Below are positions 1 to 64,000 of a stretch of 64,000 bases of DNA, piece by piece. The stretch comes from Dethiobacter sp. (lineage in GTDB: Bacteria > Bacillota > Dethiobacteria > Dethiobacterales > Dethiobacteraceae): assembly GCA_018335875.1 (NCBI GenBank), contig JAGXRN010000007.1, forward strand, positions 36,362-100,361, read 5' to 3'. The stretch's first letter is position 1, and each line of letters begins with the position of its first letter. Both the position numbers and the translations under genes were made by a program. The notes below the pieces were generated by a model. The model was not told the origin of the DNA. It did no database searches and saw only the letters and a program-made list of their open reading frames with translations.

Positions 1-345
1 AGCTTCCCATAAAACGTCACTTTGCAGGAATGCCAACTCCACGTTGCCTTCAATCATGTTGCGGATGTTTTCCACAGTGGCAGCGCCTGTTTCAGCAGTT
101 GCCACGACTCCCGGGATATGTTTGGTAATAGCCATGGCGATACCGCCGCCAAGCGGATACCATGCGCCTGCTGTTGAAGCTGTGGCTATAGAAATGTATT
201 TTGTTTGCGCAGGAGGGGGAGGAGCACCGGGGGTAGTAGGTTCCGGGGTTTTCTTGCCGCAACCGGAAACTGCTACAACCATCACAATAAGTAAAGCCAT
301 TACCACAAAACTCATCAGCATTTTTCTCTTTTTAAACGAATTCAT
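1..345 (-). CDS. TAXI-family TRAP transporter solute-binding lipoprotein, N-terminal part (runs off window edge)
   Basis: Minus-strand translation MNSFKKRKMLMSFVVMALLIVMVVAVSGCGKKTPEPTTPG...TKYISIATASTAGAWYPLGGGIAMAITKHIPGVVATAETGAATVENIRNMIEGNVELAFLQSDVLWEA; lipobox VSGC and the TAXI motif. The listed ORF 44..364 + is its antisense shadow. Confidence 0.85.
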   Translation of the reverse strand, partial: MNSFKKRKMLMSFVVMALLIVMVVAVSGCGKKTPEPTTPGAPPPPAQTKYISIATASTAGAWYPLGGGIAMAITKHIPGVVATAETGAATVENIRNMIEGNVELAFLQSDVLWEA

Positions 346-973
346 GAAAGCACCTCTTTCTTAATTTAGTTTAAGCTTCGTTGAATGACCCGCCTTTTTA
401 TATACCTGAACTGTTTACACCTCCTTTAAACCGGATTTTGGCACAATGGCCAAAAAACAAATATGCAAATTTTTATATATACATATATTCAGAATTTTAT
501 ACTTATTTGTCGAAGTTTGCAATACTTAAATCCTGACATGTCTGCCTATTGTTGATTCTACTTAACCTTGTTTAAAAATATTGTTTGTCGGGCTATGTCG
601 TTACACTTGTCCGTCCAGAGGGTTTAGCGCGTGAAAAATGATAATATTTCTGACAATTCAAATACTTTATGCAAAGGAGATGCCAAGCTAAGATTAATCG
701 AGTATAAAAGTCTGTTATGGTGTGTTTTCCTCAGGATATTGCTTGCTTACATCAAATGTTAAATTAGTGAACGAGTATTAATAAAAAAGCGCCCTAAGAA
801 ACGAGCACATAATAATCTGGGTTTTTGGCAGTTTATCAGAAGCTGGTATTTACATAAGCTCAGTAATTCCCGTTTTCATTTCTGGTGTGTGGCAGCAGTA
901 TAAAAAGTTAATCTGTTTAAAAATAAAACATTTGTTAAAGCAGATGTTTATATTCTCAACCCATTCTTGTAAG

Positions 974-1732
974 TCAGACTCTGTTTAGAAAATTAGTAAG
1001 TGATTGATTTACCATTGCGGGCTGTTCAAGCATAACCTGATGTGCTGCGTTTTCAATGAGGACAAGTTCCGAATTATCAATCTGTTGTGACAGGCGCTCT
1101 GACAGAACCGGCGGTGTTGACATATCTTCGGTGCCGCAGATTATAAGCGTCGGGACCTTTATATTTTTAATGTTTTCAGTTTCAAAGCGGGAGCAGGAAA
1201 GAAAGTCCATGTAACGCACTGTGGGGCTTACGCTCATACTCTCTTCTGCATATTTGCTTACAAGTTCCTCGGGGGATGATGTTGAAAAACTTTCCCGCGC
1301 CCACTCAGCCCTATACTCTCCCTTTTTATAAGCTTCCAGGCGAACCGGGTTTACTTTAAAGCGCGCAGCTGATCCCACCAGGATCAGTCCTCTTACCAGT
1401 TCAGGATATTTCAGTGTAAAATCAAGGGCCACTGCCCCCCCCATGGAATGACCGGCAACGATGAGATTGCTTAATCCCATGGCAGCAATGAACTCCCTCA
1501 CCCACTCTCTGTATAAAAAGACCTGGTCACAGGGAGGCCCTTCGGACTGGCCATGACCGGGCAAATCCAGGGCTACGCCGTATGCTGTATCAGCGATTGC
1601 TTCAAGCTGGTATATCCAGCGCTGTTTGTTGCCTCCTGCCCCATGAATGAAAATTATGGCCTCATCCCGTTTGAGTTCATCCCCTACAGCTATGTAGTGG
1701 ATATCAACGCCCTTAACACTGCAAATTGCCAT
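974..1732 (-). CDS. alpha/beta hydrolase
   Basis: IFIHGAGGNKQRW, DLPGHGQS, VAGHSMGGAVALDF nucleophile elbow, catalytic His in ENAAHQVMLEQP. Start at 1732 is better than 1846 (SD GGGAGG). Confidence 0.85.
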   Translation of the reverse strand: MAICSVKGVDIHYIAVGDELKRDEAIIFIHGAGGNKQRWIYQLEAIADTAYGVALDLPGHGQSEGPPCDQVFLYREWVREFIAAMGLSNLIVAGHSMGGAVALDFTLKYPELVRGLILVGSAARFKVNPVRLEAYKKGEYRAEWARESFSTSSPEELVSKYAEESMSVSPTVRYMDFLSCSRFETENIKNIKVPTLIICGTEDMSTPPVLSERLSQQIDNSELVLIENAAHQVMLEQPAMVNQSLTNFLNRV

Positions 1733-1949
1733 TATCAAACCCTCCCGTACCGGTATTGCCGCAGAACCGGAAAATACAGCTTTATAAACGCCTTGGACCT
1801 GCAGTATGTTTTCCTGTATATTTGTCCCACAGGAAAAGAATATCACATAACCTGCCGTCCGACAACAGTTGAGCCATATTTTTGTTGACCATATTTTACA
1901 ATATAATTAAGGATTTATTTGTAGGAAATGGTGAGTTTGTGCAGAATAT

Positions 1950-2090
1950 ACCAGTGAAATAAAATATTTGCTGACTATATTGATTGTGATTATCGCCGCT
2001 GTTGAACTGGTGTTGATTGCTGTTGCAGCCTTTAAGTCCAATCAGGGTGAGAATTATCGCTACCCGTTTACAATTAGGTTTCTGAGCTAA
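1950..2090 (+). pseudogene. C-terminal remnant of a DUF4870-like small membrane protein
   Basis: Open frame EYTSEIKYLLTILIVIIAAVELVLIAVAAFKSNQGENYRYPFTIRFLS*; resembles the DUF4870 C-terminus (A.KANNGE.YRYP.TIR). No start; upstream TGA. Confidence 0.5.
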
Positions 2091-2094
2091 AGGT

Positions 2095-3085
2095 CTATTT
2101 TTTTTTAGCTTTATCAAGGTCAAGCGCCAGTGTGCCGCCTGGGTTCATGATATTATGGGGGTCCAGGTGGCGTTTAATGGCTCGCAGCAACTCAAGTTGG
2201 TTAGTGCCGACAGCCCCTTCAAACCAGGGTGCCAGCATCCTGCCGATGCCGTGGTGGTGGCTGAGCGCGGCGCCGGCCTGCCTGATACTGCTGATAACAC
2301 CGGCCTGATATTCCAGGTATTCCTGCATTTCCATCCTGGCGATAAAAATAAGTGGAGTTCTGACCGGCGCCGCGTGTAACAATCCAACCGCCGGCGGTGG
2401 ATGAATGAAAAGACTGGGGCAGGTGGCCGCAGGTGTAGCGGAGCTTTGTTCCAAACAGCTTTGGCGCCCCGTTCAAAGCATCTTCCAGATCAGGCCCCAG
2501 GATGCCGGGTTCTACTGTCACTGTCTGGTTTTGGATGTTGAGAGCGATAATTCTGTTCATGTGCGCTTGCATATCAAGGGAGATGCCGCCTCTTGGACAC
2601 TCCGTGCCGCGCATTACAGACGAGCATCCACCGTAGGCAGTAACGGGAATTTTTTGCAGGTGGCAGTAGCGTACCAGTGATCTTACATCAGCCTTGTCAC
2701 GAGGGCAAACTACCGCGTCCGGCAGATTTTCCACCATCTTTTTACGCAGGCGCATCAGGTCATAGATCATCTTGCCGTAAGCCGCCCGCAGGCGGGAGTA
2801 GTCGTCTGTCCTGACGTTCTCTTTTCCTGCTATCAGACGTAGATTGTCCAGCTGCTGAGAGCTTAAGTTTACAGGCACATTAAAACTTACAATTTCCTCG
2901 CCCAGATCGGATGGCTTTTGGAAATCATCGTCTGTCATGGCAAAAACCTGTTTCAGCAGGCGGTAGAGGCGTTTATTGGGATGCTTAAATAAGTGAGGGT
3001 ACCCCCAGCGAAAAATGGAACGGTAAGAATTTTCAGGCGCCGTTTTATGGTACCATTCAGGAAAAAACTCTTTGTCTTTACCCAC
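2095..3085 (-). pseudogene. FAD-binding oxidase (alkyldihydroxyacetonephosphate synthase-like), internal deletion plus frameshift
   Basis: N-terminal half in ORF 2219..3085 (CPRDKADVRSLVRYCHLQKIPVTAYGGCSS...GAGQNSTY); C-terminal ~95 aa in another frame (LIFIARMEMQEYLEYQ...ALSHHHGIGRMLAPWFEG...DPHNIMNPGGTL). The middle of the family is absent. Confidence 0.8.
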
Positions 3086-3137
3086 ACTGTGCCCTCCTGT
3101 CTGAATTAGACATCTTTACTGCTGCCAGTGACTCTCC

Positions 3138-3491
3138 TCACTCAGTCATACCAGCGGTGGCAACAAGCGGTACATCAGTACCGGGTATACACGTGAGGAC
3201 TACGTCTCCCGGCTGCAGGCGCTTTTCAACAGTGATTGTTTGCAGAGCCTGCATGGCAGGAAGAATGGTTTTAAGAGGTATCTCAAGAGCAGAGCGCACC
3301 GGCAGGCGGGGGAAGTCGGCAAAGGCAGTTTTCACAGTGGTTGTCAGCATGCGGCAGGGATTTGTGATTTCCTTTGTGGCGTAAGAAATGCCTTGCGGGC
3401 ACCTGTTTCCTGATACAACAATCTCCTCTTTTGTGTAGGCTACCATCAGCCCGCAGCTTTGCGGGCACTCAATGCACAGAATTTGCTTCAT
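3138..3491 (-). CDS. DUF1667 domain protein, small partner of GlpA-type oxidoreductases
   Basis: MKQILCIECPQSCGLMVAYTKEEIVVSGNRCPQGISYATKEITNPCRMLTTTVKT; CxxCPxxC and NxCP motifs; overlaps the upstream oxidoreductase end. Confidence 0.8.
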   Translation of the reverse strand: MKQILCIECPQSCGLMVAYTKEEIVVSGNRCPQGISYATKEITNPCRMLTTTVKTAFADFPRLPVRSALEIPLKTILPAMQALQTITVEKRLQPGDVVLTCIPGTDVPLVATAGMTE

Positions 3492-4749
3492 GCCGCTCTC
3501 CCTCCAGCAGTTCAATTTCCAGATAGTCACAATCAGGCGGCAAAAGAGACGTGTCAAAACTAATACGCCCTGTTTCCGACGGCCGGATTACAGTGTATTT
3601 TTTTTGCAGCAGTATTCTGCGGCCGCACCTGATTAAAAGTGAAGCTTCAGCCAGTGTCCCGGAGCTGCGGAAATAAATAACTACTTTGCCCTGGGAAGAA
3701 AAGTCCACGCGCTGGGGCACAGCGTAAAGAAGTGCACCGCGGGTGACCAGTGGGACAGTCAGCCGCTCTTTATTTTTTTGGTCCGCAAAGTCAGCCGCGG
3801 CTGCACCGGCAAGTTTACCACTTTCGGAAACATAGTCAACCAGCGTGTTAACGTGCAGCGCATTTCCACAGCTGAAAAGGCCGGGCAGTGAAGACATCAT
3901 GTTTTGGTCCACCACAGGGCCTCCGGTTCTTGGATCCATCTCGACTCCAAGCGGGTCAAGAAGGTCGTTTTCAGGAATGAGTCCCACTGACAGCACCAGT
4001 GTATCGCAGGGGACATAGCAGTCACTGCCGCCAACAGGTCGAAGACCAGGCCCGACGGCGCCGACAGTAACGCCTTTTACCCGTTGTCTGCCGTGAACGC
4101 GAGTTACAGTAGAGTTCAGATGCAGGGGAATGTTATAGTCATGGAGGCACTGGACAACGTTGCGCATCAAGCCTGCCGGTTCAGGCCTGATTTCATACAC
4201 TCCCGCCACGTTTGCACCCTCAAGCCGCAGGCGCCGGGCCATGATGAGACCGATGTCGCCGGAGCCTAGAATGATGCATTCTCTTCCCGGTAGATAGCCC
4301 CGGATGTTGACAAGGTTTTGCACTGTGCCGGCTGTATAAATACCGGCCGGCCGTTCACCATGAATAAATACCTGACGGGACGTTCGCTCACGGCAGCCTG
4401 TGGCTGCAACCAATGCCCCGGCCGATAGATAGAATATGCCCTGCTCACTGTTTTGCAGTGTCAGCCTGAATAGGCCTTCCTTTTGCTCCAGTGCCAGCGG
4501 AAAGGTCCCTGTCAGGATCGGGATGCCCATTTCTTTTAGCAGAAGGATGTCCCTGTGGGCGTATTCAGGCCCTGTCAGCTTCTCCCCATAGAGCACAAGG
4601 CCAAAGCCGTCATGAATGCACTGTTTGAGGATGCCGCCCGGCCTGGCTTCTCGTTCAACTATGTAAGTCCTGGCGCCGCGTTCACAGGCTGCCACGGCTG
4701 CCGCCATCCCCGCCGGGCCGCTGCCGATAATGGCTACATCAGCTCTCAC
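3469..4749 (-). CDS. FAD-dependent oxidoreductase (pyridine nucleotide-disulfide family)
   Basis: N-terminal ADVAIIGSGPAGMAAAVAACERGA and second dinucleotide motif CIILGSGDIGLIMARRLRLEGA. Confidence 0.85.
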   Translation of the reverse strand: MRADVAIIGSGPAGMAAAVAACERGARTYIVEREARPGGILKQCIHDGFGLVLYGEKLTGPEYAHRDILLLKEMGIPILTGTFPLALEQKEGLFRLTLQNSEQGIFYLSAGALVAATGCRERTSRQVFIHGERPAGIYTAGTVQNLVNIRGYLPGRECIILGSGDIGLIMARRLRLEGANVAGVYEIRPEPAGLMRNVVQCLHDYNIPLHLNSTVTRVHGRQRVKGVTVGAVGPGLRPVGGSDCYVPCDTLVLSVGLIPENDLLDPLGVEMDPRTGGPVVDQNMMSSLPGLFSCGNALHVNTLVDYVSESGKLAGAAAADFADQKNKERLTVPLVTRGALLYAVPQRVDFSSQGKVVIYFRSSGTLAEASLLIRCGRRILLQKKYTVIRPSETGRISFDTSLLPPDCDYLEIELLEGERHEANSVH

Positions 4750-6475
4750 TGTTTTTCCTCCATTCCGGCAGCGGGCCTTTCGTGGGTGAGAGCAGCATCT
4801 GTGAACCGGCCTCTTTTTTACACACCGCAGTGATGTCCTGACCTGTTTCCCCCGCGACTATGGCCAGCACCGCCGGTGTGCAGAAACTGCCCTGGCATCG
4901 CCCCATGCCTGCCCGCGTCCTGCGCTTAACTGCGTCAAGCGTATCCACAGGCAGGGGGGAGCGCAGGGCATCGACTATCTCCCCTTCGGAAATTGCTTCA
5001 CAGCGGCAGACTATCCTGCCGTAGGACGGATTGGCCGCGATTGCTTTAGCCCTTTCTTCCAGCGAGAGTTCACTAAGCAGTGGCTGTGACCGTCGTATCG
5101 GATCAAAGTTGGGATTGGGCCTGACCTCTTTCTCCCGCTTGAGCGTTGCCACTGCCATTTCCGCCACATCAACAGCGATGGCAGGTGCGGCGGAGAGGCC
5201 CGGAGATTGAATGCCCGCTGCGTGGATAAGGTTTGTCACATACTGTGAAGGCTCGATAATAAAGTCTTCTTCAAAGGTGCAAGGCCTTACTCCCGCATAA
5301 TAAGTGATGATATGGGAAGAACGCAGGGTGTTGTTGAGAGGCAGGTGGCGCTGCAAAAGGAAATCGATGTCATCCGGGCTGGTGGCAAAGTCCTCACGAC
5401 AGGGCACTTCCAGGGCGTTTGGCCCCATCAGGATATTTCCATCCACCGTCGGTGTGAGCGAACCGCCCTTGCTGTGAGACCTTATGCCCAACCGGGACAT
5501 GCTGAGGATTGACTTTTGATGGGCGCCCGTTCTTTTGTCCAGGATGGCCATCACGCCCTTGCGGGGATGGATGGTAAAAAAACGGTCACCGGCATAACCT
5601 GCCACCTTGTCGGCCCAGACCCCCGCAGCGTTGATCACCAGTCTTGCCCGCACAGTGCCACGGTTGGTGATGATACCTGTAATCTTTGCTCTATCCATGA
5701 CAAATCCAAGTGCCGCAGTATTTAAAAAGACGCTTGCTCCGTTTTGCACCGCATTCTCAGCGTAGGCCACTGTAACCTGATAAGGCGCCACTATCCCTGT
5801 GGCAGGCATCATTATAGCTCCATGCTGGCTGCCGGTGGCATTGGGTTCCAGCTTAAAGACCTGTCGGCGGCTGAGTAGACGGATGCCTTCAACTCCTTTT
5901 CTGGCAGCTTCAAGCACTGCCACAGGATAGAGGATGCGCTGCCAGTCGGACGGCAGCAGCACCAGTTGTCCCGGCCAGGCGAGTTTAAAGCCCAACTCGC
6001 CTGCAGCGCTCGAATATAGTTTGTTGCCGCGCAGATTGTAGAGTGATTTCTTTGTGCCTGCCCTGGTGGCTAAGCCGCAGTGAATCATGCCGTTATTGCG
6101 GCCTGATGCCTGCTTGGCCAAATCTTCTTCTTTTTCAAAAAGTGCAATTTTTATATCCCAGCGCGCCAACTCCCGCGCCACGGCAGCGCCTGTAACGCCT
6201 CCGCCTATAATCGCCACGTCAAAGCTTTGCCCCTCCAGATCAGTGTCCCGGTTAGGAGGCAGGAAAGATTCTTCCGGTTCTATTCCATCTGCCTCGATGT
6301 TGTTCGCCACTCCTTTGTAGCCCCTGTTGGCGGCTGCATAGCCGGCGGTGATGTATTGTGCCCAGGTGCCTGCCTTGCCGGTAAGCACCACTGATTGGCG
6401 CCACTCATGGGCGTCGATTTGTGCCAGGCCTGCCTTCTTTAGTGCCAGGCGCACTGCCAAAAGTCCCGAGGCCAA
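4739..6475 (-). CDS. GlpA-like NAD/FAD-dependent oxidoreductase with C-terminal BFD-like [2Fe-2S] domain and ~85 aa N-terminal extension
   Basis: FDVAIIGGGVTGAAVARELARWDIKIALFEKEEDLAKQASGRNNGMIHCGL; C-terminal IVCRCEAISEGEIVDAL...RTRAGMGRCQGSFC. Confidence 0.85.
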   Translation of the reverse strand: MASGLLAVRLALKKAGLAQIDAHEWRQSVVLTGKAGTWAQYITAGYAAANRGYKGVANNIEADGIEPEESFLPPNRDTDLEGQSFDVAIIGGGVTGAAVARELARWDIKIALFEKEEDLAKQASGRNNGMIHCGLATRAGTKKSLYNLRGNKLYSSAAGELGFKLAWPGQLVLLPSDWQRILYPVAVLEAARKGVEGIRLLSRRQVFKLEPNATGSQHGAIMMPATGIVAPYQVTVAYAENAVQNGASVFLNTAALGFVMDRAKITGIITNRGTVRARLVINAAGVWADKVAGYAGDRFFTIHPRKGVMAILDKRTGAHQKSILSMSRLGIRSHSKGGSLTPTVDGNILMGPNALEVPCREDFATSPDDIDFLLQRHLPLNNTLRSSHIITYYAGVRPCTFEEDFIIEPSQYVTNLIHAAGIQSPGLSAAPAIAVDVAEMAVATLKREKEVRPNPNFDPIRRSQPLLSELSLEERAKAIAANPSYGRIVCRCEAISEGEIVDALRSPLPVDTLDAVKRRTRAGMGRCQGSFCTPAVLAIVAGETGQDITAVCKKEAGSQMLLSPTKGPLPEWRKNSES

Positions 6476-6589
6476 TCGACACTCCTCCTCCGATAAAGCT
6501 TTCTTAAATAATTATATGGCGTCTTGCCTGAACATAGACAAACCTGCTTTAAAAAAGAGCAGGTTTGTCAGAGTTGAAAAAAAATGAAG

Positions 6590-6618
6590 CCGGCCCCGGC
6601 TGACTGGGGCCGGCTTTA
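6590..6618 (-). terminator. Rho-independent terminator downstream of the minus-strand GltB-domain gene
   Basis: Minus strand AAAGCCGGCCCC agtcagcc GGGGCCGGCTT CATTTTTTTT. Confidence 0.75.
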
Positions 6619-6627
6619 TGCCGGAAC

Positions 6628-8025
6628 CTAGTGGAGGAAAGGTTCGTATACCATGGGCAGTTGGCAGCCTTTGGCTGCCAACTCGGTGAGAGCCATCAGG
6701 TCTTCCCTGTTTACTTCCTTAATAGCTGTCTTACCAAGAGCTTTAATGGCCTCGTCCATTTCCTCTTTGCAGGAAATCAGAAATCTGTGCAGCGCCTTGG
6801 CGCCTTGGTCGACATTGAACTTGCCGCTGTATTTTGCTTTGTACCAGACCAGTTGTGTGGGGGGTTCAAAAGGAAGAGGTTTTATAACCTGTATGTGTGA
6901 CATGGCAAAAATGGCAATAGCTCCAATGTAACATGCGTCAGCACCCAAGGCGCATGCTTTTAGCATATCGCCCGGTGTCCTGATTCGCCCGGCGGCAATC
7001 AGGCTGACGCTGTCCTTAAAATTATGTTTTTCCAGCCAATCTGTGGCCCTTGAGATGGCAAATATCAACGGCACGCCAAAATCATCCTGCAGAATGGGGG
7101 CGGACCCCTTGGTGGCGGCCTCTGCTCCTTCCATGGCGATGTAGTCGACACCGGCGTTGCACATCCATTCCAAATCGGCTTCCAGGTGTTTGCCGGCCGC
7201 CATCTTTATGCCTATAGGGATTCCGTCGCCTATTTTTCTTAGCTTTTTAACAAGCTTTTCCAGGTCCTGGGGCCGCTGCACTTCGGGCTGGCGGGAATGT
7301 GTTACAGCATCCTTCCCTTTGGGATACCGGTAGGCTTTCCTCAGTTCCCTGTCAATGTTTTTTGCCTTGAGCACATGCCCCACCCCTCCGATGGCTCCCT
7401 GGCCCAGCTGTATCTCTATCCCGTCGCACTGGCTCATGATTTGGGGTGTCTTATCCCAATCTCCCCTGTGGTACTGATAGATCAGATACCTGGCAGCTTT
7501 TCGTTCCTCTGGCAAAAAAGGGCCTTCCCCGGTATTGTTTGAAATGCCGGCCATGGAAGCGCCCCTGGCCAGAGCAACTTTAGCCTGGCGGCTTAAAGCC
7601 TCACCGTATGCCATGGGTGCAATCATGATTGGCATATCAATGACAAATGGTTTTGCTGCTTTTTTGCCTATGGTGACACGGGTGTCTACGGTTTGTTCCA
7701 GCGGCGTGGGCATGACGTAAAGCTGGGAGATGTTAAACATAAGGTCATCCAAGTTGGGAAATTTTTTCGGTGAGCCCATTGGCCGTGCGAGAACTTTCCC
7801 CTCAGTGGCGCGCATGTCGGTTTCTACAATTGTCTGCAGGCCGATACGGCTTCCTGAGGAGATAAGTTCAAACATATTTTTGTCGTATGGATTTTTAATC
7901 AGCTTTTTGACAGCTTTATCGTGCACATTGTTAACAAACCTGCGTGTGAGGATTGAAGCAGCCATAGCTCCTGCTGCTGCCGCAGCCCCGATTTTAAACG
8001 CTTTAGCCATTTGATGTTTTTCCAT
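6628..8025 (-). CDS. FMN-binding glutamate synthase (GltB-like) family protein
   Basis: PIMIAPMAYGEALSRQAKVALARGASMAGISNNTGEGPFLPEERKAARYLIYQYHRGDW and GIEIQLGQGAIGGVGHV. Confidence 0.85.
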   Translation of the reverse strand: MEKHQMAKAFKIGAAAAAGAMAASILTRRFVNNVHDKAVKKLIKNPYDKNMFELISSGSRIGLQTIVETDMRATEGKVLARPMGSPKKFPNLDDLMFNISQLYVMPTPLEQTVDTRVTIGKKAAKPFVIDMPIMIAPMAYGEALSRQAKVALARGASMAGISNNTGEGPFLPEERKAARYLIYQYHRGDWDKTPQIMSQCDGIEIQLGQGAIGGVGHVLKAKNIDRELRKAYRYPKGKDAVTHSRQPEVQRPQDLEKLVKKLRKIGDGIPIGIKMAAGKHLEADLEWMCNAGVDYIAMEGAEAATKGSAPILQDDFGVPLIFAISRATDWLEKHNFKDSVSLIAAGRIRTPGDMLKACALGADACYIGAIAIFAMSHIQVIKPLPFEPPTQLVWYKAKYSGKFNVDQGAKALHRFLISCKEEMDEAIKALGKTAIKEVNREDLMALTELAAKGCQLPMVYEPFLH

Positions 8026-8144
8026 TTAAAAACCCCCTCGTTAAGCTTACTTTTATCTTTCCCCAAAATTTAAAGAAGGAAAAAAACTTTTTTTGTGAAA
8101 TAAATTAAAGGTATGGCAGCTATGATGAATCAGAGGGTGATTAT

Positions 8145-8804
8145 GTGAAAAGAAAGAAAAAAAATCTAAGTATAAATGAAGCAATTTCTTTGATTAAGCC
8201 GGGCTCAAGAGTAATGGTCGGTGGTTTTGGCCTGAGGGGATATCCTGAGGTTTTAGTACAAGCTCTGGTTGACAGCGGCATAAGCGATTTAATCATTATC
8301 AGCAACGACCTGGGTTCTCCCGGGGTCGGACTGGGTTGTTTGTTAACAAACAACCAGATAAAAGCTGTGGTCGGAAACTACTTCAACTGGAATCCTGATG
8401 TCGCCTGTGCTTACAACGAGGGGAAAATCGAGGTGCAGTTGATTCCCCAGGGGACTTTCGCCGAGGCCATCAGGGCGGCAGGAGTGGGGATTCCCGCTTT
8501 TTATACGCCCACCGCAGTGGGAACACAGCTGGCAGCGGGTAAGGAAACCAAAACGATAGGTGGAAAAACTTATCTCCTTGAGCATGCCATCCACGCTGAT
8601 GTGGCGCTGATTAAAGCTCATAAGGCAGATGCGTGGGGGAATCTGGTCTACTATAAAGTAGAGCGTAATTTTAACCCTCTGATGGCAATGGCCGCAGACA
8701 TAACCATAGCACAGGTCGATGAAATTGTCCCGGCGGGCGGACTGGACCCGGAATGTATTGTAACGCCCCATATTTTTGTCGATGTCCTTGTGAACAGGGA
8801 GTGA
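8145..8804 (+). CDS. CoA transferase subunit A (3-oxoacid type)
   Basis: SLIKPGSRVMVGGFGLRGYPEVLVQAL...SNDLGSPGVGLGCLLTNNQIK...IPQGTFAEAIRAAGVGIPAFYTPTAVGT. Confidence 0.9.
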   Translation: MKRKKKNLSINEAISLIKPGSRVMVGGFGLRGYPEVLVQALVDSGISDLIIISNDLGSPGVGLGCLLTNNQIKAVVGNYFNWNPDVACAYNEGKIEVQLIPQGTFAEAIRAAGVGIPAFYTPTAVGTQLAAGKETKTIGGKTYLLEHAIHADVALIKAHKADAWGNLVYYKVERNFNPLMAMAADITIAQVDEIVPAGGLDPECIVTPHIFVDVLVNRE

Positions 8805-8808
8805 AAGT

Positions 8809-9477
8809 ATGACGACAGAAGAAGCAAAAAACAGGATTGCGATGAGAATTGCCAGGGAATTTGAATCAGAAGAATATATAATGTTCATTAATACCGGCGT
8901 TGGTATCCCTACACTGGTCCCGCAGTTTATTAAATCCCAGAATGTCTGTGTGCAGGCTGAAAACGGGATGTTAGGTGTGGGCCCGCCTGCTGACGGTGAT
9001 CAGGTTGATCCCCGGCTGATAAATGCTTCCAGGCAGCCTGTCTGTGAAATTAAAGGCTGCAGCTACTTTGACAGTGCAGCTTCTTTTGGCATGATCAGAG
9101 GCAGGCATATGGATGCCACAGTGCTTGGGGCACTTGAAGTTGACCAGCAGGGCAATGTGGCCAACTGGATAATCCCCAATGGCAAACAGTTGGGCGTCGG
9201 AGGCGCCATGGATCTTGTGGCGGGTTCTAAAAGGGTTATCATCGCCATGGGGCATATGAGTAAAGACAATAAGCCCAGGATAAAGAAAGAATGCAGCCTG
9301 CCTGTGACAGGGTATGGTAAAGTTGATATGCTGGTAACAGAGTACGCAGTCTTTGTTTTTGAAGACGGGAAGATGATTCTGAAAGAAATCGCACCCGGTG
9401 TGTCATTAAGTTTTATCCGCTCGATTACAGAAGCTGATTATATAATCAGTCCTGACCTTAAAATAATAGAGGCTTAA
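8809..9477 (+). CDS. CoA transferase subunit B (3-oxoacid type)
   Basis: NTGVGIPTLVPQF, VQAENGMLGVGPP (catalytic Glu context), MGHMSKDNKPRIKKECSLPVTG. Confidence 0.9.
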   Translation: MTTEEAKNRIAMRIAREFESEEYIMFINTGVGIPTLVPQFIKSQNVCVQAENGMLGVGPPADGDQVDPRLINASRQPVCEIKGCSYFDSAASFGMIRGRHMDATVLGALEVDQQGNVANWIIPNGKQLGVGGAMDLVAGSKRVIIAMGHMSKDNKPRIKKECSLPVTGYGKVDMLVTEYAVFVFEDGKMILKEIAPGVSLSFIRSITEADYIISPDLKIIEA

Positions 9478-9496
9478 CAGAGAACCTATTGAATGC

Positions 9497-9525
9497 AGCA
9501 AGGCAGACTGTTTGCCTTGCTTTTA
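9497..9525 (+). terminator. Rho-independent terminator after CoA transferase
   Basis: AGCAAGGCA gactgtt TGCCTTGCT TTT. Confidence 0.7.
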
Positions 9526-9616
9526 AATTATATTTCCTTAGTATAAAAATTTCAGAAGGAAAATAAATATAGATATCGAATTCAGAATTTAGTGTAAATT
9601 ACAAGGAGGGATGCAC

Positions 9617-10765
9617 ATGAACGAAGCGGTGATAATAGAAGCCGTCAGGTCACCCATGGGCAGGCGTAAAGGCTCACTCCGGGACACCAGGCCTGACGAC
9701 CTGGCAGCCGAGGTAATAGATGCCCTGCTTGAGAGGACCGGTATCGACCCGCATATTGTGGAAGACCTGATTATGGGATGTGTAACACAGGTTGGGGAAC
9801 AGGGATTTAATGTGGCAAGGACCTCCGGACTCATCTCCAGGCTTCCCCTGGATGTGGCTGCAGTCTGCCTGAACAGGATGTGCGGGTCAGGCCTGCAGGC
9901 CTTCAACTTTGCCGCCCAGGGGATAATGTCAGGGATGCACGATTGTATAATATCTGCCGGTGTGGAGAGCATGACCAGGGTCCCCATGGGGTCAGACGGT
10001 TCCGCGTTTAGTGAGCAGTTGATGTCCAAGTATGATATTGTGATGCAGGGGACTTCGGCTGAACTGATTGCGGCAAAATGGGGACTGTCACGCCAAGAGC
10101 TTGACCTGTTTTCCTACCAAAGCCATCAAAAGGCAGCCAAGGCCAGGGAAGAAGGAAGGTTCAGACGCGAGACAGTCCCTGTCCGGGGCGTGAACCAGGC
10201 AGGAGAAAGATATCTGTTTGCCGAGGATGAGACAATCAGGCCTGACACCACACTGGAAAAAATGGCCTCGCTTCCCCCGGCTTTTAAGCCTGATGGAGTA
10301 ATCACCGCCGGTAACTCAAGCCAGATTAGCGATGGCGCGGCCGCTGTGCTTGTCATGTCCGCTCAGAGGGCCAAAGAGTCAGGTCTTAAGCCGCGGGCCA
10401 GGTTTGTGAGTTCTGCTGTGGCCGGGGTCGACCCTACCCTGATGCTCACAGGCCCCATTCCTACTACCAGGAAAGCTTTGGCCAAGGCCGGGCTCACCAT
10501 GGATGACATTGATATCTTTGAAGTAAACGAAGCTTTCGCGCCGGTGGTGCTGGCCTGGGCAAAAGAGCTTGAACTATCTGACATGTCAAGGGTTAACCCG
10601 GTTGGCGGAGCCATTTCTCTTGGCCATCCGCTGGGCTGCAGCGGTACAAGGCTGATCGCCACACTGCTGCACCAACTGGAAGACACAGGAGGGCGTTATG
10701 GCCTGATAACCATGTGCATAGGCTGGGGAATCGGTATTGCCACTGTTATAGAAAGGCTTCCCTGA
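9617..10765 (+). CDS. thiolase (acetyl-CoA acetyltransferase family)
   Basis: MNEAVIIEAVRSPMGRRKGSL, CLNRMCGSGLQAFNFAA, NEAFAPVVLAW, NPVGGAISLGHPLGCSGTR, C-terminal TMCIGWGIG. ORF track starts at 9611 (MHM). Confidence 0.93.
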   Translation: MNEAVIIEAVRSPMGRRKGSLRDTRPDDLAAEVIDALLERTGIDPHIVEDLIMGCVTQVGEQGFNVARTSGLISRLPLDVAAVCLNRMCGSGLQAFNFAAQGIMSGMHDCIISAGVESMTRVPMGSDGSAFSEQLMSKYDIVMQGTSAELIAAKWGLSRQELDLFSYQSHQKAAKAREEGRFRRETVPVRGVNQAGERYLFAEDETIRPDTTLEKMASLPPAFKPDGVITAGNSSQISDGAAAVLVMSAQRAKESGLKPRARFVSSAVAGVDPTLMLTGPIPTTRKALAKAGLTMDDIDIFEVNEAFAPVVLAWAKELELSDMSRVNPVGGAISLGHPLGCSGTRLIATLLHQLEDTGGRYGLITMCIGWGIGIATVIERLP

Positions 10766-10823
10766 GCTTATTGCAAAGGGCCTGCTGTTGCTCCACGTTC
10801 GATTGTGTAAATATTAAAAGGAG

Positions 10824-11654
10824 TTGGTAAACGTGCTGACTGGCAAAGTAGCGCTTGTGACCGGCGGCTCAAGGGGTATCGGCAGGGCTGACGCGCTGGC
10901 GCTGGCAAGAGCGGGCGCAGATGTTGTGCTTACCGACATCATGCTTGAGAGTGAAGAAGGAGCTGAGGCGGCTGAGAAATACGGGCCGCTCAATCAGTTT
11001 ATGAAAAGCGCAGGTATTGTCTACACAGAGGAGACCTGCCGGGAAATAAGGGAAATGGGCCGCCGCGCTGCAGCCATTAAGATGGATGTAACCGACAGGG
11101 ATGAGGTGGGCAGGGTCTTCAAAGCGGTCAAAGAAGAGTTTGGCAGTATAGACATCCTGGTGAACAATGCCGCCACCCTGGACCATGTTGCTCAGATTGA
11201 AAATCAAAGCGATAGCCTTTGGGAAAGGGACATCAATGTAAACCTGACCGGACCCTACAACTGCTGTAAGGCAGCGTGGCCTTACATGAAGGAGAAAGGG
11301 TGGGGCAGGATTGTCAACATGGCTTCGGTGGCAGGCACAATGGGCGGCTTTGGCCAGTCAAGCTACTCCTCTACCAAAGCTGCAGTGATTGGGTTGACTA
11401 AGAGCCTGGCCCTGGAGGGAGCCAGATACAACATTACAGCTAACGCTATCATAGGCGGCATTATTGCTTCCGAGGCATTTAAAATGGGCAACCCCAAGAT
11501 GAACGACAGGATTGTGGCCAGAACAGCCTTCAAGCGGCCCGGCGAACCGGAGGATATTGCCAACGCAGTGGTGTTCCTTGCTTCAGATAATGCCAAGTAT
11601 ATAACCGGGATCGAGCTCTATGTCTCCGGCGGCATCGAGCTGTTCACCTTTTAG
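10824..11654 (+). CDS. SDR-family 3-oxoacyl reductase-like dehydrogenase
   Basis: KVALVTGGSRGIGRADALALARAGA, NNAATLDH, YSSTKAAVIGLTKSLALEGA; TTG start. Confidence 0.9.
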   Translation: MVNVLTGKVALVTGGSRGIGRADALALARAGADVVLTDIMLESEEGAEAAEKYGPLNQFMKSAGIVYTEETCREIREMGRRAAAIKMDVTDRDEVGRVFKAVKEEFGSIDILVNNAATLDHVAQIENQSDSLWERDINVNLTGPYNCCKAAWPYMKEKGWGRIVNMASVAGTMGGFGQSSYSSTKAAVIGLTKSLALEGARYNITANAIIGGIIASEAFKMGNPKMNDRIVARTAFKRPGEPEDIANAVVFLASDNAKYITGIELYVSGGIELFTF

Positions 11655-11665
11655 GAAGTGATGAG

Positions 11666-12808
11666 ATGTCTGTATCATTTAAGCTGGATGATCACCAAAT
11701 GGCGCTGCAGGGGCTGGCCCGTGACTTCGCGCTGGCTGAAATCAGGCCTGTGGCTGCCCAATATGACAAAAGCGGTGAGTTTCCCTGGCCGGTAGTTAAA
11801 AAGGCCTGGGAAGTTGGATTATCCAATTTGAGCATGCCGGAGCAATACGGCGGCGGAGGCCTGTCCGGGCTTGACTCCTGTATCGTGTCGGAGGAGCTGG
11901 CCTTTGGCTGCGCCGGTATTGCCGCCGGTATCAGTATCACTGACCTCGCCTGCATTCCCATTGTCCTTGCCGGGGACGAAGAGCAAAAGCAGAGGTATCT
12001 CGGCGAGATTTGCAGCACGGGAAAAATGGCAGCACTGTGTGTTACAGAGCCCGAGGCGGGATCAGATGTGTCCGCCATTTCCACCACCGCCAAAAAGAGC
12101 GGTGATGATTATGTCCTAAGCGGCAGTAAGTGCTTTATCACCAACGGCTCGGTGGCAGACTATTATGTTGTTTTCGCCACCACAGATAAAAGCATGGGGC
12201 AAAAGGGGCTCTGTGCCTTTGTGGTCCCCAGGGAAACGCAGGGTGTAACTGTTGGCAAAAAGGAGGACAAAATGGGCCAGCGCGCCTCCGACACCAGCGA
12301 AGTAGTCTTCCAGGATGTGCTGGTACCCTCCGCCAACAGGCTTGGAGCAGAAGGCCAGGGGTTTAAGCTTATCATGCAGACTTTCAACCGCTCCCGGCCC
12401 GCAGTGGCATCCTCAGCAGTCGGCCTTTCCCGCGCTGCCATGGAATACTCTCTTGAGTATGCCAAGACACGCAGCCAGTTTGGCATGCCCATAATCTTTA
12501 ACCAGGCCATAATGTTTATGCTCTCAGACATGGCCCGCGACATCGAAGCCTCACGCCTTTTGGCCTGGAAAGCCGCCTGGCTTGGTGACATGGGCCTTGA
12601 CAATGCCAAAGAAGCAGCCATGGCAAAAGTTACCGCCGCCGATGCCGCCATGCGCATCACCACAGACGCTGTGCAGATTCACGGCGGCTACGGCTACATC
12701 AAAGATTACCCCGTAGAGAAACTGATGCGCGATGCCAAGGTGCTGCAGATTTACGAAGGCACCTCACAAATACAAAAACTACTTATCATGCGCTCAATGC
12801 TTAAATAA
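11666..12808 (+). CDS. acyl-CoA dehydrogenase
   Basis: LCVTEPEAGSDVSAI, KCFITNGSVADYYVV, QIHGGYGYIKDYPVEKLMRDAKVLQIYEGTSQIQ. Confidence 0.95.
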   Translation: MSVSFKLDDHQMALQGLARDFALAEIRPVAAQYDKSGEFPWPVVKKAWEVGLSNLSMPEQYGGGGLSGLDSCIVSEELAFGCAGIAAGISITDLACIPIVLAGDEEQKQRYLGEICSTGKMAALCVTEPEAGSDVSAISTTAKKSGDDYVLSGSKCFITNGSVADYYVVFATTDKSMGQKGLCAFVVPRETQGVTVGKKEDKMGQRASDTSEVVFQDVLVPSANRLGAEGQGFKLIMQTFNRSRPAVASSAVGLSRAAMEYSLEYAKTRSQFGMPIIFNQAIMFMLSDMARDIEASRLLAWKAAWLGDMGLDNAKEAAMAKVTAADAAMRITTDAVQIHGGYGYIKDYPVEKLMRDAKVLQIYEGTSQIQKLLIMRSMLK

Positions 12809-13130
12809 AGTTACACGCAGTTGAAAAGGCTGACAGTCTGAGCAAGCATCTGTCTTGCCTTTTTTGTTTCACCTAATAAAGAGGCAGGGATTATATTTTT
12901 TTATATAAAAGAAAGCAAAGTAAAGGAATTCACCATATGATATAGCACTGAAAAGGATGTGCGTATGGTGAAAAGTAAGAAACATAACCTGCTCTGAGTC
13001 TGTATTGATAGTAACAAAACAGCAAGTTAAGAGAGGTATGTATACAGGCATATTTATTTTCTTTCAGGGCTTTCTTTTTTTGGTTAATGTGGTATAATAA
13101 GTACCAGGTAAGCCATAATAAGGGTAAGGG

Positions 13131-13925
13131 GTGAGTACCTTGGAGAGGCATTTGAACAGAGGCATTAAAGAGGTTATCTCAGAATTCCCGGAAGTGGGCC
13201 AAATTTTGGAGGATTTTGAGATTGGCTGTACTCCGTGCCTTGTAGGAACGTGCCTTCTTAAAGATGTGGTGGAGATCCATGCCCTTCCCCCTGATCAGGA
13301 AGCTGAATTAATGTACCGTGTGGAGAAGGCTATCTATCCGGAAAGGGATGTACAGCCACCTGAAACAGGTGCTGTTAAAGGTGCGGAAAAAGCGGCGGAA
13401 ATCACTTATTCAGCACCAGTCCGGGAACTGGTAGATGAACATAAGCTTATCAAACGGTGGCTTTCTCTGATCCCCCGTGTTGTGGATTTGATGAACCGGT
13501 CAGGCTTAGACAGGCAGCTAATCAATAACGGGCTGGACTTTATCAGGTCCTATGCCGACCGCTTCCACCATGCAAAGGAAGAGGACCTGCTTTTCAAGTA
13601 CGTGGACGAAAGCCAGGAGATTATACAGGCAATGTACAGCGACCATATCACTGGCAGAGGCCATGTGCAGTCCATTGTTAAGGGGCTGGAGCAGGATGAT
13701 ATGGAGACTGTGAGGGAGCACCTGTTCGCTTACCGTGAGCTGCTTACAGGACACATTAAAAAAGAGGATGAAATACTTTTTCCGTGGATTGACCGGCAAT
13801 TGACAGCAAAGAATATCGCTCAGCTCAGTGCTGACTTTTCCGGGGTAAATGCGGGAGCCGGGGAAGGTTTTGAGGAAAAGTATCAGGTGTTTGTCACGGA
13901 CCTGGAAAAGCTGGTGGCGATGTAA
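13131..13925 (+). CDS. hemerythrin-domain protein
   Basis: HxxE/HHAKEEDLLF and LLTGHIKKEDEILFPWID metal-binding motifs; GTG start; stop overlaps the next ATG (TAATG). Confidence 0.75.
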   Translation: MSTLERHLNRGIKEVISEFPEVGQILEDFEIGCTPCLVGTCLLKDVVEIHALPPDQEAELMYRVEKAIYPERDVQPPETGAVKGAEKAAEITYSAPVRELVDEHKLIKRWLSLIPRVVDLMNRSGLDRQLINNGLDFIRSYADRFHHAKEEDLLFKYVDESQEIIQAMYSDHITGRGHVQSIVKGLEQDDMETVREHLFAYRELLTGHIKKEDEILFPWIDRQLTAKNIAQLSADFSGVNAGAGEGFEEKYQVFVTDLEKLVAM

Positions 13926-14356
13926 TGAAACTGGCGCGCCGAAGTGATTATTCCCTCAGGACTTTGATTTATCTGGCAGAGAATAAGGGCCGCATTACGA
14001 ATCATGAACTCGCACAGGTTCTTGGCATTTCTTCCAATCACCTGTACAAAATAGTTCAGACTCTGTCCCGGGCGGGATACCTCAGGACGTCGGCGGGACG
14101 TGAGGGCGGCGTTGAGCTTGGCAAATCGGCTCATGAAATCACCTTGCTGGAAATTATCAGATTGGTTGAGGGGCCTATTAATCTGAGCGACTGTTTCCTG
14201 AATGCTGATGAGTGCTTCCTGGTTTCCAAATGCAAGCTGAGAAAGAAGATTAAAGAGGCACAAAATATCCTGATTGGTATGTTCAGTGAAACTACCATAG
14301 AAGATTTGCTTGATGACGAAAAATGTACGGACAAAAGGGAAACTGCGGTTACTTGA
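13925..14356 (+). CDS. Rrf2-family transcriptional regulator, NsrR-like
   Basis: MKLARRSDYSLRTLIYLAENKGRITNHELAQVLGISSNHLYKIVQTLSRAGYLRTSAGREGG; three-Cys region LSDCFLNADECFLVSKCKLR. Confidence 0.85.
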   Translation: MKLARRSDYSLRTLIYLAENKGRITNHELAQVLGISSNHLYKIVQTLSRAGYLRTSAGREGGVELGKSAHEITLLEIIRLVEGPINLSDCFLNADECFLVSKCKLRKKIKEAQNILIGMFSETTIEDLLDDEKCTDKRETAVT

Positions 14357-14380
14357 TAAAAATTTAAAGGAGGAATTTGG

Positions 14381-14599
14381 ATGCGTGAGAAAGTAGAAGC
14401 TGCCCTCGAACTGATAAGACCCTCTTTGCAAATGGATGGTGGGGATGTGACGCTGGTAGATGTGGAGGATGGTGTGGTTAAAGTAAGGCTGACAGGCGCC
14501 TGCGCAGGTTGCCCCATGTCCCAGATGACATTATCCCAGGGAGTGGAACGGACGATTAAGAGCCATGTGCCTGAAGTTAAGAAAGTAGTAGCTGTCTAA
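14381..14599 (+). CDS. NifU C-terminal-domain Fe-S scaffold protein
   Basis: ALELIRPSLQMDGGDVTLVDVEDGVVKVRLTGACAGCPMSQMTLSQGVE (CxxC). Confidence 0.92.
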   Translation: MREKVEAALELIRPSLQMDGGDVTLVDVEDGVVKVRLTGACAGCPMSQMTLSQGVERTIKSHVPEVKKVVAV

Positions 14600-14603
14600 A
14601 TTA

Positions 14604-14650
14604 AAAATCAGAGAGGGACAGCCCGCCGGGCTGTCCCTCTCTGATTTTTG
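14604..14650. terminator. Near-perfect long hairpin, bidirectional terminator
   Basis: AAAAATCAGAGAGGGACAGCCCG/CGGGCTGTCCCTCTCTGATTTTT. Confidence 0.85.
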
Positions 14651-14735
14651 CTTTTAACACTTCTGTTTCACCTGAAGGTTATATTTCCAGGGTAATAAAA
14701 TCTTTGTTTGCATTTCATCGACGCTGTTATCCTGG

Positions 14736-15074
14736 TCATTCCCAGGAATTCCAGACTTCCGGCTCATACCCCACTGTGGCTTGTTTCCCGTTGCGCACAA
14801 TGGGTGTTTTATAGAGGCCGGGGTTCTTTAAAAGCAGCTCTTCCCTCATATCAGCACTGAGTATACGATCCAGGTTCAGCCTTGTGTATTCTTTTGATGC
14901 ACTGTTAATTAGAGCGTTAATCCCCAAAGCGGCCTTAACGCTTTGCAATTCTCCCTTACTTAAGCTTTTTTCGTACAAGTCAATAAATTGATAGTTAATC
15001 CTTCTTTCCTTGAAGTAACGCTCAGCCTTTTTTGTATTAAAACACTTATTTATGCCAAAAATTTGGATATTCAT
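14736..15074 (-). CDS. ArsC/Spx-family protein
   Basis: MNIQIFGINKCFNTKKAERYFKERRINYQFIDLYEKSLSKGELQSV...LLKNPGLYKTPIVRNGKQATVGYEPEVW. Confidence 0.8.
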   Translation of the reverse strand: MNIQIFGINKCFNTKKAERYFKERRINYQFIDLYEKSLSKGELQSVKAALGINALINSASKEYTRLNLDRILSADMREELLLKNPGLYKTPIVRNGKQATVGYEPEVWNSWE

Positions 15075-15829
15075 ATAGCTTCCCTTTTTAAGTGTTTCTG
15101 TACAATTTTAAAAGCTTCTTCTGCATGATTTAGTGTTTCATTTATGTCTTTTTCTTCGTGGGCTGCCGAGATAAACCAGTTGTGGTGGGGGTGCAGAAAA
15201 GAGTCTCTTCTGGTAACTTCAGCACAGAAAATCTGCATGAGACGAGCTGGATAGAATTTACCACCCCTGACAACAACATGGACAACGGGGTCTTCGTTAA
15301 CCCGGATTTCCAGAGTACCGTCGGGCATATGGTGCGAGAGAGTGATTAAGTCGGGGTCATTTTCACCAATCTCCTTTAATCCGAAGGCCAGCGCATAAAG
15401 GGCCAGTTTAACACAAAATTCAAAAGTATCAGGATTATTTAATAAATCATCCTCTGGTTTAAGATAGAATTCCAACTTCTGCAGGACTTGGTCAAGCTGC
15501 AGTATTTTTTTTAACTGAAGGAGGGACAGCAAATTCAGGCGGGGGCTTTTTTGAGTCTTACCCTGGAAGACATCGTTTAAAAACCTGGCGTTCTTAAATG
15601 TAAGGGCGGCACATTGCCGGGGCTGGTTTTCTTTTTTGACTGTCAGCAGGCCGTTTGTAAAAACCAGAGTAACGACGGCCTTTGCCTGAGGGAGTCGGAA
15701 TTGAAAGGCCCCGTTCCAACCTTTAACCAATTGCTGTGCGTTTTTATCAAACTCTATTATGTCTTCCAGCAGTGGCAGTATAGCCATCAGATGCAGGCGG
15801 GCGAGGATTATGTCTTTAGCGCTTTGCAT
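15071..15829 (-). CDS. Uncharacterised protein: SCP2-like N-terminal region with a class-III aminotransferase-like C-terminal tail
   Basis: N-term GAFQFRLPQAKAVVTLVFTNGLLTVKKE...AALTFKN; C-term EVTRRDSFLHPHHNWFISAAHEEKDINETLNHAEEAFKIV resembles the HemL/class-III aminotransferase C-terminus. Confidence 0.5.
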   Translation of the reverse strand: MQSAKDIILARLHLMAILPLLEDIIEFDKNAQQLVKGWNGAFQFRLPQAKAVVTLVFTNGLLTVKKENQPRQCAALTFKNARFLNDVFQGKTQKSPRLNLLSLLQLKKILQLDQVLQKLEFYLKPEDDLLNNPDTFEFCVKLALYALAFGLKEIGENDPDLITLSHHMPDGTLEIRVNEDPVVHVVVRGGKFYPARLMQIFCAEVTRRDSFLHPHHNWFISAAHEEKDINETLNHAEEAFKIVQKHLKREAI

Positions 15830-16088
15830 ACCCTTACACCTCTCTTCTAAACTTTTTGCGTCACTGTAGTTAAATTAAAACGCTGAACAGCATCTGTACA
15901 AACCCTTGTATTGGTGCAGAAATATTCGCCAAATAGTGTTAATATCCCTTCTTTATATGCTATACTTTCTGAATATTGCAATAATTTCGGCAGGACATAT
16001 TTTATAAATAGCGAATAAATATGCATATGCATGAAACGTTCTGCGCAAGGTTGTGCCATAAGTTAAAATTTGCAGGGAGTGTTATGCG

Positions 16089-16428
16089 ATGGAGAGAGAA
16101 GTACGCCTAAAAAACCTGGTTGCATACGGTTTGGGCGATGTTTTGGGCGGTGGTTCCTTTTTGATTATCGGAACGCTTTTTCTTACCGGGCTACTATTCT
16201 TTGCTGCCCCAAATCAGGGTAGTACATGCCAAGGATGCTTGTGAAGACGGTTTTACTGTTTTGGGCCGGGGAAAAATTGATTGGGAGGGGCAACTTAAAG
16301 CTTTGCTTCAAGATGGTTTTCAGGGTGGTGTTACCATTGAACCACGTACAGTTCCGGATGGTGGCACCATTGCCCAGGCCTCCGCAAAAATATTAGCCTA
16401 CCTGCGGGAGCGGATCCATCCTAAATAA
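16089..16428 (+). pseudogene. Deletion scar joining a GPH-type sugar transporter N-terminus to a sugar phosphate isomerase/epimerase C-terminus
   Basis: Frame 1 MEREVRLKNLVAYGLGDVLGGGSFLIIGTLFLTGLLFF; then another frame LPQIRVVHAKDACEDGFTVLGRGKIDWEGQLKALLQDGFQGGVTIEP. Confidence 0.7.
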
Positions 16429-16448
16429 AATATTTATAGGAGGTAGGA

Positions 16449-17294
16449 TTGATGGGATTATCGGATAAGGACATAACGGATTTAAGGGAGAAAGCACGGC
16501 AAATCCGTAGGAAAATAATAAATACTGTGGTTTGGGCCGGAGGCGGTCATGCCGGCGGCGCTCTCAGCCAGGCCGACATTCTGGTAGCTCTCTATTACCA
16601 CTATCTTAATGTTGATCCTAATAATCCAAGCTGGGAGGACCGTGACAGGGTTGTACTGAGCAAAGGGCATGGCGGCATTGGTTATGCTCCTATCCTGGCG
16701 GATCGGGGCTATTTCCCGGAAGAACTCCTTAAAACATTCAACCATACCAACTCACCCTTTGGCATGCACCTTGACCGCCTTAAAGTGCCCGGTGTTGACT
16801 CCTCAACCGGTTCACTGGGGCACGGACTGCCCATTGCTGTGGGTCTGGCTCTGGGGGCGAAACTAAAGGGGAAACTGTGGAAGACTTATTGTATCATCGG
16901 CGACGGTGAATGTAATGAAGGCAGTGTCTGGGAGGGAGCCATGGCAGCCAGTCATTTTAAACTAAACAATCTTATAGGTATCATTGACAGAAACGGGCTG
17001 TGCATAGACGGTGCCACGGAAGAAATCATGTCTTTGGAACCACTTAAGGAAAAATGGCAGAGCTTCGGCTGGCATGTCACAGTGATTGACGGTCATGATT
17101 TTTTTGAATTGGGTCAGGCACTGGAGGAAGCACAGCATTTAGCTGAGCAGCCGGCCATGATCATCGCAAATACTGTTAAGGGTAAAGGCGTGGATTTTAT
17201 GGAAGGCGTTTCCGGCTGGCATTATGGTGGGTTAGACACGGAAAAAGAAAAACAGGCATTGGAATCTATTGACAGAATGCATAGCAAAGGCTAG
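16449..17294 (+). CDS. transketolase, N-terminal subunit
   Basis: GHAGGALSQADILVALYYHYL, DRVVLSKGHGGIGYAPILADRGYFPEE, GSLGHGLPIAVGLALGAKL, IIGDGECNEGSVWE. Confidence 0.95.
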   Translation: MMGLSDKDITDLREKARQIRRKIINTVVWAGGGHAGGALSQADILVALYYHYLNVDPNNPSWEDRDRVVLSKGHGGIGYAPILADRGYFPEELLKTFNHTNSPFGMHLDRLKVPGVDSSTGSLGHGLPIAVGLALGAKLKGKLWKTYCIIGDGECNEGSVWEGAMAASHFKLNNLIGIIDRNGLCIDGATEEIMSLEPLKEKWQSFGWHVTVIDGHDFFELGQALEEAQHLAEQPAMIIANTVKGKGVDFMEGVSGWHYGGLDTEKEKQALESIDRMHSKG

Positions 17295-17309
17295 AGAGGA
17301 GGGTTAACA

Positions 17310-18326
17310 TTGACGGCGACAGGATTGACTTACCACGTTTATGATACTGACCATATGACACCGGCCGAGATTTACGGCCATGTCCTCGCAAAACTGGGTG
17401 AAGAAAGAGAAGAAATAGTGGCCTTGACCGCAGATTTGGCGAAATCAACCAAGATAGGTAAATTTGGGGAAAGGTTTCCCCGGCGTTTTTTTAACGTGGG
17501 CATTGCTGAGCAGAATCTCTTTGGTATCGCCGCTGGCCTGGCCCTGGCGGGTTTTACTCCCTTCGTTTCAACTTTTGCTGTATTTGCATCTTTGCGGGCG
17601 GGGGAGCAGGTACGTACCGACATCTGTTACCAAAACCTTAACTGTAAAATCATCGCTACCCATTCAGGGCTCTCTTTTGGCCAGGCCGGCACCACCCATC
17701 ATGCTACGGAGGACCTGGCTGTAATGCGTTCATTTGCCAACCTTACCGTTTTAGCTCCCGCCGACGGCATAGAGACTGCAAATGCCGTCCGTGCTTGCCT
17801 GGACCACTATGGGCCTGTCTACATCCGTATAGGGAGAGGTTTTGAACAGACGGTATATGAAGATGAGGACTACGGTTTTACCATTGGCAAGGCACATGTT
17901 ATGCATGAAGGTTCAGATATAACTGTTATCGCCTGCGGCCCATGTGTACTGCAGGCGTTGGAGGCGGCCAGGGTCCTGAAGGAGAGCCACGGCATTGAGG
18001 TAAGGGTAATTAATATGCATACAATAAAGCCTTTGGATAAGGAGGCAGTATTAGCCGCTGTTAACGATACGCGAAGAATCATTACTGTGGAAAACCACAG
18101 CATTATCGGGGGATTAGGCAGTGCCGTGGCTGAAGTTATCACTGAAGAAGGCAAATCCTGCCGGCTCAAACGCCTGGGCATCCCGGATACTTTTGCTCCT
18201 GTGGGATATACGCAGATAGATAATGTGGAAGCCATGAAGCAAAGCCAACTAATAGTGGACGGCTCACCTGAATACGGAAAAGATATATCTTCCATTATGA
18301 AAAAAATAGAATCTTTAATTGCTTAA
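17310..18326 (+). CDS. transketolase, C-terminal subunit
   Basis: ALTADLAKSTKIGKFGERFPRRFFNVGIAEQNLFGIAAGLALAGFTPFVSTFAVFASLRAGEQVRTDICY. Confidence 0.95.
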   Translation: MTATGLTYHVYDTDHMTPAEIYGHVLAKLGEEREEIVALTADLAKSTKIGKFGERFPRRFFNVGIAEQNLFGIAAGLALAGFTPFVSTFAVFASLRAGEQVRTDICYQNLNCKIIATHSGLSFGQAGTTHHATEDLAVMRSFANLTVLAPADGIETANAVRACLDHYGPVYIRIGRGFEQTVYEDEDYGFTIGKAHVMHEGSDITVIACGPCVLQALEAARVLKESHGIEVRVINMHTIKPLDKEAVLAAVNDTRRIITVENHSIIGGLGSAVAEVITEEGKSCRLKRLGIPDTFAPVGYTQIDNVEAMKQSQLIVDGSPEYGKDISSIMKKIESLIA

Positions 18327-18359
18327 GAGAAAGCAGATATATCAACGGAGGGATTAAGA

Positions 18360-18513
18360 TGAATAGAACGGTGCGAAACATTAGTTCAGCATACAGGGCG
18401 TCCTTTCCTCTGTAGCCGGACTTACCCTATATATCACGGCCATTATCCTTGCCTGGAACTCAGTTCCCGCAGCGCTTACAACAGAAAAGTCTACACCTAT
18501 GGACGGTATTTAG
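18360..18513 (+). pseudogene. Short gene remnant with a membrane-spanning segment
   Basis: ATG-initiated MNRTVRNISSAYRASFPL* overlapped by frame FSIQGVLSSVAGLTLYITAIILAWNSVPAALTTEKSTPMDGI*. Confidence 0.35.
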
Positions 18514-18729
18514 TAGACGAGACAGTTAAAAAGAATGCCTAATGGCACAGAAGCTATGTGTGAGCGCTAAAGTGATTGACAATAAAAGTTAATACTTGTA
18601 TTATATGGTTAAGCGCAGCATATCATTTGAAGTGAACCAGTGTATTTATTCTTAAAAATCGACGAAAGCATTCATTCATTAAAGTGCTAAAGTAGAAATT
18701 GATATTAAAAAACAGGGGAGGAATTGTTA

Positions 18730-20520
18730 ATGGCTTATGCGGGAAATATTCTGCGGATTAATCTGACCACGGGTTCTATCACCAAGGAAGAACTTCCGGT
18801 TGATGAAGCAAAAGCTTTTATTGGCGGCAGGGGGCTTGGGGGGAAGATGCTGGCTGCTGAAATTCCGGCCGGTACTGATCCCCTTGGTCCTGAGAACAAA
18901 ATTTTCTTTATCACCGGGCCACTGACCGCCACTTCGGCCCCTACCTCAGGACGTTATATGGTAGTGACCAAGTCTCCCTTAAACAATGTAATCGCTTCTT
19001 CCAATTCTGGCGGCTACTGGGGGGCTGAGCTTAAATTTGCCGGTTATGACATGGTAATCGTGGAAGGAAAAGCTAAAGAGCCGGTTTATATCAGCATCAG
19101 GGACGAGCAGGTGGAGATTCATCCTGCTTCAAAACTCTGGGGCAAGCAGACCAGTGAAGTTGTCGACGAACTAATTGCTGAATTTGGCGACCCCAGGGCG
19201 CGCGTACTTAATATCGGGCCTGCCGGAGAGAACCTTTCGCCGATAGCAGCTGTAATGAATGACCGCTGGCGTGCGGCCGGTCGCTCCGGTGTGGGCGCAG
19301 TGCTGGGTGCAAAGAACCTTAAGGCCATAATTGTGCGCGGCAGCGGTAAGGTGCAAGTGGCACAGCCCGAAAAATTCAAAGAAGTTGTCAGCGGCGTATT
19401 GAAGAAGATTAAGGAGAACGGTGTTACAGGCGAAGGATTGCCTGCTTACGGGACATCTATTCTGGTTAACATTATCAATGAACACGGTATGTATCCAACC
19501 AATAACTTCCGCGAAGGCGTATTTGCCGGAGCGGAAGCTACCTCCGGCGAAACCATTGCAGAAAAGTACCTGACCAAAAAAGATCCCTGCTACCGCTGCC
19601 CAATTGCCTGTGGCCGTTACTGTAAAGTTGACGACGTTGAGGGCGGAGGCCCCGAGTATGAAACAGTCTGGGCTTATGGCGCAGATTGCGGTGTTTCGGA
19701 TTTACCCGCGATTATAAAGGCCAATAAGGTCTGCAACGAGATGGGACTGGACACTATTTCCGCCGGCGCTACCATTGCCGCGGCCATGGAACTCTTCCAG
19801 TGTGGTTACATTAAACCGGAGGAAGTTGACGGCCCTGAACTGAAATGGGGCAGTGGTGAAGCCATAGTGGAATGGACGCGAAAGATGGGACTGGGTGAAG
19901 GGCTCGGCGCCAAGCTGGCCATGGGTTCCGCCAGCCTGTGCGAGGCCTACGGCGCACCAGAACTGTCGATGACCGTAAAGAAACTGGAACTTCCAGCCTA
20001 CGACCCGCGCGGAATCATGGGGCACGGCCTGCAATATGCTACCGCCAACCGTGGGGGCTGCCATGTACGCGGCTACATGGTATCACCGGAAATCCTCGGT
20101 ATCCCGGAGCCACTGGACCGCTTCTCCATTGAGGGTAAGGCTGAATGGGTTAAAACCTATCAGGATATAACAGCGGTTATTGACAGCCTTGGCATCTGCC
20201 TCTTTACCTCATTTGCCCTCGGTGCTCAGGATTACGCCGACCTGTATAACTACGCCACCGGTGAAAATTTAAGCGCTGAAGAACTGCTGTCCTGCGGTGA
20301 CCGTATCTACAACAACGAGCGCCTCTTCAACCTGCAGGAAGGCTATAGCGCCAGTGACGACACATTGCCCAAACGGATGCTGGCTGAACCCATGCCTGAT
20401 GGGCCGAGCAAGGGCAATGTCCACCCACTGGATAAAATGCTGCCTAAGTATTATGTAATACGCGGCTGGGACGGGGATGGGGTGCCTACGACAGAGAAGA
20501 AAGAGGCTTTGGGTTTGTAA
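18730..20520 (+). CDS. aldehyde ferredoxin oxidoreductase (tungsten-type)
   Basis: AYAGNILRINLTTGSITKEELP...FIGGRGLGGKML; APTSGRYMVVTKSPL; YRCPIACGRYCKV; GHGLQYATANRGGCHVRGYM. Confidence 0.95.
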   Translation: MAYAGNILRINLTTGSITKEELPVDEAKAFIGGRGLGGKMLAAEIPAGTDPLGPENKIFFITGPLTATSAPTSGRYMVVTKSPLNNVIASSNSGGYWGAELKFAGYDMVIVEGKAKEPVYISIRDEQVEIHPASKLWGKQTSEVVDELIAEFGDPRARVLNIGPAGENLSPIAAVMNDRWRAAGRSGVGAVLGAKNLKAIIVRGSGKVQVAQPEKFKEVVSGVLKKIKENGVTGEGLPAYGTSILVNIINEHGMYPTNNFREGVFAGAEATSGETIAEKYLTKKDPCYRCPIACGRYCKVDDVEGGGPEYETVWAYGADCGVSDLPAIIKANKVCNEMGLDTISAGATIAAAMELFQCGYIKPEEVDGPELKWGSGEAIVEWTRKMGLGEGLGAKLAMGSASLCEAYGAPELSMTVKKLELPAYDPRGIMGHGLQYATANRGGCHVRGYMVSPEILGIPEPLDRFSIEGKAEWVKTYQDITAVIDSLGICLFTSFALGAQDYADLYNYATGENLSAEELLSCGDRIYNNERLFNLQEGYSASDDTLPKRMLAEPMPDGPSKGNVHPLDKMLPKYYVIRGWDGDGVPTTEKKEALGL

Positions 20521-20527
20521 AACTAAA

Positions 20528-20560
20528 GAGAGGGCTTCCGTATCGGAAAGCCCTCTTTTC
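20528..20560 (+). terminator. Rho-independent terminator
   Basis: AGAGGGCTTCC gtatc GGAAAGCCCTCT TTT. Confidence 0.75.
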
Positions 20561-20594
20561 CCTTCTATATAGGAATATATCTGCTTGAGGTGAG

Positions 20595-20822
20595 ATGATG
20601 AGAATTACTGTCAGGTTGTTTGCCACTCTGCGTACAAATCGTTTCAAAGAGGATACCCGCGAGTATCCGGCAGGGACCACTGTGGCTCAGGTTGCGGATG
20701 ATTTAAAAATATTTAGTGGAGAATTGGCGTTAATCCTTGTTAACGGCCATACTGCGTCTTTTGACCAGGAACTTAATGACAACGACATATTGTCCCTGTT
20801 CCCTCCGGTGGGAGGGGGCTAA
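20595..20822 (+). CDS. MoaD/ThiS-family sulfur-carrier protein
   Basis: MRITVRLFATLRTNRFKEDTREYPAGTTVAQVADDL...DILSLFPPVGGG; C-terminal GG. Confidence 0.92.
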   Translation: MMRITVRLFATLRTNRFKEDTREYPAGTTVAQVADDLKIFSGELALILVNGHTASFDQELNDNDILSLFPPVGGG

Positions 20823-20897
20823 GAAGTATGTGCTTTCTGTTGTGCATAGTAGAAAAAAGATAGAAATTTCTAAGAGCTTGGCATAACAGGGGAGGGG

Positions 20898-22127
20898 TTG
20901 TATACAGTGATACCACGTTCAGGGCATACAGCAAATAAAGACGTGTATGAGATTGACGCTGACATCTACCAGAGGTTTCCTGTCTTAAAACAGGCTTTTG
21001 TCACAGTCGGTCAGAAAGATACCGGGCAGATAGGAATAATGTTTTCCCTGGGGAAGATGTTTGAAACTATGGCGCTAAATATTAAGGAGTGCGTTCCCGG
21101 CAAATCGCGCATTGATTATGCTTTTGACGCCGGCGCCAATGCCATGAACCTGATACTTGGCGCCTACGGTATGCCAAACAGCCAGTTTCTCAGGTGGGAC
21201 CCATTGTATATACCTGAGTTTCTGCGTGAAAAGCAGCTGGATGCCGATCCTTCCGGGCTTACCACGCTGGTAAAAAAGGCTGCCGGGCTTTACGGCAGTG
21301 ACCTGGTGGGAATCACCACCCTCGACAGCAGGTGGATTTATGAATCTGACTTGTTAAAGCTATTTGTTCTGGCGGATGAGGGCCATCCGCATGAGACTGA
21401 TAAGGAGTTTGTCATCCCGCACTCGGTAAACAGGGCGATAGTATTGGCGGTGGCCATGGACATGGAGTTAATTGAGACTTCGCCGCAGGTTCCGGCCAGT
21501 ACCGCAGCTTCGCTTGGCTACTCCAGGATGGGCATTACAGCGGTTTCACTGGCCGAGTTTATTCGCTCACTGGGTTTTACCGCCATTCCCTGTATGAATG
21601 ACACCGCTCTCAGTATTCCCCTGGCTGTAGATGCCGGGCTTGGTGAACTGGGTAGGAACGGCCTCTTAATTACACCCGAATATGGACCTGGCATCCGCTT
21701 ATGCAAAGTACTGACCGATATGCCGCTTAATACCGATAAACCAGTGGACTTTGGCATTAATGACTTCTGCCGTCAATGTCTGTTGTGTGCAGAGCACTGC
21801 CCGTCCGGAGCTATCAGCACAGGTTCTCAATATTTCACCGGGGTATGTGAAAACAACAACCCGGGAGTTAAGAAATGGTATATAAATGCCGGAGAGTGCC
21901 TGCGCTTTTGGCAGAAAAACGGCGCCGGTTGCGCCAATTGTATTGCAGTTTGCCCCTTTAGTGCCGGGTTTGAAGGTTCGCAGTGTGTGAAATGTATAAG
22001 ATGTGACACAACTAACAGCTGCTCGCTCCAAGCTGTTGCCTTCCTGCGGGCTAAACATGGCTATCTGAAAGCACCGTTATGGGGGACGAAGCCGATTTCC
22101 ACGCTACTGACCAGGGCAGAGCTATAA
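20898..22127 (+). CDS. Reductive dehalogenase (RdhA)-like corrinoid/Fe-S protein without a Tat signal
   Basis: INDFCRQCLLCAEHCPSGAIS ... KKWYINAGECLRFWQKNGAGCANCIAVCPF, both RdhA Fe-S motifs in RdhA order; no RR Tat motif; extra C-terminal CVKCIRCDTTNSC. Confidence 0.75.
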   Translation: MYTVIPRSGHTANKDVYEIDADIYQRFPVLKQAFVTVGQKDTGQIGIMFSLGKMFETMALNIKECVPGKSRIDYAFDAGANAMNLILGAYGMPNSQFLRWDPLYIPEFLREKQLDADPSGLTTLVKKAAGLYGSDLVGITTLDSRWIYESDLLKLFVLADEGHPHETDKEFVIPHSVNRAIVLAVAMDMELIETSPQVPASTAASLGYSRMGITAVSLAEFIRSLGFTAIPCMNDTALSIPLAVDAGLGELGRNGLLITPEYGPGIRLCKVLTDMPLNTDKPVDFGINDFCRQCLLCAEHCPSGAISTGSQYFTGVCENNNPGVKKWYINAGECLRFWQKNGAGCANCIAVCPFSAGFEGSQCVKCIRCDTTNSCSLQAVAFLRAKHGYLKAPLWGTKPISTLLTRAEL

Positions 22128-22296
22128 CAACTTGCTTGAAATATAATAAAATTTTGACTAAGAAGCAGGAATATGGAAACAAAGAACTAATTATATATTT
22201 AAGTGAATTCCTTATTGAAGTTTGTACTGTAAGCAGAGAGGGAGGATGCTGTCATCCAGAAGGAGACTCGTTAAAAATTGAACAGCGGGATTATTG

Positions 22297-22460
22297 AGAA
22301 CAGGTAGCCTGGCAACAAGCCGGGCTGAAAGGGAAACCGGTTAAAATCCGGTACGGTGCCGCCACTGTAAGGGGGAGTTTCTTTCCATATTTGACCACTG
22401 GCCTTTGGGCTGGGAAGGGGGGAAGAAGCGATGATCCCGAGTCAGTAAACCTGCCTTGTT
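22297..22460 (+). ncRNA. Cobalamin riboswitch 1, upstream of the DUF4198-cbiMQO operon
   Basis: acaggtagcc...accggttaaaatccggtacggtgccgccactgtaaggggg...gatgatcccgagtcagtaaacctgcctt; conserved GCCACTG and closing B12-box element. Confidence 0.9.
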
Positions 22461-22531
22461 TTCTTTAGCCACTAACTACGCGCATAGGTAGGTGACTAAT
22501 TAGGAGAAAGATTATATTCCTCTTAAAGTAG

Positions 22532-22564
22532 ACGCCTTAACCATCTATGGTTAAGGCGTTTGCC
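22532..22564 (+). terminator. Hairpin of the riboswitch 1 expression platform (probable terminator)
   Basis: ACGCCTTAACCA tcta TGGTTAAGGCGTtt, just upstream of the DUF4198 ORF. Confidence 0.6.
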
Positions 22565-22611
22565 GTATTATTGCCGTATTATATGAGTAAACATTTAGGG
22601 GTGGAACTAAA

Positions 22612-23499
22612 ATGAAAATAATGAAAATAGTGATATTCATGTTAATATTTATGCTTATTTTATCCGGCGGTACGTTCGCCCATGAGGTATGGATTGAAAT
22701 GAAACCAGAGGGGGAAGTGGGGCAGCAACATATCATTAACATAAACTGGGGCGATTTTGGACAATTTTTAGACCCCAGAAGCAGCTATTTTAATTCAATA
22801 ATAAAGGGGGAGCTGTGGGTTTTAGCGCCGGACGGCCAAAAGATTAATTTGGAACCGGAAGAGTGGCCCGACAGATATGTTGCCAGATTTACGCCGCAGG
22901 CCGGCGGTGACCATCAGGTTATATTTTACCATCACAGAGGCGTTATTAATCAACAGCATGGAGAACCCAAAGGGTTAATGACCATAGAAGTAATCTCAAA
23001 AGCGTTTATTGACATTGAGGGTGAAGCTGAGATCAAAGCATGGGATCAAGTGGCCGGACTTCCCCTTGAAGTTAAAGCCCTGACTGATGTAGGGCATCTG
23101 CATACCGGCGGTGAAGTAAAAGGCCAACTATTATTTTTTGGAGAGCCGTTGGCCGACATTAATATGACTATTTACCCGCCAGGTGGTGAGTATGATGAGC
23201 CTTTGAGAATAACTACAGATCGCGCCGGGCAGTTTTCTTTTATCGCTGATAAAGAGGGAGCCTGGCTCATAAAAGTTTCCTATTTGGATGATTCGGTAAA
23301 ACATGTGGACGGACATGATGTGATCGGCGCCCGCTATAACTTTACCATGACGGTTTTCCCGCATTATGGTGGTGGTGACTCCCCGTCAACGAAACCTGCA
23401 AAACCAGCCGGCAATAATATTATTCATTATCTTTACCTATTGGCCGGAGCCCTGGTGGCAGGTGCAGCCTATATGTTCGGAAAAAGTAAAAGTAGTTAG
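22612..23499 (+). CDS. DUF4198/NikK-like accessory protein of a cobalt/nickel ECF transporter
   Basis: Signal peptide ...LSGGTFAHEVWIEMKPEGEV; C-terminal TM; position before cbiM. Confidence 0.75.
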   Translation: MKIMKIVIFMLIFMLILSGGTFAHEVWIEMKPEGEVGQQHIININWGDFGQFLDPRSSYFNSIIKGELWVLAPDGQKINLEPEEWPDRYVARFTPQAGGDHQVIFYHHRGVINQQHGEPKGLMTIEVISKAFIDIEGEAEIKAWDQVAGLPLEVKALTDVGHLHTGGEVKGQLLFFGEPLADINMTIYPPGGEYDEPLRITTDRAGQFSFIADKEGAWLIKVSYLDDSVKHVDGHDVIGARYNFTMTVFPHYGGGDSPSTKPAKPAGNNIIHYLYLLAGALVAGAAYMFGKSKSS

Positions 23500-23535
23500 C
23501 GTGCGGATTTTCTTTCAGTCTGCCAGGATGAGGAG

Positions 23536-24177
23536 ATGAATAAAATGCATATAGCGGACGGTGTATTAAGCCTGCCTGTAGTTGGAGCAGCGGCTGCTGT
23601 GGCCGGCGGTGGCATACTGTATGCTGTTAAAAAGACAAAAGCAGAGGAAGTGCCGCTCATCAGTCTGTTATCGGGTGCATTCTTTGTGTTTGCGCTGATT
23701 AGTATTCCAATAGGCCCTACAACGGTGCATCCTCTTCTGGCCGGACTTCTGGGAATTATTTTAGGCATGCAGGCTTTTATCGCTGTTATTATCGGGTTGG
23801 TGCTGCACGTACTCTTGTTTCAGCATGGGGGACTTACCACCCTGGGCGTGAATCTGATATTGGTTGTAATACCTGCTCTGATGGCTGGGAAACTATTCTA
23901 CAGCATGAAACGGCTGCCGGTTTTCGCCAGAGCTGCCCTGGCGGGCGGGTTGGCCGTTGTGAGTTGTGTATTGCTCTTGATTATTCTGCTTTTGTTAAGT
24001 GATCCAGTTTATGGTGAAGGCACTTTTTCCACCATTAACATTCTTGCCATAGCCTATATGCCACTGGCGGCAGTAGAGGCACTGCTGACAGGATTTGCGG
24101 TTAATTTCCTTTATAAGACGAGACCGGAATTATTGCAAAAAGACAGAATGAAGGAGTTGTCTGAAAATGGGGGGTAA
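23536..24177 (+). CDS. cbiM: Energy-coupling factor cobalt transporter permease CbiM
   Basis: MHIADGVLSLPVV (N-terminal MHI metal motif), GPTTVHPLLAGLLGIILGMQAFIAVIIGLVLHVLLFQHGGLTTLGVN. Confidence 0.9.
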   Translation: MNKMHIADGVLSLPVVGAAAAVAGGGILYAVKKTKAEEVPLISLLSGAFFVFALISIPIGPTTVHPLLAGLLGIILGMQAFIAVIIGLVLHVLLFQHGGLTTLGVNLILVVIPALMAGKLFYSMKRLPVFARAALAGGLAVVSCVLLLIILLLLSDPVYGEGTFSTINILAIAYMPLAAVEALLTGFAVNFLYKTRPELLQKDRMKELSENGG

Positions 24178-24922
24178 TCATACCCATTGTGTAAAATCTC
24201 ATATCCATCATACATGCGATTCCTGGGTGTGCCATTGGGAACCCCGTACGAAGACTGTTGCAGCCGTCCTGTTTGTGACAGGTGTCGTAAGTTTACATTC
24301 ATTTTATTTGGTGTCGGCCGTTTTATTGGGAGTTCTGCTCGTTTCTTTCTCGGCAGGTCTTCCATTTAAGTTGTTGCTGACCAGGATAATTCTGGCTGCC
24401 CCCTTTTTGCTGTTGATGGCTGTCAGCATTGCTTTGGGCGGCGGGTTCCCCCCTGCAGCAGAGCGATTAACGTTTGCCGGGCTTGTGCTGTTTAAAGCTT
24501 TGACATCGATTATAGTTATGACTGTATTGCTAAAGACACAGCCCATTGATCGCTACTTTAATGGCCTGGCCCATATGAAACTGCCTCCTGTCATTGTAAC
24601 CGTGCTGTTTTTGGCTCATCGCTATGTTTATCTTTTCAGTGATCAGCTGGCAAACACACAACGCGCGTTAGCGGCAAGGTTATTCCAGCCTGGTATTAAA
24701 AAAAGATCCCTGGCTGTTTATGGAGAGGCGGCAGGCGGGCTACTCTTAAAAGCGGTGGATCGCTCAGATTCAGTCTACCGGGCAATGGCTGCACGCGGCT
24801 TTGACGGGATACTGCGCACCGGCCCACCCTTGTCAATTAGGAAAAGAGACTATTTAAAGTGTGGCACAGTATTGCTGGTAACTACAGTTTTGATCCTACT
24901 GGACTGGATGTGGTTTGTATGA
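24167..24922 (+). CDS. cbiQ: Cobalt ECF transporter T component CbiQ
   Basis: DPRTK-like EPRTKTVAAVLFV; VLFLAHRYVYLFSDQLANTQRALAARLF; SDSVYRAMAARGFDG. Confidence 0.85.
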   Translation: MGGNHTHCVKSHIHHTCDSWVCHWEPRTKTVAAVLFVTGVVSLHSFYLVSAVLLGVLLVSFSAGLPFKLLLTRIILAAPFLLLMAVSIALGGGFPPAAERLTFAGLVLFKALTSIIVMTVLLKTQPIDRYFNGLAHMKLPPVIVTVLFLAHRYVYLFSDQLANTQRALAARLFQPGIKKRSLAVYGEAAGGLLLKAVDRSDSVYRAMAARGFDGILRTGPPLSIRKRDYLKCGTVLLVTTVLILLDWMWFV

Positions 24923-25734
24923 AGGCGGTTGAAGTCGATAACTTGTCTTACTCGTACTCCGACGGAACAAAAGCGCTTAGCAACTTGTCTTTATCCATAC
25001 CCAGACATAAGCGGATCGCGTTTTTGGGTGCCAACGGCAGTGGCAAAACAACTTTTCTCCAGCACTTAAACGGACTTCTTCTGCCACAAGTTGGGTCTGT
25101 GAAGGTAATGGGCTACCAGGTTCAGAAAAACCAATTAAAAAAAATAAGGCAGTTAGTAGGGATGTTGTTTGACAACCCTGAAGATCAGCTTTTTTCTACC
25201 ACAGTGGCGGAGGATGTAGCTTTTGGACCCCGCAACCTTGGCCTTGATGAAAAAGAAGTTGAAACCCGGGTAAAACAAGCCCTGGAGATGGTCAATATCA
25301 CAGATTTAGCCGGTAAGCCTCCTTATAATATAAGTTTGGGGCAGAAAAAACGTGCAGCCATTGCGGGTATATTGGCGATGGATGCCCAGCTCTTAGTTTT
25401 TGACGAGCCTTTTTCCGGACTGGACCCCGGATTTGCCAATCAACTTATGAGTTTGCTGGAAAAGCTGTTTCATGACGGCAGAACCATTATTATTGCCACC
25501 CACGATGTGGATATGGCCTATGCCTGGGCTGACCAGGTGATTATTTTAAGAAAAGGAGAGGTGCTGGCAGAAGGAAGCAGTGATTTATTGCAGGATGCAG
25601 CGCTGATGAAAGAGGCCTGTTTATACCTGCCGATTCTGGTAACTGCTTTTCAGGGAACCAAAATGTATCCACGTACTCCGGAAGAGGCCAACCAGCTGCT
25701 TTGGTATGCAAGCAGAGGATCTAAAATTATTTAG
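24919..25734 (+). CDS. cbiO: Cobalt ECF transporter ATPase CbiO
   Basis: MKAVEVDNLSYSYSDGTKALSNLSLSI; GANGSGKTTFLQHLNGLL; DNPEDQLFSTTVAEDVAFGPRNLGL; ATGA overlap with cbiQ. Confidence 0.93.
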   Translation: MKAVEVDNLSYSYSDGTKALSNLSLSIPRHKRIAFLGANGSGKTTFLQHLNGLLLPQVGSVKVMGYQVQKNQLKKIRQLVGMLFDNPEDQLFSTTVAEDVAFGPRNLGLDEKEVETRVKQALEMVNITDLAGKPPYNISLGQKKRAAIAGILAMDAQLLVFDEPFSGLDPGFANQLMSLLEKLFHDGRTIIIATHDVDMAYAWADQVIILRKGEVLAEGSSDLLQDAALMKEACLYLPILVTAFQGTKMYPRTPEEANQLLWYASRGSKII

Positions 25735-25751
25735 ACGTTAAGGAGAAAATA

Positions 25752-26177
25752 ATGACACACAGAAGCTATCCGCAAATTTTTACCGTGATAATATTTGTCA
25801 GTATTTTTTTATTCCTTCAAATACCAGCCTTTGCCCACAGGATGTTAATCAGACCCATAGAGCCCGGCCTTATACAGGTTGTTTTTGATGATGATACTGT
25901 TGCCAAAGGAGCACAGGTCACGCTGTATGATGAAGGTGAAGAGCAACTTGTACAGGGTAATTCCGATGGGGAAGGGTTTTTTAAATACGACAGCAAGTTG
26001 CCGGTAGCGTTAGCTGTCGCCGATGACCGCATTGGACACCGGGCAACATGGCAGCCCGATCAGGAAATAAAGGAAGAACTGCCCAAGTTGCCCGTTGCTG
26101 TACTGACTTTATCTGTATTCATTTTTGTTGCCGCATTTTTTCATTTACGAAATACGAAAGGACGTACTTGCAGTTAA
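25752..26177 (+). CDS. NikL/CbiL-like small membrane accessory protein
   Basis: Signal peptide + FAHRMLIRPIEPGLIQVVFDDDTVAKGAQVTLYDEG; C-terminal TM; last gene of the transporter operon. Confidence 0.6.
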   Translation: MTHRSYPQIFTVIIFVSIFLFLQIPAFAHRMLIRPIEPGLIQVVFDDDTVAKGAQVTLYDEGEEQLVQGNSDGEGFFKYDSKLPVALAVADDRIGHRATWQPDQEIKEELPKLPVAVLTLSVFIFVAAFFHLRNTKGRTCS

Positions 26178-26200
26178 AAGACGTATGGAACTTTAAGGAG

Positions 26201-27256
26201 TTACTCTTTTGTTGACACACCTGCTTCGCCAAAAGTGGCCATTTCATGGACAATCTTTAAAGCTGCGTCAATCATTGTCATAGCCAGGGCGGAGCCCGTG
26301 CCTTCTCCAAGCCGCAGGTTCATATGCAAAAAGGGCCGCAGTCCCAGAAGTTCAAGTATTACACGGTGGCCCGGCTCTTCTGAGAGGTGTGATGCCAGCA
26401 TATATTCGCGGGCCTGCGGGCAAAGCTTGGCAGCGATTACAGCAGCAGCACCGGAGATAAAGCCGTCGATCAGGACAGGTTTACGGGCTGCGGCCGATGC
26501 TAGCATCACGCCGGCCATTCCTGCTATTTCAAACCCCCCTACTTTGGAGAGTACATCAAGCGGGTCGTTCAGGTCAGGGTTATTTACGGATAGTGCTGTT
26601 TGAACAGCCTTTATTTTCAGTTTCATTCTATCGTTGTCGATCCCGGTGCCCCGGCCGCACACGGCACCTACATCACCGCCTTTGTAGGCTGCGATAATTG
26701 CCGTGCTGGGAGTGGTGTTGCCGATACCCATTTCGCCTGTGCCTAATAAGCCGGATCCCGCTGCCAGGCATTCTTCGGTTATTGCGATACCCGCTTCCAG
26801 GGCGGACACCGCCTGCTCACGGCTCATAGCAGGACCTTTCGTAAAGTTGGCTGTTCCATACGCAATTTTGCTGCTTTTGAGCAGCGGGTGGTCGGGAAGA
26901 TCCGCCGCCACTCCAATATCAACTACCACCAGTTCTGCTCCGGCGTGTCGTGCCAGGACATTCATGGCCGCCCCGCCTCTGAGAAAGTTCAGGACCATTT
27001 GTGGCGTTACCTCCTGCGGGTAGGCGGATACACCATCCTCAACCACACCATGGTCGCCCGCCATGAGGATACAGGTCTTTTTGGGCAAATGTGGCTTTGG
27101 CTCACCGGTGATGCCGGCAATTTTTTTCACAATTTCTTCAAGCACCCCCAGGCTTCCCGGGGGCTTGGTCAGGTTGTCCAAATGTGCCTGTGCCGAGTCT
27201 ATGGCGGCTTCATCCAGAGCTCCAATCCTTGACAGGGTTTCTTGCAGTTTTTTCAT
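26201..27256 (-). CDS. cobT: Nicotinate-nucleotide-dimethylbenzimidazole phosphoribosyltransferase
   Basis: LTKPPGSLGVLEEIVKKIAGI; MAGDHGVVEDGVSAYPQEVTPQMVLNFLRGGAAMNVLAR; GTGEMGIGNTTPS; LRLGEGTGSALAM. Confidence 0.97.
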   Translation of the reverse strand: MKKLQETLSRIGALDEAAIDSAQAHLDNLTKPPGSLGVLEEIVKKIAGITGEPKPHLPKKTCILMAGDHGVVEDGVSAYPQEVTPQMVLNFLRGGAAMNVLARHAGAELVVVDIGVAADLPDHPLLKSSKIAYGTANFTKGPAMSREQAVSALEAGIAITEECLAAGSGLLGTGEMGIGNTTPSTAIIAAYKGGDVGAVCGRGTGIDNDRMKLKIKAVQTALSVNNPDLNDPLDVLSKVGGFEIAGMAGVMLASAAARKPVLIDGFISGAAAVIAAKLCPQAREYMLASHLSEEPGHRVILELLGLRPFLHMNLRLGEGTGSALAMTMIDAALKIVHEMATFGEAGVSTKE

Positions 27257-27284
27257 AAATTAAAAACTCCCTTCTTTTTTCTGA

Positions 27285-27325
27285 CAACATAAAAATCCCC
27301 AAGCTAAATTGCCTGAGGATTTTAC
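27285..27325 (-). terminator. Hairpin of the riboswitch 2 expression platform upstream of cobT
   Basis: Minus strand AAATCCTCA ggcaatttagc TTGGGGATTT TT. Confidence 0.6.
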
Positions 27326-27340
27326 CATCGTCCTGCATAA

Positions 27341-27502
27341 ACATCATATGGCAGGTCTCCTGGCTCCCGGTTCACAGTCCCCACCCCTTCCCGTCCTTTG
27401 CCGGACAGTGGTTTTGGTGGTTCCTCCCCGGTTACAGTGGCGGGTCCGCCCGGGATTTGCACCCGGTTCCCTATTCTCCGTGTAAACGGCACCATATGAT
27501 TT
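27341..27502 (-). ncRNA. Cobalamin riboswitch 2, upstream of cobT
   Basis: Minus strand ATCATATGGTGCC...GGGAACCGGGTGCAAATCCCGGGCGGACCCGCCACTGTAACCGGGGAGG...GGAGCCAGGAGACCTGCCATATGAT; P1 ATCATATGG/CCATATGAT. Confidence 0.93.
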
Positions 27503-27639
27503 GCTGTTTATTTTCTTCAGTATACAAAGCGGTAAAATATTTGTCAAGACTCTCTTTACAAATTATGAGAGGGATAGATTTCAGATTCTCAAGTTGATTT
27601 TTCAGGGTTAATCTGGTAGAATGGCATAAAGTTGCATAG

Positions 27640-27796
27640 CGTGGCAACAGGTGCCTTAACAGGGTAAAAGGGAATCAGGTGAAAAGCCTGAGCGGTCCCG
27701 CCACTGTAACCGGGAATCCAGCCGTATTCAGCCACTCCTGTGGGGGGAAGGCGCGGCGGATAATGACCGGTAGCCAGGAAACCTGCCTGTTGTTCT
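27640..27796 (+). ncRNA. Cobalamin riboswitch 3, upstream of the cobQ-cbi operon
   Basis: ggcaacaggtgcc...gggaatcaggtgaaaagcctgagcggtcccgccactgtaaccggg...gaccggtagccaggaaacctgcctgttgttc. Confidence 0.95.
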
Positions 27797-27911
27797 TACG
27801 TCACGTGCCCTCGGGAAAAGGGAAACGTACGTTTTTCGTACTTTCTCAGGCCTGGCGCACTGGGAATTTTTTTTTAGGGCTAACTTAGCGTCAGGCTGAA
27901 AGGATGTTTTT

Positions 27912-29480
27912 ATGGCTAAGGCTATTATGATCCAGGGGACGTCGTCACATGTGGGAAAGAGTGTGCTGGTAACAGCACTTTGCCGTATTTTCGCTCAGGA
28001 CGGCTATCGTGTGGCGCCGTTTAAAAGCTGGAATATGTCGCTTAATTCCTCTGTTACCCTTGATGGTGGAGAAATCGGCCGCTCCCAGGGGGAGCAGGCT
28101 GAGGCAGCCGGCATCGAGGCCACTGTCCACATGAATCCTATTCTTGTTAAGCCACAGGGCCGAGGGCAATCGCAGGTTATTGTACAGGGGCGGGTACACG
28201 GGGCAGTCGATTACGGGACAAGAAGTGATGATAATTACCTGCGCTTTTGCCTGGGGGTGATCAGCGACTCTCTGGCCATTTTAAAAAGTGAATATGACAT
28301 TATTGTCATCGAAGGTGCGGGCAGTCCGGCTGAGATAAATCTGATGTCACAGGATGTTGCCAATATGAAAGTGGCCCACCTGGCGGAAGCGCCGGTCCTC
28401 CTGGTTAGTGACATTGAAAGGGGCGGTGCTCTGGCGGCGGTGGTTGGCACTATGCTGCTGCTGCCGGAGAGAGACAGAGAACGGATTGCCGGCTTTATCT
28501 TTAATAAGTTCCGTGGTGACAAAAGCCTGCTTGAGCCGGGCCTTACCGCGGTGGAAAAACGCACCGGCCGGCCGGTGCTCGGAGTAGTGCCGTCTCTGTC
28601 TGTCACCCGTCCCGCGGAGGAGGACGGTGTGGCGCTGGAGGGCCGCAGCGGAGAGAATAAGCGGGATGGTGAGCGGCTGCGGCTATGCGTCGTGCGCCTG
28701 ACTCATATATCCAACTTCACTGACCTGGATGCTCTGGCCGCCGAGAGGGATGTGGCTATGCACTATGTGGGATGTGTGAGCGAACTGCGCCAAGCGGATG
28801 CAGTTATTATTCCCGGCAGTAAAAATACTGTTTTGGACAACCGGTTTCTCAGTGAGAATGGCTTTGTCGAAGAAATCAGAAGGCTCTCGGCACGCGGTGT
28901 GCCTGTGGTGGGAATTTGCGGCGGCTACCAGCTGCTCGGTAAACGGCTAAACGACCCTGACGGGAATGAATCGGGGGGAACTCCTGTTTCCCTGGAGGGC
29001 CTTGGTTTACTTGATACAGAAACAACTTTTTATGCCCAAAAGACAGTTACGCGTGTCACAGCCATTGGGCTGCTTCCTTTTGCCATGGGAGAGGAAGTCG
29101 AAGGCTATGAAATTCATATGGGGCAGACAGTCCGGCTGCCGGGCTGCAGGCCGGCTTTTAGGCTGCAAAAAGACGGCCGGGAAGTGCCGGACGGAGCTGT
29201 CTGCGCCTCCGGAAGCACGTGGGGCACATATCTGCATGGTGTTTTTGACCGTCCCTGTTTCAGGCGTGCCTGGCTGAACAGCCTGCGGCGCATGAAGGGC
29301 TGGGGGGAACTTAGCGTGGATAGTACTGAAAATATAAGAGGGGCCAGATTTGATGAATTGGCCGGTCATGTGCGGCAGGAGCTGAAAATGGATGAGATCT
29401 ATAATCTGATTGGCCTTGCCGGCCCAAAGGAGGTGCAAAGCCTTGGGTGTAACTCTGATGGTTCAGGGGACTTCGTCTGA
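27912..29480 (+). CDS. cobQ: Cobyric acid synthase, divergent copy 1
   Basis: MIQGTSSHVGKSVLVTALCRIFAQDGYRVAPFKSWNMSLNSSVTLDGGEIGRSQ; IEGAGSPAEINL; GICGGYQLLG; GTYLHGVFD. Confidence 0.92.
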   Translation: MAKAIMIQGTSSHVGKSVLVTALCRIFAQDGYRVAPFKSWNMSLNSSVTLDGGEIGRSQGEQAEAAGIEATVHMNPILVKPQGRGQSQVIVQGRVHGAVDYGTRSDDNYLRFCLGVISDSLAILKSEYDIIVIEGAGSPAEINLMSQDVANMKVAHLAEAPVLLVSDIERGGALAAVVGTMLLLPERDRERIAGFIFNKFRGDKSLLEPGLTAVEKRTGRPVLGVVPSLSVTRPAEEDGVALEGRSGENKRDGERLRLCVVRLTHISNFTDLDALAAERDVAMHYVGCVSELRQADAVIIPGSKNTVLDNRFLSENGFVEEIRRLSARGVPVVGICGGYQLLGKRLNDPDGNESGGTPVSLEGLGLLDTETTFYAQKTVTRVTAIGLLPFAMGEEVEGYEIHMGQTVRLPGCRPAFRLQKDGREVPDGAVCASGSTWGTYLHGVFDRPCFRRAWLNSLRRMKGWGELSVDSTENIRGARFDELAGHVRQELKMDEIYNLIGLAGPKEVQSLGCNSDGSGDFV

Positions 29481-30927
29481 TGTGGGAAAAAGCGTGCTCT
29501 GTGCCGCGCTCTGCCGCTGGCTTTACAAAGAGGGGTACAGGGTCGCGCCTTTTAAAAGCCAGAACATGGCATTAAACGCCATGGTTACCGCAGCTGGCGG
29601 CGAAATCGGCTGGGCGCAGGTAATGCAGGCCGAAGCTGCCTGTACCGTTCCCCTGCCGGAGATGAACCCCGTGCTTTTAAAACCTGTTTCCGATACTGTA
29701 TGTCAGGTTGTTGTGGGAGGCCGTGCTGTTGGCAACATGTCGGCCCGGCAGTATCAGCAGTATAAAAAAGAAGCTTTTCCTGTGGTGCTTGAAGCGCTTG
29801 GGAAGCTGCGTCAGCAATTTGATGTGGTGGTGATTGAAGGAGCAGGGAGCCCGGCCGAGATCAACCTGCGTGAGCATGACATCGTTAACATGCGCCTGGC
29901 GGCGGCTGCAGGCTCTCCTGTGCTCCTGGTGGCCGACATCGACCGTGGTGGAGCTTTTGCTTTTGTGGCAGGCACCCTGGCGCTGCTTGAGGACGACGAA
30001 CGCGCTCGTATACAAGGCGTTATTATAAATAAATTCCGGGGCAATATTGAAAGGCTGCAGCCAGGCCTCACTGCACTTGAAAAACTCACGGGAAAGCCGG
30101 TGCTGGGAGTGCTGCCCTACCTTAACAGGCTTTCATTGCCAGCGGAAGATTCACTTGGCCTCAATCAGGCAGCAAGCGGTGACGGGGACCTGGAAGTTGC
30201 AGTGATTAACCTGCCGCGCATCTCCAACTTTACCGATTATCACGCCCTCTCTGCAGAGGGGGCACGCCTGCGGTATGTAAGGGAAGCATCGGAGCTGGGG
30301 AAGCCTCATCTGATTATCCTGCCGGGGACAAAAAATACCCTGGCTGACCTGGCGTATTTACACGGGAGCGGTCTGGCCGAAAAAATCGAAACGGCTTACA
30401 GGGCAGGAAGCTGCGTACTTGGGGTCTGCGGCGGTTACCAAATGATGGGACTTACAATTCGTGACAGCCTGGGATATGACGGCTGCGGCGGCAGTGTGCC
30501 GGGACTTGGCCTGCTTGCGGTGGAAACAGATTTTGCACAGACAAAGACAACAACCCGATTAACTGGAGAAACACTGGCACACGGAGAGGCACTGGAAGGG
30601 TACGAGATTCACATGGGCACCACGCAGAGGATGAACGCCCGGCCTTTTGCCAGACTGAGAAGAGAAGACGGGACAGAAAATCTTGATGGGGCGGTCAGCG
30701 AGGACGGACGGCTTTGGGGCACCTACCTGCACGGGTTGTTTGATTCCCCGGAGTTTCGCAGCGGTTTTTTCCACAGGCTGCGCCTGATGTTTGGCCTGCC
30801 GCTGCGGCAGGGAGACGGATTGTCAGCGCGGGAGCGGCGTGAGCAGTCTTATGTTATGCTTGAGCAGGCTATACGCGAACACCTTGATGTTGCTCTGATC
30901 AGAAAGCTGCTGGAGGAAAAACAATGA
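29443..30927 (+). CDS. cobQ: Cobyric acid synthase, copy 2 (TTG start, overlaps copy 1)
   Basis: LMVQGTSSDVGKSVLCAALCRWLYKEGYRVAPFKSQNMALNAMVTAAGGEIGWAQ; MNPVLLKP; MSARQYQQYKK; GVCGGYQMMG. SD aaaggaggtg precedes TTG 29443. Confidence 0.93.
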   Translation: MGVTLMVQGTSSDVGKSVLCAALCRWLYKEGYRVAPFKSQNMALNAMVTAAGGEIGWAQVMQAEAACTVPLPEMNPVLLKPVSDTVCQVVVGGRAVGNMSARQYQQYKKEAFPVVLEALGKLRQQFDVVVIEGAGSPAEINLREHDIVNMRLAAAAGSPVLLVADIDRGGAFAFVAGTLALLEDDERARIQGVIINKFRGNIERLQPGLTALEKLTGKPVLGVLPYLNRLSLPAEDSLGLNQAASGDGDLEVAVINLPRISNFTDYHALSAEGARLRYVREASELGKPHLIILPGTKNTLADLAYLHGSGLAEKIETAYRAGSCVLGVCGGYQMMGLTIRDSLGYDGCGGSVPGLGLLAVETDFAQTKTTTRLTGETLAHGEALEGYEIHMGTTQRMNARPFARLRREDGTENLDGAVSEDGRLWGTYLHGLFDSPEFRSGFFHRLRLMFGLPLRQGDGLSARERREQSYVMLEQAIREHLDVALIRKLLEEKQ

Positions 30928-32051
30928 CAATGCTGCCAACCTATAAGCAGGCCGACGGCAGTGTCCTGCGTGCCGGGTTTACAACGGGGACTGGCGCCGC
31001 CGCTGCTGCTGCTGCCGCCGTCTCACTGCTTTTTAACATGCCGGCAGCTGACAGTGTTGAGGTGGATACACCGGCGGGAATCAGGCTTAAACTGCCGCTG
31101 GCAGCCGCCGAACGAGGCGCCCGGTGGGCGCGCTGTGCCGTACGCAAGGACGCCGGAGATGACCCGGATATCACTCACAATCTCCTGGTTGTGGCGGAGG
31201 CCGTACCCGCGCCTCCGGGTGAAATCAACCTTTGTGCCGGTAAGGGAGTGGGCCGTGTCACAAAGCCGGGCCTGGCCGTTGCTCCGGGGCAGCCGGCTAT
31301 CAACCCTGTACCGCGCGCGCAGATCCTTGGCGCCATCTCGGGCGTGCTGCCCGCAGGCTGCGGTGTGTCGGTTACAATCTCTCTTCCCGGAGGAAAAGAA
31401 CTGGCTGCGCGCACACTCAACCCGGAACTGGGCATTGTGGGAGGCCTCTCCATACTGGGCACCACCGGGATTGTGGAGCCCATGTCAAATGAAGCTTTTA
31501 AGCGCTCACTGCTGCCGCAGATTGATATGGCCCTGGCGGCTGGCCACAGCAAGCTTATCCTGACACCGGGGAAAATGGGAAAAAGGAATGCGCTGGCCCT
31601 GCTGACGGCAGCGCCCGAGTCAGTGATTGTCACCAGCAACTTCATCGGTTTTATGCTGAAAGCCTGTGCTAAAAAAGGTGTTAACGAGGCTGTTTTAATC
31701 GGCCATGTGGGGAAGCTGGCGAAGGTGGCCGCAGGCATCGCCGACACTCACAGCTCCGTTGCCGACGCCCGCCGGGAGATACTGGTGGCGCACGCGGCGC
31801 TGCTTGGCCTGCCGCTTGAGTTGCTTAAGGAGCTGATGACGCATGCCACCGCGGAACAGTCGGCGGCATACCTGGTGGAAAAAGGCTGCAGGAACGTGCT
31901 TTTGGCTGTTGCCGAGGCAGCCGCGCGGCGGGCGGAAAGAATGTCGGGGGGCGAGATGCGTGTAGGCTGCATCCTGCTCAACCTGCGCGGGGAAGTTCTG
32001 GCAGTTGATTCATTTGCGGCATGCTTACAGGAGGAATGGAAAAATGGCTAA
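30924..32051 (+). CDS. cbiD: Cobalt-precorrin-5B C1-methyltransferase
   Basis: LRAGFTTGTGAAAAAAAAVSLLF; RKDAGDDPDITH; GTTGIVEPMSNEAFKRSL. Confidence 0.95.
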   Translation: MTMLPTYKQADGSVLRAGFTTGTGAAAAAAAAVSLLFNMPAADSVEVDTPAGIRLKLPLAAAERGARWARCAVRKDAGDDPDITHNLLVVAEAVPAPPGEINLCAGKGVGRVTKPGLAVAPGQPAINPVPRAQILGAISGVLPAGCGVSVTISLPGGKELAARTLNPELGIVGGLSILGTTGIVEPMSNEAFKRSLLPQIDMALAAGHSKLILTPGKMGKRNALALLTAAPESVIVTSNFIGFMLKACAKKGVNEAVLIGHVGKLAKVAAGIADTHSSVADARREILVAHAALLGLPLELLKELMTHATAEQSAAYLVEKGCRNVLLAVAEAAARRAERMSGGEMRVGCILLNLRGEVLAVDSFAACLQEEWKNG

Positions 32052-32664
32052 AATTGTGGTAGCCGGAGCCGGCCCCGGCGGGGAAGAATTCATACTGCCC
32101 GTGGTGTGGCGAAAAGCGGCTGAAGCCGACGTGCTTGTGGGGGGAGAACGGGCATTGGCGCCGTTTCGCGGGCTGGGGAAGGAGACGCTGGCAGTAACGG
32201 CTGATCTCTCTTTGCTTGTGAGTCAACTGCACAGGCTTGCTAAAGAGAGAAAGGTTGTCGTCCTTGTTTCCGGCGACCCAGGTTTTTACAGCCTGCTTTC
32301 TTTTTTGCGGCGGCATTTTTCTGCGGAGGAGCTTGAAGTAATCCCCGGCATCTCTTCACTGCAGGCGGCATTTGCCCGCCTGGCGGAACCCTGGCACGCT
32401 GTTGCTCTTCTCTCGGCCCACGGGCGTGATGCCAACGAAATTCTGCCGGCTCTGCTGGCGGGCGGAAAAAAGGCAGTCCTGACCGACCGCTGCTGGACTC
32501 CGCACAGGCTGGCTTCATTAATGCTGGGCGCGGGGAGCAAAGACAGGCGAGTCTCTCTCTGCTACCGGCTCACAGGGCCGGATGAGCAGATTACCCATAC
32601 AACCCTGGCCACCCTAAACAATACGGTGGAAGGAGATTGCATAATGGTGATCCACGATGAATAA
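32044..32664 (+). CDS. cbiE: Precorrin-6Y C5,15-methyltransferase, C5 subunit
   Basis: MAKIVVAGAGPGGEEFILP; VSGDPGFYSLLSFLRRHF; VIPGISSLQAAFARL. Confidence 0.9.
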   Translation: MAKIVVAGAGPGGEEFILPVVWRKAAEADVLVGGERALAPFRGLGKETLAVTADLSLLVSQLHRLAKERKVVVLVSGDPGFYSLLSFLRRHFSAEELEVIPGISSLQAAFARLAEPWHAVALLSAHGRDANEILPALLAGGKKAVLTDRCWTPHRLASLMLGAGSKDRRVSLCYRLTGPDEQITHTTLATLNNTVEGDCIMVIHDE

Positions 32665-33256
32665 AACTTGGACTTACAGTACGCCGGGAATCCCCGACGG
32701 GTTGTTTGCCCGCGGCGCTGTTCCCATGACCAAAGAGGAAGTACGTGCACTGACAATTTGCCGTGCCAGGCTTGCTCCCGGGCAGGTGATCTGGGATGTG
32801 GGGGCGGGCACAGGATCACTCACTGTGGAGGCTGCTCTGCTTTCTCCGCAGGGCAAGGTTTTTGCCGTGGAACAAAAGGAAGAGGCTGTTCAACTGATCA
32901 GAGAAAACTGCCGCCGGTTTGACGTGACAAACGTTTCGGTTGTTTTAGGCCGTGCGCCGGAGGCGCTTTGTGATTTGCCCTCGCCGGACCGGGTGATTGT
33001 GGGAGGCAGCGGAGGGGAGCTGCCGGGCATCCTCGCTTTCTGCGCAGCAAGGCTTAACCCGTCCGGACTGGTGGTAGTTAATGCTATTGCACCGGCCACG
33101 CTGACTGCGGCGCTGGCGGTACTGGGCACCCATCCTTTTACAGAACTTGCCGGGATCCAGGTACAGGTGTCGCGCCTGGAGCAGCTGGGCAAGGAGCAGT
33201 TTTTCCGGGCACAAAACGCGGTGTGGATACTCTGTGCCCAAAAGGAGGTGGAATAA
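32657..33256 (+). CDS. cbiT: Precorrin-6Y C5,15-methyltransferase, C15/decarboxylase subunit
   Basis: GIPDGLFARGAVPMTKEEVRALTICRARL; IWDVGAGTGSLTVEAALLSPQGKVFAVE. Confidence 0.93.
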   Translation: MNKTWTYSTPGIPDGLFARGAVPMTKEEVRALTICRARLAPGQVIWDVGAGTGSLTVEAALLSPQGKVFAVEQKEEAVQLIRENCRRFDVTNVSVVLGRAPEALCDLPSPDRVIVGGSGGELPGILAFCAARLNPSGLVVVNAIAPATLTAALAVLGTHPFTELAGIQVQVSRLEQLGKEQFFRAQNAVWILCAQKEVE

Positions 33257-33973
33257 TTGCAACGTGGAAAATTATACGGGCTTGGTGTGGGGCCCGGCGG
33301 CAGCGGGTTGATTACTGAAAAAGGGAGAATAATTCTGGCCGTTACCGATGTGCTCTGTATTCCAAAATCAAGGGTAGAACGGGAAAGTGTGGCCCTGGCC
33401 ACGGTCAGGCCCTATTTGCCGGCAAATGTCCGCATCGAAGAGCTGCTCTTTCCGATGTCAAGGGATGAATCTGTGCTCTCCGAGCACTGGGTAAAGGCCG
33501 CCCGTAAGGTGAATGCACTCCTGTCGGAATGTTGCACAGTCACTTTTATCACCATCGGAGACCCGTCTTTATACAGTACATTTGGCTACCTGCTGGAGTA
33601 TCTGCGGCGCGAAGACCCCAATGTCGCCGTGGAAGTCATCCCGGGGGTATCTTCGTTCAATGCCGCCGCCGCTCTGCTGCAGGTGCCGCTGGTGGAGAAA
33701 AATGAGCGCCTCGCCGTTGTGCCTCTTCCTGTCAGCGAAGAGGAACTGTCAAATATCGCCCGCAGTTTTGATACCATCGTGTTCCTGAAGGTTTCAGCCG
33801 CCTTTGACGAGACGCTGGAGCTGCTCAAACGAGCGGGACTTGACAAGGAAGTATACCTGGTGAGCCGCTGCGGGAGCGAAGAGGAGTACTGGACTGACGA
33901 CCCGTTTGCACTGCAGGGGCAGGAAGTGGACTATCTCTCGCTGCTCATTGTCAAAAGGAGGCAAAGCTTGTGA
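33257..33973 (+). CDS. cbiL: Precorrin-2 C20-methyltransferase
   Basis: KLYGLGVGPGGSGLITEKG; TIGDPSLYSTFGYLLEYL; VIPGVSSFNAAAALL. Confidence 0.9.
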   Translation: MQRGKLYGLGVGPGGSGLITEKGRIILAVTDVLCIPKSRVERESVALATVRPYLPANVRIEELLFPMSRDESVLSEHWVKAARKVNALLSECCTVTFITIGDPSLYSTFGYLLEYLRREDPNVAVEVIPGVSSFNAAAALLQVPLVEKNERLAVVPLPVSEEELSNIARSFDTIVFLKVSAAFDETLELLKRAGLDKEVYLVSRCGSEEEYWTDDPFALQGQEVDYLSLLIVKRRQSL

Positions 33974-34731
33974 AAATACATTTCGTCGGGGCCGGACCCG
34001 GTGATGCGGAACTGATAACAGTAAAAGGCGCCAGGCTCCTGGCGGATGCAGAGCTCATTGTCTACGCCGGCTCGCTGGTCAACCCTGACATCCTCTGCCA
34101 TGCAGGCCCGGCTGCGCGGCTGGTGGACAGCGCCGGACTGGATCTCGATGAGCAAATCCGCCTGATGTTTGCCGCGGTAAAAGAGGGCCGGAAAGTAGTG
34201 CGCCTGCACACCGGGGACCCCGCCCTTTACGGTGCTATTCAGGAACAGATCGATGTCCTTGCCTCCCGCGGCGTCAGCTGTGAAATTGTCCCCGGTGTCT
34301 CATCGTATTCGGCGGCGGCGGCGGCTGTGGGCCGGGAACTGACACTGCCCGGCGTAACCCAGACAGTAATTATCACGCGACTGGCGGGCAGGACTTCTGT
34401 GCCTGAAAAAGAAAGCCTGCGCAAGCTGGCGTCACACAGGGCATCCATGTGCATTTTTCTCAGCGTCGGCATGATTGACCGTGTGGTTGAGGAGCTGGCG
34501 GCGGGCTACACACCGGACGCGTCGGTGGCAGTAGTGGAGAAGGCTTCCTGGCCAGAGCAAAAAATAATACGCGGGCGTCTGGACGAGATTGCGGCCAAAG
34601 TCCACGCAGCAGGTATCGACAAAACAGCCATGATCCTTGTGGGCGGCTTTCTGTCCGGCGAAAGCTTTTCACCGTCGCGGCTTTATGCCCCTGAGTTCAG
34701 CCACGGTTACAGGCAGGGAAAGGACAAATGA
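33970..34731 (+). CDS. cbiF: Precorrin-4 C11-methyltransferase
   Basis: MKIHFVGAGPGDAELITVKGARLLADAELIVYAGSLVNPDIL; RLHTGDPALYGAIQEQIDVL. Confidence 0.95.
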   Translation: MKIHFVGAGPGDAELITVKGARLLADAELIVYAGSLVNPDILCHAGPAARLVDSAGLDLDEQIRLMFAAVKEGRKVVRLHTGDPALYGAIQEQIDVLASRGVSCEIVPGVSSYSAAAAAVGRELTLPGVTQTVIITRLAGRTSVPEKESLRKLASHRASMCIFLSVGMIDRVVEELAAGYTPDASVAVVEKASWPEQKIIRGRLDEIAAKVHAAGIDKTAMILVGGFLSGESFSPSRLYAPEFSHGYRQGKDK

Positions 34732-35807
34732 ACGGTGCAGTAATCGCCCTGACTCCGCAGGGGAGGATCCTGGCGCTGAGAATTGCCGCAATCACCGGGT
34801 ATACGGCTTACCTGCCGCAGAAGCTTGTGGAGTCCGATGATGAGGCTCTGCCCTATGCCTCTTTACGGGAGGCAGTTGCAGATAATTTTACCACCCGGCG
34901 CGCCCTGGTCTTGATTATGGCGACAGGCATTGCCGTCCGCCTGCTGGCTCCTCTTTTACAAAACAAACTTACAGACCCTGCTGTGGTGCTCCTTGATGAA
35001 GGGGGCAGGCACGCCATATCCCTGCTGTCCGGCCATTGGGGAGGGGCAAACGAGCTGGCGTGCCTGCTGGCTGAGTCTCTGGGGGCGGTTCCGGTTATCA
35101 CCACGGCTACTGATGTCGCGGGCTTAAAGGCTGTGGATGTTTTTGCCGCGGAAATGGGGGTTGTGCCTGAGCCATTTGAGCGTGTCAGGGATTTCAATGC
35201 CGCCATGCTGCAAGGCGTTACCGTGGCCGTGTTTTCCGACCTCCCGCAGTTGACAGAGTACTCTGCCGCCGGCCTCTGCTTTTACCCGCTCTCGCAATTT
35301 GCAGAACTGAAGGGAAAGATTACCTGCCGCGCGCTGCTGACTCATCTTGCCTGCTACCCGGGCAGCGACGGCCAGGACCTGTACCTGAGGCCGCCCGACC
35401 TTTATCTTGGCCTTGGCTGCAGGCGCGGCATTACAGCCGCACAGGTTATAAAAGCAATTGAAAGCGTTTTGGCCCGCTTTAACCTGGCGGCGGGGAGTTT
35501 GGCCGGGCTGGCCAGTATCGACCTTAAAAGTGACGAACAGGGGCTGCTGCAGGCAGCAGAATATTTTAAGCTGCCAATCCGTTTTTTCAGCGGCGAGGAA
35601 GTGCGAAGGCTGCCGCTTTCGTACCTGGAATCAGCTTTTGTATACCAGACAGTGGGGGTGAAAGGCGTATGCGAACCGACGGCGATGCTGGCAGCCGGCA
35701 GCGACAGGCTGCTGGTGACAAAACAGAAAGTGGACGGAGTAACTGTGGCCATAGCCCAGGCAGATTATCCGTGGTCGGGCTGGGGCCGGGAAATAAACAG
35801 GCCATGA
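34728..35807 (+). CDS. cbiG: Cobalt-precorrin-5A hydrolase
   Basis: LIMATGIAVRLLAPLLQNKLTDPAVVLLDEGGRHAISLLSGHWGGANELA; LGLGCRRGITAAQVIKAI. Confidence 0.95.
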   Translation: MNGAVIALTPQGRILALRIAAITGYTAYLPQKLVESDDEALPYASLREAVADNFTTRRALVLIMATGIAVRLLAPLLQNKLTDPAVVLLDEGGRHAISLLSGHWGGANELACLLAESLGAVPVITTATDVAGLKAVDVFAAEMGVVPEPFERVRDFNAAMLQGVTVAVFSDLPQLTEYSAAGLCFYPLSQFAELKGKITCRALLTHLACYPGSDGQDLYLRPPDLYLGLGCRRGITAAQVIKAIESVLARFNLAAGSLAGLASIDLKSDEQGLLQAAEYFKLPIRFFSGEEVRRLPLSYLESAFVYQTVGVKGVCEPTAMLAAGSDRLLVTKQKVDGVTVAIAQADYPWSGWGREINRP

Positions 35808-36478
35808 CGGTGGAGGCCCTGGAGGCACTGCAGCAGGCCGAGGTGATTGTGGGCTACAGCACCTATGTTAAACTGGTGGAACCGCTGTTAACGGGGAAAA
35901 AAGTTATTTCCTCCGGCATGAAAAAAGAGGTGGATCGTGCCCGACAGGCATTGGAGCTGGCGGCCTCCGGGAAACACGTGGCAGTCATTTCAAGCGGCGA
36001 TCCCGGTGTCTACGGCATGGCCGGCCCGATTCTGGAGGCGGCTCCGGATGATCTCGAAATAGTTATTATACCGGGCGTCACCGCTGCAAGTGCGGCCGCC
36101 GCCGTGCTTGGCGCCCCGCTCATGCATGACTTTGCAGTAATCAGCCTCTCGGACCTGCTGACTCCGTGGCAGACCATTGTCCGGCGACTGGAAGCTGCCA
36201 CCGCAGCCGATTTTGTTATTGTCATCTATAATCCGCGCAGCCGCGGCAGGTCTGAGCACCTGGAGCAGGCAAGGCAGATTATGCTGCAGCACAAAAGTGC
36301 GGACACTGTGGCCGGCACAGTACGCAACTGCGGCCGCCGAGGGCAGGAACACAGTGTGACCACATTGGGCGCACTGGCCGTGGACGACGTGGATATGTTC
36401 ACAACAGTGGTCGTAGGAAACAGCCGGACCACGGTGCTCCATGGACGCATGGTAACTCCGCGGGGGTACATGTTATGA
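35771..36478 (+). CDS. cbiH: Precorrin-3B C17-methyltransferase (GTG start, overlaps cbiG)
   Basis: VVGLGPGNKQAMTVEALEALQQAEVIVGYSTYVKLVEPLL; VISSGDPGVYGMAGPILE; IIPGVTAASAAAAVLGAPLMHDFAVISLSDLLTPW. Confidence 0.93.
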   Translation: MVGLGPGNKQAMTVEALEALQQAEVIVGYSTYVKLVEPLLTGKKVISSGMKKEVDRARQALELAASGKHVAVISSGDPGVYGMAGPILEAAPDDLEIVIIPGVTAASAAAAVLGAPLMHDFAVISLSDLLTPWQTIVRRLEAATAADFVIVIYNPRSRGRSEHLEQARQIMLQHKSADTVAGTVRNCGRRGQEHSVTTLGALAVDDVDMFTTVVVGNSRTTVLHGRMVTPRGYML

Positions 36479-37233
36479 TCCTGTTAATGGGCGGGACGAA
36501 AGACGCCCGCAAGCTGGTCTCATCTTTGTGCGCCGCTTTCCCCGGCATACCACTCATTGCCACCGCTGTCAGTGATTATGGCGCCGAGCTTTTGCGCAGC
36601 CGGCATGAATGCACTGTCCTGCAGGGGGCGCTTGATGCGGGCATGCTGGAGAGGCTGATCCGCGATAGAGGTGTGCGTGTGCTGGTTGATGCCACTCACC
36701 CTTTTGCCGTGCAGGCCTCAGGCGAAGCCCAAAAAGCTGCTAACGCGACCGGGGTGCCATATCTGCGCTGTGAACGGCCTGCCGCGGGTATACCTGCCGG
36801 TGCAGGAGTCTTCTTTGCCGATGGTTTTACGGCGGCAGCCCAAATGGCCGCTAAGATGGGCAATGTATTGTTTCTTACCATCGGCACCCGGCATCTCAGT
36901 GAATTTATGGCTGCCCTGCCCGCGGGCAAAGAAGTGGTGGCCAGGGTACTGCCGGATGCCGGCAGTATCAACCAATGCAGGGAATTGGGCCTTGCTCCCG
37001 CGTCAATCGTGGCTATGCAGGGCCCGGTCAGCCGGACGCTCAACCGGGCGCTGTTTGCTGAATACCGCGCCGATGTTATTGTCTCCAAAGAGAGCGGGGA
37101 GGCAGGGGGGACGGTGGAAAAGGTGGCTGCGGCGAGAGAACTTAAAATTCCGGTCATACTTATCAGCCGCCCATCGGCAGCGCCTGGTTTAACCGCATCA
37201 GAGGTAATTGAGGAGTTAAAAAAAGTATTTTAA
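36475..37233 (+). CDS. cbiJ: Cobalt-precorrin-6A reductase
   Basis: MILLMGGTKDARKLVSSL; VLVDATHPFAVQASGEAQKA; VLFLTIGTRHLSEFM; VSKESGEAGG. Confidence 0.93.
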   Translation: MILLMGGTKDARKLVSSLCAAFPGIPLIATAVSDYGAELLRSRHECTVLQGALDAGMLERLIRDRGVRVLVDATHPFAVQASGEAQKAANATGVPYLRCERPAAGIPAGAGVFFADGFTAAAQMAAKMGNVLFLTIGTRHLSEFMAALPAGKEVVARVLPDAGSINQCRELGLAPASIVAMQGPVSRTLNRALFAEYRADVIVSKESGEAGGTVEKVAAARELKIPVILISRPSAAPGLTASEVIEELKKVF

Positions 37234-37252
37234 AACAGACATGGAGGAGCTT

Positions 37253-37621
37253 ATGAAAAAAGCAATTTTACTTGTAGGGCACGGGAGCAGGAGGGATGAA
37301 GCCAATAAAGCTTTGGAGAGGCTATGTGGCCTGGTTGGTGAAAAACGCGGCGGCGCCATTGTCGCTCATGCTTACCTGCAGTTTGCCGCCCCTGACCTGC
37401 CTGCCGCGCTTGGTATGCTTGCCGCGACCGAAGTGGAAGAAGTGATCATTGTCCCCGTCTTTCTTTGCGAGGGAGTCCACATCAAGGAAGATATCCCCGC
37501 AATCCTGGCGGCGGAGGCGGCGAAGTATCCGCACATGCGTCTTGTGCCGGCGCCGGTGCTGGGGATAGACCAGCGCATGGCGCAAATTGTCTGGGACCGG
37601 GTGGATGCAGCCCACAGCTAA
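37253..37621 (+). CDS. cbiX: Sirohydrochlorin cobaltochelatase, short CbiX type
   Basis: MKKAILLVGHGSRRDEANKALERL; VIIVPVFLCEGVHIKEDIP. Confidence 0.92.
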   Translation: MKKAILLVGHGSRRDEANKALERLCGLVGEKRGGAIVAHAYLQFAAPDLPAALGMLAATEVEEVIIVPVFLCEGVHIKEDIPAILAAEAAKYPHMRLVPAPVLGIDQRMAQIVWDRVDAAHS

Positions 37622-37631
37622 GGAGGCAAAT

Positions 37632-38255
37632 ATGGACTATATCAGAAATCCACAGCAAATTGAAAAGAGAAGTATGGAAATCGTCGAAGAACATTTGGGC
37701 AGGTACAGTTTTGACCGCTTTGAAAAAGCGGTGGCCAAACGTGTGGTCCATACCACCGGGGATCCGTCATTCGCGGGAATAATCGCCTTTAATACAGGGG
37801 CGGCGGAAAGCGGGGCAAGAACACTGGCAGGCGGCGGCAGGCTTCACTGTGACGTGGAAATGGTACGGGCAGGCATCAACCGCAGGCTTGCCGAAGTATT
37901 TGGTTTAACAATATCCTGCCGCATCCACGACACTGAAATAGCGGCGGTGGCAAAGAGTAATGGCTCTACACGCGCAGCTGCTGCCATGTCCCTGGCAATG
38001 GCGGAGCAGCCGGAAAACGGGATTTTTGTTATCGGCAACGCCCCGACTGCACTTTTTGTCCTGCTTGAGGCTGCTGCCGCCGGAAAAGTGCGCCCTGCTC
38101 TTGTAATCGGCACACCGGTTGGTTTTGTCGGCGCCGCCGAATCCAAGGAGTGGTTGACAACTTTTGACTTTCCCTGGATTACGATACGCGGTGAGAAAGG
38201 GGGCAGTACCGTGGCTGCAGCTGCGGTTAATGCCCTGCTGATAACCGCGTCTTAA
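37632..38255 (+). CDS. cbiC: Precorrin-8X methylmutase
   Basis: MDYIRNPQQIEKRSMEIVEEHLG; KRVVHTTGDPSFAG; GNAPTALFVLLE; GTPVGFVGAAESKEWL. Confidence 0.95.
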   Translation: MDYIRNPQQIEKRSMEIVEEHLGRYSFDRFEKAVAKRVVHTTGDPSFAGIIAFNTGAAESGARTLAGGGRLHCDVEMVRAGINRRLAEVFGLTISCRIHDTEIAAVAKSNGSTRAAAAMSLAMAEQPENGIFVIGNAPTALFVLLEAAAAGKVRPALVIGTPVGFVGAAESKEWLTTFDFPWITIRGEKGGSTVAAAAVNALLITAS

Positions 38256-38304
38256 GAAAAATTAAAGGCGGGATTTCCTGACATTGTTTGTATGGGGTGA
38301 TTGT

Positions 38305-39693
38305 GTGGACAGGATTATTGTGGCCGGCACAAACAGCGGTGTAGGCAAAACGACGGTGATGGCCGGGCTATTAGCTGCGCTGCGCCGCAGGGGCCGCATT
38401 GTTGCGCCGTTTAAAGTGGGACCCGACTATATTGACCCCGGCTTTCATACCCTTGCCGCCGGCACTGCGGCCCGCAACCTGGACAGCTGGCTGATGCCGC
38501 CTGATCAGGTGCTGGAAGTGCTTGGCAAAGGCTTCCCGGAGGGCGCATTGGCTGTTGTGGAAGGAGTAATGGGCCTTTATGACGGGCGGAAAGGCCAGGG
38601 TGAAGTGGGGAGTACCGCACACATAGCCAAAATAACAAACACGCCTGTGGTCCTGGTGGCAAGCGGCGCCAAAATGGCGCGCAGCGCGGCGGCACTGGTA
38701 GGCGGCTACATACATTTTGACCCGGCTCTTCGGTTTGCCGGCGTAATCTTTAACTATGTTTCAGGCGAGAGCCACTTCCGGCTGCTCGAGCAGTCTGTCC
38801 GGGAGCACCTGGGCCTGCCGGTTTTCGGTTACCTGCCAAAAGACGCAGGCGTGTCCATCCCCGAGCGGCACCTGGGCCTGCTCCCCACCAGTGAAATGGA
38901 GGGCTTAAGGCAAATGCTCGCTAAGCTGTCGGCGATTGTAGAGCGCACTGTGGACGTGGGAGCCATTATGGAGGCGGCTGCAAAGGCCGGCCCGCTGCCG
39001 TCCCCGGCCTGCTCTGTATTCCCCCGCCAAGCCGCTGACACGATTTGCCGCATTGCGGTGGCGCGTGACGAAGCATTTAATTTTTATTACCCTGAAAACC
39101 TGGAGCTTTTGACAGCGTACGGGGCTGAACTGGCCTGGTTTTCACCGCTCAGGGACGGCGCCCTGCCAAAAGGGTGTGACGGCATCTATATCGGCGGGGG
39201 TTTCCCTGAGATGTTTGCAGAAAAGCTGGCCGCCAATAAAAGCCTGCGTGACGAGTTGGCCGGCGCCGCACTGGAGGGGATGCCGGTTTATAGCGAATGC
39301 GGCGGCTACATGTACCTGTGCCGTGAACTGGTGGACTTTGAGGGCCGCCCTTTCCCCATGGCCGGTGTTTTTCCCGGGCGTGCGGTAATGAGGGACAGGC
39401 GCCAGGGGCTCGGATATGCTGAAGTGACGGCGGCGAGGCGCTCGTTTTTCCTGGAGCCCGGCGAGACCTGCCGCGGCCACGAGTTCCACTGGTCGGATAT
39501 TGAAGGGCCCGGCCCTGTACCCCTGTATCACAAGCTGCCGCAAGCAGGGACGGCGGGGGAACTTGTGAACAATTGTGCCGGCTCATATATCCACCTGCAT
39601 TTTTTAAGCAATCCGTCTGTGGCGCAGCGTTTTGTAGCTGCCTGCCAGAGATTCGGCCGCAAAGGAGAAAGAGGAAAATGCCCGAAGGCTTAG
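38305..39693 (+). CDS. cbiA: Cobyrinic acid a,c-diamide synthase
   Basis: RIIVAGTNSGVGKTTVMAGLLAALRRRGRIVAPFKVGPDYIDPGFHTLAAG; YSECGGYMYLCREL; GHEFHWSD. Confidence 0.95.
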   Translation: MDRIIVAGTNSGVGKTTVMAGLLAALRRRGRIVAPFKVGPDYIDPGFHTLAAGTAARNLDSWLMPPDQVLEVLGKGFPEGALAVVEGVMGLYDGRKGQGEVGSTAHIAKITNTPVVLVASGAKMARSAAALVGGYIHFDPALRFAGVIFNYVSGESHFRLLEQSVREHLGLPVFGYLPKDAGVSIPERHLGLLPTSEMEGLRQMLAKLSAIVERTVDVGAIMEAAAKAGPLPSPACSVFPRQAADTICRIAVARDEAFNFYYPENLELLTAYGAELAWFSPLRDGALPKGCDGIYIGGGFPEMFAEKLAANKSLRDELAGAALEGMPVYSECGGYMYLCRELVDFEGRPFPMAGVFPGRAVMRDRRQGLGYAEVTAARRSFFLEPGETCRGHEFHWSDIEGPGPVPLYHKLPQAGTAGELVNNCAGSYIHLHFLSNPSVAQRFVAACQRFGRKGERGKCPKA

Positions 39694-40250
39694 AGAAACT
39701 TATTTTTATCACAGGCGGCGCACGCAGCGGTAAAAGCCGGCTGGCGGAAGAAATAGCCTCCCGCAGCGGCGGTCCCGTGGCCTATATCGCCACCGCGGCG
39801 GTGTACGATGAAGAAATGGCAGAGAGGGTTGAGGTCCATCGCAGGCGGCGCCCGGAAAGCTGGCTGACTGTGGAGGAAACTCTTCACCTGGATGCGGAAT
39901 TGGACAGGCTGCCGCCGGGGATTCAATTTGTAGTTCTGGACTGCCTGACGCTGTGGCTTTCCAACCGCCTGCTGCAGAGTTACAGTGAGGCGTCATCGGT
40001 CTGTGAACAAAGCCAACTGCAAAATGAAATCCTGGCCGGGCTTGAGCTTTTTTGCGAGAGACTGCGTCGGTCTTCATTTTCTACTGTAATAGTTTCCAAT
40101 GAAGTTGGCTGCGGGATTGTGCCGGATACTCCGCTGGCACGGGTGTTTCGTGACCTGGCCGGGCGAGCCAACCAGCTTGTGGCAGCTCGTGCCGATAGTG
40201 TTTTTCTCGCTGTGGCCGGTCTCTCACTTAAAATCAAGGGGGGAGCCTAA
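39678..40250 (+). CDS. cobU: Adenosylcobinamide kinase/guanylyltransferase
   Basis: LIFITGGARSGKSRLAEEIASR; VVLDCLTLWLSN; VSNEVGCGIVPDTPLARVFRDLAGRANQLVA. Confidence 0.95.
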   Translation: MPEGLEKLIFITGGARSGKSRLAEEIASRSGGPVAYIATAAVYDEEMAERVEVHRRRRPESWLTVEETLHLDAELDRLPPGIQFVVLDCLTLWLSNRLLQSYSEASSVCEQSQLQNEILAGLELFCERLRRSSFSTVIVSNEVGCGIVPDTPLARVFRDLAGRANQLVAARADSVFLAVAGLSLKIKGGA

Positions 40251-41219
40251 TTGCTGTTAATAAGTGCTTTCCTGCTTGGCCAGGCCATAGGCGACCCGCC
40301 CTGGTTTCCCCACCCCGTCGTCTGTATCGGCCGTCTGATAACATGGCTTGAAAAACGGCTTTACGATCCGGCAAAGACAGCGGCAGCACTTTTTTGGCGC
40401 GGACTGCTGCTCGTAACTGTGGTGCTTTTCTGCACTCTCCTTGTCACAGTTTTGATTGTCGCTTTTGCCGTCAGGTTAAACACACTGGCAGCACAGGTAG
40501 TTATTGTGGTCCTGCTCGCCACGACTCTGGCGGGACGCAGCCTCTCCCAGGCAGCAGGCGCTGTGTGGCAGCCACTGGCCTGTGGCGATTTACCGTCCGC
40601 ACGCAGCGCAGTATCCCTGATTGTGGGGCGTGATACAGACAAGCTGCCGGAGAGCGCGGTGGCAAGGGCTGCTGTGGAGACTGTGGCTGAAAACACGGTG
40701 GATGGCGTTACGGCGCCCCTCTTCTATGCCATAATCGGCGGGGCGCCGCTTGCGCTTTTGTACAAGGCGGTCAATACACTGGACTCTATGCTTGGCTATA
40801 AAAACGAGCGTTACCTGTATTTTGGACGGGTTGCCGCCAGACTGGACGACTTTGCCAACTGGCTGCCGGCACGGTTGACGGTGCCGGTGATGCTGCTGGC
40901 TTGCGTGTTTCTGCGCCTGGATGCCCGGCAAGCCTGGCACGCAGTCAAATTTGACGGCAGGAAACATCCCAGTCCAAACAGCGGGCTTACTGAGGCACTG
41001 GTCGCTGGTGCGCTCGGCGTAACGCTGGGCGGGGAAAACAGCTATGGCGGCCGGCTGTCACAACGACCGCTGCTGTATGCAGACGGCCGGAGCGCCGAGG
41101 CGGGAGATATCCCTGCCACAGTGTCGCTGATGCGGTTAACTTCAATTTTCTTTTTAATCATCGGGCTCGCCGTGAAGGTGTTGGCGGTATGCCTGGCAGG
41201 GAAGGTGGCGCCGGTTTGA
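40251..41219 (+). CDS. cbiB: Adenosylcobinamide-phosphate synthase
   Basis: GQAIGDPPWFPHPVVCIGRLITWLEKRLY; AVETVAENTVDGVTAPLFYAIIGGAPLALLYKAVNTLDSMLGYKNERY. Confidence 0.95.
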   Translation: MLLISAFLLGQAIGDPPWFPHPVVCIGRLITWLEKRLYDPAKTAAALFWRGLLLVTVVLFCTLLVTVLIVAFAVRLNTLAAQVVIVVLLATTLAGRSLSQAAGAVWQPLACGDLPSARSAVSLIVGRDTDKLPESAVARAAVETVAENTVDGVTAPLFYAIIGGAPLALLYKAVNTLDSMLGYKNERYLYFGRVAARLDDFANWLPARLTVPVMLLACVFLRLDARQAWHAVKFDGRKHPSPNSGLTEALVAGALGVTLGGENSYGGRLSQRPLLYADGRSAEAGDIPATVSLMRLTSIFFLIIGLAVKVLAVCLAGKVAPV

Positions 41220-41956
41220 AACGTTTCTTTTTGGCCTTACGTTTTCTGACAATCTTTCCCTACGGCGGCGGTAACGCAGATGTAAGCGAAGAAGACCTGT
41301 GTGTCTCCACAGTATACTATCCTCTTGCCGGCGGCATAGTGGGCGCCCTGCTGTCCCTTTTCTTTGTTATGGCAGGGAAAGTACTGCCGGCACTGCTTAC
41401 CGCTGTTCTTACTGTGACGGCCTGGGTTATAATTACTGCCGGCCTGCATCTGGACGGTTTAATGGACACTTTTGACGGCTTGGGTGTACGGGGCAACCTG
41501 GAAAAACGTTTGGATGTCATGCGGGACAGCCGAGTGGGTGCGTTTGGTGTTTTGGCAGCCGTTTTGCTGCTGCTGCTAAAAACAGCGGCGCTTGCCACTC
41601 TTTCACCGGAGATTAAGTGGCCTGTTCTTTTTATGGCGCCGGTGGCTGGCAGGACGGCCATGGTGGCACTGATGGCCACAAGCCGCTACGCGCGTGCCGG
41701 TCAGGGACTGGCTAAGTCGTTTGTGGAAGGTACCGGTCTTTACCAGCTTGCTGTCAGCTTTACGCTCTTTGCATTGCTTGGATGGCTCAGCCTGGGCGGA
41801 AGGGTGCTTATTTTTGCCTTAATACAGGTAATTATTTTTCTGCTGTTGAGAAAAACCAGTCAAAGCTGGTTCGGTGGTGTCACCGGCGACCTGCTTGGCG
41901 CAGCCTGTGAAATCCATGAATTTACTGCACTGTTATCAGCTTATATACTTTTTTAG
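41189..41956 (+). CDS. cobS: Adenosylcobinamide-GDP ribazoletransferase
   Basis: FFLALRFLTIFPYGG; YYPLAGGIVGALL; GLHLDGLMDTFDGLG; MRDSRVGAFGVLA. Confidence 0.95.
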   Translation: MPGREGGAGLKRFFLALRFLTIFPYGGGNADVSEEDLCVSTVYYPLAGGIVGALLSLFFVMAGKVLPALLTAVLTVTAWVIITAGLHLDGLMDTFDGLGVRGNLEKRLDVMRDSRVGAFGVLAAVLLLLLKTAALATLSPEIKWPVLFMAPVAGRTAMVALMATSRYARAGQGLAKSFVEGTGLYQLAVSFTLFALLGWLSLGGRVLIFALIQVIIFLLLRKTSQSWFGGVTGDLLGAACEIHEFTALLSAYILF

Positions 41957-41978
41957 AATTGAGATGGGAGATGAAAAA

Positions 41979-43058
41979 ATGCATCCTCACGGTCATGGCG
42001 GCGATATCCTGACAGCGGCTGAGTTGGCGGGATTACCACCCGATGGCATCCTCGATTTTAGTGCCAACATCAATCCTCTGGGGCCGCCGCCGGGACTGTT
42101 TGACTATCTGGTGGAGAAGCTGCCCGAAATTACCCGTTATCCAGACCCTGCCTGCCGGCGGCTTTGCGCTGCCATCAGGGAGCATTACAGACCCCGCACT
42201 GACTTTATTCCCGGTAACGGCGCCGGCGAGCTGATTTATCTGCTTCTGCGTACTGTTGCTCCAACGTCTGTCCTTATTTCTGTTCCCACCTTTACCCTTT
42301 ACGAAAAAGCGGCTCTCGCCGCAGGTTGCCGGGTTTTCCACTACCAGACAGTGAATGAATCAGGGTTTCAGCTTGATGTGGCCAGTTTCTGCGCTGAAGT
42401 CCGACGTCAGAGGCCGGGGCTGGTCATACTGTGCAATCCCAACAATCCCACAGGCACCCTGCTTAACAGAGAGGAAATACTTGCCATTGCAAAAGAAGTT
42501 GCGGCAGGGAACGGGCTGCTGCTGGTGGATGAGGCTTTCCTGGAATTTAACCCGGGCTATGACAGGCAAACGCTCTTGTCTGCACCTGCTCCGGAGAACA
42601 TCCTTGTCCTGTGTTCACTGACAAAGATGTTTGCTATCCCCGGCCTGCGCCTTGGCTTTTTGGCCGGTCCCGGCCCCATGCTCGAAAAGCTCCGTGCTCT
42701 CCGCGACCCGTGGAGTGTTAACTCTCTCGCGCAGCTCGCCGGGGAATTTGTCCTGGCCGACCCTCTTTTCCCCCACAAGACGGCAGAGAAGATGGAGAAG
42801 CTTGCCGGGAGGCTTGTAGCAGGATTGCGCCGGTTGACCAAACTTGAAGTATATCCACCCGCTGCCAACTATATCCTGCTGCAAAGCCAGGAGAAACCGG
42901 CTGTTCTGGTGCAGCAGGAACTGCTCACGGAGGGAATCCTGGTCAGGGGCTGTGAAAACTGGCACGGTTTGGACTCCCGGCATTTCCGTGTCGCAGTACG
43001 TACAGAAGAGGAAAATAAAGCACTTCTAGCTGCTTTACACAAAGTAATTGCGGGGTGA
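41979..43058 (+). CDS. cobD: Threonine-phosphate decarboxylase
   Basis: HPHGHGGDILTAAELAGLPPDGILDFSANINPLGPP; CNPNNPTGTLL; VDEAFLEF; CSLTKMFAIPGLRLGFLAG. Confidence 0.93.
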   Translation: MHPHGHGGDILTAAELAGLPPDGILDFSANINPLGPPPGLFDYLVEKLPEITRYPDPACRRLCAAIREHYRPRTDFIPGNGAGELIYLLLRTVAPTSVLISVPTFTLYEKAALAAGCRVFHYQTVNESGFQLDVASFCAEVRRQRPGLVILCNPNNPTGTLLNREEILAIAKEVAAGNGLLLVDEAFLEFNPGYDRQTLLSAPAPENILVLCSLTKMFAIPGLRLGFLAGPGPMLEKLRALRDPWSVNSLAQLAGEFVLADPLFPHKTAEKMEKLAGRLVAGLRRLTKLEVYPPAANYILLQSQEKPAVLVQQELLTEGILVRGCENWHGLDSRHFRVAVRTEEENKALLAALHKVIAG

Positions 43059-43687
43059 TGACAGTATTACGACTCATTTTTGTCCGGCATGGTGAAACTC
43101 AGTGGAACCGTGAATACCGTATACAGGGTTCAAGTGAAGTATCTCTGAACAGTTACGGTGTTTTGCAATCACAGCAGGTTGCAAACGCCTTAAGCGGCCC
43201 TGTGCAGAGGATTTATATTTCGCCACAACTACGGGCGAGAGAATTTGCCGCGCCGCTTGCGGAGCGTCACGGCATTATGCCGCAGATTGCGGAAGGACTG
43301 AAGGAAATGTGTTTCGGCCGCTGGGAAGGTTTAAGATACGCAGATATGGACTCAGATTCGCAGCGTCATTTTACAGACTGGAGCATTGATCCCTTAAAAT
43401 ACAGCCCGCCCGACGGGGAAAGCCTGCAGCAGCTTGCTGACAGGGTCGACGCCGCGCTTGCAGAAATAATATCGGGCCTTAAAGATGGATCAACCTGTGT
43501 TGCCATCAGCCATGGCGGTGTAATCAGGACAGCAGTGGCCCTGCTGCTGGGAATGCAACTTCCCATGGTGTCCAGGATAAAAATTGACACTGCCTCCATT
43601 ACAGTACTGGAAGAAATGCCCGGCCTGTGGAAACTGGCGCTTCTCAACGACACCTGCCACTTGCGTCTGCCAACAGAAGATCTATAA
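43055..43687 (+). CDS. cobC: Alpha-ribazole phosphatase (histidine phosphatase family)
   Basis: LIFVRHGETQWNREYRIQGSSEVSLNSYG; CVAISHGGVIRTAVALLLG; last in the cobalamin operon. Confidence 0.85.
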   Translation: MMTVLRLIFVRHGETQWNREYRIQGSSEVSLNSYGVLQSQQVANALSGPVQRIYISPQLRAREFAAPLAERHGIMPQIAEGLKEMCFGRWEGLRYADMDSDSQRHFTDWSIDPLKYSPPDGESLQQLADRVDAALAEIISGLKDGSTCVAISHGGVIRTAVALLLGMQLPMVSRIKIDTASITVLEEMPGLWKLALLNDTCHLRLPTEDL

Positions 43688-44061
43688 TTGAACTGGGTCT
43701 AGTAGGCATAATACACGCTGGACCTTTAATAGATGACGGTGAGGTTCAATATAGTAAAGGGCGGCACCTTCTTTAATGATGATTATTCTCAGGTAATGGC
43801 TTTTAATGTTAAATAAGGGTTTGCCTGGCATAGAAATAGTGATAATATGTAATTGTCGCAAAAGGAAATTCTTATCTTTAGCTCCTTTCATGGCAGACGA
43901 GCGCCTGGTGGGATGGGCACATAAGCTGCATTAATTGTTGCAGTGAGTGTTGTTGTTGTAGTAAGCAGCAGACAAAAAAGCTTAGGGGACTTTCTTTTCA
44001 TGCACTAAAACATTATAATAATATAAAGTGTCCAAATATTTACAGAATTGAGGCCGCCGCA

Positions 44062-44490
44062 ATGCATACTAATTCTGATGCACTGGACAAGTTTGCACAA
44101 AAAAATAATATTGCCATGATTTTACTGTTCGGTTCGCGTGTTACCGGAGAGCATCGGGAAGACAGCGACATGGACCTGGGTTTGTTGTTTAGCGACAACG
44201 GGTACGATTACACCGCTGTTATCCGTGAATTGATGAACATCTTTCCCGACGTTGCTTTGGACATAGTAGTGTTAAATAAGAGTGACCCACTGCTAAACTT
44301 TCAGGTGATATCGAATTATGAGATAATTTATTGTCCTGTGAGCGAAGTATTTCTACAGTTTTACACTGAGACGATCAAAAAGTACCATGACATGCAAAAA
44401 ATCTTTAAGCTTGCAGATAACTACCTGGAAAACTTTGCCGGAGGAGTAAAAAATGGAACAATTACATGTAATCCGCCGAAAGTTAACTAA
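44062..44490 (+). CDS. mntA: MntA-type nucleotidyltransferase antitoxin
   Basis: ILLFGSRVTGEHREDSDMDLG = GSX10DXD; overlaps a HepT gene. Confidence 0.88.
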   Translation: MHTNSDALDKFAQKNNIAMILLFGSRVTGEHREDSDMDLGLLFSDNGYDYTAVIRELMNIFPDVALDIVVLNKSDPLLNFQVISNYEIIYCPVSEVFLQFYTETIKKYHDMQKIFKLADNYLENFAGGVKNGTITCNPPKVN

Positions 44491-44878
44491 CCTTACCGGA
44501 TATAGCGCCGAATTAGAACCGTTCAGGGAATATACATTTGACCAGTATGCCTCTAATTATTTTATCAGGCGTACCGGCGAGAGACTGGTTCAGTTAATTG
44601 TGGAAAATATGGTGGATATTAACTCGCTGCTTATCGTGAGAGAAAACCACCCACCGCCAAAAGATTACTTTGCTTCATTTACAATCCTCGGCGAAGTGGG
44701 TATTCTTCCCCGAAGCTTTGCGGCGGAGCTGGCTCCATGCACCGGGATGAGAAACAGAATAGTCCATGAATACGACAAAATTGAAGACCAAATTGTTTTT
44801 GACAGTATTCCTAAGCTGTTGGATATGGTTGTGGAGTATACCAGTATTATCAATAAGGACTTGAGGAAGCATTCATAA
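44453..44878 (+). CDS. hepT: HepT-like toxin (DUF86)
   Basis: GMRNRIVHEYDKI = RX4HXY motif. Confidence 0.88.
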   Translation: MEQLHVIRRKLTNLTGYSAELEPFREYTFDQYASNYFIRRTGERLVQLIVENMVDINSLLIVRENHPPPKDYFASFTILGEVGILPRSFAAELAPCTGMRNRIVHEYDKIEDQIVFDSIPKLLDMVVEYTSIINKDLRKHS

Positions 44879-45000
44879 ATAATTAATATATTAACAAAAA
44901 CTCTTTGATGAGATAATAGGTCTAATGAGTAATAAGTGATTACAATAAACACAAACGCACGTGGGTTTAAATCTCCAAAATAAATCAAAGGGGGATAACT

Positions 45001-45102
45001 ATGAAGAAAAGTTTAAGTATTAGCTTGGTATTAGTGGAAGGAGCACTCTGGTCCGACGGCCATTCTGAATGGGATATCCCTATTGGCCGGGAGGTTTTCT
45101 AA
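45001..45102 (+). pseudogene. Truncated secreted-protein remnant
   Basis: MKKSLSISLVLVEGALWSDGHSEWDIPIGREVF*: signal peptide start joined directly to a tail. Confidence 0.35.
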
Positions 45103-45138
45103 GTATTAACATGGTTTGCCAATACCTTTATTGTCTCG

Positions 45139-45171
45139 ACCATCCACTTTTTAGGTGGATGGTATTTTTTT
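45139..45171 (+). terminator. Rho-independent terminator
   Basis: ACCATCCAC ttttttag GTGGATGGT ATTTTTTTT. Confidence 0.8.
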
Positions 45172-45337
45172 TGTCTCTCTGCTATGAGTTTTTTTACTGG
45201 GCTTTCGTGCAAACACATTCATACTCCAATAAAAAAAATAAAGAATGACGTCAATACCTGCGTGCTGGCCAGTGAAGTGCTGAGGGGAGCCCGTGATGCT
45301 GGTACGGAAGTTGAAGAAATTTTATTGTTTTGCCGCT

Positions 45338-46693
45338 TTACAATCTCATTTCGTCGTCTTCCCGCGCCTTTTTTAGTTTAAGCCAACGGGATATCAAAAA
45401 GTAGATCATGGCAAGAAGAATCGCGCCGCCGGCGGCAATAACAATCCACGGTAATTTGGATGTTGGAGACGATGCTCCCGCATCAGCAGAAGCTGCAATG
45501 TCCATTTTCTTTTCAATGCTGGTGGAAAGAGGGATTTCTTTTTTATAATACTCACCGTAATCGTCCTCATAGGACAAAAACAGCTTTCCCGAAACTGCGC
45601 CCAGCACACCTGATCCCACTCGAAAGTTAGTTCTTCCCGTTTGGGAACTACCTGGAAGTATTGTGCCAACGAGCACGCTGCCGCCAGTGCTGAGTCCCGG
45701 AATTTCAAATTTCAGCAAAGCGTTGTAAATAGTGCTTTTACCGAGATTCATGAGCGTCATTGCAAAGGTCGGCGTATCTCCTTGTGTCAACCGAACCGGA
45801 AGAGAAGGTTCTTCATATTCGAGTCGCACAGGTTGACGAAGATGCAGGATTATGCGGTCAGAGGCACTAAGTGCATTGCCGTCACCATCCTCATATTCCA
45901 TCATAATGGTTGCCAGATGAGGTTTGGACTGCGCCGTTGCTGTTGCCGTCACCACAAAGCTCCAGGTATAAGTATCGCCTTGGACAATCTGCCTGCGGTA
46001 TTCAGCGCCTGTACCCACGGGTAAAATATCCCCACTGCTCTCTGAAAAGGAAAGTTTGATATTTTTGACCTGTTGTGAGTTGCTGGTGTTTCGTATGGTC
46101 ACTGTAACCGTTGCACTTTCTCCCGCTTCCAGAAAGTTGCGATCCAGTTTATAGCTATCCACCATCAGCTTGGGTTGAGAAGATGGCGTTTTTATTGGCT
46201 CAGGCTTAGATGCATGCGGATCGATGCCGTCGTTGATATGGACATATAGCATAAACTCCTGCGAAAAAGTTTCTCCGTTAACAGTCTCCCCCCTTACACT
46301 GATGGTAACGGGATAATTTCCGTTAGCACGCGTTGCAGACAATGCAAGTGAAAATTCGATTAAGTAGCATTCTACAGTTCCGCTGTCAAAGGTGAAACTC
46401 ATTTTGCTAAACTGCTTCTCATAATTTTTGAAGATGAAAGGAGAATTTGCCGGCTCACCCAGTTTGACAGTGGCAGTTAGGGTGCCTGCTACCGTTTCAG
46501 ACAGCAGAGGGAGTACTATTTTTGCTTTACCGTCGGACACTGTGGGCAGATACCCTTGCGCATAACTTTTCTCCATTCCTTCATAAACATACTTGGTATC
46601 AATAACTAGTACCGGTCCTGTGGCGGAAACAATAGCCGTCTTCGATATATAGCAGAGCAGCATTATGATAAAGAAGCAAAGAACTCTTTTCAT
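45338..46693 (-). CDS. Secreted membrane-anchored protein with CARDB/NEW3-like domains
   Basis: N-terminal signal; VDSYKLDRNFLEAGESATVTVTIRNTSNSQQVKNIKLSF; C-terminal TM WIVIAAGGAILLAMIYFLI. Confidence 0.7.
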   Translation of the reverse strand: MKRVLCFFIIMLLCYISKTAIVSATGPVLVIDTKYVYEGMEKSYAQGYLPTVSDGKAKIVLPLLSETVAGTLTATVKLGEPANSPFIFKNYEKQFSKMSFTFDSGTVECYLIEFSLALSATRANGNYPVTISVRGETVNGETFSQEFMLYVHINDGIDPHASKPEPIKTPSSQPKLMVDSYKLDRNFLEAGESATVTVTIRNTSNSQQVKNIKLSFSESSGDILPVGTGAEYRRQIVQGDTYTWSFVVTATATAQSKPHLATIMMEYEDGDGNALSASDRIILHLRQPVRLEYEEPSLPVRLTQGDTPTFAMTLMNLGKSTIYNALLKFEIPGLSTGGSVLVGTILPGSSQTGRTNFRVGSGVLGAVSGKLFLSYEDDYGEYYKKEIPLSTSIEKKMDIAASADAGASSPTSKLPWIVIAAGGAILLAMIYFLISRWLKLKKAREDDEMRL

Positions 46694-46708
46694 CTAGTAT
46701 CCCTCTCC

Positions 46709-47641
46709 TCACAGTTCGCGGATGTTTTCCACGATACTTCTCCTGACGATGTTGACAACCTTGGAGCGGACATTCAGGAAGCATATCCCAAACAACACCG
46801 CGACGAACAGGAGCGGCTGCCAAACAGGAGGGAGAGCCTTACCAGCTGTGATATAACCCTTGGTAAGCAACCACCCGCACAGCGTCAGTTGCACAGCCAT
46901 ACCGATGGCTGTGCCCCAGGCAAACATGGACGCCAACTGCCACAAATACGAGCTCAATACCTCTCGCTCGGATGCGCCGACCGCGCGTATGGTGCCAATC
47001 TCTCGCTTGCTCGCACGAATACGGGCTGAAAGAGCGTTGCTAACCATGCTGGCACAGATGGCAAAGAATAGGGTCACCACCGCCCCCGCTGCAATTAGCA
47101 GGCCGTATGCCGTCTCTCTGTTCTCTCTTGCCAGAGCTACATACGAAAACAGCTTCACACCGGGTGACCGCGCTGCAATTAGCGAGAGATTTGTTTCCAG
47201 ATATTCCTCCATCGCAGCGTTCGGACTTTCAGCGAGAGTGACCGAAAGGGCTGCATAAGGGAGGTCGAAGCCAAGTGCGTTCAATCCTGCCGTGGTGGTG
47301 ACAATATTGCCAATCGCGGGATAGAAGAAAGAGGAGAAATAACTTTCCAGGTACTTGCGGTGATGCAGTCGATCTTCTATTTTAAGTAGTTCAATTAGCA
47401 TTGAAACGTATTTTTCGTCCGGTTTTTTCTTGTCCAGCAGCACAGGCAGCAATATATTTTCATAGGCCGTCAGTTCCTGCACAAGATTATATGCCTGAAA
47501 CACGAAGCCAAACCTGCGCCGACGCAGAATAGAAATTTGATTGTCGTTATAGGCAAAGAGATCCTCACCCTGATAAAGGACCTTCCCCCCTGTTGGATAC
47601 TCCAGTCCACCGAGAATGTGCAGAAAAGTCGATTTGCCCGA
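46709..47641 (-). pseudogene. Collapsed ABC export locus: LolD/MacB-type ATPase N-terminal part fused in frame to the C-terminal half of an FtsX permease
   Basis: SGSGKSTFLHILGGLEYPTGGKVLYQGEDLFAYNDNQISILRRRRFGFVFQAYNLVQELTAYENILLPVLL...IEDRLHHRKY then ESYFSSFFYPAIGN...ASKREIGTIRAVGASEREVLSSYL. No ABC signature or Walker B. Confidence 0.8.
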
Positions 47642-47649
47642 CCCGCTCG

Positions 47650-48084
47650 GGCATCATTGTAATAGACGCTCATTTTTTGTAAGTCAATTCGCAATCCGCC
47701 TTTATTGTAAAGTAGAGTCTGATTCCTCCTGAGCAGTGCACGGATACGCGAAAGCAATTCCAACATGCGGAAAGGCTTTGTCACATAATCGTCGCCGCCC
47801 GCATCGAGTCCCCGCACGACTTGTATTTCATCATCTCTTGCGGTTAAAAAGAGGATAGGAGTGTCCTTCCCGGCGCTGCGCCAAGTGGCGCAGAGATCGA
47901 GCCCATTACCATCTGGAAGGACGATGTCCAAAATAATCAGGGAGTAAGTGTTTTCTGCTGCAAAACATCGCGCTTCCTTGTACGTGCCGGCGCAATCAAT
48001 CGAATAACCTTCGCGCCGCAGCAGCTCGCACAGGCCATCCTGTAAAAATATATCATCCTCAACAAGTAGTAACTTTGTTCCCAT
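47650..48084 (-). pseudogene. OmpR-type response regulator, receiver domain only, truncated at the ABC ATPase junction
   Basis: MGTKLLLVEDDIFLQDGLCELLRREGYSIDCAG...LIILDIVLPDGNGLDL...ILFLTARDDEIQVVRGLDAGGDDYVTKPFRMLELLSRIRALLRR; winged-helix domain missing. Confidence 0.85.
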
Positions 48085-48448
48085 AGCAACAACCTCTTAC
48101 TGCATTAAATTTACTATCAGTATATCACAGCAACATGCTCTTGGAGTATGCTTTGAAAGGCTTACAAAATTGTAAGAATGCGTTTCTACTCATGACATTG
48201 AACTTAAATAAAGGGTTTAGGCATAAATTTTGCAAAAATCTAACTTTTCATAATGATCCTGGACGCAAAGAAAGTATACACTTTTCCAGTTCACCCGTGG
48301 CTTGTAAGCTTCAACACCTGTTTTCTGTTCTGAATAAAGGGGTAATGGCATACTGGTTAATCTCACGACATGGAACGCATCCCTGGGAGGTGCGGGGTAT
48401 AAAAACAAACGACGCACCGATTGTCCTCAGTGCATCGTAAATAAGGCT

Positions 48449-48534
48449 CTGGCGGAAACCTATTCTCCCGGGGACCAACGTCCCAAGTACCATCGGCGCT
48501 GGAGGGCTTAACGGCCGTGTTCGGATCGGGAACG
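48449..48534 (-). rRNA. 5S rRNA fragment (5' part missing)
   Basis: Minus strand GTTCCCGATCCGAACACGGCCGTTAAGCCCTCCAGCGCCGATGGTACTTGGGACGTTGGTCCCCGGGAGAATAGGTTTCCGCC, i.e. the 3' two-thirds of 5S rRNA. Confidence 0.85.
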
Positions 48535-48861
48535 CAAAATCGAAGCGTGGTTCCGGGTCTTCCCGGATTGTGCCGGCGAAAATGCCGTGAGCATAACGCT
48601 GAACGAAACGGGAGTGTGCACACCAAAGAAATGGAAAGAGACCTGCATCGATGGTTCCAGGCACTCTTTTTCAGTCTATTTTAGCCATAATCAACCATGT
48701 AGTTCCGTCTTTACAGAGGCAGGCTGTCGATGTGTTCGATGCTATGGTAAACCAACAAGCTGTGAAAATCGTCAAGTGAAAAATGCGACAAAGTGGGGTG
48801 AAATCGGCGCTAGTAAACATAATATACGATTAAACTGGAAATCATTGAATTTCAAAAGTCC

Positions 48862-48890
48862 TTGATTTATAAGGGTTTTTCGGGTATAAT
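48862..48890 (+). promoter_or_regulatory. Sigma-A-type promoter for the truncated tRNA
   Basis: TTGATT-17 nt-TATAAT. Confidence 0.6.
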
Positions 48891-48900
48891 AACTTTACAT

Positions 48901-48942
48901 GCGCTTGTAGCTCAGGGGATAGAGCGACGGATTCCTAATCCC
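48901..48942 (+). pseudogene. 5' half of tRNA-Arg(CCU), broken in the anticodon stem
   Basis: GCGCTTG TA GCTC AGGGGATA GAGC G ACGGA TTCCTAA TCC then unrelated sequence; no T-arm found downstream. Confidence 0.7.
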
Positions 48943-49127
48943 AAAAAAACGGTTTTTCACTAAGTTTCTTAAGTGTCAAAAAGGGCCAAAACGCCCGTAA
49001 AATAAGGCTTTCCCCGCAGGAGAACGTTTGTTAGATTCGCCAAAAAACAGTAAATTTTAAAGCTTCCGTGACCATTTCGTGACCACGACCATCCACTTTA
49101 TTATGAGTGGGTGGTTTGTTTTATACG

Positions 49128-49153
49128 AAAAAGACGTGCCTTTGCACGTCTTA
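49128..49153 (-). terminator. Terminator of the DUF1540 gene
   Basis: Minus strand AAGACGTGC aaag GCACGTCTT TTTC. Confidence 0.65.
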
Positions 49154-49159
49154 GAAAGA

Positions 49160-49336
49160 TTAATGCTTGGGGCGGAAAGTAGCACAGTCGGTCTCTTCAG
49201 TGTCTGACGCGTTAGGCGGTTGAATTTCAATAGATGAAGCGAGGCAGTGATTGCGTTCATCATTAAATTCACAGGTGTCTACGACACATTTTACCCTCGT
49301 TATCGAGTCTTCTTGCCGTTGTGCGCGGGACTCCAT
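49160..49336 (-). CDS. DUF1540-domain small protein (58 aa; not in the ORF track)
   Basis: MESRAQRQEDSITRVKCVVDTCEFNDERNHCLASSIEIQPPNASDTEETDCATFRPKH*; CxxxxC..N..C.A..I.I.....C.TF pattern; SD GGAGGT. Confidence 0.8.
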   Translation of the reverse strand: MESRAQRQEDSITRVKCVVDTCEFNDERNHCLASSIEIQPPNASDTEETDCATFRPKH

Positions 49337-49505
49337 AAATATTACCTCCTATTAAGAATTCTGAAAATATATTTTGTAGAGATGAATGATTTTATACATG
49401 TTAAACAGTTCTTGTATTTTTAATTATTATTGCTCTAATAACAAATATTGGGTCAAATGAGAGAAGGCCAAACAAAAACAGGCATATTTTTAATATGAAA
49501 GAGCA

Positions 49506-49534
49506 TTGACAAGTTATTTAAATAGTAATATAAT
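49506..49534 (+). promoter_or_regulatory. Consensus sigma-A promoter of the nitrogenase-like/NEAT cluster
   Basis: TTGACA (49506-49511), 17 nt, TATAAT (49529-49534). Confidence 0.8.
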
Positions 49535-49540
49535 TAAAAT

Positions 49541-49567
49541 CAGTGAGAATGAATATCAGTCTCACTG
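49541..49567. promoter_or_regulatory. Palindromic operator, Fur-like
   Basis: CAGTGAGA-atgaatatcag-TCTCACTG perfect 8-bp inverted repeat; TGAGAATGAATATCA resembles the 7-1-7 Fur core TGATAATNATTATCA. Confidence 0.6.
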
Positions 49568-49667
49568 AATATACATATATTAAATCTGTTGCTGTTTAAT
49601 AAGGAATCTTAATAGTGAAAGAGCGTTAGTGTTTAAGTTAGCTTAATTATGTCAGGAGCTGATACAT

Positions 49668-49946
49668 ATGACGGTATTATTGGTAGGCGCAGACCGGTTA
49701 GGCAATATTCCAAAAGAGCTTGAACAATACGGTTGTGAGAAAATTATTCATTGGGATGGACGCAAGGTGCAAGATAAAAAGATTCCCAAACAGGTTGATA
49801 TGGTATTAATGTTTTACGATTATTTGGGTCACGCCCTGATGGCTGATATAAAATCACAGGCTAAGAAGAGGAATTTGCCGGTGGTATTTTCACGCCGAGG
49901 CACGGCAGATTTAAAAAAAGCTCTGGACTACCACTCTTTAGGATGA
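49668..49946 (+). CDS. DUF2325-domain protein
   Basis: MTVLLVGADRLGNIPKELEQYGCEKIIHWDGRKVQDKKIPKQVDMVLMFYDYLGHALMADIKSQAKKRNLPVVFSRRG. Confidence 0.75.
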   Translation: MTVLLVGADRLGNIPKELEQYGCEKIIHWDGRKVQDKKIPKQVDMVLMFYDYLGHALMADIKSQAKKRNLPVVFSRRGTADLKKALDYHSLG

Positions 49947-49985
49947 AATTTTACCGACATGCCATTAACAGGGAGTTGAGTTAGC

Positions 49986-50186
49986 ATGTTAAACGAAAGT
50001 CACCAAAAGATTCTAACTAAAATGTATCAGCTTTACGAGTCATTATTTCTACATAACGGTTATGGCGAAATGAAGATAGAAATCAAGCTTTTAAAAAGAG
50101 GTCAAAAAGAAGTCATAATTCATTGCGGCAAGCAGTATCGTTATGTTGTTGACAATGAAAACCAGCCGGGTGGGCCGGCGGAGTAA
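49986..50186 (+). CDS. Small uncharacterised protein of the cluster
   Basis: MLNESHQKILTKMYQLYESLFLHNGYGEMKIEIKLLKRGQKEVIIHCGKQYRYVV; between DUF2325 and the NifH-like gene. Confidence 0.6.
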   Translation: MLNESHQKILTKMYQLYESLFLHNGYGEMKIEIKLLKRGQKEVIIHCGKQYRYVVDNENQPGGPAE

Positions 50187-50221
50187 TAATTTATTAAGTT
50201 AAGCTTTACTGTGAAAGTTCT

Positions 50222-50285
50222 GGAAGGTGGTTCTGTGGGTGAACCCTTCCAAGAAACATTGTTTCTTGGAAGGGTATTATTTTTT
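50222..50285 (+). promoter_or_regulatory. Candidate transcription attenuator (mutually exclusive hairpins) upstream of the NifH-like gene
   Basis: Terminator ACCCTTCCAAGAAAC-att-GTTTCTTGGAAGGGT-attaTTTTTTT; alternative GGAAGG(tg)GTTC-tgtgggt-GAAC CCTTCC uses the terminator's 5' arm. Confidence 0.65.
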
Positions 50286-50317
50286 TAAAAAAATTAATTG
50301 GTCTGGGAGGTTAACAA

Positions 50318-51085
50318 ATGAGAAAAATTGCGATTTATGGAAAGGGGGGAATCGGTAAATCCACCACTACATCCAATCTCTCAGCAGCCCTATCTGTTTT
50401 GGGTTGCAAAGTGATGCAAATTGGCTGTGATCCAAAGGCAGATTCAACAAAAAACCTGATGGGTGGGAAAATGGTACCCACGGTGCTTGACAGCATCAAG
50501 TTGAAAAAAGAGGAAATATCCCTTACGGATATTGTATTTAAAGGGTTTAACAATGTGCTTTGTGTGGAAGCCGGTGGCCCTACACCAGGTATCGGGTGTG
50601 CCGGGAGGGGTATTATTACTGCCTTCGAAAAGCTCGAAGAGTTAAAAGCTTTCGAAACATATCAGCCGGATGTGGTAATCTATGATGTTTTAGGAGATGT
50701 GGTATGCGGAGGGTTTGCCATGCCGCTGCGGGGAGGATACGCTGAAGATGTTTTGATTGTAACTTCGGGGGAAATGATGTCTCTCTATGCGGCTTCCAAT
50801 ATTGCCAGTGCTGTCAGCCAATTTCGCAGCAAGGGCTATGCCCGGCTAAAAGGCTTAATTTTAAACGCTAAAGGCGTTGATAATGAATATGAGATTGTGG
50901 GAAAAGCAGCCGGGGAAATTGACACAGAAATTATTCACTACATACCCAGGGATGGAAGCGTGCAAAAAGCGGAAAATGACGGGAAAACAGTTGTAGAGGC
51001 ATTTCCCGATTCTGAGATGGCTAAGATTTACATGTCACTGGCTAATACCATTCTGACGGGCAAAACCCAGGCTCAGACCTCTTAA
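50318..51085 (+). CDS. NifH/BchL-like nitrogenase iron protein homologue
   Basis: [100 protein letters not shown]. Confidence 0.95.
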
Positions 51086-51115
51086 TGAAACTTTAGAAAT
51101 GAAAGGAGAGATTGA

Positions 51116-52255
51116 GTGATGTTAAAAAAACAAGCACTGCTTATTTTAGTAATACTTTCTTTAACACTGGCGGGTTGCGGCGGTAAATCTCAGCCTGTAA
51201 ACCAGCCAACTCAGGCAGCCGCGGTGGAAACTGAAGAAGCAAAACCGGATGAGAAAGACGTTGGAGAAACACCAGACAACAGTGTTGAAATCCCTGTAGC
51301 AAGTGATACAGAAGAGTCCGATAAGAATAACGATGAGGGCACCCAAGAAGCAAAAGCACCTTCGGTCAGTGTGACACCGACGCCTGCAGCGCCGACAGCC
51401 CCTGTGGCGCAACCGACCAAGTTTCGGTTGGTAGAATCTGACGGCACAGTATTTGAAAGGGACACTGTACCTCAGCGCATAGTTATACTATCTGTGCCCA
51501 CAGCTATCATTATGGATACATTGGGAATTGAACTGGTAGGGATCACCATGACTAGCCGCACATTGCCTCCTAGGTTGGCTGACTTGCCGGAAGCAGGAAT
51601 GCCCAGGGATCCCAATATTGAAGTTATCAAATCCTTAAATGCTGATTTGGTCATTATATCTACAGATTTCAAACAGATGAACAAAGCCAAAATGGAACAG
51701 CATAATATACCTACCTATTATATTAGTAATCAGCTTTATGAAGATACATTTAAAAGCATTGAAATACTTGGCAAAGCGTTTGGCAAGGAAGCAGAAGCCA
51801 ACCAATTGATTAGAGACATGAGGGCCAGGGAAAACCAGGTTCTGAATGCTGCTAAAGGTAAACCCGCCCCCAAGGTGCTGATCCTGTTTGGTACTGCAGA
51901 TTCCTTCCTGATGCAAAAAAGCAACACCTATGCGGGTAATTTGGTAGCGAAGCTTGGCGGAATAAACATTTCCGACCAAATCAAGCTAAGCGAGGTCTCA
52001 ACCGGCAATATTCCCCTCAACATCGAGCAGGTAGTTGCATTAAATCCTGACATCATCTTCCGAATTTCCCACGGTACTGCTGAAGAGACTCAACAGATAT
52101 ACGACAAAGAATTTGCTACGAATCCCATTTGGAATGCCGTTTCAGCCCACAAAAACAACAGGGTTTATGACTTGCCGATGAACCTGTTTTTCTCTAACTC
52201 CGGCTTGCAGGTCATAGATTCACTGGAACACTTAGCCAAACTTATGTACCCATAG
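51116..52255 (+). CDS. FecB/BtuF-type ABC substrate-binding lipoprotein
   Basis: Lipobox LTLAGCGG; Pro/Thr-rich linker; PQRIVILSVPTAIIMDTLGIELVGIT; HKNNRVYDLPMNLFF. Confidence 0.9.
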   Translation: MMLKKQALLILVILSLTLAGCGGKSQPVNQPTQAAAVETEEAKPDEKDVGETPDNSVEIPVASDTEESDKNNDEGTQEAKAPSVSVTPTPAAPTAPVAQPTKFRLVESDGTVFERDTVPQRIVILSVPTAIIMDTLGIELVGITMTSRTLPPRLADLPEAGMPRDPNIEVIKSLNADLVIISTDFKQMNKAKMEQHNIPTYYISNQLYEDTFKSIEILGKAFGKEAEANQLIRDMRARENQVLNAAKGKPAPKVLILFGTADSFLMQKSNTYAGNLVAKLGGINISDQIKLSEVSTGNIPLNIEQVVALNPDIIFRISHGTAEETQQIYDKEFATNPIWNAVSAHKNNRVYDLPMNLFFSNSGLQVIDSLEHLAKLMYP

Positions 52256-52265
52256 GGGGAGAATA

Positions 52266-53315
52266 ATGCTTGCTGAAAAGACAGTTGAAACCGATATCAC
52301 AGAAGTTACTAATAAAGAATTAAGTGTCCGGCTAACTAAACGGCTTATCGTTTTTGGTGTTGCTTCAGGATTGCTGGTGGTGGCAGGGCTCTTATCCATG
52401 CGATTTGGCAGTGTCAGCTACTCCACGGGTGAAATAATCAGGTCACTAATAGGTGTGGAAGCCACCACAGCCAAAGTCATAGTTATGGATATCAGATTGC
52501 CCAGGACTCTGCTCGCTATGATGGTGGGAGCAAATCTGGCTATCGCCGGTGCCCTGCTTCAGGCAGTAATGCGTAACCCGCTGGCCGACCCCGGGTTAAC
52601 CGGCGTGTCGGCCGGGGGCGGCCTTGCTGCAGTGACCATTATGCTGGTATTTCCTGAAATGACACGATATGTCCCGCTTGCTGCCTTTGTAGGTGGTATT
52701 GTGGCAGCATTTATGGTCTATACCCTGGCCTGGAAACGAGGCATCGACCCCATCAGAATAATATTGGCCGGTGTCGCTGTGAATGCCATTTTGGGCGGGG
52801 GCATAGCTTTATTGTCCATTCTTTACAGTGACAGAATTCAAGGGGTATTGATGTGGTTAAACGGCAGCATGGCAGCTAAAAGTTGGTATCATGTTAACAT
52901 CCTGGCGCCCTATAGTATCGTTGGGCTTATTGCAGCGATTTTCTGCATCAATACGTCCAATGTGCTGCAGCTCGGTGATGATGCTGCAAAAAACCTGGGA
53001 GTTAAAGTTAATCTGGCCCGCATACTTTTGTCGATGACAGCAGCTTTTTTGGCAGGCATATCGGTAGCCATGGTAGGTTTAATAGGGTTTATCGGCCTTG
53101 TGGTCCCCCATATCAGCAGGTTGCTGGTGGGAACAGATTATCGCTTTATGCTGCCTGTCAGTGCTGTTATTGGTGCGACTTTGTTGACTTTGGCAGACAC
53201 AGGAGCCAGGACTGCTTTTAGTCCGGTAGAATTGCCGGTGGGGATTATCATGGCCATTATCGGGGGACCGTTTTTCCTGTATCTGTTAAGAAGGGGAGGT
53301 ACTTACCGGGTATGA
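52266..53315 (+). CDS. FecCD-family ABC permease
   Basis: DIRLPRTLLAMMVGANLAIAGALLQAVMRNPLADPGLTGVSAGG; VGLIGFIGLVVPHISRLLVG. Confidence 0.95.
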   Translation: MLAEKTVETDITEVTNKELSVRLTKRLIVFGVASGLLVVAGLLSMRFGSVSYSTGEIIRSLIGVEATTAKVIVMDIRLPRTLLAMMVGANLAIAGALLQAVMRNPLADPGLTGVSAGGGLAAVTIMLVFPEMTRYVPLAAFVGGIVAAFMVYTLAWKRGIDPIRIILAGVAVNAILGGGIALLSILYSDRIQGVLMWLNGSMAAKSWYHVNILAPYSIVGLIAAIFCINTSNVLQLGDDAAKNLGVKVNLARILLSMTAAFLAGISVAMVGLIGFIGLVVPHISRLLVGTDYRFMLPVSAVIGATLLTLADTGARTAFSPVELPVGIIMAIIGGPFFLYLLRRGGTYRV

Positions 53316-54097
53316 TTAAAGCGTCAGAACTCAAGATCGGTTATGACAAGAAGGTGGTAGTAGACGGATTTGGATTTAATATCAGGGAAGGGGAAATCGT
53401 TTCATTAATCGGGCCAAACGGCTCAGGGAAATCTACTGTGCTAAAAGTGCTCGCCCGCTTGATGGAAAAAATGGGAGGCGCAGTCCACCTTGATGGCGCC
53501 GATATTCACCGCCTGCCCACTAAGGAAGTCGCTAAAAAATTATCCATACTATCCCAATACAATATTACTCCTCCTGATTTTACAGTTGAGGAGCTGGTAA
53601 GCTATGGCCGCCTGCCTCACCGTAAAATGTTCCAACTGGAAAGCAAAGCTGATCAGGAGATTGTCAGGTGGGCTCTCAGTCAAACCAAACTCGAAAAGCT
53701 GACACACAGGTTTATCAACAGCCTGTCGGGAGGCGAGCGGCAGCGGGCCTGGATTGCCATGGCTTTAGCTCAGCAACCTAAAGTTCTTCTGCTGGATGAA
53801 CCTACTACCTATTTAGATATCAGCCATCAATTGGAAGTCATGGAATTGATCCACACATTAAACAAGGAATTAGGCATAACAGCCATTATGGTCCTGCACG
53901 ATTTAAACCAGGCGGTACGTTACAGCAACAGGCTGATTGTTATCAAAGAAGGAAAGATGTTTATGGACGATACACCCCATGAGGTGCTGACAGCGGAGAT
54001 GCTGAGAAGCGTTTATAATGTTGAAGCTGAAGTTACCACTAACAAACAAACGGGCAAGCCGATGTTTATGCCTTTGGGATTGGCGAACGGCACATAA
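53312..54097 (+). CDS. FecE/BtuD-type ABC ATPase
   Basis: GPNGSGKSTVLKVLARL; LSGGERQRAWIAMALAQQPKVLLLDEPTTYLDI. Confidence 0.95.
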   Translation: MIKASELKIGYDKKVVVDGFGFNIREGEIVSLIGPNGSGKSTVLKVLARLMEKMGGAVHLDGADIHRLPTKEVAKKLSILSQYNITPPDFTVEELVSYGRLPHRKMFQLESKADQEIVRWALSQTKLEKLTHRFINSLSGGERQRAWIAMALAQQPKVLLLDEPTTYLDISHQLEVMELIHTLNKELGITAIMVLHDLNQAVRYSNRLIVIKEGKMFMDDTPHEVLTAEMLRSVYNVEAEVTTNKQTGKPMFMPLGLANGT

Positions 54098-54105
54098 TCA
54101 GACTT

Positions 54106-55449
54106 TTGAAACAACTTCAAAGGAGGATGAAAGTGTATAGCTACAGTCTTGATAAACTAAAAAGGTTAACAGAGGTTGAGACTGGCAAAGACATTAAGCA
54201 GTTGTCAAACGCCCAGTTTCCCGGTACCCACTGCCCCCTTTTTGGTGTGGCTTTAACCGCTGGTTATATAAAGGATTTGTTCACTTTGGTAGTGGGTACA
54301 GATGAGTGTACTTTTTATACCAAGACGTTTACCATGGAAAGGGCCAATGCGTCAGGTTCTAGCGACAATCACTTTCTTTCTTTTGCTATTAATCAGGATG
54401 ACGTAGTGTTCGGTTGCCATGACAAGCTGGAAAAAGCGGTTTTGCATATCAACAGGAAATACCGGCCGAAAGCAATTCTTCTGGTGACTACCTGTGTGCT
54501 GGAAGTTATCGGTGAAGATTTTGATGCACTGGTGTATTCGCTGCAGGATCAGATTCAGGCTAAATTAATGGTGGTCCGGGCTGAACATTTTAAGTGCCAT
54601 AACCATATTCCCGGCATTGAGCGGACGCTGGAGGCAGCAGCGGGCCTGATGGAGCAACAGCCTGTACAGGCAAAAACCATAAATATTCTGGGTCACCGTT
54701 ACAATGGAGTGGAGGATACTGAACTGCTGAAATTATTGTTGCAAAAGGGCGTTGGCATTAATCTTGTCATCCCTTCCAGTTGCTCGGTGGATTCCTTAGC
54801 TGCAGCACCCTCTGCAGCATTAAACATAGTAACCGACTTTAGCGCCTTGCCTTTGGCGGAACAAATGAAAACGAAGTTTGACACTGATTATGTATATTTT
54901 GACAAGTACTTAAACCTTGACAGAATTACCGCCGGGTATAAGGCAGTTGCAGAGAAGCTCGGGATTTGCTTAGATAAGGAAATTCTTCAACTGCGAAAAA
55001 GCGCTGAAGACGCTGTTAAAAAAGCTAATAACATTTTGTATAGCAAGACATTTATCTATGGGAACACCCCTTTACTTGCTTTTGAAATCAGCAGTTTTCT
55101 CTGCAGTTTAGGGATGAAACCGGTACTGCTCCAGGCCAGGGACCTATATGCGAATGACCATGTTTATATCAAAGAAATCATGGACATGGGGCACAATCCC
55201 CACGTATGCCGCATTGCAAATATTGCTCCCCTGCAACAACTTTACGATGTTTTGCAGCCTAATATCTATATTGGGCATGAGAATCCCGTCAAACTTATGG
55301 AAAAAGGAATTGTCCAGGTGACGATGGACGGAGTAGCAAAAAAGCTGGGATTTGAAGTGCCTATCCTGGTAATGCAGGCCCTGGCTGACTCTGTTTGTGC
55401 ATTTGAGACATTGGCCGGAAAGGAGCACTATCACCATGCAGCTTTATAA
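54106..55449 (+). CDS. Nitrogenase component 1-like protein A (three P-cluster-position Cys)
   Basis: FPGTHCPLFGVALTAGYIKDLFTLVVGTDECTFYTK ... LLVTTCVLEVIGEDFDAL; downstream of NifH-like and importer genes. Confidence 0.85.
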   Translation: MKQLQRRMKVYSYSLDKLKRLTEVETGKDIKQLSNAQFPGTHCPLFGVALTAGYIKDLFTLVVGTDECTFYTKTFTMERANASGSSDNHFLSFAINQDDVVFGCHDKLEKAVLHINRKYRPKAILLVTTCVLEVIGEDFDALVYSLQDQIQAKLMVVRAEHFKCHNHIPGIERTLEAAAGLMEQQPVQAKTINILGHRYNGVEDTELLKLLLQKGVGINLVIPSSCSVDSLAAAPSAALNIVTDFSALPLAEQMKTKFDTDYVYFDKYLNLDRITAGYKAVAEKLGICLDKEILQLRKSAEDAVKKANNILYSKTFIYGNTPLLAFEISSFLCSLGMKPVLLQARDLYANDHVYIKEIMDMGHNPHVCRIANIAPLQQLYDVLQPNIYIGHENPVKLMEKGIVQVTMDGVAKKLGFEVPILVMQALADSVCAFETLAGKEHYHHAAL

Positions 55450-56710
55450 ATACCTGCCGCAACCGTCTGACAGGATGGGAACACTGTGGGCTCTGGCAAC
55501 GATAAATGACGCCTGTATCATAGAATATGGCCCTGCCGGCACAACCCATTATGCATTGGAAGGGTTGATGCAATTTAATGCTCAGCTGGAAGCCCGGCTT
55601 TTTACCACACATATGGATGAGAACGACATTATTATGGGAGACAGTACCCGCCTGGAGGAAACCATCAGAGAAGTGGACGCAGTTCACAATCCGCCGGTAA
55701 TTTTTGTGTTGGCGTCTTCCATTGCTTCAATAGTAGGCACCGACATTCAAAGTATTTGTGAAAATTTGCAAGAGGAAATAGGGGCAAAACTTATCTGCTT
55801 TACAAGCGGCGGTTTCCGCGGCGATTATACAGTTGGTATCAGAGAGGTGCTTACAGCCCTGGCAGAAAACATGGTAAAGGCACCTAAAGAGAAATTGGAA
55901 AATAGATACAATATTATTGGCTGCAACATTGATTCATACAATTTTGCAGCCGATTGCAAAGAAGTGGAATCCATCATGAAAGACTGCTTTGGCTTTGAGC
56001 TCAACAGTGTTTTTACTGCCAATTCGTCTGTTAAGCAAATTGAAGATGCGGCCAGAGCCAAATTTAACCTGGTTTTACGCGGTGAAGGGAGTGAATGTGC
56101 TGAAATTTTAAAAGAAAGATTTGACATGGATTATTACATAGGCTGCCCGTATGGTTTCCGGGGAACACTTCAATGGGTGCGTAACATGGCGAAAACCTTC
56201 TCTATTAAGGCAAACGATATTTACCTCTATCAGCAGCTGGATCAGGGTAAAAAACACCTGATGAGGATCAATCACGCCTTGTTCAACTATAGTAACTTCA
56301 ACGGGATTTTAGCCGGCAGTTATGACTTTGTGACAGACATCCACCCGTTTTTAACTGAAGAGATTATGATCAACATTGAAAAAGTCATAGTTAACCACAG
56401 CTTGCGCGGAGAGGGCTATCGACGGCCTGCCAAAGCGTTGGAGCATAAGCTGGCTGTTAACCCCGGGGAAGAGGAGAAGGAAGTGATTCTCAGTAAGGTA
56501 GCGCCCGAAATATTGTTGGGCGACGGCGTTTTGCTGGAAATGGGGGCTCATGTACCTGTGAGGATACAGGTGGCAAACCCTAACCCCCGTCATTATTATC
56601 GTATTTACGATAACACTCCCTTTATGGGGTTTAACGGGGCCATTTATTTAATAGAGACCATACTCAATCAAATTCATGCCAATCGTAAAGAGCTTAAAGC
56701 CAGGTTTTAG
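55437..56710 (+). CDS. Nitrogenase component 1-like protein B (reduced Cys set)
   Basis: INDACIIEYGPAGTTHYALEG (T at the usual GPxGC Cys); FVLASSIASIVGTDIQSI; C-term DNTPFMGFNGAIYLIETILNQI; ATG 55437 overlaps protein A. Confidence 0.85.
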
Positions 56711-56744
56711 AGAAAAAGCTACTAAAAACAATGGAGGAAAGCAC

Positions 56745-57905
56745 ATGAACATTAAATCTTTTAACAAGTTTATTGTCGGCATTACTGCCATACTAATGTT
56801 GCTTGCTACTATAGGAAATGCGGTTGCTACTTCTGCGATCAAAGACGGCACATATACAATTGAGGTAACTGCATTACAGGAGAAACACGATTTGCCATCA
56901 CAGATGGACAATAGCATTATAAAGCCGGCCACTTTAGAGGTTACAGGTGGTCAGGTATTTGCAATATTAACAGTAACGGGAAGCTCAAACCTCGGTAGGA
57001 TCAGTTTTCAAAACACAGCCGGGGAATTTGAAGCGGCTGAAGTTGTTGAGAACGATAATGAAGCAAATACCAGGACTGTAAAATACCCGGTTGAGGATCT
57101 TGAAAAACCAGTTATGATACAAACAGTAATAATTCCCGCCGGTGGGATAACTGTGAGATTCAGGTTAGCTTTCAATAAAGAAAGTTTAAAACAACCTGGT
57201 GATGGTTTGCCGGAAGAAACTGAGGCGACTCCTATACCCAAACCTCTCATACCGGAAGCCACAGGTAAGGATATTTTCCACTCTTCACAGATGATACAAT
57301 TCAGGGATCCGGCACGTCCGGGGGTAATAATTGATGTAATACCCACACAGGAAGCATTCCGGTCAGCACTTGCAAAAGGTTATATCCTGTTAATTCATCC
57401 AAAAATCACACCAGGAACAACGGGTAATGATATTTTCCATTCTTCACAGATGATACAATTCAAGGATCCGACACGCCCGTGGGTTATAATTGATGTAATA
57501 CCTACCCAGGAAGCATTCCGGGAAGCGCTTGAAAAAGGTTATATCCTACTAAATACTGTTACTGTAAAGGCAATGCATGCAACAGATGAAGGCACCGTAT
57601 CGAGCGCTGACAGCAACCTGATAAAACTAGCTCAGTATAAAGTCGTTAACGGTATAACTTATGTTTATGTTACTATGAATCGTGCCGATATTATGTCGAA
57701 TTTGGGAGTAATAAACACTGCCGGTGAATTTACGCCTGCCGAAGTGGCAGCGGAGAATTTAAGAGGTGCCACATCGCAAGAAAAAACAAGAACCTACAAG
57801 ATAGAAGTTGCAAGCTTTGATGATTCTGTTCTAATGCAGACAACAGTTGACAGGGGTGCAATGGGAGTAGCGCAAGTTCAGTTTAGATTGGTGTTTGAAA
57901 AATAG
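56745..57905 (+). CDS. Secreted protein with two NEAT-like domains flanking a tandem repeat
   Basis: Signal peptide; DGTYTIEVTALQEKHDLPSQMDNSIIKPATLEVTGGQVFAILTVTGSSNLGRISFQNTAGEF...VRFRLAF; second copy ITYVYVTMNRADIMSNLGVINTAGEF...VQFRLVFEK. Confidence 0.75.
   Translation: MNIKSFNKFIVGITAILMLLATIGNAVATSAIKDGTYTIEVTALQEKHDLPSQMDNSIIKPATLEVTGGQVFAILTVTGSSNLGRISFQNTAGEFEAAEVVENDNEANTRTVKYPVEDLEKPVMIQTVIIPAGGITVRFRLAFNKESLKQPGDGLPEETEATPIPKPLIPEATGKDIFHSSQMIQFRDPARPGVIIDVIPTQEAFRSALAKGYILLIHPKITPGTTGNDIFHSSQMIQFKDPTRPWVIIDVIPTQEAFREALEKGYILLNTVTVKAMHATDEGTVSSADSNLIKLAQYKVVNGITYVYVTMNRADIMSNLGVINTAGEFTPAEVAAENLRGATSQEKTRTYKIEVASFDDSVLMQTTVDRGAMGVAQVQFRLVFEK
57262..57553 (+). repeat. Two-copy in-frame tandem repeat in the NEAT-like protein (period ~159 nt)
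   Basis: TGKDIFHSSQMIQFRDPARPGVIIDVIPTQEAFRSALAKGYILL / TGNDIFHSSQMIQFKDPTRPWVIIDVIPTQEAFREALEKGYILL. Confidence 0.9.
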
Positions 57906-58006
57906 CAGGTTGCAAAGGGGGAGAGAGATTTTTGTCTCTCTTCCCCAAGCTAATTAATTGTATTGATTATGAGTATATCTGACAGGTATTAATTGTAATA
58001 AAAGAG

Positions 58007-58940
58007 GTGTCGAAGATGATTGTATCCTGGAATACTACTAATGCATGTAATATGTATTGTGACCATTGTTACCGGGACGCAGGGGTCAAAGCTGAGGAAG
58101 AACTAAGCACAGAAGAAGGCAAAGCGCTGTTGGATGAGATAGCCAAAGCAGGTTTTAAAATTATGATTTTCAGCGGCGGCGAACCTTTTATGAGGGATGA
58201 TATTATTGAGCTTGTTGCTTATAGCCGCAGCCTGGGGCTGCGGCCGGTCTTTGGCACCAATGGCACTCTGATTAAAGCGGAAGTGGCAAGACAATTAAAA
58301 GAAGCGGGAGCAATGGGTGTGGGAATCAGCTTAGGATCCGAAAAAGCATGACAAGTTCCGTCATTATGAAGACGCCTGGGAGCAGGCGGTCCAGGGAATG
58401 AAAAACTGTCTGGCCGCTGGCGTGCCGTTTCAGGTACATACCACTGTTGTTGACTGGAACTATCATGAAGTGGAGCAACTAACCGATCTGGCGGTGGAAC
58501 TCGGCGCTGTTGCCCACCATATCTTTTTCTTAGTGCCCACAGGCAGAGGGGCAAATATCGAGGAAGAGTCTCTGCGTGCAGAAGGATACGAACACTTGTT
58601 GCAAAGAATTATGAAGAAGCAACAGCAAGTATCGATTGAGCTGAAGCCCACCTGTGCACCACAGTTCATGAGAATTGCCAAAGAAATGGGGATGGAGACG
58701 CGATTCGGCAGGGGATGCCTAGCTGGCACCTCCTACTGTATCATCGGCCCTAAAGGAAAAGTTCAGCCCTGTGCGTATATGGATATGGAAGTCGGCAATG
58801 TGAGGGAAACGCCCTTCAGCGAAATTTGGCAAAACAGTAAAGTATTTAAAATACTGCGCACAATGGAATACAAAGGCGGTTGCGGAACCTGCCGCTACAA
58901 AAAGATTTGTGGTGGCTGCCGGGCCAGAGCAGCGTTCTAG
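58007..58940 (+). pseudogene. Radical SAM/SPASM protein of the NirJ/AhbD-like family, frameshifted and C-terminally truncated
   Basis: MIVSWNTTNACNMYCDHCYRDAG...FSGGEPFMRDD...VGISL / frameshift / KHDKFRHYEDAWEQAVQGMKNCLAAGVPFQVHTTVVDWN...GCLAGTSYCIIGPKGKVQPCAYMDMEVGNVRE...GCGTCRYKKICGGCRARAAF*. Confidence 0.8.
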
Positions 58941-59144
58941 GCAATATTTAGATCAGCTGCCTGCCAAATATCTTTATAATAGCTTATTAGGCGTATAAAT
59001 GTTTGGGTTCGTAGCAACGGTTTCTTTATAGGGGAAGCAATTCGCTAATAAAGACTAAAGTTTTTGATGATTTTACTGAACAAAATCATATTAATATCAG
59101 CTCAAGTACTTTTAATAAGCTCAATAGACTTCCACTTAAAAGCT

Positions 59145-59447
59145 AAGAAACACAAATGTAACCTGATTTGTATTTGTAATACGATTCTCTTTTTCAGGTA
59201 TAAGTTCTAAAAGGATTCCTCCCTCTTTAGAGTTAAAGGGACCTCTATATATATCTATGTTGCCATTCTTAACAAAATAAACCTTGCTCGTAAAGTTGAC
59301 ATGGTTTTCGCCGATGACCGAATTTGGATAGATTATTCTGGAGTATGTCCCCAAGTTACCACTATTATCTTCGCTTAATTCTAAAAATTTTTTTGTTTGT
59401 ATTTGGGCAAGTGCCTCAAAAAATTTTTCTATTTTTACAGACGAAAT
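59145..59447 (-). pseudogene. C-terminal fragment of an uncharacterised protein
   Basis: Open frame ISSVKIEKFFEALAQIQTKKFLELSEDNSGNLGTYSRIIYPNSVIGENHVNFTSKVYFVKNGNIDIYRGPFNSKEGGILLELIPEKE..., no start. Confidence 0.4.
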
Positions 59448-59488
59448 TCAAGTAGGCTTAGACATTCTATGTGGATTTACAGATTGCA

Positions 59489-59963
59489 ATGCTAATTCTG
59501 AAGTATATGATATCCGCCTGACCACTGTTCAAAGTCATAAGCATACATACCCATCCACCTTACAAATGCTTTCTGATTATTTATATATATAGAAGGTCCA
59601 GCGGATTTTTGAATTCGCCAACCACTGTCCATTTCCCAAGCAACTTTTACCGGTTTCATTCAGCCAATGATGTTCGACAAATCCTCCAAATCTTGTTTCT
59701 GAAGGACTATTTTGTGCTTCATACTTGTTCTTAGGGATTGAGCCAGAAATTTTAAATGATAATCCTTGATAAGCAAGGCCAAGCTCATAATTATATTGAG
59801 AAGGGCCTTCTTGATAGGTAGGATAATTTACCTCGGCCAAATACGATGTTGGCGTCCAATGAAGCGTCTGTTGCCAAATCATATACCCAGTTTTAGGAGA
59901 AGTATACCTATTTGTTACAACGACCCAATAATCCATATCGCTAATAGTTGCATAATAAAACAT
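59489..59963 (-). pseudogene. Frameshifted uncharacterised (probably secreted) protein
   Basis: MFYYATISDMDYWVVVTNRYTSPKTGYM...FGGFVEHHWLNETGK continues in another frame as VKVAWEMDSGWRIQKSAGPSIYINNQKAFVRWMGMYAYDFEQWSGGYHILQN*. Confidence 0.55.
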
Positions 59964-60428
59964 TGAATAATCTCTTGCTTCAAAAAATTGGTTGTTCCAT
60001 CCTATTATAGTTATCTAGTACTATTAGCCAGTAAGTGATTCGTGTATCTTTTTCCTTTGGCTCTTAGCTCATAGGCTAAGAATAAGTAAGCCGCTATTCA
60101 CACCAAGTTTAAATTTAAATACCTGTTCTTTATTAGGCTCTTCCTCTAAAGCTAATATATCATCAGAATTAAGCATGGCAAAAAATACATCTTGGATAAT
60201 ATTATGTTCAAGTAGCTTATCCAGGAGGCACATCTCATCAAGTCCTGCGGTAATAACGCAAAAGAGAGCATATTTATAGAAAAAGCACCCTTGTAGGTGC
60301 TTTAATATTATATTTCTTTCCTGCTGATAATACACTCTCATCTGTAAGTGGAGGATGAAATCGGCAATATCTGTACAAACACCCGTTCTGCATGGTATAA
60401 TCTACCTAACAGAAAGGCGGTAAACATG

Positions 60429-60545
60429 ATGCATAATACCTATCATTTCAGGCTCTACCTTACAAAAGAGCAGCAGGAAACAATCAATCAAATCATTGGT
60501 TCATGCGCTATGTTCATAATTGCTACTTGCAAAAGAAGAAACCTC
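60429..60545 (+). mobile_element. IS200/IS605 TnpB (OrfB) N-terminal remnant
   Basis: MHNTYHFRLYLTKEQQETINQIIGSC then frame shift to MRYVHNCYLQKKK; matches the TnpB start Y.FRLYPTKEQ...I..CRFVYN. Confidence 0.6.
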
Positions 60546-60562
60546 TTGGAAGGAGGTTTCCT

Positions 60563-61060
60563 ATGCAAGACAATGTAGTAAGGCTTACGCCTCGTATGGA
60601 TGAGAATTTACAAAATGTGTTTACAGGCTATGGATGTGTACCTGTGCTTACAAATTACGGTTGCACGTTCTATATCCATATAGATGCTGAGACAATTAGA
60701 GATTGCCGGGAAAGAGATTGCCAGGTGCAGCTGGGTCTGTGTAACATCGAAGGGTTCCCTCTCGTTCATATTTTGATAAAAATATATGACCGTTCTACAA
60801 AGCCACTGCAGTTTGACTGCTTGTTTAATGTTTTTAACGAAAGTGAATACAAAAGGGTATTGGCCTTTAAGGACCAGGAAGAAATCGTTTTCTACTGGTA
60901 CGATGAGAATTTGAAGTACATACGCTCTTCAGAGGTTCAGTGGACAGAAGATAATCGCCGGAGGGCGGCTGAGATTGTTGAGGCAACGCATAACATGATG
61001 GAAAAATCGTGCAGTGAAGGCTTTGAGTCTGCCAGGAAAAAGTTTTTTGAAGGGGTTTAG
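60563..61060 (+). CDS. Uncharacterised protein with SD inside a hairpin
   Basis: MQDNVVRLTPRMDENLQNVFTGYGCVPVLTNYGCTFYIHIDAETIRDCRERDCQVQLGL...; SD aaggagg precedes ATG 60563. Confidence 0.6.
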   Translation: MQDNVVRLTPRMDENLQNVFTGYGCVPVLTNYGCTFYIHIDAETIRDCRERDCQVQLGLCNIEGFPLVHILIKIYDRSTKPLQFDCLFNVFNESEYKRVLAFKDQEEIVFYWYDENLKYIRSSEVQWTEDNRRRAAEIVEATHNMMEKSCSEGFESARKKFFEGV

Positions 61061-61298
61061 ATTCGTGGAATGCTTATAGGGACTATGATTTTGTATTCTT
61101 TGGGCGACCAGCTTATAACCATACAAACCGTGAAGTCCGTAGTCTGCATTGTATGAGAGGTTTCTGGCTGGAAACTCCCAAGCCAATGCCAAGGAATGGG
61201 ACAAAGCAGTGATTATATTTGAGGCAGCTCGCAAGGGCTGTTTTTTATGGTCTTCTGATGCTTTATAAGCTAGGCTAGAGGCTAAGAATATTAAGACA

Positions 61299-61727
61299 TC
61301 AGTCAATGGCGGCAATAACGTATTCAGCAAATTGTTTAAAGTCATCCAAGCCTTCATTTAGTATCCCGGCAAGTAATACAGCGTCTACTTTAGCGTACTC
61401 ATGAACCAGAATGTTGCGAAGCCCCGCCATTCCACTGATTTTTTGGACAAATTCCTGTGGAATAATATTTTGCTTTCCAAGCTCCTGTAATATATCTTTA
61501 TAACTGTCTACAGAAAGTCCTTTTTCAGCAAGGATATGATTGCCTATATCCAAAACGATTTGAATACAGATTTGCAATCCCCTCTCGATAATCCACAGCT
61601 TCTCCAAATCTTCTTCAAGTTCTCTAGCGTTAGCTCCTTTGTGCTTTCTCAGCTGTCCTAAATACCGATCCAGATCCTTTAACTTCTGCAGAACCAAGTC
61701 TTTCTTAACCACATTACAGCCCTCCAA
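61299..61727 (-). CDS. hepT: HepT-like toxin (DUF86), second pair
   Basis: GLRNILVHEYAKVD = RX4HXY; overlaps MntA. Confidence 0.88.
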   Translation of the reverse strand: MEGCNVVKKDLVLQKLKDLDRYLGQLRKHKGANARELEEDLEKLWIIERGLQICIQIVLDIGNHILAEKGLSVDSYKDILQELGKQNIIPQEFVQKISGMAGLRNILVHEYAKVDAVLLAGILNEGLDDFKQFAEYVIAAID

Positions 61728-62151
61728 AAGAGCCGTTTTTCAGGCGCTCTTTTAAATATTCGTTCTGGACAAATAAAAACGGTTGAAAATCAAGGTAGTC
61801 TCGCATCACACAGAAATGAAAATCAACCCTCTCATTTTCGTCATGACAGAGAATCAGTTTGCCCTGTTTAAGGATATTATAGGCGAGAAAAAGTGGGGCC
61901 TCGTTTAGAACCACAATGTCAACTTTTTGCTTTATTACATTCTCTGTTTCAGCTAAAAGCTCGCTTTTGTATCCAAAAGTGCCGCTTACCGGCATGCTCT
62001 TTTTATTAACATAAACTGCAACATCCACATCGCTAAGCCTGTTACTTGTTTCTTCTGCCACTGAGCCAAAAAGATACGCAAATATAATTTCTTTTCTTGG
62101 TTCTAATACATCTTGCAGGTTTTTTATAATTTCATGCAACTTAATCACCAT
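61714..62151 (-). CDS. mntA: MntA-type nucleotidyltransferase antitoxin, second pair
   Basis: YLFGSVAEETSNRLSDVDVAVYV = GSX10DXD. Confidence 0.88.
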   Translation of the reverse strand: MVIKLHEIIKNLQDVLEPRKEIIFAYLFGSVAEETSNRLSDVDVAVYVNKKSMPVSGTFGYKSELLAETENVIKQKVDIVVLNEAPLFLAYNILKQGKLILCHDENERVDFHFCVMRDYLDFQPFLFVQNEYLKERLKNGSFGGL

Positions 62152-62511
62152 CCCCTCCTGACAAGAAGATACGAACGAGTCAATGACTTATTTTGATTCA
62201 GTATACCATTATTTACCTTACGAAACAAGAAATGTCCGGTTTTGAGCAAAAATAGGAACAACCTCCGGCTTCTCTGGAATTATTTAAGTATCGCCTCAAA
62301 CATCCTGAGAAAGAGTTGCCTTCAGAACTTATGGTAACACTGAATAACAGTCTTGGGCAAGAAGAAGTTTTAACCTGCCGGAATTCAGGTAAAAATCAAT
62401 AGAACAGGAAGTAAAAAAATGCGAATTATAAAGGTGAAATTCGCATTTGCTGATATTACATACCTAGTAAACATAACTTACGATATCACACAAGGCTATT
62501 TTCTATCTCCT

Positions 62512-63093
62512 TTACTCTATTTCTCTAAGCTGAATATCTACCTGAAAACTACCTGATGCTACTGGTAGCATCACGCGAAGAGCCTCGAGACGGGCGCTCA
62601 GGTCATCTACAGAGAACGTCCCGCGAAGTACCACCTGAAACTCGTTAACAGCAAATTCAACCTCTGCTTCCTGCCCGATATCCGTTAATATTTCCAGATC
62701 CATAGGCGCCACTTTGGAAGCATTTTTCTTTCTGGGACGACGGGTTTTTCCCCATTTTTCCGGTTCCTTGATTTCAATCAGTTTACCTTTGCGGTCTTTG
62801 ATTAACCCAAGGTTACTCCGCAATGTTTGGATGCGGTGTACAGGTACACCCCAGTGTTCGGCCAAACGCGCATCGCTGTTGTTGGAAATTAGTTGTTTGA
62901 GCACCCCCTGTGCATCAACTTTGTCCTCAATCTGTAGGAACTCGTCAAATGAGATATTGGTTTCCGTAGGAATCTCTCCTTTCATATATGTAATTACCAA
63001 CCCGGATCTGCGGTATTTTCTTCTTGTTGCAGCATCGCCAAAATCCATAGGTGACAGAATTTTGCGCGGCCGCTTTTTCCCGACAAGCGCCAA
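62512..63093 (-). CDS. Uncharacterised basic protein with a possible HTH segment
   Basis: MALVGKKRPRKILSPMDFGDAATRRKYRRSGLV...DARLAEHWGVPVHRIQTLRSNLGLIKDRKGKL; no family recognised. Confidence 0.55.
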   Translation of the reverse strand: MALVGKKRPRKILSPMDFGDAATRRKYRRSGLVITYMKGEIPTETNISFDEFLQIEDKVDAQGVLKQLISNNSDARLAEHWGVPVHRIQTLRSNLGLIKDRKGKLIEIKEPEKWGKTRRPRKKNASKVAPMDLEILTDIGQEAEVEFAVNEFQVVLRGTFSVDDLSARLEALRVMLPVASGSFQVDIQLREIE

Positions 63094-63718
63094 AATAATC
63101 GTTCCTTTTTATTTCAAAATAAAATGATTTTTTTGATTGGGAGCATATAGAATTATTCCCATTTATTCTCTAAATATTCCCTTTATGAAATTCATTAGTA
63201 GTTCTTTGACATCCTTAGTTCTGTCATTTTATCTAAAACTAGATTGTAACTCGGCTTTTGATAGTATTTGTATCTTGTGACAGTAAGCAAAATAAAAAAG
63301 CGTGATTACTTTAGATCACGCCGCTTTTAGTCTTTTGTTACAGCGACTAATGGAATATGGCAGCAGAACTACAACATACAGTGAATTTCAAGGCATCGTT
63401 GGCCAAACCTCTAGCTTGATACCGCAAATCTAGTATTACTCTGCGCCTCCACTGCTTACGGTAGTGAGGGGCCAGCCCAACGATGTATAGTAGGATCAGT
63501 ATAAATATTTATAGAGTATTTGGAAAATCGTGTTGAACTAACATTTGAAATTCATGTGTACCATTCCTCAAATCGGATAATTGTGTTTATCAATTTCCAA
63601 TTACCAGTGACCGAGAAACTGATATGGCCTGATCAGCAGTTAAGTTGCCGAAGAGTGTAAACTTTACCCCATACTGAAGCCAACTGACTCTAAGGATCTG
63701 TGAAATATTAAACTAAAA

Positions 63719-64000
63719 TCAATTTTTCGGTAGAATGGCATAATTCCACTCACCATGAAATTCAGAACGCTCTATATGAACCGCCGCCAACTCTTTATCG
63801 GACACCTTGATCCCTTTTGGGTATTCCTGTGTGTCCAGTTGACATTGAATGATCAAGCCGGCTTTAGTAGTGGTGTTGGCAATGAGGTTAACAATGGTTT
63901 CATGGCTTACAAGAGGTCGCCCGCGCCAGTTTTGGGTGATATGCGAAAACATTCGGTGCTCTATGGCGTTCCATTTGCTGGTACCCGGAGGATAGTGGCA
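63719..64000 (-). mobile_element. ISAzo13-like transposase, C-terminal part (continues past window edge)
   Basis: CHYPPGTSKWNAIEHRMFSHITQNWRGRPLVSHETIVNLIANTTTKAGLIIQCQLDTQEYPKGIKVSDKELAAVHIERSEFHGEWNYAILPKN*. Confidence 0.85.

What the first reader, a model, noticed from the sequence alone, without database searches (positions are those of the whole stretch)
49506..58940. Nitrogenase-like reductase + iron-complex importer + NEAT-like protein: candidate tetrapyrrole/metal-chelate uptake-and-reduction system
Seen: one collinear cluster with a NifH-like ATPase (50318), FecB/FecCD/ATPase importer (51116-54097), two nitrogenase component 1-like subunits (54106-56710), a secreted protein with two NEAT-like domains (56745) and a NirJ/AhbD-like radical SAM remnant (58007). 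No nifB, nifE/N, nifV or modABC is present. Established: characterised non-nitrogenase members (DPOR BchLNB, COR BchXYZ, CfbCD) reduce tetrapyrroles, NEAT domains commonly bind heme, and NirJ/AhbD enzymes modify heme precursors. Inference: the locus imports heme or another tetrapyrrole/Fe-chelate and reduces it in the cytoplasm. I know of no characterised system with this composition, but I could not search.
Basis: partly seen in the sequence, partly recalled or inferred. Interest (0 to 1): 0.93.

Follow-up and report, generated by a model that had tools for sequence, protein, structure and literature searches.

The report
Heme importer with nitrogenase-like reductase
An oxygen-avoiding bacterium has an iron-responsive set of genes that looks like a heme-import system, but in place of the usual heme-breaking enzyme it carries a relative of nitrogenase, which suggests an undescribed ATP-driven, oxygen-free way of processing heme for its iron.

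Summary
At 49506-57905 a perfect sigma-70-type promoter overlapped downstream by a Fur-like box precedes DUF2325, a 66-aa protein, a NifH-like ATPase, an IsdE-like binding lipoprotein, a FecCD permease, its ATPase, two nitrogenase component-1-like subunits (N1a, N1b) and a secreted double-NEAT protein. The NirJ2 piece downstream is a frameshifted duplicate and is excluded. The core (NifH, binding protein, FecCD, ATPase, N1a, N1b) is syntenic in every relative with enough contig (about 30 loci, N1a down to 34-41% identity). N1a and N1b form their own clades outside NifDKEN and BchNBYZ, keep a DPOR-like 3-Cys cluster site and lack FeMo-cofactor ligands. Relatives add sortase B with anchored NEAT proteins (isd-like) and, in 14 loci, a flavodoxin whose closest solved relative is the heme-binding FldH of Fusobacterium. 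Best explanation: heme-iron acquisition in which an ATP-driven nitrogenase-like enzyme takes the place of IsdG or HutW/HmuW. Heme as cargo is well supported; the reaction is inferred. Dos Santos (2012) noted such genes beside ABC transporters; I found no functional assignment. Caveats: the window's NEAT domains lack YXXXY, its binding protein lacks the IsdE Met ligand, and it has no local flavodoxin.

The parts
49506..49534 (+). sigma-70-type promoter TTGACA-17-TATAAT
   Evidence: 12/12 match
49545..49563 (+). Fur-like box GAGAATGAATATCAGTCTC, just downstream of the -10
   Evidence: 14/19 to GATAATGATAATCATTATC; 2 of 100 shuffles as good; boxes of 13-17/19 upstream of the first gene in L027, L028, L036, L033, L034 (two), L064 and L041
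49668..49946 (+). DUF2325 protein, conserved first gene in close relatives
   Evidence: PF10087 1.4e-17; orthologues in L027, L028/L035, L029/L036
49986..50186 (+). 66-aa conserved protein, no family
   Evidence: 63% identical in L027, 77% in L029; no Pfam match
50243..50275 (+). terminator-like hairpin between the two leader genes and nifH-like: possible partial terminator or attenuator
   Evidence: 15-bp stem, 3-nt loop, T-run; function inferred
50318..51085 (+). NifH-like reductase ATPase, ATP-driven electron donor to N1a/N1b
   Evidence: PF00142 1.5e-95; CfbC 350 bits and nifH 341 bits, both below cut-offs; P-loop GKGGIGKST and the GIGCAGRG and [11 protein letters not shown] cluster motifs
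51116..52255 (+). IsdE-like heme-binding lipoprotein (importer binding component)
   Evidence: TIGR03659 IsdE 222 bits (cut-off 299); nearest solved: Lmo2184 5joq 6.5e-41 and S. aureus IsdE 2q8p 3.4e-38
52266..53315 (+). FecCD-type permease
   Evidence: PF01032 5.6e-97
53312..54097 (+). FecE/HmuV-type importer ATPase
   Evidence: PF00005 1.2e-33; FecE 292 bits, heme ATPase 241 bits
54106..55449 (+). N1a: component-1-like subunit with 3 Cys cluster ligands (C43, C68, C130), no FeMo-cofactor ligands
   Evidence: PF00148 1.7e-56; Cys invariant in 28 of 28; alignment to BchN/NifD/NifE
55436..56710 (+). N1b: component-1-like partner; Thr49 (numbered from GTG 55397) at the BchB Asp/NifK Cys ligand position; start overlaps N1a by 14 nt
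   Evidence: PF00148 1e-63; E43, T49, T50, H51, H72, S107, D116, H334 invariant in 27 of 27
56745..57905 (+). secreted protein with two NEAT domains, no cell-wall sorting signal: likely hemophore-like
   Evidence: PF05031 1.7e-39, 2 stretches; C-terminus; lacks YXXXY
58007..58940 (+). frameshifted NirJ2 copy; judged NOT part of the system
   Evidence: two fragments, 64-68% identical to an intact NirJ2 elsewhere in the genome; intact NirJ1/NirJ2 pair at C34; not seen in relatives

Best explanation
A Fur-controlled heme-iron acquisition operon of strict anaerobes. Outside the cell, NEAT protein(s) (secreted here; sortase-anchored in relatives; replaced by TonB receptors in diderms) capture heme. 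The IsdE-like lipoprotein passes it to the FecCD/ATPase importer. In the cytoplasm a NifH-like ATPase feeds low-potential electrons one at a time, with ATP hydrolysis, to a single [4Fe-4S] cluster held by three N1a cysteines at the N1a/N1b interface. The enzyme, which lacks FeMo-cofactor ligands and works like DPOR/COR, reduces the porphyrin macrocycle, breaking its conjugation so that Fe(II) is released and a reduced tetrapyrrole is left. Where present, an FldH/HmuF-type flavodoxin delivers heme and/or supplies electrons. The nitrogenase-like enzyme thus takes the place of IsdG/heme oxygenase (O2-dependent) or HutW/HmuW (radical SAM). Shown by sequence: gene content, synteny, cluster-ligand pattern, regulatory sites, heme-type homology of binding protein and flavodoxin. 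Inferred: heme as cargo in this organism, reduction of the macrocycle, iron release.
For: Core of six genes syntenic in all loci with enough contig, including 7 genomes from an even draw over the phylum that were not in the first set (L119-L122, L124-L126). Binding protein nearest IsdE/HupD (3e-38 or better; siderophore-type binders 2.6e-13 or weaker); IsdE also best for gut-group binding proteins. IsdE heme ligands Met and His conserved in 5 close relatives. Flavodoxin in 14 loci: nearest solved structure is heme-bound FldH, 8g64, 2.2e-20 (next flavodoxin 7e-4; PMC10404700); heme ligand His134 aligned in 12 of 14. The same flavodoxin family lies next to HutW in two genomes with the module, so it pairs with either enzyme. 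Class B sortase over cut-off (237 vs 154) and NEAT proteins with NPKTG/SPQTS-type signals in L027, L028, L033, L034 mirror the isd locus. Fur boxes in the close group. HutW over cut-off in 1 of 26, heme oxygenase PF01126 in 1 of 26 genomes with the module. Three invariant Cys in N1a, none at P-cluster positions of N1b, no FeMoco Cys275/His442 equivalents: a DPOR-type site. N1b model resembles BchB (TM up to 0.81/0.85).
Against: In the window's own copy the IsdE Met ligand is Arg (Lys in L029), both NEAT domains lack YXXXY and SXXXXY, and neither locus nor genome has the HmuF-like flavodoxin, so the cargo here could differ. NEAT is found in only 6 of 26 genomes with the module. Many gut and Sporomusa-type loci have AraC regulators, exporter-type ABC pairs or siderophore-annotated receptors, typical of siderophore uptake. 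The fold match to BchB is not specific: all family members score similarly. No expression or biochemical data.
Confidence: 0.55

Rival explanations
1. ATP-driven ferric-chelate reductase: the importer brings in a siderophore (or diverse Fe(III) chelates) and the nitrogenase-like enzyme reduces the iron, using ATP to reach potentials too low for NAD(P)H, so that iron is released without touching a porphyrin.
For: Broader family members carry AraC regulators, exporter-type ABC pairs (as in YbtPQ/IrtAB systems, own knowledge), two FecCD permeases and siderophore-annotated TonB receptors. In general (own knowledge) ferric catecholates have very low potentials, which would explain the ATP cost.
Against: In the window's branch the binding protein is far closer to IsdE than to siderophore binders; NEAT and sortase B are heme-uptake parts; FldH/HmuF-type heme flavodoxin in 14 loci; best family for the Phascolarctobacterium-type receptor of L039 is TonB-hemin, though below cut-off.
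Confidence: 0.18
2. Imported heme or another tetrapyrrole is reduced to make a cofactor (a salvage and remodelling route) rather than to release iron.
For: Characterised FeMoco-free members (DPOR, COR, CfbCD) are biosynthetic (own knowledge); best NCBIfam hit of the NifH-like protein is CfbC; a NirJ2 fragment lies just downstream.
Against: Fur boxes point to iron supply; the NirJ2 is a broken duplicate absent from relatives; no tetrapyrrole-modifying gene is conserved with the module apart from the flavodoxin.
Confidence: 0.12
3. Corrinoid import and reduction: the module brings in cobalamin-type compounds and reduces the cobalt.
For: FecCD/BtuCD homology; the window has a large cobalamin locus with three B12 riboswitches.
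Against: No B12 riboswitch at this operon; the B12 locus has its own CbiMQO transporter; the operon has a Fur box; the binding protein is IsdE-like, with BtuF only 29 bits.
Confidence: 0.04
4. Metal import coupled to assembly of a metallocluster on a NifEN-like scaffold (suggestion of Dos Santos et al. 2012, PMC3464626).
For: N1a and N1b score best against NifE among NCBIfam models and solved structures; the 2012 authors saw such genes beside ABC transporters.
Against: Only one NifH-family reductase in the own genome, so no separate target enzyme is apparent; FeMoco ligand positions absent; heme-specific partners are not explained.
Confidence: 0.06
5. A dinitrogen-fixing or Mar/Nfl-type sulfur-compound reductase.
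For: Family membership in PF00148 and PF00142.
Against: Cofactor ligands absent; separate clades from NifDKEN at 99/99 support; Mar structures are distant hits; no sulfur genes recur with the module.
Confidence: 0.02

Closest known systems
Isd heme uptake system (S. aureus, B. anthracis, L. monocytogenes)
   Same: NEAT proteins, IsdE-like lipoprotein, FecCD permease, and in close relatives sortase B with NPKTG/NPQTN-type signals; Fur-type boxes
   Different: no IsdG/IsdI; NifH/N1a/N1b occupy that place; FecE-type ATPase encoded in the operon; NEAT lacks YXXXY
Fusobacterium hmu operon (hmuTRUVWF) with HmuW and HmuF/FldH (PMC10404700)
   Same: anaerobic heme import operon; FldH-like flavodoxin with the heme-ligand His in most relatives; ExbBD/TonB and receptor in Phascolarctobacterium-type loci
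   Different: the radical SAM HmuW/HutW is replaced by a nitrogenase-like reductase; the window itself has no flavodoxin
DPOR (BchL/BchNB) and COR (BchX/BchYZ)
   Same: ATP-dependent NifH-like donor plus heterodimeric acceptor; three Cys on one subunit and a non-Cys residue at the fourth position (DPOR); no FeMoco ligands
   Different: separate clade at low sequence identity; Thr in place of Asp; linked to an importer, not to chlorophyll synthesis
CfbC/CfbD (F430 synthesis)
   Same: CfbC is the best NCBIfam hit of the NifH-like protein (350 bits, cut-off 402)
   Different: CfbD scores only 43-45 bits (cut-off 268); two different component-1 genes; no methanogenesis context
Uncharacterised NifEN-like/ABC-transporter clusters of Clostridium botulinum and Alkaliphilus oremlandii (Dos Santos et al. 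2012, PMC3464626)
   Same: NifE-like subunit with 3 Cys, partner without, downstream of NifH and an ABC ATPase: most likely the same family
   Different: no function assigned there; metal transport for cofactor assembly was suggested; NEAT, sortase, flavodoxin and Fur were not noted in the passages I read
C. perfringens Cht locus (PMC5026354)
   Same: clostridial NEAT plus sortase plus ABC heme uptake, iron regulated
   Different: heme oxygenase HemO encoded nearby and a class D sortase

Membership tests
Isd heme uptake system | NEAT-domain surface or secreted protein | tested here: met
   PF05031 1.7e-39, two domains
Isd heme uptake system | NEAT heme motif YXXXY | tested here: not met
   absent in both domains by inspection of the translation and alignment; clostridial-group NEATs also lack it (PMC4143258)
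Isd heme uptake system | IsdE binding protein above curated cut-off | tested here: not met
   222 bits vs 299; relatives 243-247
Isd heme uptake system | Met and His heme ligands of IsdE | tested here: inconclusive
   His present; Met is Arg in the window, Met in L027, L028, L033, L034, L057
Isd heme uptake system | sortase B in the locus | tested here: inconclusive
   absent in the window's locus; present in L027, L028/L035, L033, L034
Isd heme uptake system | IsdG-type heme monooxygenase | tested here: not met
   no such gene in the operon; genome-wide search for the IsdG/ABM family not run
Nitrogenase NifDK/NifEN | FeMoco ligands Cys275/His442 on the alpha subunit | tested here: not met
   alignment
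Nitrogenase NifDK/NifEN | phylogenetic placement inside NifDKEN | tested here: not met
   N1a and N1b separate clades, 99/99; NifH-like protein separate from nitrogenase NifH, 100/99
DPOR/COR | equivalog cut-offs BchL/N/B, BchX/Y/Z | tested here: not met
   BchN 54 vs 420, BchB 97 vs 490, BchL 214 vs 345 bits
DPOR/COR | DPOR-type single [4Fe-4S] site: three Cys on one subunit and a non-Cys fourth residue | tested here: met
   C43/C68/C130 in 28 of 28; Thr49 at the Asp position in 27 of 27; the cluster itself not observed
DPOR/COR | reduces a tetrapyrrole | not testable with these tools
   needs biochemistry
CfbCD | CfbC/CfbD curated cut-offs | tested here: not met
   350 vs 402 and 45 vs 268 bits
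CfbCD | phylogenetic placement with CfbCD | not tested
   no CfbCD reference sequences could be fetched
Mar/Nfl | close sequence relation to MarDK | tested here: not met
   solved Mar 74 and 96 bits vs NifE 145 and 165 bits; not placed on the tree
HutW/ChuW/HmuW anaerobic heme degradation | class C radical SAM methyltransferase | tested here: not met
   own genome below cut-off (160 vs 400 bits); over cut-off in 1 of 26 genomes with the module
HutW/ChuW/HmuW anaerobic heme degradation | HmuF/FldH-type heme flavodoxin | tested here: inconclusive
   absent in own genome, present in 14 of 26 genomes, at the module in most of them

The most novel reading that the evidence does not exclude
A third chemical route of biological heme catabolism: an ATP-dependent nitrogenase-like enzyme reductively dismantles heme (or reduces it to a form that lets go of Fe(II)) in strict anaerobes, including gut Clostridia and Phascolarctobacterium, replacing both O2-dependent heme oxygenases and radical SAM anaerobilin synthases. 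It would be the first nitrogenase-superfamily enzyme used for nutrient iron acquisition.
Probability: 0.42. Interest if true: 0.92.

Novelty: new variant of a known kind. Interest (0 to 1): 0.82.

Why it matters
How strict anaerobes take iron from heme is largely open: a November 2025 review (PMC12670364) describes ChuW-type and ChuS-type anaerobic heme degraders, and a word search of that paper finds no mention of nitrogenase. If right, this assigns a function to a widespread, unassigned nitrogenase-like clade, adds iron acquisition to a superfamily known for N2 fixation and for chlorophyll, F430 and sulfur chemistry, and predicts a new heme-processing activity in gut bacteria. Such genes can also be mistaken for nifH/nifD in surveys of nitrogen fixation.

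Tried and rejected
NirJ2 as part of the system: rejected (frame break, intact pair elsewhere, absent in relatives). Corrinoid import: rejected for lack of a B12 riboswitch here and a separate CbiMQO. N2 fixation: rejected on ligands and phylogeny. Phage or plasmid origin: no relative in viral contigs; among plasmids the only non-nif-type set found is a 34%-identical one on a Sporomusa plasmid. Structure models of N1a and N1b (pLDDT 88 and 84) confirm the fold but do not discriminate function. Literature searches for nitrogenase-like with heme uptake or NEAT gave nothing relevant. The NifH tree does not resolve whether all module NifHs are one clade (24/0). HutW family hits are found in all genomes but are mostly other radical SAM proteins below the cut-off.
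Full report
WHAT IS THERE. The region 49506-57905 is one collinear + strand unit. It opens with a perfect TTGACA-17-TATAAT promoter at 49506-49534 followed within about 10 nt by a Fur-like box, GAGAATGAATATCAGTCTC at 49545-49563 (14/19 to the consensus). Then follow DUF2325 (49668-49946), a 66-aa protein (49986-50186), a terminator-like hairpin (50243-50275), a NifH-like protein (50318-51085), a binding lipoprotein (51116-52255), FecCD (52266-53315), its ATPase (53312-54097), two component-1-like subunits called here N1a (54106-55449) and N1b (55436-56710) and a NEAT protein (56745-57905). From nifH on, gaps are -14 to +34 nt. The NirJ2-like gene at 58007-58940 is broken by a frame shift into two fragments, 64 and 68% identical to an intact NirJ2 that sits beside NirJ1 elsewhere in the genome.

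CONSERVATION. The window lies in a 3.19-Mb, 85-contig genome that holds one NifH-family reductase. Only 4 of 98 genomes of its class have N1a and 13 of 399 in an even draw over the phylum matched at 1e-40, one of them an ordinary nif-type cluster, so the module is patchy. One scan of 84,980 species genomes, by N1a peptide patterns only and hence blind to neighbours, gave 32 loci in Clostridia, Phascolarctobacterium-type bacteria, Dethiobacter-like bacteria and others. Wherever the contig was long enough, NifH, binding protein, FecCD, ATPase, N1a and N1b lie together, mostly in that order (in L033 and L034 the binding protein sits a few kb off, with the NEAT gene). Seven further genomes of the phylum draw (L119-L122, L124-L126) show the same linkage; L122 ends before nifH. 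Importer and reductase are therefore one functional unit.

RECURRENT PARTNERS. (a) A flavodoxin in 14 loci. Its closest solved relative is 8g64, heme-bound FldH of Fusobacterium nucleatum (2.2e-20 for the L027 copy, ordinary flavodoxins 7e-4 or worse). FldH and HmuF bind FMN and heme, carry heme to the radical SAM enzyme HmuW and reduce the product (PMC10404700). The heme ligand His134 is aligned in 12 of 14 and the His150-Pro151 motif in all. In two genomes of Phascolarctobacterium type the same family lies next to a HutW homologue (G068: 101087-101578 and 101890-103098, HutW over cut-off; G076: 92283-93443 and 93558-94037, 373 bits vs cut-off 400). So this flavodoxin partners either HutW or the nitrogenase-like module. 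(b) Class B sortase over cut-off with NEAT proteins ending in NPKTG, SPQTS, SPKTA or IPKTG-type signals in L027, L028/L035, L033, L034: an isd layout. (c) In Phascolarctobacterium-type loci, ExbB/ExbD/TonB-like genes (my reading of the translations) and a TonB receptor whose best family is TonB-hemin (235 bits, cut-off 317). (d) AraC regulators in 13 gut loci and exporter-type ABC pairs in 8. (e) Fur-like boxes directly upstream of the first gene in the close group and, 17/19, upstream of the flavodoxin-nifH operon of Clostridium cuniculi.

SUBSTRATE. The nearest solved binding proteins are Listeria Lmo2184 (6.5e-41) and S. aureus IsdE (3.4e-38), then other binders at 2.6e-13 and weaker. The IsdE ligand His is kept in nearly all close relatives; the ligand Met is kept in five but is Arg in the window and Lys in L029 (ligand identity is own knowledge of IsdE). 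The window's NEAT domains lack YXXXY, as do all NEAT domains of the clostridial group analysed in PMC4143258, while NEAT proteins of C. perfringens bind heme (PMC5026354). Heme is the best-supported cargo of the family; for this particular organism it is somewhat less certain.

ENZYME. N1a keeps three invariant cysteines (C43, C68, C130) that align with the P-cluster or [4Fe-4S] ligands of NifD, NifE and BchN; N1b has Thr49 where BchB has Asp and NifK has Cys, invariant in 27 of 27. The positions of the FeMo-cofactor ligands Cys275 and His442 are not Cys or His. This is the layout of DPOR, whose [4Fe-4S] cluster is (Cys)3Asp-ligated (abstract of PMC4157233). N1a and N1b each form a clade (99/99) apart from NifDKEN and BchNBYZ, with the Sporomusa plasmid proteins as nearest kin. 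All curated equivalog cut-offs (Nif, Bch, Cfb) are missed by wide margins for the component-1 subunits. The N1b model is about equally near to BchB (TM up to 0.81/0.85) and other members.

MODEL. Heme is captured outside, passed to the IsdE-like protein, imported, and reduced in the cytoplasm by an ATP-driven nitrogenase-like enzyme whose FeMoco-free site would accept a bulky conjugated substrate directly beside the cluster. Loss of conjugation would free Fe(II). Of 26 genomes with the module, 1 has HutW over cut-off and 1 has a PF01126 heme oxygenase, which fits substitution for these enzymes. The IsdG/ABM family was not searched. The reaction, product and iron release are inference.

PRIOR KNOWLEDGE. 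Dos Santos et al. 2012 (PMC3464626) described NifEN-like genes of C. botulinum and Alkaliphilus oremlandii downstream of NifH and an ABC ATPase, with three Cys in the NifE-like and none in the NifN-like subunit, and suggested metal transport coupled to cofactor assembly. That is very probably this family. In the library searched I found no paper that links nitrogenase-like enzymes with NEAT proteins or heme uptake; subscription journals are mostly not held. Hence: known as an unassigned clade, new in its functional assignment.

LIMITS. CfbCD, Mar and Nfl could not be put on the tree. Cargo could vary over the family: the Sporomusa, L125 and L126 loci, with two FecCD genes, look siderophore-like, which keeps the ferric-chelate reductase rival alive. 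DUF2325, the 66-aa protein and the hairpin before nifH remain unexplained.

Noticed in passing
window 22286-38255: Large cobalamin synthesis and cobalt transport locus (CobT, CbiD, CbiMQO, precorrin-8 methylmutase) with three B12 riboswitches.
   Followed up: partly
window 20898-22127: Reductive dehalogenase catalytic subunit (TIGR02486, 202 bits, above cut-off 160) just upstream of the B12 locus.
   Followed up: no
window 61299-62151 (-): HepT-like RNase plus nucleotidyltransferase pair, a HepT/MntA-type toxin-antitoxin module.
   Followed up: no
window 46709-48084 (-): Truncated response regulator and an FtsX permease that looks incomplete: apparently decayed two-component/ABC genes upstream of the operon.
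   Followed up: no
window 48899-48945 (+): tRNA-Arg-like 5' half (TAGCTCAGGGGATAGAGCGACGGATTCCTAATCC) not recognised by ARAGORN; may be the scar of an integrated element near the operon (my reading).
   Followed up: partly
window 57200-57550: The two NEAT domains are separated by two copies of a segment of about 45 aa (IFHSSQMIQF.DP.RP.VIIDVIPTQEAFR.AL.KGYILL), unknown function and absent from the relatives' NEAT proteins aligned.
   Followed up: no
L048:6268-8181, L037:5286-7172: Binding proteins of double length; L048 carries two Peripla_BP_2 stretches in tandem.
   Followed up: no
L031, L081, L125, L126: More distant NifH/N1/N1 sets also lie beside FecB/FecCD/ATPase importers (Sporomusa termitida plasmid with a siderophore-annotated receptor), so import-coupled nitrogenase-like enzymes may be a broader class with several cargos.
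   Followed up: partly
window 50243-50275: Strong terminator-like hairpin between the two small leader genes and nifH: possible attenuation point.
   Followed up: no
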